40,584 nt of DNA from Deltaproteobacteria bacterium (lineage in GTDB: Bacteria; Desulfobacterota; Desulfarculia; JACQYL01), in assembly GCA_016208165.1 (NCBI GenBank), contig JACQYL010000020.1, forward strand, positions 1 through 40,584, read 5' to 3'. The notes beneath the pieces were generated by a model. It ran no database searches, was not told the origin of the DNA, and was given only the letters and a program-made list of their open reading frames with translations. Position numbers and translations under genes: made by a program. This document shows, piece after piece, positions 1 through 40,584 of the stretch (positions are counted from its first letter, which is position 1; every line of letters starts with the position of its first letter).

Positions 1-1149
1 CACCACTTCATCCAGCCGGTGGATGTTCAGCTCGTCCGGTACGAGCAGGGGGAAGGAATGGCAGCCTTCGTCCTCGTCACACACCACGAGCACTACGCTC
101 CGGCCCGTCGAGTTGGTGTCCATCCAGAGCACCAGGCGGTTGTTAAAATTAGAGATGGCGCCGCCGGTGGGATTGCGGAAGAAACGACCGAACAGCATCA
201 TGCCGCCGCGATCCTCGTCAATAAAACCTTCGCCGCCGTCGTAGGGCAGTTGGTCACATGACGGATTCCTACCCAGCCAGCTATCGTCGCTGGTCACGGC
301 CTTGCCGGTAGTCAACAGGGACGCGTTCAAACAGGCCGTAGCGTCGAATCGTTCGTACACAAGTCCTTCTAAGAACTCGTCCTGGCTGCAGTCCCAAAGC
401 AATGAGGTATAAGGACCGGCGACATTAGGAGCAGGATCGGACGGGTGTCCAAAAAAATACAACCACCACCAGGGCCGGTTCCAGAAATCGGCGGAAAAGG
501 AGAGCATGAAGGCCAGTTCCATGCTGTTGGCCTCTAAATAGGCGCTTTCCACGGACACCATGGCGTAGCCGTCCGTGCGGCCGTCCAGCAGATCCACTAC
601 ATAGACCCAACCGCCCAAAACGTTCAGATACGCATGGGGATAGTTCAGTTCGTACGGCTTGGATGAGCCGACGGGGGTCCAAACCACGGTAGCGGTCCAA
701 TAACCGCGATAGCGCTCGACTTCGACGCCGTCGACGGTCACTTTTTCCGTAATCTGAGATCTCTGAGCGGAAGCCATGCCGTCACCGATCGTGTTCTCGA
801 TAATGTCCCGGATGCTGGCGTCGGACCACACGTCCCAGGGCGAAAGCTGGAGGTTCTTGTCCCACACGTGGTTGCTGTTCACGTCCCAGATGATGAGGTG
901 AACGCGATACGAGTTACCCGGGTCCGCTCCAAGGTCGGTCGTGGACATGTTGACAATGAGGGGCAGCACGTTGTCCGTTCCGTTCTTATCGATGTCGAAC
1001 CACCCCATCACCATAGAGCCGGTGGTGGGGTCGGGAGAGCCGAAGGCGCCAGAGGCAAGGCCTCCGTAGGCATCGGCACAATGGTTAGCCCCCATGGCGA
1101 ATGAGGCCAGTAATGCGACGACCGTGAGCGTCTTCTTGATGTTTTTCAT
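1..1149 (-). CDS. Secreted array-family protein, copy A (C-terminus beyond window)
   Basis: First 383 codons of an array paralogue; the frame is open from the ATG at 1149 to base 1, where it still encodes the conserved HRLDEVV segment, so about 120 C-terminal residues lie outside. The N-terminus (MKNIKKTLTVVALLASFAMG) is a signal peptide. Then come the family blocks: GSPDPTTGSMVMGWFDIDKN, an IIWDVNSNHVWDKN block, RPWWW, GPYTSLLWDCSQDE, VYERFDA, TSDDSWLGRNPSCDQ and GRFFRNPTGG. The family is unknown to me; export and conserved cysteines point to a secreted or cell-surface protein. Its upstream spacer differs from those of the other copies: it contains a paralogue 3' remnant, and the expected -10 is degenerate, so expression is doubtful although the reading frame is intact. 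Confidence 0.85.
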   Translation of the reverse strand, partial: MKNIKKTLTVVALLASFAMGANHCADAYGGLASGAFGSPDPTTGSMVMGWFDIDKNGTDNVLPLIVNMSTTDLGADPGNSYRVHLIIWDVNSNHVWDKNLQLSPWDVWSDASIRDIIENTIGDGMASAQRSQITEKVTVDGVEVERYRGYWTATVVWTPVGSSKPYELNYPHAYLNVLGGWVYVVDLLDGRTDGYAMVSVESAYLEANSMELAFMLSFSADFWNRPWWWLYFFGHPSDPAPNVAGPYTSLLWDCSQDEFLEGLVYERFDATACLNASLLTTGKAVTSDDSWLGRNPSCDQLPYDGGEGFIDEDRGGMMLFGRFFRNPTGGAISNFNNRLVLWMDTNSTGRSVVLVVCDEDEGCHSFPLLVPDELNIHRLDEVV

Positions 1150-1211
1150 AACCACCACCCTAAGTCTCCTTTCTCGAAGTTCAGACGGATGAATGATCAA
1201 ACAACAACCTT

Positions 1212-1299
1212 GGCCTCGGGGGCCGGGCCACCAAGCCCTGCCAAAGGGGCGCCTGAACGGCTACGTGCATTCAGTCCCCAAAGCAGGGTAAAACTGCAA
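1212..1299 (-). promoter_or_regulatory. Probably decayed promoter and leader hairpin of copy A
   Basis: At the position where the other copies have a promoter there is a -35-like TTGCAG (1294-1299, minus strand) and, 18 bp on, ACTGAA (1270-1275) instead of a TATAAT-like -10. A GGCC/GGCC hairpin in the leader (1212-1224) sits 63-75 bases before the start codon, the same distance as in copies B and C. Seen: the motifs. Inferred: loss of promoter function. Confidence 0.35.
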
Positions 1300-1356
1300 G
1301 GGACAAGCCTGCATGTGGAGGCTTCCCTGCTCATTCATACTACGGTAAAGGAACTG

Positions 1357-1462
1357 CTAAAAATATCCGAACTCGGCACCCAACGCCTCGAGAGTGGCCG
1401 GGTCGCCGAGAATGCATTTGCGGATCAACGGGGAACTGGCTCCCCAACTCTCGCCGGCCGTC
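1357..1462 (-). pseudogene. 3'-end remnant of a ninth array copy
   Basis: The minus strand reads about 34 codons of the family C-terminus (ESWGASSPLIRKCILGDP, then TLEALGAEFGYF and a TAG at 1357-1359). No upstream part of the gene remains; homology fades at about 1462. It lies between the stem-loop following copy B and the leader of copy A. Its own tail (LGAEFGYF) differs from those of A to H, so it is a remnant of a distinct deleted copy rather than a duplication of B's end. Confidence 0.75.
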
Positions 1463-1480
1463 CTCAAACCCCGAATGGGA

Positions 1481-1512
1481 AACAGAAAGTCTCCCTGGGG
1501 AGACTTTCTGTT
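1481..1512 (-). terminator. Stem-loop terminator after copy B
   Basis: Perfect 14-bp arms (1481-1494 and 1499-1512) around a 4-base loop, 43 bases after the stop of copy B. The following T-run on the minus strand is weak, so termination is likely but not certain. Confidence 0.6.
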
Positions 1513-1554
1513 GGGTTCTAAAGGCTCAGCACCCTTTTCGGTCAGAATTCCAGC

Positions 1555-3022
1555 CTATTCGTCGGCGGGCAATCTATCGATCCTTGGCACCGCATCCAAC
1601 ACCTCGAGGGTGGCCGGATCGCCCAGAATGCATTTCCGGATCAGCGGGAAGATGGCTCCCCAGCTTTCTTGCGCGGTACCCAGACCTTCGTTGGTGGTCC
1701 AGCCCAGAATCTGCAACGCATTGCCGAAAGGAACCGTGTTCTGAAGCCCCGGGTCCGAGCAGTTCGCGTTGACGGGCAGGAAGTTCGCAATGGTGTTGGC
1801 GGCGCAGTTATACAGGGCCGAATTGGCCGTGACCACGCTTCTCCAGTAGGCGATCATACGCTGCTTGGCGCCGGGATTTTCGATCTGACGGGTATGGAAG
1901 TAGATAAAGCCGGCCAGTACGTCGGCCACCACTTCATCCAGCCGGTGGATGTTCAGCTCGTCCGGTACGAGCAGGGGGAAGGAATGGCAGCCTTCGTCCT
2001 CGTCACACACAATTAGAGATGGCGCCGCCGGTGGGATTGCGGAAGAAACGACCGAACAGCATCATGCCGCCGCGATCCTCGTCGATGAATCCCTCGCCTC
2101 CGTCATAGGGCAGCTCGTCGCAGGAAGGATTTCGGGCGAGCCAGGTGTCGTCGCTGGTCACGGCTTTGCCCGTACTCAGCAGCGATACGTTCAGACAGGC
2201 GGAAGCATCGAAACGTTCGTAAACAGGCGGGAAATCCGTCGTGGTGAGAAACTCGTCCTGGCTGCAATCCCAGAGAATTGAAACATAGGGACCGGGAATA
2301 TTGGGAGCCGGATTGGCCGGAGGTACGAAGAAATTCAACCACCACCACGGCCGGTTCCAGAAATCGGCGGAAAAAGAGAGCATGAACGCCAGTTCCATGC
2401 TGTTGGCCCAAAGCTCGGCGGTTTCCACGGACACCATGGCGTAACCGTCCGTACGACCGTCCAGCAGATCCACCACATAGACCCATCCGCCGAGAATGTT
2501 CAGATACGCATGGGGATAGTTCAGTTCGTACGGCTTGGATGAGCCGACGGGGGTCCAAACCACCGTAGCGGTCCAATAGCCGCGATAGCGCTCGACTTCG
2601 ACGCCGTCTATGGTCACTTTTTCCGTAATCTGAGATCTCTGAGCGGAAGCCATGCCGTCACCGATCGTGTTCTCGATAATGTCGCGGATGCTGGCGTCGG
2701 CCCAAACGTCCCACGGCGAAAGCTGGAGGTTCTTGTCCCACACGTGGTTGCTGTTCACGTCCCAGATGATGAGGTGAACGCGATACGAGTTTCCCGGGGC
2801 CGCTCCAAGGTCGGTCGTGGACATGTTGACAATGAGGGGCAGCACGTTGTCCGTGCCGTTCTTGTCAATGTCGAACCATCCCATCACCATGGAACCGGTG
2901 ACAGGGTCGGGAGAGCCAAAAGCGCCGTGTGTAGTAACAAACGGCTGGGCCCAGGCAGTGGTTCCCACTGCGCAAACCGCCGCGAGGACCATAGCAACAA
3001 ACATGATCTTGGTTTTCTTCAT
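1555..3022 (-). pseudogene. Secreted array-family protein, copy B, frameshifted by a 62-bp deletion
   Basis: The gene starts at the ATG at 3022 (MKKTKIMFVAMVLAAVCAVG, signal peptide ending ..AWAQ) with GGAGGAAG before it; an in-frame ATG at 3121 has no such site. It follows the family sequence up to GGAISN and then reads C-V-stop near 2003. Compared with copy A (bases 85-146), 62 bp are missing here, removing the NFNNRLVLWMDTNSTGRSVV segment and shifting the frame. The remaining 3' part is open from 2010 to the family stop at 1555 (tail LDAVPRIDRLPADE), so the inactivation looks recent. As it stands it makes a truncated protein of about 340 residues. It keeps its promoter, ribosome site and stem-loop, so it could be a silent donor for recombination. 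Confidence 0.85.
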
Positions 3023-3084
3023 AACTTCCTCCCCACCTCTCCTTTCTAAAAGTTCACACGGACGGACTGCAAAGAAACGACATT

Positions 3085-3189
3085 GGCCTCGAGGGCCGGT
3101 GAAGTGATGCGGGCCGAACACTCAAGAGGGGCTCGGTCCAAAAAAATGGATTGAACAAAATTTTAGCAAATTTTTTTTGCACAGTGCAA
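3085..3189 (-). promoter_or_regulatory. Promoter and leader hairpin of copy B
   Basis: Minus strand: -35 TTGCAC (3184-3189), 18-bp spacer containing a run of eight A, -10 TAAAAT (3160-3165), about 138 bp before the start codon. A GGCC-TCGAG-GGCC hairpin lies in the leader (3085-3097). Nothing else is seen in the spacer 3023-3447 apart from the stem-loop of copy C. Confidence 0.55.
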
Positions 3190-3341
3190 GCGAGAAATAC
3201 GCGGAGGATACGTCTTCGCCCTGAAGACGGGGCGGAAGCGTAAGGAGGTTAGGCCCCCTTGGTGAGGCTATCGCAGCAAACCGGCCGCATCGCCGGATGT
3301 CAACGGTTGCCATGCGGCTTTTCAGACAGGGATCGAGGAGA

Positions 3342-3371
3342 ACGGAAAGCCTCCCTCGGGAGGCTTTCCGT
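3342..3371 (-). terminator. Stem-loop terminator after copy C
   Basis: Perfect 14-bp arms (3342-3355 and 3358-3371) with a 2-base gap (larger loop in practice), 77 bases after the original stop of copy C. Confidence 0.6.
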
Positions 3372-3447
3372 CATGTCTAAACTGAGATTTAATCTCGAAG
3401 GCACAACCCGTGTCCCGGTTCGGGAACGGGCTAGGCCGTGGCGTGCA

Positions 3448-4847
3448 TTAAAACATTTGCTGCAAGAACAGGATCGGTTCGGCGTCCAACACCTCGAGGG
3501 TGGAGGGATCGCCCAGGATGCACTTGCGGATCAACGGGAAGATGGCTCCCCAGCTCTCTTGCGCGGTACCCAGACCTTCGTTGGTGGTCCAACCCAGAAT
3601 CTGCAGGGCGTTGCCGAAAGGCACGGTGTTGCGATCATGCGCTGCTTGGCGCCCGGATTTTCGATCTGGCGGGTATGGAAGTAAATGAAGCCGGCCAGCA
3701 CGTCGGCCACTACCTCATCCAACCGGTGGATGTTCAGCTCGTCCGGAACGAGCAAGGGGAAAGAGTGGCAGCCTTCGTCTTCATCGCATACTACGAGTAC
3801 AACGCTCCGGCCCGTGGAGTTGGTGTCCATCCAGAGGACCAGGCGGTTGTTGAAGTTCGATATGGCGCCGCCGGAAGGATTACGGAAGAAACGTCCGAAC
3901 AGCATCATGCCGCCGCGGTCTTCGTCTATAAAGGCTTCGCCGCCGTCATAGGGCAACTCGGAGCAAGAGGGATTGCGGGCCAGCCAGGTATCGTCACTGG
4001 TCACGGCCTTACCCGTGGTCAAAAGAGATACGTTCAGACAGGCCGTCGCATCGAAACGTTCGTAGACAAAACCGAAGGTAAATTGTTCCTGGCCAAACGG
4101 TTCGTCCTGGCTGCAGTTCCAGAGCAAGGAGACATAGGGACCCGTGATGTTGCCCGTCAGATCTCCGAAATTATACGTCGGATCCAGCCACCACCAGGGA
4201 CGGTTCCAGAAGTCGGCGGAAAAGGAGAGCATGAACGCCAGTTCGATGCTGCCGGCAAGCAGGAAGTCGGATTCCACGGACACCATGGCGTAACCGTCCG
4301 TACGGCCGTCCAACAAATCCACTACGTAGACCCAGCCGCCGAGTACGTTCAGATAGGCGTGAGGATAATTCAGTTCATACGGCTTGGAGGATCCCACCGG
4401 AGTCACGACCGTGGTAGCGGTCCAGTAGCCGCGATAACGCTCGACTTCCACGCCGTCGATGGTCACTTTTTCCGTGATCTGGGCTCTTTGAGCTGAAGCC
4501 ATGCCGTCACCGATGGTATTTTCGATGATGTCCCGGATACTGGCGTCGCCCCACACGTCCCACGGAGTGAGCTCGAGGTTCTTGTCCCACACGTGGTTGC
4601 TGTTCACGTCCCAGATGATGAGGTGTACACGCCAACCCGTGCTTCCACTCAAATTTGTGGTGGACATATTGACGATGAGGGGCAGCACGTTGTCCGTGCC
4701 GTTCTTGTCAATGTCAAACCAGCCCATCACCATGGAACCGGTCGTGGGATCCGGCGAACCGAAAGCCCCGGAACCAGCCCAGCTCGTAGCCCCCATACTG
4801 AAAGCGGCCATCACGGCGATGACCCAAAACGCAACCTTCTTTTTCAT
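3448..4847 (-). pseudogene. Secreted array-family protein, copy C, frameshifted by a deletion of about 110-125 bp
   Basis: ATG at 4847 (MKKKVAFWVIAVMAAFSMGA, signal peptide) after a GGGGAGG ribosome site. The family sequence is intact through ENPGAKQRMIA, then jumps near 3630 out of frame into the DNA for TVPFGNALQILGW. About 124 bp are missing relative to copy H (109 relative to copies of the E type); neither is a multiple of three. The shifted frame ends at 3531, giving a 438-residue product with a foreign tail. The original frame continues open to its stop at 3448-3450 (tail LDAEPILFLQQMF), so the loss is recent. The patch after RPWWW shares TYNFG with copy H, a possible sign of exchange between copies. 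Confidence 0.85.
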
Positions 4848-4910
4848 AACTACCTCCCCAAATGTCCTTTCCTGTAATCCGGGCGGACGGGTGACCCCAC
4901 TGTCAACCTC

Positions 4911-5021
4911 GACCTCCGGGTCCGGGCGGGTCAGATGCCGGATACATTCCTTGCAGACCGCCCCGTTTGGAGGCCATCTCCAAACTTGTGTATTCTACGC
5001 ATTTTCTTCCACTCTATGCAA
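4911..5021 (-). promoter_or_regulatory. Promoter and leader hairpin of copy C
   Basis: Minus strand: -35 TTGCAT (5016-5021), 18-bp spacer, -10 TAGAAT (4992-4997), about 145 bp before the ATG. A GACC-tccg-GGTC hairpin at 4911-4922 occupies the same leader position as in A and B. The rest of the spacer 4848-5304 shows only the hairpins after copy D. Confidence 0.55.
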
Positions 5022-5218
5022 GGCAAAAATGACTCGGGCGAAGAAGACTCGAAAGCCCTATCTCGGGGAGGGCCTCGTGGGGATAAACTGAATGACCGCC
5101 GGACATGTTCAGAACTTCCTCGTACATCGAATGGGTCCGCATGATTGATTCGTCCGTCCTTCCGAACTCTTGGGCAGGCGCATCAAAGGCGTGCGGTTCG
5201 CCATGAAGCCCTGACGGT

Positions 5219-5271
5219 ATCCCCGGCTCCGGGGATGTGAAAAGACGCCGGGCCCTTTCGAGGGCCCGGTG
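5219..5271 (-). terminator. Tandem stem-loop terminators after copy D
   Basis: First hairpin 5246-5271 (core arms ccgggccct/agggcccgg, loop ttcg) followed on the minus strand by a short T-run; second hairpin 5219-5236 (arms atccccgg/ccggggat). Confidence 0.7.
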
Positions 5272-5304
5272 CTTGTCTGGCTTTCTGTCTGTCAGTGCGT
5301 CCGA

Positions 5305-7221
5305 TTACTTTTTCAGCAGCTCGAGCTTTTCTTGAAGCTCCCTGTTGGTCTTTTCCAACTCCTCGATGCGGGCGGTCTGTGCGTCCAGCTTTCGGTTGAG
5401 TTCCTGGATAGCGGCAAATGCCACGCCGCCGGCGTCCACAGCGTGGATGGTCCGATCGTCGCCCAGGCCGAAGGCCGCATGAAAATCCTGGGCCATGGGT
5501 CCCATATGCCTGTATCCGGTGCTGTCTTGTTTGTAGTTCCATGTGCTGATGGGCAAATCGGCCACCCTGGCCAGCACGTCTCCACTTTCCACGTTTCCGA
5601 AATTCTCTTTCATATTTCGGTCGCTGATGACGATTACGTCCGGAATATGCCTGAGGAAATAAAACAGCTGATCGATATCGGCGTCATACACGGAGTCCAA
5701 CACCTCGAGGGTGGTGGGATCGCCCAGGATACATTTGCGGACCATGGGGAAGATGGCGCCCCAGGTTTCGGCAGCGGTACCCACACCCTCATTGGTGGTC
5801 CAGCCCAGAATCTGGAGGGCGTTGCCAAAAGGCACGCTGTTCTGGCCTCCAGCGTCGTTGCAGTTCACGTTGACGGGCAGGAAGTTCAGGATTCCGTTGA
5901 CGACACAATTATACAGATCCGAATCCGCAGGCGCTACTCCGGAATCGGCCACGCTTCTCCAGTAGGAGATCATGCGCTGCTTGGCGCCCGGGTTCTCGAT
6001 CTGACGCGTATGGAAGTACACAAACCCCGCGAGTACGTCGCCCACGACTTCATCCAGCCGATGAATGTTCAACTCGTCCGGCACGATCAAGGGAAAGGAG
6101 TGACACCCTTCCTCTTCGTCGCACACCACGAGGATCACGCTGCGGCCGGTCGAGTTGGTGTCCATCCAGAGGACCAGGCGGTTGTTGAAATTGGATATGG
6201 CGCCGCCGGTGGGATTGCGGAAGAAACGTCCGAAGAGCATCATGCCGCCGCGGTCTTCGTCAATAAATGCTTCGCCGCCATCATAGGGCAGCTGGTCACA
6301 CGAAGGATTGCGGGCCAGCCAGGTATCGTCGCTGGTCACGGCCTTGCCCGTGCTCAACAGCGAGGCATTCAAACAGGCCGTGGCGTCGAACCGTTCGTAC
6401 ACGTTTCCGACCTCAACGAAAATCGTGTCCTGAAAGGGGGATGGCGCGAAAAAGACCTCGTCCTGGGCGCAATCCCAAAGAGCGGAAAAATATGCTCCTA
6501 TCGTGTTGCCCGTAAGGTCGCCAATGCCGTAAGTGGTTCCGATCCACCACCAGGGTCGATTCCAGAAATCGGCGGAGAAGGAGAGCATGAAGGCCGTCTC
6601 CATCGTGTTGGCCGCCAGGATCGAGCTTTCGACGGACACCATGGCGTAGCCGTCCGTTACGCCGAGAGGAAGATCCACCACGTAGACCCACCCGCCGAGC
6701 ACGTTCAGGTACGCATGGGGGTAGTTCAGTTCGAACGGTTTGGAGGATCCTACGGGAGAAAGGACCACGGTGGCGGTCCAGTAGCCGCGGTAGCGTTCGA
6801 CTTCAACTCCCTCGATGGTTACCTTCTCGGTGATCTGGGCTCGCTGGGCGGAGGCCATACCGTCACCGATGGTATTCTCGATGATGTCGCGGATGCTGGC
6901 GTCGGTCCATACGTCCCAGGGAGAAAGCTGAATGTTCTTATCCCATACGTGGTTGCTGTTGACGTCCCAGATAATAATATGCACCCGGTATGGGTTCGCG
7001 GGCGCGGTCCCGAGATCCTGCGTGGACATGTTCACGATGATGGGCAGTACGTTCTCCGTCCCGTTTTTGCCAATGTCGAACCAGCCCATTACCATGGACC
7101 CCGTGGTGGGATCCGGCGAGCCGAACGCGCCCGACGCCAGCACATAGGCCGAGCTTGTCGATGCCGGTGCGCAAACGGCCAAAACGAAGATGACCATGAG
7201 CGAAAGCTTCATCGGTTTCAT
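5305..7221 (-). CDS. Secreted array-family protein, copy D, with C-terminal S74 chaperone domain
   Basis: 638 residues; ATG at 7221 after GAGGGGGAAG, signal peptide within residues 1-25. Residues 30-510 are the array family. Instead of the short tail of the other copies, residues 511-638 carry an intramolecular chaperone of the endosialidase type (peptidase S74). Ser533 and Lys538 in SDRNMKENFG match the known Ser-Lys pair five residues apart that cuts just before the Ser. The segment continues through LPISTWNYK, RHMGPMAQDFHAAFGLG and DAGGVAFAAIQELN into a heptad-like coiled coil (602-638). In known S74 proteins this domain trimerises, assists folding and cleaves itself off, so D is predicted to form a trimer and release its last ~106 residues. 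The Ca-loop-like DIDKNGTDN of the siblings is DIGKNGTEN here. Function of the family part is unknown. Confidence 0.9.
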   Translation of the reverse strand: MKPMKLSLMVIFVLAVCAPASTSSAYVLASGAFGSPDPTTGSMVMGWFDIGKNGTENVLPIIVNMSTQDLGTAPANPYRVHIIIWDVNSNHVWDKNIQLSPWDVWTDASIRDIIENTIGDGMASAQRAQITEKVTIEGVEVERYRGYWTATVVLSPVGSSKPFELNYPHAYLNVLGGWVYVVDLPLGVTDGYAMVSVESSILAANTMETAFMLSFSADFWNRPWWWIGTTYGIGDLTGNTIGAYFSALWDCAQDEVFFAPSPFQDTIFVEVGNVYERFDATACLNASLLSTGKAVTSDDTWLARNPSCDQLPYDGGEAFIDEDRGGMMLFGRFFRNPTGGAISNFNNRLVLWMDTNSTGRSVILVVCDEEEGCHSFPLIVPDELNIHRLDEVVGDVLAGFVYFHTRQIENPGAKQRMISYWRSVADSGVAPADSDLYNCVVNGILNFLPVNVNCNDAGGQNSVPFGNALQILGWTTNEGVGTAAETWGAIFPMVRKCILGDPTTLEVLDSVYDADIDQLFYFLRHIPDVIVISDRNMKENFGNVESGDVLARVADLPISTWNYKQDSTGYRHMGPMAQDFHAAFGLGDDRTIHAVDAGGVAFAAIQELNRKLDAQTARIEELEKTNRELQEKLELLKK

Positions 7222-7289
7222 AGGCTCTTCCCCCTCCCATTCGGTTGCCTGAAACTAGGATGATGTGCGGTGCACCTCCATGCTCGGGC

Positions 7290-7379
7290 TTGTCTAAGGC
7301 AGGACAAACCCCTGAGAGGTCCCCGCAGCCACTTATCCTCACTTATCAAAGTATACCCGGCGACGCCTTGGAAAATCAA
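7290..7379 (-). promoter_or_regulatory. Promoter and leader hairpin of copy D
   Basis: Minus strand: -35 TTGATT (7374-7379), 18-bp spacer, -10 TATACT (7350-7355), about 130 bp before the ATG; the best -10 in the array. A TTGTC/GACAA hairpin lies at 7290-7307 in the leader. I see no gene in the spacer 7222-7703. Confidence 0.6.
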
Positions 7380-7600
7380 GCGCGAATTGTACGACAAATC
7401 GCACATCTTGTGCGTGTGTGTAGGGGGAAGGCTCGGGCCGAGAGGGCTGTTGCAGGAATGGTGTATGGGATTCGAATCATCCTATCCGCCGGCGCATCGA
7501 TCCATGGGCCGCAAGAATACCGTGCATGGGGGGAGAAAAGGAGTCTCGATGGCTTCCTTGGCGATCCTCGCGCCAAGGCGGATACAACGAAATAGAAAAA

Positions 7601-7632
7601 CCGGGGAAACCCCTAAATAAAGGTTTCCCCGG
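7601..7632 (-). terminator. Rho-independent terminator after copy E
   Basis: 11-bp arms (7601-7611, 7622-7632; ccggggaaacc/ggtttccccgg) followed on the minus strand by TTTTTC. The same ccggggaaa core recurs after copies G and H. Confidence 0.8.
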
Positions 7633-7703
7633 CGATGGATTAAGATCGAGTCATGCGGCCCTTATTGCGCCCGCATGGATCCAGTCGAACTCAGTCGTCA
7701 TAC

Positions 7704-9227
7704 TCATTCAGGAAACAGCCAAGGTCTGGCGTCCAATACCTCGAGGGTGGACGGATCGCCCAGGATGCACTTCCGGATCAACGGGAAGATGGCTCCCCAG
7801 CTCTCGGCAGCCGTTCCCAGACCTTCGTTGGTGGTCCAGCCCAGAATCTGAAGCGCATTGCCGAAAGGCGTCGTGTTCTGAAGTCCCGGGTCCGAGCAGT
7901 TTACGTTGACGGGCAGGAAGTTCGCAATGGTGTTGGCGGCGCAGTTATACAGAGCCGAATTGGCCGTGACCACGCTTCTCCAATAGGTGATCATGCGCTG
8001 CTTGGCGCCCGGATTTTCGATCTGACGGGTGTGGAAATAGACAAAGCCCGCCAGTACATCGGCCACCACCTCATCCAACCGGTGGATGTTCAGCTCGTCC
8101 GGAACGAGCAACGGAAAGGAGTGGCAGCCTTCGTCCTCGTCGCACACCACCAGAACCACGCTCCGGCCCGTCGAATTGGTGTCCATCCAGAGCACCAGGC
8201 GGTTGTTGAAGCTGGATATGGCTCCACCTGACGGGTTTCGGAAGAAACGACCGAAGAGCATCATGCCGCCGCGGTCTTCGTCTATAAAGGCTTCGCCGCC
8301 GTCATAGGGGAGCTGGTCACAGGATGGATTCCGGGCCAGCCAGGTATCGTCGCTGGTAACGGCCTTGCCGGTGGACAGAAGCGACGCGTTCAGGCAGGCC
8401 GTAGCGTCGAACCGTTCATAAAAGTTCCCATTGACATCAAAAATGGGTTCGAAAAAGAACTCGTCCTGGCTGCAGTCCCACAAGAAGCCGACATATGGTC
8501 CGGTGATATTTCCCGTGATCGCGTCGGGGGCAGCGGTAAAATCCCACCACCACCAGGGGCGGTTCCAGAAATCGGCGGAAAAAGACAGCATAAACGCCAG
8601 TTCGATGCTTCCGGCCCACAGCTCGTCGGTTTCCACGGACACCATGGCGTAGCCGTCCGTACGCCCGTCCAGCAGATCGACCACATAGACCCAGCCGCCA
8701 AGAATGTTGGCATAGAGGTGGGGGTAGTTCATCTCGTAAGGTTTGGACGATCCTACGGGGACCGATACTCCCGTGGCGGTCCAGTAACCGCGATAGCGCT
8801 GGACCTGGACGCCGTCGACGGTCACGGTTTCCGTGATCTGGGCTCGTTGAGCGGAAGCCATACCGTCACCGATGGTATTCTCGATGATGTCGCGGATGCT
8901 GGCGTCACTCCACACGTCCCACGGCGAGAGCTGGAGATTCTTGTCCCAGACGTGGTTGCTGTTCACGTCCCAGATGATGAGGTGCACGCGATAGGGGTTC
9001 CCGGGGGCCGCTCCCAGATCCGTGGTGGACATGTTCACGATGACGGGCAGCACATTGTCCGTGCCGTCCACGTCGATGTCGAACCAGCCCATGACCATGG
9101 ACCCGGTGGTGGGATCGGGAGTACCGTACGAGCCTGTAGCATAATCAAACTGGGCCCAGCTTACGGTTGCCATCGCGCAGGCGAGCAGGATGGCCGTTGT
9201 TGCGAACATACACTTGGTCTTTTTCAT
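7704..9227 (-). CDS. Secreted array-family protein, copy E
   Basis: 507 residues, intact. Signal peptide 1-25 (..ATVSWA, cut before Gln26). Family blocks: GTPDPTTGSMVMGWFDI 35-51 followed by a DxDxDG-type loop that resembles a calcium site, NSNHVWDKNLQLSPWDVW 89-106, LGGWVYVVDLLDGRTDGYAM 176-195, RPWWWW 223-228, NITGPYVGFLWDCSQDE 240-256, YERFDATACLN 270-280, TSDDTWLARNPSCDQLPYD 291-309, GRFFRNPSGGAISSF 326-340 and a hydrophobic tail (LDARPWLFPE). The mature part has eight cysteines (252, 278, 303, 362, 368, 429, 444, 487), an even number consistent with disulfides. It carries the shorter SVVTANSALYN variant, as B does. I do not recognise the family. Confidence 0.9.
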   Translation of the reverse strand: MKKTKCMFATTAILLACAMATVSWAQFDYATGSYGTPDPTTGSMVMGWFDIDVDGTDNVLPVIVNMSTTDLGAAPGNPYRVHLIIWDVNSNHVWDKNLQLSPWDVWSDASIRDIIENTIGDGMASAQRAQITETVTVDGVQVQRYRGYWTATGVSVPVGSSKPYEMNYPHLYANILGGWVYVVDLLDGRTDGYAMVSVETDELWAGSIELAFMLSFSADFWNRPWWWWDFTAAPDAITGNITGPYVGFLWDCSQDEFFFEPIFDVNGNFYERFDATACLNASLLSTGKAVTSDDTWLARNPSCDQLPYDGGEAFIDEDRGGMMLFGRFFRNPSGGAISSFNNRLVLWMDTNSTGRSVVLVVCDEDEGCHSFPLLVPDELNIHRLDEVVADVLAGFVYFHTRQIENPGAKQRMITYWRSVVTANSALYNCAANTIANFLPVNVNCSDPGLQNTTPFGNALQILGWTTNEGLGTAAESWGAIFPLIRKCILGDPSTLEVLDARPWLFPE

Positions 9228-9300
9228 AGCTTTCTCCCCAAATCTCCTTTCTTCAGTCTAACTCGGCAATTCATACAGGTGAACGACATTCCTCCCCCTG

Positions 9301-9390
9301 ACCGACGTGATCGGTCTCACCCGGCAAGGACGCCGAGAAAAGGGGGCCCCGGCATCGTGCAACTTTAGCGGGTTCATTCCCCGCCTTCAA
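9301..9390 (-). promoter_or_regulatory. Promoter and leader hairpin of copy E
   Basis: Minus strand: -35 TTGAAG (9385-9390), 17-bp spacer, -10 TAAAGT (9362-9367), about 135 bp before the ATG. An ACCGA/TCGGT hairpin lies at 9301-9315. Confidence 0.5.
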
Positions 9391-9451
9391 GTAAAAACGC
9401 ATCGAGGAAAGATGGTCCCCGAGTGTGCGGTCGTTTCAGGGAGAGAAGAAG

Positions 9452-9478
9452 AGAGAGCCCCCCGGAGGGAGGCTCTCT
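9452..9478 (-). terminator. Stem-loop terminator after copy F
   Basis: Arms agagagcc (9452-9459) and ggctctct (9471-9478) with extra C/G pairing in the loop. The sequence that follows on the minus strand is pyrimidine-rich but not a pure T-run. Confidence 0.55.
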
Positions 9479-9531
9479 TTTGCTATGCGTGTGGGATCGT
9501 AAGGGTTGTGATGAAACCCTTGCGATTCAAA

Positions 9532-11064
9532 TCAATCGAAGAACCCAAAGAAGGCAGGAGCAGAGTCCAGCACTTCCAACGTGGCCGGATCGCCGAGGAT
9601 GCATTTGCGGAGCAACGGGAAGATGGCTCCCCAGCTCTCTTGCGCGGCGCCCAGACCTTCGTTGGTGGTCCAGCCCAGAATCTGCAAGGCATTACCGAAA
9701 GGCACCGTGTTCTGGAGCCCTACGTCCGAGCAGTTCACGCTCACGGGCAGGAAGTTCGCAATGGTATTGGCGGCGCAGCTATACAGGGCCGAATTGGCCG
9801 TGGCCACACTTCTCCAGTAGGCGATCATGCGCTGCTTGGCGCCCGGATTTTCGATCTGACGGGTGTGGAAGTAGACAAAGCCCGCCAGTATGTCGGCCAC
9901 TACTTCATCCAACCGGTAGATGTTCAGCTCGTCCGGAACGAGCAACGGAAAGGAATGGCAGCCTTCGTCCTCGTCGCATACCACCAGAACCACGCTTCGA
10001 CCGGTGGAATTGGTGTCCATCCAGAGCACCAGGCGGTTGTTGAAATTGGAGATGGCGCCGCCGGTGGGATTGCGGAAGAAGCGGCCGAACAGCATCATGC
10101 CGCCGCGCTCTTCGTCTATAAAGGCTTCGCCGCCGTCATAGGGCAGTTGGTCACAGGAAGGATTTCGGGCCAGCCAGGTATCGTCGCTGGTTACGGCCTT
10201 GCCGGTGGACAAAAGGGACGCGTTCAGACACGCCGCGGCGTCGAATCGTTCGTACACCGTACCGTCAATGCCTTCAATGGGCGAGAAAAACACCTCGTCC
10301 TGACTGCAGTCCCAGAGCCAGGAGTCGTACGGACCGGTGATATTACCGGTGATGGTCCCATAGGGGGCGGAGTAATCCCACCACCACCAGGGACGATTCC
10401 AGAAATCGGCGGAAAAGGAGAGCATGAACGCCAGCTCCATGCTGTTGGCCCACAGAATCGCGCTTTCCACGGCCACCATGGCGTACCCGTCCGTGCGCCC
10501 GTCGGCCAGATCCACCACATAGACCCAGCCGCCGAGAATATTGGCGTACAAATGCGGATAGTTCACCTCAAACGGTTTGGAGGATCCGACGGGTATGGCA
10601 ACCGTCGTGGCCGTCCAGTAACCGCGATAGCGTTGGACCTGGACGCCGTCGATGGTTACCGTTTCCGTAATCTGAGCTCGTTGAGCGGAAGCCATACCGT
10701 CACCGATGGTATTCTCGATGATATCGCGGATACTGTCGTCGGACCACACGTCCCATGGCGAGAGCTGGATGTTCTTGTCCCACACGTGGTTGCTGTTCAC
10801 ATCCCAAATGATGACGTGCAGACGATAGGGGTTCCCTGGGGCCGCTCCCAAGTCCGTGGTGGACATGTTCACGATGAGGGGCAGCACGTTGTCCGTTCCG
10901 CCAACGGAAATATCAAACCAGCCCATCACCATGGAACCGGTGGTGGGGTCCGGGGAACCAAATGCGCCGTTGGCGTCATCAAAGACTTGGGCCCAGCCAG
11001 CGGTTCCGATTGCACAGATGGCTGCTATAGCCATGGCTACGAACATAAGCTTGGTTTTCTTCAT
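9532..11064 (-). CDS. Secreted array-family protein, copy F
   Basis: 510 residues from the ATG at 11064 (MKKTKLMFVAMAIAAICAIG, signal peptide ending ..AGWAQ), chosen over in-frame ATGs at 11139 and 11079 because GGGAGGAAG stands just before it and because MKKTK is the family start. All family blocks are present, including RPWWWW, NITGPYDSWLWDCSQDE, YERFDAAACLN and the ATANSALYS variant. The tail is LDSAPAFFGFFD. The leader peptide is very like that of copy B, so these two are close relatives at the 5' end. Confidence 0.9.
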   Translation of the reverse strand: MKKTKLMFVAMAIAAICAIGTAGWAQVFDDANGAFGSPDPTTGSMVMGWFDISVGGTDNVLPLIVNMSTTDLGAAPGNPYRLHVIIWDVNSNHVWDKNIQLSPWDVWSDDSIRDIIENTIGDGMASAQRAQITETVTIDGVQVQRYRGYWTATTVAIPVGSSKPFEVNYPHLYANILGGWVYVVDLADGRTDGYAMVAVESAILWANSMELAFMLSFSADFWNRPWWWWDYSAPYGTITGNITGPYDSWLWDCSQDEVFFSPIEGIDGTVYERFDAAACLNASLLSTGKAVTSDDTWLARNPSCDQLPYDGGEAFIDEERGGMMLFGRFFRNPTGGAISNFNNRLVLWMDTNSTGRSVVLVVCDEDEGCHSFPLLVPDELNIYRLDEVVADILAGFVYFHTRQIENPGAKQRMIAYWRSVATANSALYSCAANTIANFLPVSVNCSDVGLQNTVPFGNALQILGWTTNEGLGAAQESWGAIFPLLRKCILGDPATLEVLDSAPAFFGFFD

Positions 11065-11140
11065 AACTTCCTCCCACATCTCCTTTCTAAGAAAACAGAA
11101 GGTTAACGAGAAACACGACGTTCTCCTCACTACCTGCAAC

Positions 11141-11229
11141 CCGACGCGCCAAGAGGCGTCGGATAAAGCCTACTTTTCTTGTACCCTTAAATGGCACCAA
11201 GTGTAACAAAAAAAATACGGATAAAGCAA
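11141..11229 (-). promoter_or_regulatory. Promoter and leader hairpin of copy F
   Basis: Minus strand: -35 TTGCTT (11224-11229), 18-bp spacer with eight consecutive T, -10 TACACT (11200-11205), about 136 bp before the ATG. The leader hairpin is the strongest of the array: CCGACGC (11141-11147) pairs with GCGTCGG (11156-11162). Nothing else is recognised in 11065-11539. Confidence 0.55.
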
Positions 11230-11489
11230 GTCCAAATTGGACAAGAATCCAGCCACTTCATCTCTGTTGCGACTGAAACGAGGTCGCTCGGAAAACACCA
11301 TATTGGGAGGGCGGAAACAGGGTCCTGACTCCCGGACTTCGCGCCCTCCGGGTTTGTGGCATTAAGCGGGGTTTCGGTGCATGGCTCACGGATTTCGGAT
11401 AATCCCAAGATGCGATGCGAGTGTAGGAGGGAATAGGACGTGCCTGGAGAGCGGTCCGGTCCGCGGTATCCCGAGAAGGCAAAAAGGGA

Positions 11490-11521
11490 CCGGGGAAATC
11501 TCCGATCGGGGATTTCCCCGG
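11490..11521 (-). terminator. Rho-independent terminator after copy G
   Basis: 11-bp arms ccggggaaatc/gatttccccgg (11490-11500, 11511-11521), then CCCTTTTT on the minus strand. Confidence 0.75.
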
Positions 11522-11539
11522 CCAAACGGATGAGTCCGT

Positions 11540-13108
11540 CTACGTGGTCGGCAACAGATAAGGCACGGCGTCCAGGACTTCAAGGGTCGCCGGATCGCCG
11601 AGAATGCACTTGCGGATCAGCGGGAAGATGGCTCCCCAGCTCTCTTGCGCGGTACCCAGACCTTCGTTGGTCGTCCAACCCAGGATCTGAAGCGCATTGC
11701 CGAAGGGCACGGTGTTCTGGAGTCCTGCGTCGCCGCAGTTTACGTTGACGGGCAGGAAGTTCACGATGCCGTTGGCAACGCAGTTATACAGATCCGAATC
11801 CACAGGCGCTACTCCGGAATCGGCCACGCTTCTCCAGTAGGCGATCATGCGCTGTTTGGCGCCCGGATTCTCGATCTGACGGGTGTGGAAGTAGATAAAT
11901 CCGGCCAGTACGTCGGCCACCACTTCATCCAACCGGTGGATGTTCAACTCGTCGGGAACGATCAGGGGGAACGAGTGGCACCCCTCGTCTTCGTCGCATA
12001 CCACGAGCACCACGCTGCGTCCCGTGGAGTTGGTGTCCATCCAGAGCACCAGTCGGTTGTTGAAATTGGAGATGGCGCCGCCGGAAGGATTGCGGAAAAA
12101 GCGGCCGAACAGCATCATGCCGCCGCGGTCTTCGTCGATAAATCCTTCGCCGCCGTCATAGGGCAATTGGTCGCAGGAGGGATTCCGGGCCAGCCAGGTG
12201 TCGTCGCTGGTCACGGCCTTGCCCGTGGTTAGGAGCGACACGTTCAAACAGGCCGCGGCGTCGAATCGTTCGTAGACCACAGGGAACGTCGGACCGCCAA
12301 AGAACTCGTCTTGACTGCAATCCCACAGAACGGACAGGTAGGGACCCGGAATGTTGACAAGAGGATTGAACGGGTCTTCCAACTCATTCCACCACCACCA
12401 CGGACGGTTCCAGAAGTCGGCGGAAAAGGAGAGCATGAACGCCAATTCCATGCTGTTGGCCGCCAGGACGGCGCTTTCCACGGACACCATGGCATAACCG
12501 TCGGTGCGGCCGTCAAGGAGATCCACCACGTAGACCCAGCCGCCCAGTACGTTCAGGAAGGCATGCGGATAGTTGAGTTCATACGGTTTCGAGGAACCCA
12601 CCGGCGCGTAGACGGCCGTAGCGGTCCAATAGCCGCGGTAGCGCTCGACCTGAACGCCGTCGATGGTCACGGTTTCTGTAACCTGGGCTCGTTGAGCGGA
12701 AGCCATGCCGTCGCCAATGGTATTTTCGATGATGTCGCGAATGCTGGCGTCGCCCCACACGTCCCACGGCGAGAGTTGGAGGTTCTTGTCCCACACGTGG
12801 TTGCTGTTTACGTCCCAGATGATCAGATGCACCCGATAGGAGCCGGTCTCACCGGCAGCGGCTGTTCCCAGATCCGTGGTCGACATGTTTACGATGACGG
12901 GCAGCACATTGTCCGTCCCGTTCTTGTCAATGTCGAACCACCCCATTACCATGGAGCCGGTGGTGGGATCCGGAGAACCGAAGGCGCCGGAAGCCCGGCG
13001 TACATCGAGGAATGAGTCGAGCACCATGGGCTGGGCCCAACTCTGGGTGGCCATTAAGCAGGCCGCCACGACGGCCATCACAGCGAACATAACCCTGATT
13101 TTGTTCAT
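11540..13108 (-). CDS. Secreted array-family protein, copy G
   Basis: 522 residues, intact, with the longest N-terminal extension: after the signal peptide (MNKIRVMFAVMAVVAACLMA, ..SWAQ) there are about 15 extra residues before GAFGSPDP. The family blocks are all present. The patch around NIPGPYLSVLWDCSQDE uses NIPGPY as in copy B rather than NITGPY. It has the longer SVADSGVAPVDSDLYN variant shared with D and H. The tail is LDAVPYLLPTT. The start has a GAGGGGGAAGG ribosome site. Function unknown; export is the only property I can support. Confidence 0.9.
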   Translation of the reverse strand: MNKIRVMFAVMAVVAACLMATQSWAQPMVLDSFLDVRRASGAFGSPDPTTGSMVMGWFDIDKNGTDNVLPVIVNMSTTDLGTAAAGETGSYRVHLIIWDVNSNHVWDKNLQLSPWDVWGDASIRDIIENTIGDGMASAQRAQVTETVTIDGVQVERYRGYWTATAVYAPVGSSKPYELNYPHAFLNVLGGWVYVVDLLDGRTDGYAMVSVESAVLAANSMELAFMLSFSADFWNRPWWWWNELEDPFNPLVNIPGPYLSVLWDCSQDEFFGGPTFPVVYERFDAAACLNVSLLTTGKAVTSDDTWLARNPSCDQLPYDGGEGFIDEDRGGMMLFGRFFRNPSGGAISNFNNRLVLWMDTNSTGRSVVLVVCDEDEGCHSFPLIVPDELNIHRLDEVVADVLAGFIYFHTRQIENPGAKQRMIAYWRSVADSGVAPVDSDLYNCVANGIVNFLPVNVNCGDAGLQNTVPFGNALQILGWTTNEGLGTAQESWGAIFPLIRKCILGDPATLEVLDAVPYLLPTT

Positions 13109-13182
13109 ACCTTCCCCCTCATCTCCTTTCTATCGCGTGTCAAACAACCATCGACGAACACCAACAAACGATGTTCACGCTG

Positions 13183-13270
13183 AGAGCCGGCGCTCTTGTG
13201 CCGATGGGATACCGCATAGAGGCCGTTTACTCATTAAGATAGTATAACAAAATTTTCCTACACGGTTCAA
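13183..13270 (-). promoter_or_regulatory. Promoter and leader hairpin of copy G
   Basis: Minus strand: -35 TTGAAC (13265-13270), 18-bp A/T-rich spacer, -10 TATACT (13241-13246), about 133 bp before the ATG. An AGAGC/GCTCT hairpin lies at 13183-13196. The spacer 13109-13538 holds nothing else I recognise. Confidence 0.6.
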
Positions 13271-13456
13271 GTCTAATCACCCGATATCGAAAGGTTCCAC
13301 ACATCTAACAATAGACTAAATGGTTTTGCCAAAGGATACGTTCGCGAAGCGAAAGGTCTGGGGATCGGATGGAGTTCCCTGTAAAGCGGATCCGGCCGCG
13401 GCGGAGTCCGGACATCTTTCGAGGAAGGATGCGGGATGTTGGGATACACAAAATGG

Positions 13457-13490
13457 ACCGGGGAAATCCCCGTTTGGAGATTTCCCCGGT
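13457..13490 (-). terminator. Rho-independent terminator after copy H
   Basis: 12-bp arms accggggaaatc/gatttccccggt (13457-13468, 13479-13490). The core is nearly identical to that after copy G, showing that the flanks were duplicated with the genes. Confidence 0.75.
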
Positions 13491-13538
13491 TTTCAAGCTG
13501 TCGCCGGAGGAGCCCGAAAGGGTCCCCCGTCAATTCGT

Positions 13539-15089
13539 TTAATTAAGAATGTTGTCAAAGAAGAACGGAATGGGCACTGCATCCAATACTTCCAGCGTAG
13601 ACGGATCGCCGAGGATGCACTTGCGGATCAGCGGGAAGATGGCTCCCCAGCTCTCTTGCGCGGTACCCAGACCTTCGTTGGTGGTCCAACCCAGAATCTG
13701 CAGGGCGTTGCCGAAAGGCACGGTGTTCTGGAGTCCTGCGTCGTTGCAGTTCACGTTGACGGGCAGGAAGTTCACGATGCCGTTGGCGATACAGTTATAC
13801 AGATCCGAATCCGCGGGCGCTACTCCGGAATCGGCTACGCTTCTCCAGTAGGCGATCATGCGCTGTTTGGCGCCCGGATTTTCGATCTGGCGTGTGTGGA
13901 AGTAAATGAAACCGGCCAGCACGTCCGCCACTACCTCATCCAACCGGTGGATGTTCAGTTCGTCCGGAACGAGCAAGGGGAAGGAATGGCAGTTTTCGGC
14001 TTCGTCACACACTACGAGTACTACGCTCCGGCCCGTGGAATTGGTGTCCATCCAGAGGACCAGGCGGTTGTTGAAGTTCGAGATGGCGCCGCCGGAAGGA
14101 TTGCGGAAGAAACGTCCGAACAGCATCATGCCGCCGCGATCTTCGTCTATAAAGGCTTCGCCGCCGTCATAGGGCAACTCGGCGCAGGAGGGATTACGGG
14201 CCAGCCAGGTATCGTCGCTGGTCACGGCCTTGCCCGTGGTTAACAGAGAGGCGTTCAAGCACGCCGTTGCATCGAACCGTTCGTACACATTGCCGGCCCA
14301 TCCGAAGTCGGGTGAGAAGAAGATCTCGTCCTGACTGCAATTCCAGAGCCACGAAGCGTAGGGGCCCGTAATATTGCCGACCACGCCGAAATTATACGTA
14401 TAATCGATCCACCACCAGGGACGGTTCCAGAAGTCGGCGGAGAATGACAGCATGAAAGCCAGTTCCATGCTTCCGGCCCACAGCTCGGCGCTTTCCACGG
14501 ACACCATGGTATAACCGTCGGTGCGGCCGTCCAGCAGATCCACCACGTAGACCCAACCGCCGAGAACGTTGGCGTACAGATGGGGGTAGTTGAGTTCATA
14601 CGGTTTGGACGAACCCACGGGAACCAGAACCGTGGTGGCGGTCCAATAGCCGCGATAACGTTCGACTTGCACGCCGTCGATCGTTACTGTTTCGGTGATC
14701 TGGGCTTTTTGAGCGGAAGCCATGCCGTCACCGATGGTGTTCTCGATGATGTCGCGAATGCTGGCGTCGGCCCAAACGTCCCAGGGAGACAGTTTGAGGT
14801 TCTTATCCCATACGTGGTTGCTGTTCACATCCCAGATGATGAGGTGAACGCGATAGGTGTTGCTCGCAGCGGATCCCAGATCCGTTGTAGACATGTTGAC
14901 AATCAGGGGCAGGACGTTGTCCGTGCCGTTCTTGTCGATGTCAAACCAACCCATCACCATGGAGCCCGTGGTGGGATCGGGGGAACCGAAAGCGCCGGAA
15001 GCGTTGTCAAACTGCGCCCAGCTCGTGGCTCCCATTAGGCAGGCGGCCATCACGGCTATCGCCATAAGCGTAACCTTGGTTTTTCTCAT
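13539..15089 (-). CDS. Secreted array-family protein, copy H
   Basis: 516 residues from the ATG at 15089 (MRKTKVTLMAIAVMAACLMG, ..SWAQ signal peptide), preceded by GGGGAGGAAAAC; upstream in-frame ATGs lack such a site. All family blocks are present. It shares TYNFG and NCSQDE with copy C, and VADSGVAPADSDLYN with D. CDEAENCHS replaces the usual CDEDEGCHS. The tail is LDAVPIPFFFDNILN. It is the first array gene in the direction of transcription. Confidence 0.9.
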   Translation of the reverse strand: MRKTKVTLMAIAVMAACLMGATSWAQFDNASGAFGSPDPTTGSMVMGWFDIDKNGTDNVLPLIVNMSTTDLGSAASNTYRVHLIIWDVNSNHVWDKNLKLSPWDVWADASIRDIIENTIGDGMASAQKAQITETVTIDGVQVERYRGYWTATTVLVPVGSSKPYELNYPHLYANVLGGWVYVVDLLDGRTDGYTMVSVESAELWAGSMELAFMLSFSADFWNRPWWWIDYTYNFGVVGNITGPYASWLWNCSQDEIFFSPDFGWAGNVYERFDATACLNASLLTTGKAVTSDDTWLARNPSCAELPYDGGEAFIDEDRGGMMLFGRFFRNPSGGAISNFNNRLVLWMDTNSTGRSVVLVVCDEAENCHSFPLLVPDELNIHRLDEVVADVLAGFIYFHTRQIENPGAKQRMIAYWRSVADSGVAPADSDLYNCIANGIVNFLPVNVNCNDAGLQNTVPFGNALQILGWTTNEGLGTAQESWGAIFPLIRKCILGDPSTLEVLDAVPIPFFFDNILN

Positions 15090-15234
15090 GTTTTCCTCCC
15101 CAAGTCTTCTTTTCATTCGATCAAACATACCATGAAACACAACAACAGACGAAACTTCAATATGAACGGCTCCTTCTCCTTCCTTGCCTCTCTATCTGCT
15201 CCTAACACCCCCCTTCTCCACTTTTTCACTTCTT

Positions 15235-15265
15235 ATATTAAATTCGATGAAAATTCCGTATTCAA
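15235..15265 (-). promoter_or_regulatory. Putative promoter of copy H
   Basis: Minus strand: -35 TTGAAT (15260-15265) with either TTTAAT at 17 bp (15237-15242) or TAATAT at 19 bp (15235-15240), about 146 bp before the ATG. The H leader is AT-rich and lacks the GC hairpin of the other copies. Confidence 0.45.
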
Positions 15266-15543
15266 CACGTTCTTGCCGCCCCTCGATTTGGGCGCAATAC
15301 TTACTTTATACTACACCATCGGCCCTCCCCCCGGAGGGTCTTGCAGCTATCGGACAAACAAGAATCTGCAATAAATGCAGCATATCGTAACGAATAAATC
15401 TCCAGAGATCAAGCCTTTTCTTTAGCCTCTGCTCAAGCCTTTGCCTATCGCCATCCCTCACAAAAGGAGGATCGATGTCGCAAAATGGACGATTGCCCCC
15501 CCTAACATCCCAAAAAAAGTTTGTATATTATGTCTTTATCCCA

Positions 15544-15572
15544 TTGACATTCGGGGAATGGAACATTTAAAT
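15544..15572 (+). promoter_or_regulatory. Promoter of the HU/IHF-type gene
   Basis: Perfect -35 TTGACA (15544-15549), 17-bp spacer, -10-like TTAAAT (15567-15572), about 160 bases before the ATG. Confidence 0.55.
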
Positions 15573-15730
15573 TGACCCGGTAAGGTTTGAGATCTCGTCG
15601 GAATGGGCGTACGGGTGATCGCGAGCGGAGATCTTTTCGGTCATTGAGATCATGACAACGCCTAAGCAATCGGTTCCGGCACGAAACCCGCCTTGCGGGA
15701 ACGCACTGTCGCGATAGAAAGGGAGGGCAC

Positions 15731-16012
15731 ATGAACAAATCGCAACTCGTCGAGAAGCTCGCACGTGAAGAGGGATTGACCATACAGATGGCTGAGGCGG
15801 TGGTAAATCAGTTTTTCGGCGGAATCGAAAAGGCGCTCGTCAAAGGAGAAAGGGCTGAAATCAGGGGCTTCGGCAGCTTCAAAGTAAAGGAATACGATGG
15901 TTACGTGGGACGAAATCCGAAAACCGGAGACCCTATCCAAGTGGTGGAAAAAAGGCTTCCTTTTTTTAAACCCGGCAAGGACTTGAAGGAACGGGTCGAC
16001 AGCTACTCCTGA
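15731..16012 (+). CDS. HU/IHF-family DNA-binding protein
   Basis: 93 residues, the usual size for the family. Residues 1-45 form the helical dimerisation part (MNKSQLVEKLAREEGLT). GERAEIRGFGSFKVKEYDGYV leads into the beta arm with GRNPKTGDPIQV (about 61-72), whose Pro intercalates into DNA, and the C-terminal helix ends at residue 93. FKPGKDLKERV resembles the IHF subunits more than HU, but the subgroup cannot be fixed by eye. It acts in the nucleoid by bending DNA. AGGGAGGGCAC precedes the ATG. It is monocistronic and divergent from the secreted-protein array. Confidence 0.93.
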   Translation: MNKSQLVEKLAREEGLTIQMAEAVVNQFFGGIEKALVKGERAEIRGFGSFKVKEYDGYVGRNPKTGDPIQVVEKRLPFFKPGKDLKERVDSYS

Positions 16013-16157
16013 GGGTTCGGATCGCGCTTTTTGCATTCCGCGGTTGTTCATCGCAGGGCGGACGCCATAGCACGCCGGATCGCTTGTGCTCTCGGCGAGA
16101 GAAGTCGGCTGGTGTTTTCATGCCGGCGACCCGTTCCAGATGGGGTACCGAAGAGCC

Positions 16158-16619
16158 CTAATAGATTCCGGCTTCGCATCCGGCGGCGATGGTTTTCCCA
16201 AGCGTCTCGCATTCCGACAGGATCTTTTGATTTATCACCCCTCGGGCTATAACAGGGTCCTGCACTTTCCGGAGCGGGTATCCCCTGCAAATCCGCTCGA
16301 TGCTCGTCAGAGCCCCGGCGCCGTCGTTACCCGCACTAATGAATGCGACGTACGGTTTTTTGAAAATCTCTTTGCGCCCCCGAGCAGCCTCGTACGTTCG
16401 GTCGAAGAAATCCTTCATCATACCCGCCATATAGCCGAAATACTCCGGAGAGCCAAAGGCAATGCCTTGGCAGTGGAGCAAATCGTCGACACCCGCGTCC
16501 ATCGCCTTTTTTAACGACACACGGACATGTTCGATGCACCGGGCCCCCTTGGCAACCGCCTCCGCCATGAGCCGTGTGTTTCCTGTCTGAGTATGGTAAA
16601 CTATTAAAATAGTGCACAA
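16158..16619 (-). CDS. Flavodoxin-like / NAD(P)H-dependent FMN oxidoreductase
   Basis: 153 residues. The first strand and phosphate loop ILIVYHTQTGNT (4-15) are the FMN-phosphate site of the flavodoxin fold. GIAFGSPEYFGYMAGMMKDFFDR (about 52-74) is the second FMN loop, as in WrbA/flavodoxin-family reductases. It probably transfers electrons through FMN in the cytoplasm; the partner is unknown. The start chosen is a TTG at 16619, immediately before the first strand. The ribosome site is weak, so the start is uncertain. It lies about 200 bp downstream of the decarboxylase on the same strand and may be separate. Confidence 0.8.
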   Translation of the reverse strand: MCTILIVYHTQTGNTRLMAEAVAKGARCIEHVRVSLKKAMDAGVDDLLHCQGIAFGSPEYFGYMAGMMKDFFDRTYEAARGRKEIFKKPYVAFISAGNDGAGALTSIERICRGYPLRKVQDPVIARGVINQKILSECETLGKTIAAGCEAGIY

Positions 16620-16820
16620 TTTCGAGGCCTATCACCCGGGCGCAGGTTCCTTTTTCAGGAGTAATGCGGGGATGTCGGCGATCCCCGGGAGGGGGAAACG
16701 ATGCTCCTCTCGCCGGGGAAACGTGAAAGGCGGTCTTCTATCGCATTTTCCGCTTCCCCAGGATTACCAATAGTACGTCATTACATTACACATGCATAAT
16801 GTCGGATGAACCCATGCGGG

Positions 16821-18272
16821 TCAAGGCCGGTTTCGTTTGCTGACCACATCGCTTTCCAACAAGGTCCGCCATGCCTCTTCCACGTGTTTTTGACGGGTCT
16901 GTGTTTGCCCGACGCACAATCGCAGACAGAACCGGTCCGAGAGCTTGGTGTGCGTCAGGAACATCCTGCCGGACCGGTTCACTTCATCCAGGAGTTTCTT
17001 ATTCAGTCCATCCAGTTCTTCATCGGATATCCGTGCGTCTCGGGCGGTTTCAGGATGAAAACGGAAACAGATCGTATTCAGGGGGACCGGAGCGAGCAGC
17101 TCGAAATACGGATGGTTTTCGACCCATGTTTTAAACTGTTGCGCCAGGGCTATATGTTCACGGACCCGTTCGCGCAGCCCCTCGACCCCATAATGCCGGA
17201 GAACGAACCAGAGTTTCAGGGCCCGAAATCGCCGGCCCAGTTGAATTCCCCAGTCCCGAAAGTTGGTGACCTGCCGGTCCAAATCGGTCTTCAGATATTC
17301 GGGCAAAATGGAGAACGTTCTGGTGAGTATTTCCGGACGCCTGCAGAAAAAAGCGGAGCAGTCGAAGTTGGTGAAGAGCCATTTGTGGGGATTAAACACA
17401 AAGGAATCCGCCCGTTCGATTCCGTCCAGGATCCACCTTTTTTCCGGCAGGATGGCCGCGCTTCCCGCCAGGGCGGCGTCAACATGGAACCAGGCGCCGT
17501 AGCGATGCGATATTTCCCCGATGGGTTCGAGTGGATCCAGAGCGGTGGAGGACGTGGTTCCAACCGTGGCTGTGACACAACACGGGATGTAGCCCAGGTC
17601 CAGGTCCTTCCGGATGTTCTCTTCGAGGTCCCGAGGATCCATGGCGTAGCGGTCGTCCACGGAAATCGGCACCACGTTATGAGAACCGAAGCCCGCGATT
17701 TTGGCTCCCTTTTCGACGGAGGAATGGGCTTCTCTGCTTGTGTACAGGCGCAAAGGGGTTTCGGCCGGCCAGGATTGAAATCCTTCAGCGTTGATCCGGA
17801 AGTCGGAAACACGTTCCCGCGCGCACAGGAGAGCGCACAGGGTGGCGGTCGAGGCCGTATCCTGAATTACTCCCCGGAAGTCTCGGGGAAGCTCCAGCAT
17901 TTTTCGGAGCCACTCCATCACCAGTTCTTCGAGTTCCGTGGCGGCCGGAGAGGTTTGCCAAAGCATGGCGTTAACCCCCAGGCCGGCGGAAAGTAGTTCC
18001 GCCAAAATCGAGGGACCGCTGTTGTTGGCCGGGAAATAGGCGAAAAAACCGGGATGATTCCAATGCGTGATGCCGGGTAGGATAATCTCGTTGAAATCCT
18101 GAAGGATTTCGGACATGGACTCGCCGGAAAGGGGCGGGTCCGACGGGAGCTTTGCGCGGATTTCACCCGGCGCAACCTTCGAAAGCACCGGGTATTGTTC
18201 AACCTGCTGCAGATAGTCGGCAACCCAGTCAATGACCTGGTGGCCGTATGTTCTAAAATGCTCGGGGTCCAT
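16821..18272 (-). CDS. PLP-dependent aromatic-L-amino-acid decarboxylase (group II)
   Basis: 483 residues, typical for DOPA/tryptophan/tyrosine decarboxylases. The start MDPEHFRTYGHQVIDWVADYL is the usual N-terminus of the group. The PLP site is visible: Lys297 in NPHKWLF binds the cofactor, His183 in EAHSSVEKGA stacks on the ring and Asp265 in HVDAALAG pairs with the pyridine nitrogen. It removes CO2 from an aromatic amino acid in the cytosol; the exact substrate cannot be read from the sequence. It begins 27 bases after the stop of fdhE on the same strand and is probably co-transcribed with it, which is odd because no functional link to formate dehydrogenase is known to me. Confidence 0.9.
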   Translation of the reverse strand: MDPEHFRTYGHQVIDWVADYLQQVEQYPVLSKVAPGEIRAKLPSDPPLSGESMSEILQDFNEIILPGITHWNHPGFFAYFPANNSGPSILAELLSAGLGVNAMLWQTSPAATELEELVMEWLRKMLELPRDFRGVIQDTASTATLCALLCARERVSDFRINAEGFQSWPAETPLRLYTSREAHSSVEKGAKIAGFGSHNVVPISVDDRYAMDPRDLEENIRKDLDLGYIPCCVTATVGTTSSTALDPLEPIGEISHRYGAWFHVDAALAGSAAILPEKRWILDGIERADSFVFNPHKWLFTNFDCSAFFCRRPEILTRTFSILPEYLKTDLDRQVTNFRDWGIQLGRRFRALKLWFVLRHYGVEGLRERVREHIALAQQFKTWVENHPYFELLAPVPLNTICFRFHPETARDARISDEELDGLNKKLLDEVNRSGRMFLTHTKLSDRFCLRLCVGQTQTRQKHVEEAWRTLLESDVVSKRNRP

Positions 18273-18299
18273 TCATCAAGCCCGCCTGGATGCAAAGAT

Positions 18300-19127
18300 T
18301 CAGCTGAAACCCCGCTCCACGGCCAGCACATCGAGGTAAATCGTGGACAGGTTCTCCAGCTCCATGGGCGCCGGTTCCTCGACCGAACGCAGGTCTATTA
18401 CCTTAACATAACGTTCGCAGCCGTGGCAATAGTCCACCCGAACGTATTCCAACCGCTCATCCCGGAAATACCCGAGCTTGGAGTGCTCTTCTTCGGCGCA
18501 GAAAGGGCATTTGAGTCTGGGATAGCCCCACTGCGTTCCGCAGAGAGAACAGTGGAGTGCTCGCTTCCCGGACTTGTCGATGGACGAGATAGCGGGCTGA
18601 GATCCGCAAAGCGGACAGTAGCCCCGGTCCCAAAGCTTCAGGTCCGGATGCTTGGAGTATGCCCGGCCGCACTGTATCAAGGAAGGCTTCAAAGCGTTCA
18701 TGGCCAGGAATTCGACGACCTTGAGCTCCAACCCGGTTTCACCGCAAAAAACAGCCATGCCCGGAACGTCTTCCGACAGAAAAGAACGAAGAAGCCGTTC
18801 AGCCCCGTCCGGGCGCTCCCGAGCTTTCAGGAGCGCTGTTCCCATGGCCTCCCGATCGGACCTGGACGAATTGGAGAGGTGCTCGAAGAACCGTTCCAGA
18901 AGCCTTCGGGATCCTTCGATATCTACCGGAAGTTCGCTCCTCTGGAACAGTGGAAACCCTTGCGTCCGCCGGATCGGTCGCAGCTTTTCGTCCAAAGCGA
19001 CTTGGGGTGGCGGCGGCTCCGATTCGGTCATGAGGACGACCAACTCCCGATACGCTTCCAGGATCTGTTTCGAGAAAGGGCGTTGAGAGATAAGTCGGTC
19101 GATGTGATGAAGCCATTCGCTTGTCAT
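18300..19127 (-). CDS. fdhE: FdhE, formate dehydrogenase accessory protein
   Basis: 275 residues from the ATG at 19127 (MTSEWLHHIDRLISQR), which has GAGGAA before it; a start at 19178 would add 17 residues without a ribosome site. The C-terminal half carries the four Cys pairs of FdhE: CPLCG, CSLCG, CPFC and CHGC, a rubredoxin-like iron site. FdhE is a cytoplasmic factor needed for active formate dehydrogenases before Tat export. Its position right behind fdhA-fdhB supports the call. It ends LDVLAVERGFS; the decarboxylase follows. Confidence 0.92.
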   Translation of the reverse strand: MTSEWLHHIDRLISQRPFSKQILEAYRELVVLMTESEPPPPQVALDEKLRPIRRTQGFPLFQRSELPVDIEGSRRLLERFFEHLSNSSRSDREAMGTALLKARERPDGAERLLRSFLSEDVPGMAVFCGETGLELKVVEFLAMNALKPSLIQCGRAYSKHPDLKLWDRGYCPLCGSQPAISSIDKSGKRALHCSLCGTQWGYPRLKCPFCAEEEHSKLGYFRDERLEYVRVDYCHGCERYVKVIDLRSVEEPAPMELENLSTIYLDVLAVERGFS

Positions 19128-19249
19128 GGGGGCTGTTCCTCGAGTCGCGCGGTTTCGGGCTGCCGGTCGAAGCAACAAACAACGGGGGGATGCCCTTCGG
19201 CAGCCCCCGCCGTTGCTAATACAGATGCTTGGCCAACGTCAAGTTTCGT

Positions 19250-19999
19250 TTATGCGGTGTTCAGAAAGCTCCAATCTCTTGCAAGCTCTTTCAGAGACTT
19301 TCCGATCTTTTTCAAGGCCAACTGCCGGTTCATCGGCCCCAGTGAAGGTCTTGCGTCGGCGAATTTGTGGTATTTGATGGAATCGTCCGCCATGAGGAAG
19401 ATCGCCCGGTTCGAATTCACCCCGCTGACAGTGGCTTTAGGATGAGAGCTTCTGATTTCCGCCAGCCGGTTCCTGGCCATTTCGACCATTTTGTCCCGAT
19501 CGCCGAAGTTCATGGTCCCTGTGGGACAGGTCTTGACGCACGCGGGGAGCATGCCGTTCACCACGCGATCCACACACATGGTGCATTTGGCCATGTAGCC
19601 CGAACCTTCCTGCTCGCGGGGGACGTCGTAGGGACATGCGTCCCGAATGTCTTTGAACTTCAACCCTTTCAGACGATCGGTGAACAACACGGCCCCTGAA
19701 TAAGGTTCACGAACGATGGTGTCCTCCAACTGTAAATCGGCCGCGTCCTTGCAAGCGGGCTCCAGGCAGTGCCGGCACTGGTCTTGGAAGAAGTACCAGC
19801 GCGGTTTGTTGTCCGGTCCCATCTCTTCGTTGAAACGAACAACCTTGAACGTATCAAAGGACAGGTCCTCAGGGTTCTGATAGGATCCATAGTTATGGGA
19901 TTTTGTCGCCGGGAGTTGGTTCCATTGCTTGCAGGCAATCTGACATCCGCGGCAACCCGTGCACAGTGTCGTGTCGATAAAAAACGCTTTTCCGCTCAT
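19250..19999 (-). CDS. fdhB: Formate dehydrogenase iron-sulfur (beta) subunit
   Basis: 249 residues with four ferredoxin-type [4Fe-4S] motifs: CTGCRGCQIACK (13-24), CRHCLEPACK (75-84), DACPYDVP, and CTMCVDRVVNGMLPAC followed by CPTG. It passes electrons from the catalytic subunit outward. It has no signal peptide of its own, so it would be exported together with the Tat-bearing alpha subunit. There is no C-terminal membrane helix of the FdnH type, and no cytochrome subunit is nearby, so the enzyme is probably the soluble periplasmic FdhAB type of sulfate reducers. It starts 12 bases after the stop of fdhA. Confidence 0.93.
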   Translation of the reverse strand: MSGKAFFIDTTLCTGCRGCQIACKQWNQLPATKSHNYGSYQNPEDLSFDTFKVVRFNEEMGPDNKPRWYFFQDQCRHCLEPACKDAADLQLEDTIVREPYSGAVLFTDRLKGLKFKDIRDACPYDVPREQEGSGYMAKCTMCVDRVVNGMLPACVKTCPTGTMNFGDRDKMVEMARNRLAEIRSSHPKATVSGVNSNRAIFLMADDSIKYHKFADARPSLGPMNRQLALKKIGKSLKELARDWSFLNTA

Positions 20000-20011
20000 C
20001 AGATCACCTCC

Positions 20012-23000
20012 CTACATCTTCCTGACGTTGACCATAAAGGCTTTGGTTTCCGGAATGCGGGTATTGGGGTCTCCTACCGACGGCGTCAGCAGGTTGGCGG
20101 AATCACCTCCGTCCTTCGGGTGGACCCAACCATAATGCCAGGGCAGCCCAACCTGATGGACGGTCATGCCCTGGATCTTCAATGGGCGAAAACGAATGGT
20201 CACTATAGCCGTGGCCCTGATGCCGCCTCGAGCGGATTCCACAAAGACCAGTTCGCCGTTTTGAATGCCCCGGAGCGTGGCCAACTCGGGACTCATTTCC
20301 ACGAAGACTTGGGGTTGAGCCTCGATGAGCCAGGGCTGCCAGCGCGTCATAACGCCGGTCTGCCAATGCTCGGAAACGCGATACGTGGTGCCCACGAAAG
20401 GATATTTCGGATCGCAGGTTTTGAATATGTCCGCGGCGGTTGTGTACATGGGCGTCACCGGATTCATGCGTTGGGGCGACATCAGATTCTGCTCCACCGG
20501 ACATTCCAGGGGTTCATAGTGCTCGGGAAAAGGTCCGTCCACGCGTCCCGGGCCAAAGAGTTGAGCAAAGCCATCGGGCCTCATAATGAATGGATATTTG
20601 CTCCCGGGGTTGAGGGCGCCGTCGGCGTTTTTCAACGGCGGCCACGGTCCGTCGGGTACGTCTCCGATCCAGCCGCCTTTGCCCCCGCCGGCGTTGGGGT
20701 CCCAGGCAATGACCGGATGTTCCGGATCCCAGGGCTTTCCGTATGGATCCACAGAGGCCCGGTTGTATATGATCCGTCGGTTGACCGGCCAGCACCAGGC
20801 CCACTCGAGGTTGAGGCCGATGCCGGATTGCTCCTTTGTGCGGCGGGCCGCCATGTTGCCTTTTTCGGTGTAGGAGTTGCAGTAGAGCCAGTTGCCGCTG
20901 CTGGTGGACCCGTCATCTTGGAGAAAAGCGAAACTGGGAACCAGTTCGCCTTTTTTGAAGGTCTTGTCCTTTATGGTTATGTCTCTCAAGAAATATCCGT
21001 TGATCTCTTTGGCCATTTTGTGCGAGTCGAAACGTCCGTCCGTGGTGTAGTCCCATTTCAGCTTGAGGATGGGTTCGGGAAACACGGCGGATTTGTCGGC
21101 CTCGTACAACGAACGAATCCTGGTAAACAGGCCACAGAGGATGTCGCCGTCGGGTCGGGCTTCTCCGGGCGGCTCCGCCGCCTTGTAACGCCACTGTGAC
21201 CAGCGGCCGCTGTTCGTTATGGACCCTTCCTTCTCGACGGAAACGGCGCACGGGAGCATAAAGACCTCGGTTTTGACCTTCTCGGGATTCATGCCCGGCC
21301 CTTTCCAGAAGGATCCGGTTTCGTTGTCGAAGATATTGACACTGACCATCCAGTCCAGTTGCCCGAGGCCCGTGCGCACCTTGTTGGCGTTGGCCCCCGA
21401 GCACGCAGGATTCTGACCCCAAGCGAAGAAGCCGGAAAACTCGCCTCTGTACATGGCGTCGAACAGGTCCAACCACGTATAGTTCTTTCCGTCGTCCAAC
21501 TTGGGCATCCAGGAGTAGCCGAACTCATTTGCCGCGGAGGCATTCTCCCCGAAATAGGATTTCAGGAGGCTCACCGAGTACTTGGGGTAGTTGCTCCACC
21601 AATTGGCGCTCATGGGGTCCTTGGTAGCGGGAGTGAACTTTTCGTTGTAGCCCTGAAGGGTCGGCAACGAGGCGCTGGGTGTTGTCAGGTATCCGGGCCA
21701 AATATGGAACAGGAGACAGTGGTCCGTAGAACCTTGAACGTTCGATTCGCCTCTCAGGGCGTTGACGCCTCCTCCGGCCACCCCCATGTTGCCCAGGAGT
21801 AGCTGGATAATGGCCATGGCGCGTATATTCTGGACGCCCACCGTATGCTGGGTCCAGCCCATGGCGTACATGACGGCGCCGGCTTTTCCTCTTTTCCCCG
21901 TGGCTGAGTAGGCCCTGTATACGGCCAGCAAATCGTTTTTCGGTGTGCCCGTTATGGCCGACACGGCGTCCGGGTTGTAGCGGCTGAAGTGTTTCTTCAA
22001 CTGCTGAAAAACACAGCGAGGATCCTGGAGAGTCTGGTCCTTGAGCGGAATTCCGTTGGCGTCTTTCTTCAAGGCCCAGCTTTTCTTGTCGTATGTGCGT
22101 TTCTCAAGGTCGTATCCGGAAAAGAGGCCCTCGCTGAAATTGTAGTCGTCGCTCACAATGAAACTCGCGTTGGTGTACTCAGCGACATATTCTTTGAAGT
22201 ATTCTTCATTTTCGATGATGTAGTTGATCATTCCGCCCAGGAAGGCGATGTCCGTGCCGCACCGGAGCGGCGCGTAGATGTCCGCCTTTGATGACGTTCG
22301 GGTAAACCTTGGGTCAACGCTAATCAGTGTGGCGCCGTTGGATTTGGCCTGCGTCACCCATTTGAAGGAGACGGGGTGGTTTTCAGCCGCATTGGAACCC
22401 ATGATAAGAATACAGTCACTGTTCTTGATGTCGATCCAGTGATTCGTCATTGCACCACGTCCGAACGACTCTGCCAGAGCCGCAACAGTGGCGCTGTGTC
22501 AGATACGCGCCTGATGCTCGATATATACCAGCCCTAGGGCGCGCATCATGGCTTGGAGCACCCAGCACTCCTCGTTGTCCAGGGCTGCGCTTCCAACGCT
22601 GGCGATGCCGTTGGTCCGATTGACCACCTGGCCGTTCGAATTCTTCCGGGTAAAACTGGCGTCTCTGCTCTTTTTGACCCGGTCCGCAATCTGCGAAAGG
22701 GCCCAGTCCCACGAAACGGCTTCCCACTGGGAGCCGTAGGGCGCGCGGTACAGAGGTCGCGTAAGTCGGTTTTCGTTATTGACCAACTGGCTCAGGGCTG
22801 CTCCCTTGGAGCAGAGAGATCCTTCATTGATGGGATGCTCGGGATCTCCTTCGATGTTGATGATTTTTCCGGCGCCCGCCTCCCCGGTGTGAACGATGAC
22901 GCCGCAGCCGACACCACAGTAGCAGCAGATGCTGGTGCTCTCCCTCGCGAACCGGATTCTTGAAGTCTGAGCGTACGACTTGATGGGTCTCAAATCTACG

Positions 23001-23074
23001 CCCAGGCCCAAGATGGCTGCGCCCGCGGCAGAAGCGGTTGTGACTTTGAGGAAGTCCCTGCGCGTGACCTTCAT
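20012..23074 (-). CDS. fdhA: Formate dehydrogenase catalytic (alpha) subunit, selenocysteine-containing
   Basis: 1020 residues when the in-frame TGA at 22499-22501 is read as selenocysteine 192 (ARI-U-HSATVAALAESFGRGAMTN, the classic FDH active site). Without recoding the gene appears as two pieces. Tat signal: Arg5-Arg6 in TRRDFLKV. [4Fe-4S] motif C50-x2-C53-x3-C57 with Cys88 in GSLCSKG. Molybdopterin-binding domains follow (GSNAAENHP, MYAMGWTQHTVG, GNMGVAGGG), then the C-terminal MoCo-binding domain (PWHYGWVHP). It oxidises formate to CO2 (or the reverse) at a Mo/W-bis-MGD centre, in the periplasm by the Tat signal. AAGGAGG precedes the ATG at 23074. It is first in the fdhA-fdhB-fdhE cluster. 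Confidence 0.96.
22460..22501 (-). promoter_or_regulatory. Selenocysteine codon with SECIS-like stem-loop
   Basis: TGA at 22499-22501 is followed 10 bases later by CUGUUGCGGCUCUGGCAG (22488 to 22471). This can fold into a stem with an apical GGCUCU loop, close in position and loop sequence to the fdhF element of E. coli (AGGUCU loop). Such an element recruits SelB. Confidence 0.8.
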
Positions 23075-24370
23075 AAGCCCTCCTTGCCGTTTGAAGCGGT
23101 TGTATGCCGGTTATTCGAATGGATCTAAACGTGCGAGACGATCCAAAACTGGTTCAGGCTCCCGTCCGGCTCTCAGAAAGCGGGCTCTGATCCGGAATAT
23201 GGTTTTCGTGTGACAGCTGGAGGCGTTGATCAATGGATCGGTGCGAACTCGGAAACGCGCGAATGGGACGCGCGCGGTGCGTTTGGTGTCGGAAAAAAAC
23301 TCAGCAGTTCTCGTGTTCAGATCCAACGGGGAGCGTACGTACGCAGATTCGCCGCGACAGGGAACAGATCGAGTGTGGGAAACGTATACGGCCTGTCATC
23401 CCGACGGTGCCGGGTCGACAAAACATTCATGATTGTTGGTTAGATAATGACCGATGAATCTAATAAAAATCCTAAGAGTCATCTTTCGATCAAAGGCAAA
23501 CGGTGACCGAATCATATTACGACACATGGTTCTGAGTCAACTACCAAAATAAGCAGGAAACGTCCTTACGGCTTTGTGTCCTTAGAAAACGGGATAGCGA
23601 GTCTTATTATCTTTCAGTAAGCGCTTTTCAGACGATTCATGTTGCAGAGGATAGAGGGCGTTTAGTTATATCAAAATAGATATAACCTATTTCTTGTATC
23701 GTCCGATGAAACGGTATTGATGTGCTGTCAACATTTGTTGAGCAAAATATATGCGCATGTGATATACCACACTGTGGTACAATCAAACTATCCGTATGAA
23801 GTCGGCATCCGCCAAGTATCGAATGAACGACAAGTTCCGGAGAACTATTTGTATGGATTTTGATCTACAAAGGAAGTCCCTTTTCGGCCATAGGAAGGCC
23901 GTACGATATACAAGGCATAATAAGACATCCCTCCACCCGAGACCTCCATGGGTTTCGTTTCACTCCTGAACTCTTGCTCGATTCTCTCGATAACGTTGGT
24001 CGGAGGGGACAGAGCCATTGCCGGGTTTTCAAAGAAGACCGGGACTGTACTTCGGATTACAGAATTCGTGTTCGGACCAACTCAAAAAAGAGTGTCGCGT
24101 CACCGGCCATCCAAGACTCGTGCTCATGTCCTCTGCCCCGAAACTGCCCATTTCCATAGATCCCTTCCACGGTACAGATTTTGCAGAGCCTATTGAAACC
24201 AGATCAAACGACTTTCTCCGCGGACGGAAAAACCGGAAAAACCTCGGGCGTGTCGCTTAAGGTTTCCCTGCATCTACCGATGAATAGGATAATCAAGCCG
24301 TCACCGGTGATGGATATCGGTCGCCGGCAGGCATGGCGGGTCGTTGCGCACAGTATGGAAGAGGTAAGAA
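23075..24370. other. 1.3-kb region without a convincing gene
   Basis: Composition is more AT-rich than the flanking genes. Open frames of 60-100 codons on the plus strand (for example 23860-24159) overlap each other in several frames and lack ribosome sites or recognisable products. A perfect palindrome lies at 23765-23779. No good promoter for fdhA was found. It may hold regulatory DNA, a non-coding RNA or a decayed gene; I cannot decide. Confidence 0.5.
23765..23783 (+). promoter_or_regulatory. Palindromic operator-like site overlapping a -10-like TACAAT
   Basis: TACCACA-C-TGTGGTA is a perfect 7+1+7 palindrome (23765-23779). TACAAT at 23778-23783 could be a -10, but no good -35 is present. 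The regulator is unknown. Confidence 0.35.
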
Positions 24371-24904
24371 ATGAAAAAATGGGTCCTATGTATCGTGCTG
24401 TCATCGTTTCTCCCGGTGCTTTTATGGGGGGAGGCCCGAGCCCTGGGCGTGAATGTAACACCGTCCCCGTTCGATCTCGCAGGAGCGGGAAGCACCATGC
24501 TGATTCAGGTGAACGTTGAGGACGTGAGCGACCTTGGAGGGCTCGAGTTCAAACTCTCTTTCGATCCTTCGGTCTTGACGATACAGAATCAGTCCAAAGT
24601 CGTTGAGGGGGCGTTTCTGTCGGGTGCGCTCGTTTGGCGCAAAGACATCGGCACCCCCGGCCTGCTTAAATACGGGGCCACCGTGGATCCGGGGGCAAAC
24701 GGTTCCGGTACGCTGGTCCAGATCACGTTTACCGTTTTGGATCACGAAGCCTGCGCGCAGCTTTCGCTTCAAGACGTGGTGCTGGTTGACACCAGTATCC
24801 CTCCCAACAAGCTGACCTTGGATTCCGTTCGGAACGCGATCGCTGAGGGATGCGGCCTTGCCAAGACGATCATGACGATCGTACTGAACGTACTGTTGAA
24901 ATGA
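24371..24904 (+). CDS. Small secreted cohesin-domain protein
   Basis: 177 residues. Signal peptide about 1-25 (MKKWVLCIVLSSFLPVLLWG, ARA-L). Residues about 27-155 form a beta-sandwich of the cohesin family: GAGSTMLIQVNVEDVSDLGG, LEFKLSFDPSVLTIQ, and GTLVQITFTVLDHE. Cohesins bind dockerin modules in cellulosomes, but single cohesin-like domains also occur in non-cellulolytic anaerobes with unknown partners. No dockerin is visible in this window. A hydrophobic C-terminus (TIMTIVLNVLLK) might weakly associate with a membrane. GAGGTAAGAA precedes the ATG. It stands alone between the gene-free stretch and a tRNA. Confidence 0.8.
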   Translation: MKKWVLCIVLSSFLPVLLWGEARALGVNVTPSPFDLAGAGSTMLIQVNVEDVSDLGGLEFKLSFDPSVLTIQNQSKVVEGAFLSGALVWRKDIGTPGLLKYGATVDPGANGSGTLVQITFTVLDHEACAQLSLQDVVLVDTSIPPNKLTLDSVRNAIAEGCGLAKTIMTIVLNVLLK

Positions 24905-24988
24905 ACGGTTCGAAGGAATCTCGTTGTGACGGACGTAAAAATATAATTGACAAACGGCGTCAATCCACATAAAGTACCCTGATGTCGG

Positions 24989-25064
24989 GCGGGAATAGCT
25001 CAGTTGGTAGAGCTTCACGTTGCCAACGTGACTGTCGCGGGTTCGAGTCCCGTTTCCCGCTCCA
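24989..25064 (+). tRNA. tRNA-Gly (anticodon GCC)
   Basis: Complete cloverleaf: acceptor GCGGGAA pairs with TTCCCGC, D-arm AGCTCAGTTGGTAGAGC, anticodon loop TTGCCAA, T-arm GCGGGTTCGAGTCCCG, discriminator T and genome-encoded CCA (25062-25064). Confidence 0.97.
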
Positions 25065-25121
25065 TTCCTGATCTATAAACGGGGCGAGCGTTACGGCTTG
25101 CCCTTAGTTCTTTTAGGCATC

Positions 25122-26627
25122 GTGGAAAATCTGACACTCCTTACAGACCTCTACGAATTGACCATGCTCGGGGGCTACTTCGCTCAGGGGAAAACCGAGC
25201 AAAAGGCCGTGTTTGATCTATTCTTCCGTCATCCCCCCTTTAATAGTACATTCTGTCTGGCGGCCGGTCTCGAGCAGGCGGTCCAATACGTTCTGAACAT
25301 ACATTTCGGTAAGGAAGAAATCGATTATCTGTGGAAACTTGATCTGTTTCCGGATGATTTTCTGGATTACCTGAAGGGATTCCGCTTTACGGGCGACGTC
25401 TACGCGGTTCCGGAAGGCAGGCCCGTTTTTCCCAAAACTCCCATGGTCGTGGTCAAGGCGCCTATCGCCGAAGCGCAGTTCGTGGAAACGGCTCTGTTGA
25501 ATTTCATCAATTTCCAGACCCTCATCGCCACAAAAGCATCAAGGGTCTATCGGGCGGCTGAACACGGCAATGTCATCGAGTTCGGTACTCGTCGCGCTCA
25601 TGGTCCCGATGGGGCCGTTTCCGCCACACGAGCCGCGTACATAGGGGGATGCAGCGCCACGTCCAACGTGCTGGCCGGAATGAAATTCGGCATCCCCGTA
25701 AAGGGGACCATGGCTCATAGCTGGGTCATGAGTTTCGAGAAAGAGATTGAAGCATTTCGTACGTATGCGGAAATCTATCCTCGTGCATGCCTGCTTCTGG
25801 TGGACACTTACAATACGCTGGCCAGCGGTTTGCCCAACGCCGTCATTGTGGGCAAGGAACTCGAGCGGAGGAATTTCAAGTTTCTCGGGATTCGCCTGGA
25901 CAGCGGGGATCTGGCTTACCTCGCCACGGAAGCCTCCATCGAGCTGGACGAAGCGGGGCTCGAGGACGCTAAGATCATTATCAGCAACAATCTGGACGAA
26001 GAAGTCATCAGCCAGGTTCATGCCGATATCCGGTCCATGGCGCGCCTCAAAGGGATCGACGGCGAGCGGATCATCCGGCGTCTGATCTATGGGGTGGGAA
26101 CCCACCTAGTGACCTCCCGCGGCTGGAGCGCTCTGGGAGGCGTTTACAAGATGGCGGCCATAGAGGTGGACGGCCGCATGGAGCCCAAGATCAAGATTTC
26201 CGACAACCCGGACAAGACGACCGATCCCGGATACAAGAAGCTGTATCGCTTTTATGAAAACGGCGACATGCAGTTGGATCTTTTGACGTTGTCCGACGAA
26301 GACATGCGCGCGGGTGAATCCCGAACGGCCTTCCATCCCCAGTTTCCGTGGAAGCGGATGTCGCTTCCCGCGGGGAGCGACTTCGAGCCCATGCATGAAA
26401 CCATCATCAAGAACGGCGAACTGGTGTGCAAGCTGCCGAGTCTGGCGGAAATCCAGCAGCGGATGAAACACGATCTCGAGCGGATGCACATCACCTACAA
26501 ACGAATGACCAACCCTCACCTCTACAAGGTGAGCCTTTCCGCAAAGCTTTCCAACCTGAAGCAGCGCCTGCTGCATGAACAACGCGCGGAAATGAACAGC
26601 TTCCACGATCCGGCCGTCAATATCTAG
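25122..26627 (+). CDS. pncB: Nicotinate phosphoribosyltransferase
   Basis: About 501 residues from the GTG at 25122 (VENLTLLTDLYELTM, the family start). A TTG at 25098 would add eight residues, and neither start has a strong ribosome site. It makes nicotinate mononucleotide from nicotinate and PRPP, with ATP, in the NAD salvage pathway. Family motifs: LTDLYELTMLGGYF at the N-terminus, the substrate loop EFGTRRAHGPDGA, KGTMAHSW, and the phosphoribosyl-binding RLDSGDLAYL. The C-terminal half (PKIKISDNPDKTTDPG) is also as in NAPRTases. It follows tRNA-Gly directly and probably has its own promoter. Confidence 0.93.
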   Translation: MENLTLLTDLYELTMLGGYFAQGKTEQKAVFDLFFRHPPFNSTFCLAAGLEQAVQYVLNIHFGKEEIDYLWKLDLFPDDFLDYLKGFRFTGDVYAVPEGRPVFPKTPMVVVKAPIAEAQFVETALLNFINFQTLIATKASRVYRAAEHGNVIEFGTRRAHGPDGAVSATRAAYIGGCSATSNVLAGMKFGIPVKGTMAHSWVMSFEKEIEAFRTYAEIYPRACLLLVDTYNTLASGLPNAVIVGKELERRNFKFLGIRLDSGDLAYLATEASIELDEAGLEDAKIIISNNLDEEVISQVHADIRSMARLKGIDGERIIRRLIYGVGTHLVTSRGWSALGGVYKMAAIEVDGRMEPKIKISDNPDKTTDPGYKKLYRFYENGDMQLDLLTLSDEDMRAGESRTAFHPQFPWKRMSLPAGSDFEPMHETIIKNGELVCKLPSLAEIQQRMKHDLERMHITYKRMTNPHLYKVSLSAKLSNLKQRLLHEQRAEMNSFHDPAVNI

Positions 26628-26912
26628 ACGGGTTCCGGCCGGAAAGATCCGGACCTCTCAGTGTGGACTCCTGCGGCCTGCGTGCGGCGACCGGTGGATT
26701 ACGCCGTTTTCCGACTCCTTTCCGGCCGTAGGGGTGGGTTTCAAAGGCGCTCCGTCTCGGTTTACCATTGTGAAGCGGCGCCTTTTTCATATTCTGTTCA
26801 TATCCTGCTTAATATCCCGCCCTTTTATGCATGGGGCATCCCACAGAGACAAAACATGCCGGGGTGCGCGTGTCGCCCGTTTCCGGTTCTCCGGATGGAA
26901 GGGACGATGTTC

Positions 26913-26941
26913 TTGACTTTCACCTTTTATTCACTTAATAT
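26913..26941 (+). promoter_or_regulatory. Strong sigma70-type promoter of the lexA operon
   Basis: -35 TTGACT (26913-26918), 17-bp spacer, -10 TAATAT (26936-26941). Transcription would start near 26948, about 70 bases before the lexA GTG. Confidence 0.7.
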
Positions 26942-26959
26942 AAACATACACTCGCTGTT

Positions 26960-26992
26960 TCCGGCCGGATACTCACCCGGATTCCGGCCGGA
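26960..26992 (+). promoter_or_regulatory. Twin 10-bp palindromes in the lexA leader, candidate LexA operator
   Basis: TCCGGCCGGA occurs at 26960-26969 and again at 26983-26992, 23 bp apart (about two helix turns), just downstream of the predicted start of transcription. LexA boxes differ widely among deltaproteobacteria, so the match to LexA is inference from position only. Confidence 0.4.
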
Positions 26993-27018
26993 GGCGGCTT
27001 CATGCGGAAGGAAACAAC

Positions 27019-27639
27019 GTGAACCTCACTCCGGCGCAAATGCGCGTGTACGAGTTTTTACAACACTACATGCAACAGAACGGGTATGCGCCCAGCTACG
27101 ATGAAATCCGGCGACGTCTGGGATTCCGGTCCCTGAACGCCGTTTACAAGCATTTGAAGCAGCTGGAAGAACGGGGAATGATCCGGAGCCCCTTGAAAAA
27201 TCGAAAACGGGCCCTGGAACTTCTGCGGGTGCGCACCGGCGCCGTTTCCATTCCTTTTCTGGGGATTGTGGCTGCCGGAACGCCCATCGAACCCATGGAA
27301 GAACCGGAATCCATCGAGGTCCCGGAAAGTCTTCTCGGAAGCGGCAGCAACTTCGCGCTCCGGGTTCAGGGTGAATCCATGATCGAAGAGGGAATCCGGG
27401 AGGGGGATCTCCTTATCGTCAGCCGGCAGGCGCGGGCGGAAAACGGACAGACCGTGGTGGCTCTGGTGCGCGGCGAAGCCACCGTCAAGAAACTTTACCA
27501 GCACGATAACGAAATCGAACTGAGACCGGCGAACAGCCGGATGGAACCGATTCGCGCTCCGGCGGCCGAAGTGGAAATCGTGGGGGTTGTAGTTGGACTG
27601 CTGCGGCACTATCGGCCGCGTCGTCTCCGGAACGATTAA
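27019..27639 (+). CDS. lexA: LexA repressor
   Basis: 206 residues from a GTG with GGAAGGAAACAAC before it. Residues 1-65 are the winged-helix domain (TPAQMRVYEFLQHYMQQNGY, then SYDEIRRRLGFRSLNAVYKHL). The C-terminal self-cleaving S24 domain shows the cleavage site Ala86-Gly87 (VAAGTP), nucleophile Ser120 in GESMIEEG and general base Lys157 in EATVKK; these match Ser119/Lys156 and Ala84-Gly85 of E. coli. It is therefore a RecA*-responsive SOS repressor. It heads a plus-strand run of polymerase and DNA-processing genes, which it probably controls. Confidence 0.96.
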   Translation: MNLTPAQMRVYEFLQHYMQQNGYAPSYDEIRRRLGFRSLNAVYKHLKQLEERGMIRSPLKNRKRALELLRVRTGAVSIPFLGIVAAGTPIEPMEEPESIEVPESLLGSGSNFALRVQGESMIEEGIREGDLLIVSRQARAENGQTVVALVRGEATVKKLYQHDNEIELRPANSRMEPIRAPAAEVEIVGVVVGLLRHYRPRRLRND

Positions 27640-27650
27640 CCCGGATCATT

Positions 27651-27691
27651 CATTAAATCTTTCAATAGTATCAATATTAAAAGATTAAATG
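27651..27691 (+). promoter_or_regulatory. Long AT-rich dyad between lexA and the Y-family polymerase gene
   Basis: CATTAAATCTTT (27651-27662) and AAAGATTAAATG (27680-27691) are inverted repeats with 11 of 12 bases matching, around a 17-bp spacer. This could be an operator for an internal promoter or an RNA hairpin. It is not a rho-independent terminator, because the stem has almost no GC. Confidence 0.4.
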
Positions 27692-27708
27692 GAATGCTTC
27701 CGACGGTG

Positions 27709-27729
27709 GGGGAAGCGCGATTTTTCCCC
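27709..27729 (+). promoter_or_regulatory. Hairpin over the ribosome-site region of the Y-family polymerase gene
   Basis: GGGGAA (27709-27714) pairs with TTCCCC (27724-27729), ending two bases before the ATG at 27732. The only purine-rich ribosome-site candidate is its left arm, so folding could limit translation. Inference only. Confidence 0.3.
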
Positions 27730-27731
27730 GT

Positions 27732-28979
27732 ATGGCGCCTATGGCTGAAATCATTCGACATATTGTCCATCTGGACGTTCCCGACTTCTGTGCGGCCCTC
27801 GAGCAGCTTCGCCGGCCGGAGTTGAACCGGCGGCCTCTGGCCCTGGCGGAACCCGGCGCCCGAAGCATCATCCAGGGTGTCAACGCCATGTCCCGCAGCG
27901 AAGGCGTGCAGGAAGGCATGCCTCTGGTCCGGGCCCGGCGGTTGTGCCGCCGGCTCGAGGTGGTTCCGCCGGACCTGTTGTTTTATAAGCAGCAGCACCG
28001 GCGCATCGTGCAGGATTTGATCCGGTTTTCGCCCCGGGTGGAGGGAACCCTGCCGGGCCGCTACTTTATCGATCTGACGGGCACCGGACGGCTCTGGGGT
28101 GCGCCTTCGGATATGGCCTGCCGCGTGGAAGAACGGTTGGCGGAGGATATGCGGTTGCAAGGGAGGGTGGGTCTTGGAGGGAACAAACTGATCAGCCAGG
28201 TGGCGGCCAACTCGGTTACTTTGGGCGACCTGTGTCATGTGTTTCCCGGCGGAGAGACAACGTTTCTGAACCCTCTGCCGGTAACGTTGCTTCCCGGAGT
28301 GGGGTTCAAAACGGCCCTGCGTCTGGCGGATTTCAATATTCAGCAGGTGGGTCAACTGGCCGGCATATCGCCGGGGGATCTTTCCGTGGTTTTCGGTTCC
28401 ATGGGAAATCGTCTCGCCCGGTTGGCCCGGGGCTTCGATCCCACGCCGGTGGTGCCGTTTCAGGAGACCCCCAGACTGTCTCTGGTACGGAATCTGGACC
28501 GGAGGGAGATGGACCGGGAGCGGCTCGAGTCTTTTTTGTTTCAACAGGTGGAAGAAGCCGGATGGGCCCTTCGCCGCCACAACCGGTATCCGGGACGGGC
28601 GATGATCGAGGCCCGGTATGCGGACGGAGTTACGGCTCAGGTCCGTCGGAAGCTTTCGCCGGTCGTGGCGCATGTGGACCGGCGTCTGTTTTCCGTAATG
28701 CGGCCCGCGCTGCATCAGCTCATGGAACGCAGGGTGGCTTTCAGCCGAATGGCGCTCGAGCTTTCCCGTTTCACCATGCCGTTGCGGCAGAGGTCCCTGT
28801 TTTCCTGGGAAGAACCGGAAGACGGACGGGACGGGGATCTTCAGGGGGCCCTCGACGAGGCCCGCCGGCGTTTCGGCCGAAACGCCGTGTTTTGGGGACG
28901 GGCTTTTGCATCGGATCCGGAAAAGGCCGAGGGTACGGACTCTTCTCCCCGGAATCTGGAAATCACGTTTCGATTTTGA
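27732..28979 (+). CDS. Y-family DNA polymerase-like protein (DinB/ImuB type)
   Basis: 415 residues. HIVHLDVPDFCAALEQ (10-25) is the first palm motif, with Asp15 in place of the metal-binding Asp. The second palm motif, normally S-D-E, is here F-I-D114-L115-T-G: the Asp is kept and the Glu is Leu. That points to weak or absent polymerase activity, as in ImuB, which serves as a scaffold for DnaE2. LPGVGFKTALRLADFNI is the helix-hairpin-helix thumb; the little finger follows (PVVPFQETPRLSL onward). No imuA-like gene or RecA-like ATPase is seen. It stands between lexA and dnaE2, the setting of SOS mutagenesis cassettes. The ATG at 27732 is likely; 27741 is an alternative. Confidence 0.82.
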   Translation: MAPMAEIIRHIVHLDVPDFCAALEQLRRPELNRRPLALAEPGARSIIQGVNAMSRSEGVQEGMPLVRARRLCRRLEVVPPDLLFYKQQHRRIVQDLIRFSPRVEGTLPGRYFIDLTGTGRLWGAPSDMACRVEERLAEDMRLQGRVGLGGNKLISQVAANSVTLGDLCHVFPGGETTFLNPLPVTLLPGVGFKTALRLADFNIQQVGQLAGISPGDLSVVFGSMGNRLARLARGFDPTPVVPFQETPRLSLVRNLDRREMDRERLESFLFQQVEEAGWALRRHNRYPGRAMIEARYADGVTAQVRRKLSPVVAHVDRRLFSVMRPALHQLMERRVAFSRMALELSRFTMPLRQRSLFSWEEPEDGRDGDLQGALDEARRRFGRNAVFWGRAFASDPEKAEGTDSSPRNLEITFRF

Positions 28980-29180
28980 CGGCTCGATATTGGGGACGGA
29001 CAGGGTCTGCGGAAACGGGGTGGGGTCTCCGGAGAATGGCTCAGGAACCACCATCATGCGGCGATGGTCCCGTGGGCGCCTCCCGCGGGAGCCTGCCCTG
29101 AGCTTGGTGAAAGCCGTGAGCCTGTCGAACCGGTCGAGGGGTGGCGCGGCCTAAAAAGTCTTGAAAAGGGGGCGCGGGGG

Positions 29181-29197
29181 ATCCGCCGGAGGCGGAT
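29181..29197 (+). promoter_or_regulatory. Stem-loop ahead of dnaE2
   Basis: ATCCGCC-gga-GGCGGAT, perfect 7-bp arms with a 3-base loop, 21 bases before the dnaE2 GTG. The preceding stretch 28980-29180 holds no gene; 29080-29140 has a CTGAGCCTGTCGAA-type dispersed motif. Confidence 0.4.
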
Positions 29198-29218
29198 TTC
29201 AAAAGCTTTCCCCTGTGA

Positions 29219-32200
29219 GTGATTGCGATAAAAGCGTCTTTCGTACATCTGCACGTGCACTCCCATTATTCGTTCATGCGGGGCGTGAGTTCCGTGGACG
29301 AATTGTGCCGGGCCGCTGCGAAGAGGGGCATGGATACGCTGGCCCTCACGGACACCAACGGTTTTTACGGGCTGGTGAATTTTCTGGAGGCGGCCCGGGA
29401 GCACCACATTCATCCATTGGTGGGAGCGACGTTTGAAACCGACGCCGAATCCGCCGTGGTGCTGGCCAAGACGGGCCGGGGATACGAACTGCTGAGCCGC
29501 CTGTTGACCCGCCGGCACCTCGAGACGGACGTACGTCTGGCCCGTGAATTGCCTCGATGCGCCGAAGACCTCGCTGTGCTGAGTTCGGATCCGGAACTGC
29601 TCGGGGCGCTGCGTACGCGCGCGGAATGCTTTGTGGAAGTGGTTCCGGGGGCTTTCGCCCGCCGGGCGTTGAGTGTGGCCCGCGAACTGAACATACCTCC
29701 CCTGGCCGCCAATGCCGTGTATTTTGCGGATTCCGATGATCACCCGCTGCACCGGCTGGTTCGGGCCATTGACCTCAACCGGACGTTCAGCACGCTTCCC
29801 GAGGAGGAAACGGTGTCTCCGGACCGTTGGCTGAAACCGCCCGAAACCATGGCGGGTCATTTTCCCCATTGCCCTGAAGCCTTAACGAACACCATGGAGC
29901 TGGCCCGGAAGTGCCGTACGGACTGGTACGAGTTCCGGCCGGTGTTTCCCCACTATCAGGACCGGAAAGAAGATCATTTCGTCCTGCTCCTCGAAGGGTG
30001 CCGCAAAGGGATCGAATGGCGATACGGCCGCACCAACGCAACCATTGAAGCCCGCCTGGAAGAAGAGCTGGACCTTATACGAGCCAAAGGATACGTGGAC
30101 TACTTTCTGGTGGTGGAAGACGTGGTGCGGCGGCGGCCGATTCACTGTGGCCGGGGCAGCGCCGCCGCCAGTCTGGTGAGCTACCTCCTGGGCATCACCC
30201 ACGTGGATCCTATCCGGCATCGGCTGGTGTTCAGTCGCTTTTTAAATCCCAAACGCAAAGACTATCCGGATATAGACGTGGATTTTCCATGGGACGAGCG
30301 TGACGATCTGCTCGATGAACTCAGCCGGCACTACGGCCCGGAACGCATGGCCATGGTGTCCAATCACATCGGATTCGGGGCCCGGGCCGCCATTCGGGAA
30401 GTGGCCAAACTGTATGGAATGCCGGCGGCTGAAATCAAGGAAGTCACCCGTCGCATGAGTTTTTGGACGCATCCCGACCACGTTCAGGAGCGCGTCCGCT
30501 CCCATCCCAGGTTCCGGGGTGTTCCCATGGACGAGCCCTGGCCGGAAATCCTTCGATGGGCCGCCCGTCTGGAAGCGGTTCCCCGTCACCTGGGAACCCA
30601 TTGTGGAGGCGTGATTCTGGCGCCGGACCGGGTTTCGCGGTATGTGCCCGTGCAGCGGAGCCCTAAGGGTGTCCGGGTCGTCCAGTGGGAAAAGGACCAG
30701 TCGGAACAGGGAGGGCTGGTAAAGATCGATCTCTTGGGTAACCGGTCTTTGGCCGTGATACGCGACGCCCTGGCGGCTGTCGAGCGGAATACGGGACGCC
30801 GCCTGGAATACGCCGACCTGGATCCTCTGGACGATCCGGACACGCTGGATCTGCTCGGCCGGGGCGACTCCATGGGCGTGTTCTATGTGGAATCGCCCGC
30901 CATGCGGCAGTTGCAGCTCAAAACCCGCCGGGGGGACTTCGAGCATCTGGTCATCCATTCATCCATCATCCGTCCGGCGGCCAACCGGTATATCCGGGAA
31001 TACATCCGGCGTCTGCACGGTGCGCCTTACCTTCCGTTGCATCCGTGCCTCGAGGACGTGCTTTCGGAAACCTACGGCATCATGGTGTACCAGGAACACG
31101 TGGTGCTGGCGGCCATGGCCCTGGCCGGATTCGATTGGTCCGAAGCGGACGGCCTCCGCAAGGTTCTCAGCAAGAAAAGCGCCAAGAAACTCGAACACTA
31201 CAGGCAGCGATTCTACGAAGGGTGCGCACGCCGGCAAGTGTCCCGCGAGATCGCGGACGAGGCGTGGGACATGTTCACGTCCTTTGCCGGCTATTCCTTT
31301 TGCAAGCCCCATTCCGCGTCTTACGCCCTGGTGAGCTTCAAGTCCGCCTTTTTGAAAGCCCACTATCCGGCCGAATTCATGGCCGCCGTCATCAGCAACG
31401 GCGGCGGTTACTATACCACTTTTGCCTACGTTTCCGAGGCGCGGCGCATGGGTCTCGATGTACTGGGGCCGGACATCAATAAAAGCGACTGGAGCTATCG
31501 GGGACAGGGCGCCTGCATCCGCATGGGGTTCCGGCAACTGGAACAGATCCGGCGGGACACCCTGGAAGCCGTTCTTGAAGAACGGTCCCGGAACGGACGA
31601 TTCCAATCCATCGAAGATCTGTTACGGCGCGTACGCTTGCATCCCTCGGACGCGGCCGTTCTCGTTAGAAGCGGAGCCCTGGGCGCCCTGGCGGGATCCC
31701 TCAATCGTCCCCAACTCCTCTGGACATTGGAGGCGGCTCTGCGGAGACACCGGTCCCACGGACAGCGCCTGCTGGAGGCGACGACTTCTCGTTTGGAGGA
31801 TTCGGCGCCGAACCTTCCGGATCTGTCCTTCCGGCAAAAACTCGACCACGAAATGGAAACCCTGGGGTTCGTGCTGTCCGTGCATCCCATACGGTTGTAC
31901 GACGCCCGTTGTTTGCCCAAAGACGTGATCCCGGCCGCTCAGCTTGACCGCTACGTGGGCCGGAACGTACGGGTGCTGGGATGGCCCATCACGCGCAAGG
32001 AAGTGCTCACCAGGGCCGGCGAACCCATGGAGTTCGTTTCCTTTGAAGACGAACACACGTTGTTTGAAAGCGTGTTCTTTCCGGAAGCGTTCCGGCGCTA
32101 CTGCCGGCATGTGGATAGAAGCCGGGCCGTGCTCCTGTCCGGCCGCGTGGAAAGCGATTTCGGAGTGGCGAGCCTTACGGTGGATCAGGTGCAAAAACTG

Positions 32201-32242
32201 CCCTTGGGGAAAGGGCGCGAAAGCAACAGAGAAGCGGCTTAA
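29219..32242 (+). CDS. dnaE2: DnaE2-type error-prone DNA polymerase III alpha subunit
   Basis: 1007 residues, shorter than replicative DnaE (about 1160) and in the DnaE2 range. The PHP domain begins FVHLHVHSHYSFM (8-20). Polymerase motifs: HCGRGSAAASLVSYLLG (309-325) and the catalytic PDIDVDF (350-356) with its two metal-binding Asp. A helix-hairpin-helix segment lies near 800-825 (LHPSDAAVLVRSGALGAL), and an OB-fold near 920-980 (RNVRVLGWPITRKEVLTRAG). It extends primers past DNA damage as part of the SOS mutasome, with the Y-family protein upstream. The GTG start has only a weak ribosome site, but the PHP domain begins at once, so there is little room for error. The TerB-domain gene follows after 15 bases. 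Confidence 0.93.
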   Translation: MIAIKASFVHLHVHSHYSFMRGVSSVDELCRAAAKRGMDTLALTDTNGFYGLVNFLEAAREHHIHPLVGATFETDAESAVVLAKTGRGYELLSRLLTRRHLETDVRLARELPRCAEDLAVLSSDPELLGALRTRAECFVEVVPGAFARRALSVARELNIPPLAANAVYFADSDDHPLHRLVRAIDLNRTFSTLPEEETVSPDRWLKPPETMAGHFPHCPEALTNTMELARKCRTDWYEFRPVFPHYQDRKEDHFVLLLEGCRKGIEWRYGRTNATIEARLEEELDLIRAKGYVDYFLVVEDVVRRRPIHCGRGSAAASLVSYLLGITHVDPIRHRLVFSRFLNPKRKDYPDIDVDFPWDERDDLLDELSRHYGPERMAMVSNHIGFGARAAIREVAKLYGMPAAEIKEVTRRMSFWTHPDHVQERVRSHPRFRGVPMDEPWPEILRWAARLEAVPRHLGTHCGGVILAPDRVSRYVPVQRSPKGVRVVQWEKDQSEQGGLVKIDLLGNRSLAVIRDALAAVERNTGRRLEYADLDPLDDPDTLDLLGRGDSMGVFYVESPAMRQLQLKTRRGDFEHLVIHSSIIRPAANRYIREYIRRLHGAPYLPLHPCLEDVLSETYGIMVYQEHVVLAAMALAGFDWSEADGLRKVLSKKSAKKLEHYRQRFYEGCARRQVSREIADEAWDMFTSFAGYSFCKPHSASYALVSFKSAFLKAHYPAEFMAAVISNGGGYYTTFAYVSEARRMGLDVLGPDINKSDWSYRGQGACIRMGFRQLEQIRRDTLEAVLEERSRNGRFQSIEDLLRRVRLHPSDAAVLVRSGALGALAGSLNRPQLLWTLEAALRRHRSHGQRLLEATTSRLEDSAPNLPDLSFRQKLDHEMETLGFVLSVHPIRLYDARCLPKDVIPAAQLDRYVGRNVRVLGWPITRKEVLTRAGEPMEFVSFEDEHTLFESVFFPEAFRRYCRHVDRSRAVLLSGRVESDFGVASLTVDQVQKLPLGKGRESNREAA

Positions 32243-32257
32243 TCCGGGAGGCGTGAC

Positions 32258-34498
32258 ATGACAGGTTTGCTGGTGCTGGCCGCCTGGGCGTTTTTGGCCT
32301 GGCTGATCGTCAAGGCGCTTCGAAATGGATTCATCGGTCGGAAAGAAAAGACGCCGGCCGGACCCGAACCGGACGACGATATCCTTATCCGGGTGAGCGC
32401 CGGCTCGGGCGGCGACACCTACCGGATTCCGCCCGAGCCCGGGATTTCCGAGGAGTGTTGGATGTCTCCCGGCCGCGAGGTGACCGTCCAAGGCTACTCC
32501 ATTCCCGGCGGAATGATCTATGTGGGCGAGCGGTTGACCTCCCTGAACGGACATATGATCGAACCTGCTCTGATCAATCCGGCTTTACCGGTTGACGATC
32601 GTGTTTCCGATCCGGAAGGATCGTCGTTCGGCTATTGGCCCTCCTACAGTCGTATTCCTCCGCATGCGCGCGCCACGTATCTCGGGTGGCTCGCCCGGGG
32701 ACGCAAGGATCCGTATATAGGAATCGGTTATGTCTTTCTGTTTTTCTACGGCGTCGAAAGGCGATGCCTGGCGGACGCGGGGAAGTCGGAACACGCTGGG
32801 GGCGAAAGGGAGGCGCTCGGAAAGGAAGTCGAACGGCTTTTGAGTATCTATGGCAACCACCATGCGTTTCGCCGTTACGCATCCTCTTTTCTGGATTATT
32901 TGGATCTGTCTTCCGCTGCCGGTGAGAAGCCCGTAGCCCGGCAACCTCCTTCGATGCAAACTTTCCGGGAAATGCCCGCAAGACTGAAGTTCGGTCTTGC
33001 CCGGATGGCGGCCGAACGTATTCCGGTTCCCGCGGAGTGGGCCCTGACCTGGGTCCTGTCCCATCAGGAAACGAAACTGCGAACTCCCGCCAAGCGGTGC
33101 GAAGGAGAATTCCGGGCTCTTTTCAAGATCCGATATGAGGAGCGATTCGGCGAGGGGATGATGCTTGAATCCACCGGACCTCCCCTGACGCTCACGTATA
33201 AACCCGCCAGTGCGTCGTTTGGACGGGAGGTCGCCGCATCCACGCCGTTCTGTGACGTAAGTACGGCGAAGGCGCCGATTCGACCACTCGCGGAACTCGT
33301 GACGAGCTGCCAGGAAGAACTGGACGGCTACAGCCGTTTGCTGGGGAGGGAACCGGATGCCGGGGGCGGTCTTCCGGCGCTGGCTCTGTTGCCGACGCCC
33401 CTGCTTTCCCGAGCGGACATGGAGGAATCCTCCGAATTCAGAGGTTGGCTCGATGAACAGCTTGGTGGAAAGGACCTCATAGCCGCGGATGCGAGGGAAT
33501 TCGTCCGGCGTTGGCCTGTCCGGCAGGCTGATCGAATGCTCAAAAGGGAACATGTGCTTCTAGTTCAACTACTCGAGAAATGGCGTCTGGGCCTGGAACC
33601 GGATCCCCGTTTCGCGGGGCCCTGCCTGCGAGCCAAAGGGAGAGTCATGCTTTTCAGGGTAGGGGATAACGGCTCCCATGCTCCATCCGAAGAGTATCTG
33701 TCCGCCCGGATGCTGCTACATCTGGCGGTCTTGGCTTTCGGCCCGGCCGGAGGGGCTTCGGAGGATGACATGCGTTCCCTCGAGGGTTTTCTCAGCCGGT
33801 CTCTGGGATTGACCTCCGGTGAAGAGATTCGTCTGTGGGCTCATTATAAGTGGTTGCTGGATGATCCGTCGGTTTTCGGGAGAATAAGCAAGCGCGTGGA
33901 AACCCTTCCGGAGCCCGACCGCCTGAGGATCGGGCGGGCTCTAGACTCCCTGGCGTCGAGTGACGGAGGGGTTCGTCCGAGCGAGGTTTGCGTACTGACC
34001 CGGATCTACCATGTGTTGGGGCTCGACCCCGGTAAGTTCCGAATTCGAACCGATGCGCCGGCGCATCCCATCGTTCCCTGCGAGGGGATGGCGGACCTTC
34101 GAACAGCCGAGATTCCTGCCGTGCAAAGAGAAGAGACGAACGGCATCCTCCTGGACATGCATCGGTTGCGCATGATCAGGGAGGATACGGCCAAGGTTTC
34201 GGCTTTGCTTGCCGATGTGTTTTGCGAGGAAGAAGATGTCGTCACGCCGGTCGCATCACAGGAACAACTCGTCGCCGGATTGGACCTCGCCCATTCGGCC
34301 CTTCTGAAAGCGCTTGCCGATAAGGAGTCATGGCCCCGTGAGGAATTCGAGGATCTGGCCGCCCGATGGGGCCTGCTCCCGGAAGGAGCCCTTGAAATCC
34401 TCAACGAGGCCGCCTGGGACAGCGTGGGCGAAGCCTTGTGCGGGGATGAGGACCCGATCCGGCTCGATCGAACCGTACTCGAGGAGATGTTTACATGA
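32258..34498 (+). CDS. TerB-N/TerB-C domain protein with N-terminal membrane anchor
   Basis: 746 residues. Residues 3-21 are a hydrophobic helix (LLVLAAWAFLAWLIVKAL), probably holding the protein at the inner membrane with the rest in the cytoplasm. TerB-N spans about 75-230, with signature YWPSYSRIPPHARATYLGWL and GRKDPYIGIGYVFLFFYGVE (126-167). A middle region (about 430-600) contains a TerB-like helical bundle (SARMLLHLAVLAFGP). TerB-C lies at the end (LAARWGLLPEGALEILNEAA). TerB-N/TerB-C proteins are known neighbours of helicases and ATPases in tellurite-resistance-related stress and DNA-processing systems (Ter families). It has GGGAGGCGTGAC before the ATG and overlaps the next gene by ATGA. 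The exact biochemical role is unknown. Confidence 0.82.
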   Translation: MTGLLVLAAWAFLAWLIVKALRNGFIGRKEKTPAGPEPDDDILIRVSAGSGGDTYRIPPEPGISEECWMSPGREVTVQGYSIPGGMIYVGERLTSLNGHMIEPALINPALPVDDRVSDPEGSSFGYWPSYSRIPPHARATYLGWLARGRKDPYIGIGYVFLFFYGVERRCLADAGKSEHAGGEREALGKEVERLLSIYGNHHAFRRYASSFLDYLDLSSAAGEKPVARQPPSMQTFREMPARLKFGLARMAAERIPVPAEWALTWVLSHQETKLRTPAKRCEGEFRALFKIRYEERFGEGMMLESTGPPLTLTYKPASASFGREVAASTPFCDVSTAKAPIRPLAELVTSCQEELDGYSRLLGREPDAGGGLPALALLPTPLLSRADMEESSEFRGWLDEQLGGKDLIAADAREFVRRWPVRQADRMLKREHVLLVQLLEKWRLGLEPDPRFAGPCLRAKGRVMLFRVGDNGSHAPSEEYLSARMLLHLAVLAFGPAGGASEDDMRSLEGFLSRSLGLTSGEEIRLWAHYKWLLDDPSVFGRISKRVETLPEPDRLRIGRALDSLASSDGGVRPSEVCVLTRIYHVLGLDPGKFRIRTDAPAHPIVPCEGMADLRTAEIPAVQREETNGILLDMHRLRMIREDTAKVSALLADVFCEEEDVVTPVASQEQLVAGLDLAHSALLKALADKESWPREEFEDLAARWGLLPEGALEILNEAAWDSVGEALCGDEDPIRLDRTVLEEMFT

Positions 34499-35814
34499 AT
34501 AGCGCCCGTCAGATTCGACCCAGAGACCGGGACGTCGTTTTACAGTCGCTTCGGGCCGGGCTGGTACCCCGCAGAGGACTTCAGCACATACAGGTGGGAC
34601 GCGCCGGCGAGGTCGAGGCCCTTCTATGCGACATCGAGCGGATTGCCGACGGTGGATCGGCCATCCGTTTTATCATCGGCGATTATGGTGCGGGCAAAAC
34701 GTTCTTTCTGAACCTTGTCCGGTCCGTAGCACTGGAAAAGCAACTCGTTACGGCTCATGCGGACCTGACTCCCGACCGTCGCCTGCAATGTTCGGGGGGG
34801 CGGGCCCGGGCCCTGTACGCCGAACTGATGCGGAACCTATCGAGTCGCAGTAAGCCGGAAGGGGGCGCGCTTTCCGCCGTGGTGGAACGGTTCGTATCCT
34901 CGGCTCTGGGTCAGGCGCGAACCGAAGGAAGAAGGCCGGACGCAGTCATTCAGGAGCGCCTGGAAAAATTGGGCGAGATGGTGGGAGGATATGATTTCGC
35001 CCAGGTGGTGTCCGCCTATTGGAAAGGTCACGACACGGGAAACGACCGGATCAAAAGCGACGCGGTGCGGTGGTTGCGAGGGGAATTCAACGCCAGGAGC
35101 GATGCCCGCACCGCTTTGGGGGTGCGCACCATCATTGATGACGCGGGTTTCTACGACTATCTCAAATTGATGGCTCTTTTCGTGCGTCTGGCCGGCTACC
35201 GGGGGCTCCTGATCACCCTGGACGAAATGGTGAATCTGTACAAAATAAACCATTCCGGATCCAGAAACAGCAATTACGAGCAGGTCCTTCGCATTTTCAA
35301 CGACAGTCTTCAGGGAATCAGTGTGGGATTGGGTTTTTTGATGGGGGGCACTCCGGATCTTCTTTTGGATACGAGACGCGGACTTCACAGTTTCGAGGCC
35401 TTACGGTCGCGGCTGGCGCAGACGGGGTTTGTACGAGAGGGGCTGGTGGATTTCAGCGGGCCGGTATTGAACCTGGCTTCTCTCACCCAGGAAGAGATTT
35501 TCCTGCTCTTGTCCAAATTACGCGTTGTGTACGCCGCCGGCGACGAGACGAAATGCCGGTTGCCGGACGAGGCTCTGTATGCCTACATGGAACACTGCAA
35601 TCGCCGCCTGGGGGAGGCCTATTTCCGCACTCCGCGCGCCACGATAAAGTTCTTTCTGGACCTGTTGTTTATCCTGGATCAGAATCCCGGGGTTTCCTGG
35701 CGGGAATTGTTGGGCCGGCTGGAGATTCATCCCGATCCCGGACCGGCGGACGGAACGAACGAACCGGAGGAAGCGCCAAAGGAAGACGATGAGCTTGCGA
35801 CCTTCAGACTCTGA
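34495..35814 (+). CDS. BrxD-like ATP-binding protein (DUF2791 family)
   Basis: 439 residues. Walker A is GDYGAGKT (62-69) and Walker B is LLITLDE (238-244), in a P-loop ATPase of the type called BrxD in type 2 BREX phage-defence loci. PRRGLQHIQVGRAGEVEALL (about 25-44) and the later LASLTQEEIFLLLSKLR and YFRTPRATIKFFLDLL are as in that family. It likely works with the helicase encoded next: its gene overlaps the TerB gene by 4 bases and the helicase gene by 26, which implies translational coupling. No pglX, pglZ or brxC is present, so this is not a complete BREX system. What the ATPase acts on is unknown. Confidence 0.85.
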   Translation: MNSARQIRPRDRDVVLQSLRAGLVPRRGLQHIQVGRAGEVEALLCDIERIADGGSAIRFIIGDYGAGKTFFLNLVRSVALEKQLVTAHADLTPDRRLQCSGGRARALYAELMRNLSSRSKPEGGALSAVVERFVSSALGQARTEGRRPDAVIQERLEKLGEMVGGYDFAQVVSAYWKGHDTGNDRIKSDAVRWLRGEFNARSDARTALGVRTIIDDAGFYDYLKLMALFVRLAGYRGLLITLDEMVNLYKINHSGSRNSNYEQVLRIFNDSLQGISVGLGFLMGGTPDLLLDTRRGLHSFEALRSRLAQTGFVREGLVDFSGPVLNLASLTQEEIFLLLSKLRVVYAAGDETKCRLPDEALYAYMEHCNRRLGEAYFRTPRATIKFFLDLLFILDQNPGVSWRELLGRLEIHPDPGPADGTNEPEEAPKEDDELATFRL

Positions 35815-38095
35815 CAGCGGGGGAGGGGGAAGAAGATCTTCGGCCTTCGGACTTCTGCATCCGGACGTTCGGCGCTGGATTTGGCGGCAGGGGTGGACGG
35901 AGCTGCGGGGAGTTCAGGAAGCGGCTATCGAACCCATCATCGAAGGCCGCGAGGATGTATTGATCTCAGCGGCTACGGCCGGGGGCAAGACGGAGGCCGT
36001 CTTTCTCCCGATATCCAGCCGGCTGGTTTCCGAAGCGGAGACGCGCGGCCTGCGTGTGATTTGCATAAGCCCGCTCAAAGCATTGATCAACGATCAGTAT
36101 GAACGGTTGAATCGGTTCTGCGGGCATCTCGATATCCCCGTGCATCGATGGCATGGCGACGTCGGGGCGAACCGGAAGCGGGCCCTGATCCAACAACCTT
36201 CGGGCATCCTGCTGATCACTCCCGAGTCTTTGGAAGCCGTTTTCGTGCTTCACGGCTCCGGCGCTCGCCGCCTTTTTTCCGGATTGGCCTATCTCGTGGT
36301 GGACGAGTTGCACGCCTTCATAGGCTCCGAACGCGGCCGGCAAGTACAGTCGTTGCTGCACCGCGTTGAAACGGCGATCGGTGGGACCCGGCCCAGAATC
36401 GCGCTGAGCGCCACGTTCGGAGACATGAAACGGGCGGCGGATTTCCTGCGTCCGGGAAGGGGCGAGGCCGTGCGCATCATCGCGTCCCGGGACGGCCGTC
36501 AGGAGATCAAGCTTCAGGTTCGAGGGTATCTTGGCGGTTCCCCGATGCATGGAGGGAAACAAGCAGAGAACGAACTTCGTCCTGGAAGGATTGGCCGCGG
36601 CGAAGATCCGACCGACACCGGCGTCTCGGAAATAGCCGCGCACCTGTTCCGGACCCTTCGCGGCAGTGACAATCTGATTTTCACCAACCAACGCGCGGAC
36701 GTGGAAATCTTTTCGGATCTGTTGAGGCGGACCGGCGAGAGGAAAGGTTTACCCAACGAATTCCGGCCCCACCACGGCAGTCTTTCGAAGGAACTTCGGG
36801 AAGAGGTCGAGGATGTGCTGAAGAAACGCGGGCGGCCCACCAGCGTGGTCTGTACGAGCACGTTGGAAATGGGCATCGACGTCGGCAGCGTGGTCAGCGT
36901 GGCGCAGATCGGAGCCCCGCCGTCGGTCGCCGCCATGCGCCAGCGCCTCGGTCGTTCGGGCAGAAACGAGGGCGATCCCGCCATTCTCCGCCTTTACATC
37001 CGGGAGGCCGAACTCACTTCAAAGAGCCACGTGATCGATCAACTTCGTACACAATTGGTGCAGACCGTCGCCATGGTGGATCTGATGCTGGAAGGTTGGT
37101 ACGAACCCCCGTCCATCGAGGCCCTGCACCTTTCGACGTTGATTCAGCAGATCTTGTCCATGGTCGCTCAGTACGGGGGCGTCCCGCCGTTGAAAGCCTG
37201 GCGCACGCTGTGTGGAGACGGCCCTTTTTCGGGGGTGGACCCATCCATGTTCGGGCGTCTTCTTCGTTGTCTGGGAGACCTTCGGGTAATCGAGCAGGCG
37301 GCGGATGGAACGTTGTTGCTGGGTGAGGTGGGGGAGCCTATTGTAGGGCATTATACGTTCTTTGCGGCCTTTACGGCTTCCGATGAGTATCGCGTGGAGT
37401 GCGATGGAAAGAAGCTGGGAAGTCTGCCGGTGTCCTTTGCGCTGGTGCCCGGCGGTTTTCTCATCTTTGCCGGCCTCCGGTGGAAGATACATTCGGTGGA
37501 TGATCGGCAGAAAGTGGTGGTGGTGTCCCCGGCGCCGGCAGGGCGGCCCCCCTTGTTCGCCGGAGGGGCCGGGGCCCTGGTTCATGACCGCGTGCGCAGC
37601 GAAATGTACGGTATATACGCCTCTTACTCCGTTCCGGCCTATCTGAACGGAAATGCCCGGAACATGCTCGAAGAGGCCCGCTTGGCCTTCCATCGGCTGA
37701 AGCTGGATTCCCGGCGAATACTTGCGAACGGCGACAACACGACGCTGTTTTTCTGGACGGGGGACCGGGTGCTGAACACCATCCTGGTTCAGCTTCAATC
37801 CTTGGGCCTCGAGGTGGCCAAGGAGGGCCTGGTCCTCACCGTACACGGAAGTACGGAAAAGGACGTGTGGAACTGCCTGAAGCGATTGGCGGAGGCGGGT
37901 CCGCCCGACGCCAACGCTCTGGCCGCGCTGGCGCCGAATAAGCGGCAGGAGAAGTACGATCGCATGCTCGATGAGGAACTGCTGAACGCGGATTACGCCT
38001 CGAAATGCCTGGATCCCGTGGGGAGTTGGGAGGCGATCGCAGGCCTCACCGCTTCCGGCGGAGAGGCTGGGGCAGAAATGGATTTCGGGGCGTGA
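35789..38095 (+). CDS. BrxHI/Lhr-like DEAD/DEAH-box helicase
   Basis: 768 residues. Q-motif-like GVQEAAIEPI (41-50), Walker A AATAGGKTEA (61-70), SPLKALINDQ (94-103), TPESLE (144-149), DELH (172-175), SAT (207-209), helicase C motifs TSTLEMGIDVGSV (356-368) and QRLGRSGRNEG (385-395). The C-terminal ~350 residues extend as in Lhr-type superfamily 2 helicases, such as BrxHI of type 2 BREX. It is an ATP-driven nucleic acid translocase. AAGGAAGACG precedes the ATG, which lies inside the end of the ATPase gene. The three-gene unit TerB/BrxD/BrxHI ends here. Confidence 0.88.
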   Translation: MSLRPSDSDSGGGGRRSSAFGLLHPDVRRWIWRQGWTELRGVQEAAIEPIIEGREDVLISAATAGGKTEAVFLPISSRLVSEAETRGLRVICISPLKALINDQYERLNRFCGHLDIPVHRWHGDVGANRKRALIQQPSGILLITPESLEAVFVLHGSGARRLFSGLAYLVVDELHAFIGSERGRQVQSLLHRVETAIGGTRPRIALSATFGDMKRAADFLRPGRGEAVRIIASRDGRQEIKLQVRGYLGGSPMHGGKQAENELRPGRIGRGEDPTDTGVSEIAAHLFRTLRGSDNLIFTNQRADVEIFSDLLRRTGERKGLPNEFRPHHGSLSKELREEVEDVLKKRGRPTSVVCTSTLEMGIDVGSVVSVAQIGAPPSVAAMRQRLGRSGRNEGDPAILRLYIREAELTSKSHVIDQLRTQLVQTVAMVDLMLEGWYEPPSIEALHLSTLIQQILSMVAQYGGVPPLKAWRTLCGDGPFSGVDPSMFGRLLRCLGDLRVIEQAADGTLLLGEVGEPIVGHYTFFAAFTASDEYRVECDGKKLGSLPVSFALVPGGFLIFAGLRWKIHSVDDRQKVVVVSPAPAGRPPLFAGGAGALVHDRVRSEMYGIYASYSVPAYLNGNARNMLEEARLAFHRLKLDSRRILANGDNTTLFFWTGDRVLNTILVQLQSLGLEVAKEGLVLTVHGSTEKDVWNCLKRLAEAGPPDANALAALAPNKRQEKYDRMLDEELLNADYASKCLDPVGSWEAIAGLTASGGEAGAEMDFGA

Positions 38096-38132
38096 GACTC
38101 TAACCCTGGGCCACCCCTTTTTAATACGGTAG

Positions 38133-38154
38133 GGGCAGGCTCCCATGCCTGCCC
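38133..38154. repeat. Palindromic repeat unit
   Basis: GGGCAGGC (38133-38140) and GCCTGCCC (38147-38154) around a 6-base loop, followed by GAAAAAAA on the plus strand. The T-run is on the wrong side for a plus-strand terminator. It resembles dispersed REP-like palindromes common in deltaproteobacterial intergenic DNA (inference). Confidence 0.5.
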
Positions 38155-38357
38155 GAAAAAAATTCCGAAAATCTTTATGTTTCCATGCCATCTTTGAAGT
38201 TGGAATCGCTCGACCGAGGTTAATGAAGACGCCGACGCCGGGTTATGTTACTATGATTATGTTCGGGATACGGGTCGCCGGGAAGACGTCGGCCGCAATA
38301 GGCGTGGCCCTTGCCGTAGCCTTGGCAAGCGACCGGAGGGAGACATCAGAATTCGCC

Positions 38358-39245
38358 ATGAGAACAACATCCATGATTGGTCTGGTGTTCGTTTTTATCG
38401 CATGCGTGGGAGACGGCATGGCGGGATTTCAGGAGTCTATTCCAGGCGAAATTCAGGGTTGGAAAGCGCAGGGAGAAGACGAGACCTACAATTCCGAGAC
38501 ACTGTTTGCGCTCATCAACGGCGGCGCGGAGCTGTATCTGAGTTACGGGTTCAGGGAAGCGTGGGTGCGGCGCTATATGGGACCGGAAAAGCGGGAGATC
38601 TCCCTCGAGATCTACGACATGGGGCGTTCCGAGGATGCATTCGGCGTGTTCAGTTCGGAGCGGCAGGACGAGGACATCGGCATCGGTCAGGGATCGGAAT
38701 ACGGCGGGGGCCTGCTGCGCTTCTGGAAGGACCGTTTTTTCGTTTCGCTGACCACCACCGGGGAGGAAAGCCGGGTCCGGGATGTCATGATCCGACTGGC
38801 CGAGGAAACGGCCAAAGCCATCGGCAAGGAAGGTTCAAAGCCTCGCCTGGTGTCGCTGCTGCCGGAACGAGGACTGCAGAGGGATTCCATACGGTTTTTC
38901 CACACCGCCGCCATCCTGGACCGGCAGTATTTTTTATCGAACCGGAACATCCTTCATCTCGGCAAAGATACGGACTGCGTACTGGCGAAATACGCGGACG
39001 GCTACCGGGCGGCGCAGTTGTTGCTGGTGCGGTACGCCGGAGCGGAGGCGGCGCGAGAGGCGCTCGATGACTTCGTTTCATCGTACGTGCCGGAAGCCCG
39101 GAACAAGGGGAAGGCCCGGATGGAGAACGGGGCGTGGGTTTTTGTGAGAATAGAAGGAACTCTGTTGATCGTTGTGCTGGATGCAACCAGCGAGTCTTTG
39201 GGGCAAAGGCTCGTGTCGATGCCGATAAATACGGGGAAAAAGTAG
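38358..39245 (+). CDS. Exported DUF6599-family protein
   Basis: 295 residues from the ATG at 38358 (MRTTSMIGLVFVFIACVGDG, signal peptide, MAG-F). A longer frame opens at 38145, but that stretch lies over the palindromic repeat and shows no homology-like pattern. Characteristic blocks: GWKAQGEDETYNSETLFALI, NGGAELYLSYGFREAWVRRY, and YDMGRSEDAFGVFSSER. Such proteins occur in Desulfobacterota next to DUF362 genes; their function is unknown to me. The DUF362 gene follows after 89 bases. Confidence 0.72.
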   Translation: MRTTSMIGLVFVFIACVGDGMAGFQESIPGEIQGWKAQGEDETYNSETLFALINGGAELYLSYGFREAWVRRYMGPEKREISLEIYDMGRSEDAFGVFSSERQDEDIGIGQGSEYGGGLLRFWKDRFFVSLTTTGEESRVRDVMIRLAEETAKAIGKEGSKPRLVSLLPERGLQRDSIRFFHTAAILDRQYFLSNRNILHLGKDTDCVLAKYADGYRAAQLLLVRYAGAEAAREALDDFVSSYVPEARNKGKARMENGAWVFVRIEGTLLIVVLDATSESLGQRLVSMPINTGKK

Positions 39246-39268
39246 GGGCGTATTGCAGTACGCCCCTA
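39243..39268. repeat. Palindromic repeat unit containing the stop codon of the DUF6599 gene
   Basis: Perfect 10-bp arms TAGGGGCGTA and TACGCCCCTA around ttgcag. No T-run follows, so it is not a clear terminator; the sequence looks like a dispersed palindromic repeat. Confidence 0.5.
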
Positions 39269-39299
39269 TGGTCTCGATAAGTTTAGAAAGGGGGGCCTC

Positions 39300-39320
39300 G
39301 GGGGGAAAACGTTTCCCCCC
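39300..39320 (+). promoter_or_regulatory. Hairpin 14 bases upstream of the DUF362 start
   Basis: GGGGGGAAA-acg-TTTCCCCCC, perfect 9-bp arms, directly before the ribosome site TAAGGA of the next gene. It could stabilise the downstream RNA or separate the two genes. Confidence 0.45.
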
Positions 39321-39334
39321 CGTAAGGAACTGCA

Positions 39335-40120
39335 ATGGAATGGACGATCACCAGAAGAGATTTCATGCGCGGAACGGCTTTTGCCGCTTTAGGGGCCGCC
39401 TTGCCGCTGCGCGTGCAGGCGGAGACCACCACTCGGGTTGTGCTGGTGCGGGATAAGGACGTGTTCGATGAGAATGGCCGAATCGACGGCGGCATTGTGC
39501 AGCGCATGCTCGATGACGCGATGACGGCTGTGACGCAAAAAGCGAATCCGGCGGAAGCTTTTGCCGCATTGATACGGCCCGAGGATATTGTGGGCGTAAA
39601 GAGCAACGGCTGGTCCTACATGCCCACGCCCCCGGAACTCGAAGCAGCCATCGAGCGACGCTTGCTGGATGTGGGAGTTAAGAAAGACCACATCAGCATC
39701 GATGACCGGGGCGTGCTGACGAATCCCGTTTTCAAGCAGTGCACGGCGATCATCAACGTGGGCCTTGTGTGCAACCTGCCCATGGTCAAGGGCAAACTGC
39801 GATTGCACATCCTGAGCGCCCTCGGCCCGCTTTTTCACGGCCGGGGACCGCACCATTACGACCAGCGGTACGTGTGGAAATACAATGGCATCATCGTTGG
39901 GACGGATCCCGTGGCCGTGGATGCGGTGGGCCTGGAACTCATCCGGCAAAAGCGAAGGGAGCATTTCGGCAAGGAGTTGGCTTTCCCGACCATTCCCAAA
40001 CATGTGGCCCTGGCCGACACCCGGCACCACATGGGCATCAGCGACTTGAACCGGATCGAACTGGTGAAGGTGGGATGGGAGGAGGGGAGGCTGATTGCTT
40101 GCGGGGAAACCGAATCTTGA
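39335..40120 (+). CDS. Tat-exported DUF362 protein
   Basis: 261 residues. Tat signal with Arg7-Arg8 (TITRRDFMRGTAFAALGAAL, cut near VQA-E). DUF362 features: RPEDIVGVKSNGW, then INVGLVCNLPMVKGKLRLH and GTDPVAVDAVGLELI, which is the family's typical C-terminal motif. DUF362 proteins of the larger type carry ferredoxin clusters; this short form has none, with single cysteines only. It acts outside the cytoplasmic membrane; the reaction is unknown. AAGGA stands before the ATG. Confidence 0.85.
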   Translation: MEWTITRRDFMRGTAFAALGAALPLRVQAETTTRVVLVRDKDVFDENGRIDGGIVQRMLDDAMTAVTQKANPAEAFAALIRPEDIVGVKSNGWSYMPTPPELEAAIERRLLDVGVKKDHISIDDRGVLTNPVFKQCTAIINVGLVCNLPMVKGKLRLHILSALGPLFHGRGPHHYDQRYVWKYNGIIVGTDPVAVDAVGLELIRQKRREHFGKELAFPTIPKHVALADTRHHMGISDLNRIELVKVGWEEGRLIACGETES

Positions 40121-40278
40121 TGGTCTCGTAAAAACCCCGAAAAGGCCAGTTTTTGCGTCCCTAACGTATTGATTTTCTTAGGTGCCACATTGATCAAAAA
40201 AGATTCTTACGAATTCATCAATCTTGAGTAAACCTATTTTGCGTTCTTGACAGAAATCGCCTTACATGGAGGGTGACC

Positions 40279-40494
40279 ATGCATGATGATCACATCTTAG
40301 TAAGAAAAGCCTTCGTCTATAATATGGCAAGAAAGCTAAACGCTCTCGAAAACTGCAGATATCAAAATGATAGGGGATTTTGGATCTGGGAAGAGACAAA
40401 TGAGCCTCTAGTAAAATCAAAACACCCTAATAGGCCTACTCCTGGAACGAAAAAAGAAGACATTGAGACCGGTGAGGATTTAAAGGGTGAGTAG
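40279..40494 (+). CDS. Small protein of unknown function, possible RiPP precursor
   Basis: 71 residues from the ATG at 40279 (MHDDHILVRKAFVYNMARKL), which has GGAGG six bases before it; a GTG at 40273 lies too close to that site. No signal peptide. The N-terminal half is predicted helical; the middle has FWIWEE; the C-terminal third is hydrophilic and rich in Thr, Lys, Glu and Asp (RPTPGTKKEDIETGEDLKGE). The DNA is clearly more AT-rich than that of the genes to the left, a sign of later acquisition. It overlaps the following ATP-grasp-like gene by eight bases. Size, tail composition and neighbour fit a graspetide precursor, but no known core motif is visible. Confidence 0.6.
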   Translation: MHDDHILVRKAFVYNMARKLNALENCRYQNDRGFWIWEETNEPLVKSKHPNRPTPGTKKEDIETGEDLKGE

Positions 40495-40584
40495 TAAATC
40501 TGTTCGTCCTCAGATACTTATAATTTCGAACAAGCATGATTATTCTTCGGATCATGTTACTTTCCAACTAGACAAGTTGGGTGC
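40487..40584 (+). CDS. Start of a probable ATP-grasp peptide maturase (MvdC/MvdD-like), truncated by window end
   Basis: GTG at 40487 inside the end of the small gene, with GAGG about nine bases upstream. The 32 visible residues include PQILIISNKHDYSSDHVTFQ and end QLDKLG. The pattern ILII-x-N-x-x-D-x-x-x-D-x-V-x-x-x-L-x-x-x-G is how the pre-ATP-grasp domains of MvdC/MvdD-type ribosomal peptide maturases usually begin. With so few residues this is a pattern judgement, not proof. Translational coupling to the small upstream gene supports a joint function. Confidence 0.5.
   Translation, partial: MSSKSVRPQILIISNKHDYSSDHVTFQLDKLG

Follow-up and report, generated by a model that had tools for sequence, protein, structure and literature searches.

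Gene D, which belongs to an array of eight copies (A-H) of a single gene arranged in tandem about 1.8 to 2.4 kb apart on the minus strand of the window, ends in a genuine and complete Peptidase_S74/ICA domain. The window is the whole stretch of DNA analysed, 40,584 nucleotides that make up an entire contig (C20) of the genome of a Deltaproteobacteria bacterium (5.69 Mb in 142 contigs). The explanation that we consider best, to which as a whole we assign a probability of roughly 0.75, is that D is exported, trimerises via its C-terminal coiled coil and cleaves itself at I532-S533, and that the module responsible is specific to D within its family. The gene and its parts are located as follows:

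5305..7221, minus strand: gene D, 638 amino acids, with a signal peptide, the orphan body common to the array, a linker, the S74 domain and a coiled coil
5626..5695, minus strand: D-specific linker of about 23 residues past EVLD, in place of the short sibling tails; a beta-stalk was not recognised in it
5308..5625, minus strand: Peptidase_S74/ICA domain and coiled coil of D, residues 533-638, with the predicted scissile bond I532-S533
5623..5625, minus strand: Ser533 codon, the expected nucleophile
5608..5610, minus strand: Lys538 codon, the dyad's expected general base, a residue that all 45 aligned domains share
5461..5502, minus strand: GPMAQDFHAAFGLG motif, residues 574-587
5353..5370, minus strand: R618-I-E-E-L-E623, which fits the R-h-x-x-h-E trimer motif of coiled coils
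5248..5269, minus strand: terminator-like hairpin directly 3' of gene D

An initial annotation had proposed that D ends in an S74 chaperone domain with a Ser533/Lys538 dyad, and both proposals held. Pfam PF13884 (Peptidase_S74) matched residues 533-584 with an E-value of 4.9e-11 and 43.2 bits against a curated cut-off of 22 bits, the translation of 7221..5305 reads S533-D-R-N-M-K538 at the dyad, and the GPMAQDFHAAFGLG motif at 574-587 and the coiled coil are likewise present. The extent given for the domain, 5305-5712, was too generous, as S74 proper spans 5625..5308 and 5712..5626 encodes the final few body residues together with the D-specific linker. The cleaved product of 532 residues that had been foreseen is also too long: the N-terminus of D is signal-like, with the signal peptide cut placed by eye after A25, and the expected N-terminal product is about 507 residues once that peptide is removed. 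Across an alignment of 45 S74 domains, the residues S, D, K, G, A, Q and one more D were invariant, with G, A and Q belonging to the GxxAQ motif that D carries as G574-P-M-A-Q578. Because D has the full set of conserved positions, a chance origin of its match is excluded. Within the bacterial S74 set, W561 was invariant and the position of Y563 was always aromatic, and the profile alignment pairs these two residues of D with Y615 and Y617 of MYRF.

Structure predictions of D were made as a single chain, and for residues 498-638 the predicted fold had a mean pLDDT of 88.5. The best four VIA matches to the S74 model were the four solved S74/ICA chaperones, namely MYRF (7dc3, Z 7.8), endoNF (3gw6, Z 6.7), T5 fibre (4uw8, Z 6.1) and phage GA-1 (3gud, Z 5.8); these Z values all fall below 8, a range that the tool calls middling, but the top rows still exceed unrelated ones. 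Foldseek matched the model to 7dc3 with an E-value of 6e-4, and the profile match to the same structure had an E-value of 5e-5. The MYRF ICA domain, which is thus the best structural match to D, has the dyad S587/K592 and two aromatics near the cut, although MYRF is a eukaryotic membrane-bound transcription factor and its R590 is N536 in D. MYRF cannot be cleaved without S587 and K592, and Y615/Y617 assist the reaction (PMC8326128). Endosialidase NF (3gw6) shares with D the SDxxxK dyad (S911, K916), GxxAQ and the overall domain fold, but it is a viral tailspike whose long tentacle and stalk arginine serve chaperoning and cleavage, unlike D.

The coiled coil predicted to follow the S74 domain was borne out as a helix spanning residues 594-637 of the model, with a heptad core that is 80% hydrophobic and a trimer-type motif, R618-IEEL-E623. 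The R-h-x-x-h-E trimer motif is a defined one, and some dimers contain it too (PMC3653964); 57 of the 83 S74 tails had it, while shuffling residues within heptad positions gave an expectation of 15.9. On this analysis D probably forms trimers and cleaves itself. In the mechanism that we propose, D would belong to a lineage-specific tandem family, be exported and have acquired an S74/ICA module at its C-terminus. Once exported, three D chains would pair via the C-terminal coiled coil, the element that drives trimerisation in MYRF. The assembled ICA trimer would then position Ser533 and Lys538 for a cut that conserved chemistry places at I532-S533, which would release the body, about 507 residues long, and leave a trimeric chaperone remnant of 106 residues.

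A second S74 domain, the only other one in the genome, lies on contig C26; the secreted protein that carries it has a bacterial Ig domain, and we saw in it no similarity to the body of D. The two S74 domains are 73% identical over 101 residues, and the nucleotide similarity between the genes starts at the Ser codon. With a dN of 0.19 and a dS of 1.05 between the two (dN/dS about 0.18), the module of D is, as judged by these rates, under purifying selection, which argues for a working module, and D is a real S74 fusion that probably works. The protein on C26 also belongs to a set of tandem secreted paralogues (L141:5989-9641), of which the first of three has S74 and the other two are without it. 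The idea that S74 is usually confined to a single tandem paralogue did not hold in general, since elsewhere the neighbours often have the domain as well.

S74 was absent from all 62 other genomes of the class and present in 29 of the 395 sampled genomes of the phylum, its own genome counted; the phylum S74 domains read out from their loci were mostly of another subtype (SDRRLK...GVIAQEV). This scarcity and difference in subtype suggest an external origin of the module, with either copying or two separate gains behind its two occurrences, and the tree is compatible with either. The domains of D and C26 were reciprocal best matches in 987 of 1000 column bootstraps, but the pair had a tree support of only 0.19, so that a single acquisition of the two modules is no more than suggested. 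When bacterial and archaeal genomes were scanned once with the two S74 modules (D and C26) as queries, 79 bacterial loci from many phyla were kept at 45-62% identity, whereas phage records reached at most 46% identity in partial matches. That S74 domains are best known from phage, as the initial annotation stated, is thus correct historically, but the subtype of D is mostly bacterial. Proteins of this GPMAQDF subtype (S74 45-62% identical; Chloroflexi, Planctomycetes, Myxococcota, Verrucomicrobia and others) mostly have signal-like N-termini, as D does, and in the majority the Ser is directly preceded by a strand-like pattern, W/F or G-rich, the canonical form of which is lacking in D and in the C26 protein. 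S74 fusions to secreted proteins are already known across bacterial phyla, and D is a further example. The module may be a bacterial S74 subtype that moves among unrelated secreted proteins, here in two unrelated tandem families, on one of the members seen in each. It is very improbable, by comparison, that the tail is a functionless relic of a prophage tail fibre fused to D by chance. S74 is common in phage fibres, and the PHROG matches of the S74 tail of D were virion and tail fibre proteins; the purifying selection on the module, its closer relation to bacterial than to phage domains, the metabolic or Shango defence character of the neighbouring genes scanned, none of them phage genes, and a sibling body without a PHROG match all speak against such an origin.

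A triple-beta-helix stalk ahead of Ser533 was not recognised in D by a pattern count that 83 of the 91 other S74 proteins pass, a crude count whose criterion was set after the sequences were viewed, and for which the body model of D is unreliable. In the phage endosialidase, a stalk arginine participates in the cleavage reaction (PMC8326128). The S74 domain of D might then trimerise without cutting and hold three bodies as a permanent C-terminal bundle, in keeping with the dependence of cleavage on the stalk in phage enzymes, but we regard this as quite unlikely. MYRF cleavage uses the Ser-Lys dyad and needs the ICA trimer, not an upstream stalk (PMC8326128), so the apparent absence of a stalk need not prevent cleavage of D. 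Moreover, Ser and Lys are invariant in the 45 aligned domains and are kept in both D and the second copy despite a dS of about 1. A bacterial S74 protein, Bd3182 of the Bdellovibrio MAT fibres, is cut at S782, and S782A abolishes its cleavage (PMC10769870).

Self-cleavage after trimerisation, the reading that we prefer, would concern D alone among the copies of its body. The other members of the array are:

1..1200, minus strand: copy A, its 3' part past the contig end
1555..3121, minus strand: copy B, with an internal deletion and a frameshift; no S74 remnant
3463..4847, minus strand: copy C, with an internal deletion and a frameshift; no S74 remnant
7704..9227, minus strand: copy E, intact sibling without S74
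9532..11139, minus strand: copy F, intact and without S74; frame from TTG, with an ATG some 26 codons inside
11540..13108, minus strand: copy G, intact sibling without S74
13539..15140, minus strand: copy H, intact and without S74; frame from GTG, with an ATG some 17 codons inside

As A, B and C are incomplete, D was compared with the four intact array siblings E-H and with three intact copies of the body outside the array in the same genome (on C119, C115 and C105; C84 holds the end of one more copy). The bodies of the intact siblings are 74-83% identical to that of D and lack S74, and none of the seven siblings scanned had a Pfam match over the cut-off. Past EVLD the sibling tails are about 8 to 15 residues long; they had been described as short and hydrophobic, and short they are, while hydrophobic holds often but not always (PRIDRLPADE in the B remnant, SPEAAVKVAE in the C105 copy). 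The D-to-C step exceeds the remaining steps of the array by about 350 bases, which fits the added S74 tail of D. A 34-residue C-terminal remnant of yet another array copy lies at 1372-1473, and together with the broken B and C it seems to reflect an array that is recombining or decaying, or an imperfect assembly. Repeat arrays do misassemble easily, and the many contigs of this genome are in keeping with that, so that D could in principle be an assembly chimera that joins an array copy to a different S74 gene. We find this barely credible, as the frame is open through the join, the linker of D is found in no sibling, D has its own terminator-like hairpin, and its 3' flank differs from that of the second S74 gene.

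Elsewhere in the window, three genes at 32258-38095 match SngA, SngB and SngC of the Shango anti-phage defence (PADLOC), and a molybdopterin oxidoreductase of the formate dehydrogenase type (20012-23074, minus strand) has one in-frame TGA (context ARI*HSATVAAL) that, from its sequence, is probably a selenocysteine codon.

The body family had no Pfam, PHROG or PDB-sequence match; weak Pfam hints under the cut-off to Ntox35 and to a steroid-CoA synthetase were taken as chance. No relatives of the body were found in GTDB genome contigs, in the 62 other genomes of the class or in plasmid records, and the 394 other genomes of the phylum gave three weak partial matches only. A search for further S74 fusions of this body, as the initial annotation had advised, found none in these sets. 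The same genome holds one distant relative (L018:1486-2508), whose identity of about 30% spans the N-terminal part of the array body and which may define a wider secreted family. The AlphaFold2 model of D including the body had a pLDDT of 48 overall and is unreliable for the body, and nothing fibrous was recognised in the body sequence.

The nearest precedent for such a family is that of the MAT fibres of Bdellovibrio bacteriovorus, secreted paralogues of which 13 of 21 in one genome end in S74 (SDxxxK) and eight do not (PMC10769870). By description, however, MAT proteins form long trimeric fibres in which a beta-helix precedes S74, and the family is marked by a conserved beta-rich N-terminal domain of about 130 amino acids and a trimeric fibre, whereas the body of D is an orphan and no stalk was recognised in D. 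The body family of D might itself be trimeric in the MAT manner, with D as its S74 branch, and the coexistence of S74 and non-S74 members in one Bdellovibrio genome (PMC10769870) lends this some appeal; with no database match to the body, no usable model and nothing fibrous recognised, it appears unlikely. The earlier suggestion that the family forms trimers, or that D nucleates assembly, does not follow, given siblings without S74, no recognisable stalk and a body model that is too poor. With S74 lacking from siblings whose bodies are 74-83% identical to its own, the body evidently does without the chaperone. On the reading that we prefer, the module would serve as an assembly and quality check particular to D, and the siblings would fold without it.

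One possible but doubtful extension is that S74 acts in this lineage as a movable tag for the trimerisation and release of secreted proteins that are globular and not fibrous, with no beta-helix stalk, which would place one tandem member alone in a trimeric, self-cleaving state. The same body occurs in eight intact copies in this genome, of which D alone has S74 and the other seven lack it, and this offers a natural comparison. Should D prove cleaved and trimeric while a sibling does not, the pair would reveal what S74 contributes to a body able to fold without it, and also whether S74 acts without a beta-helix stalk; otherwise, D would be one more S74-tailed bacterial secreted protein.
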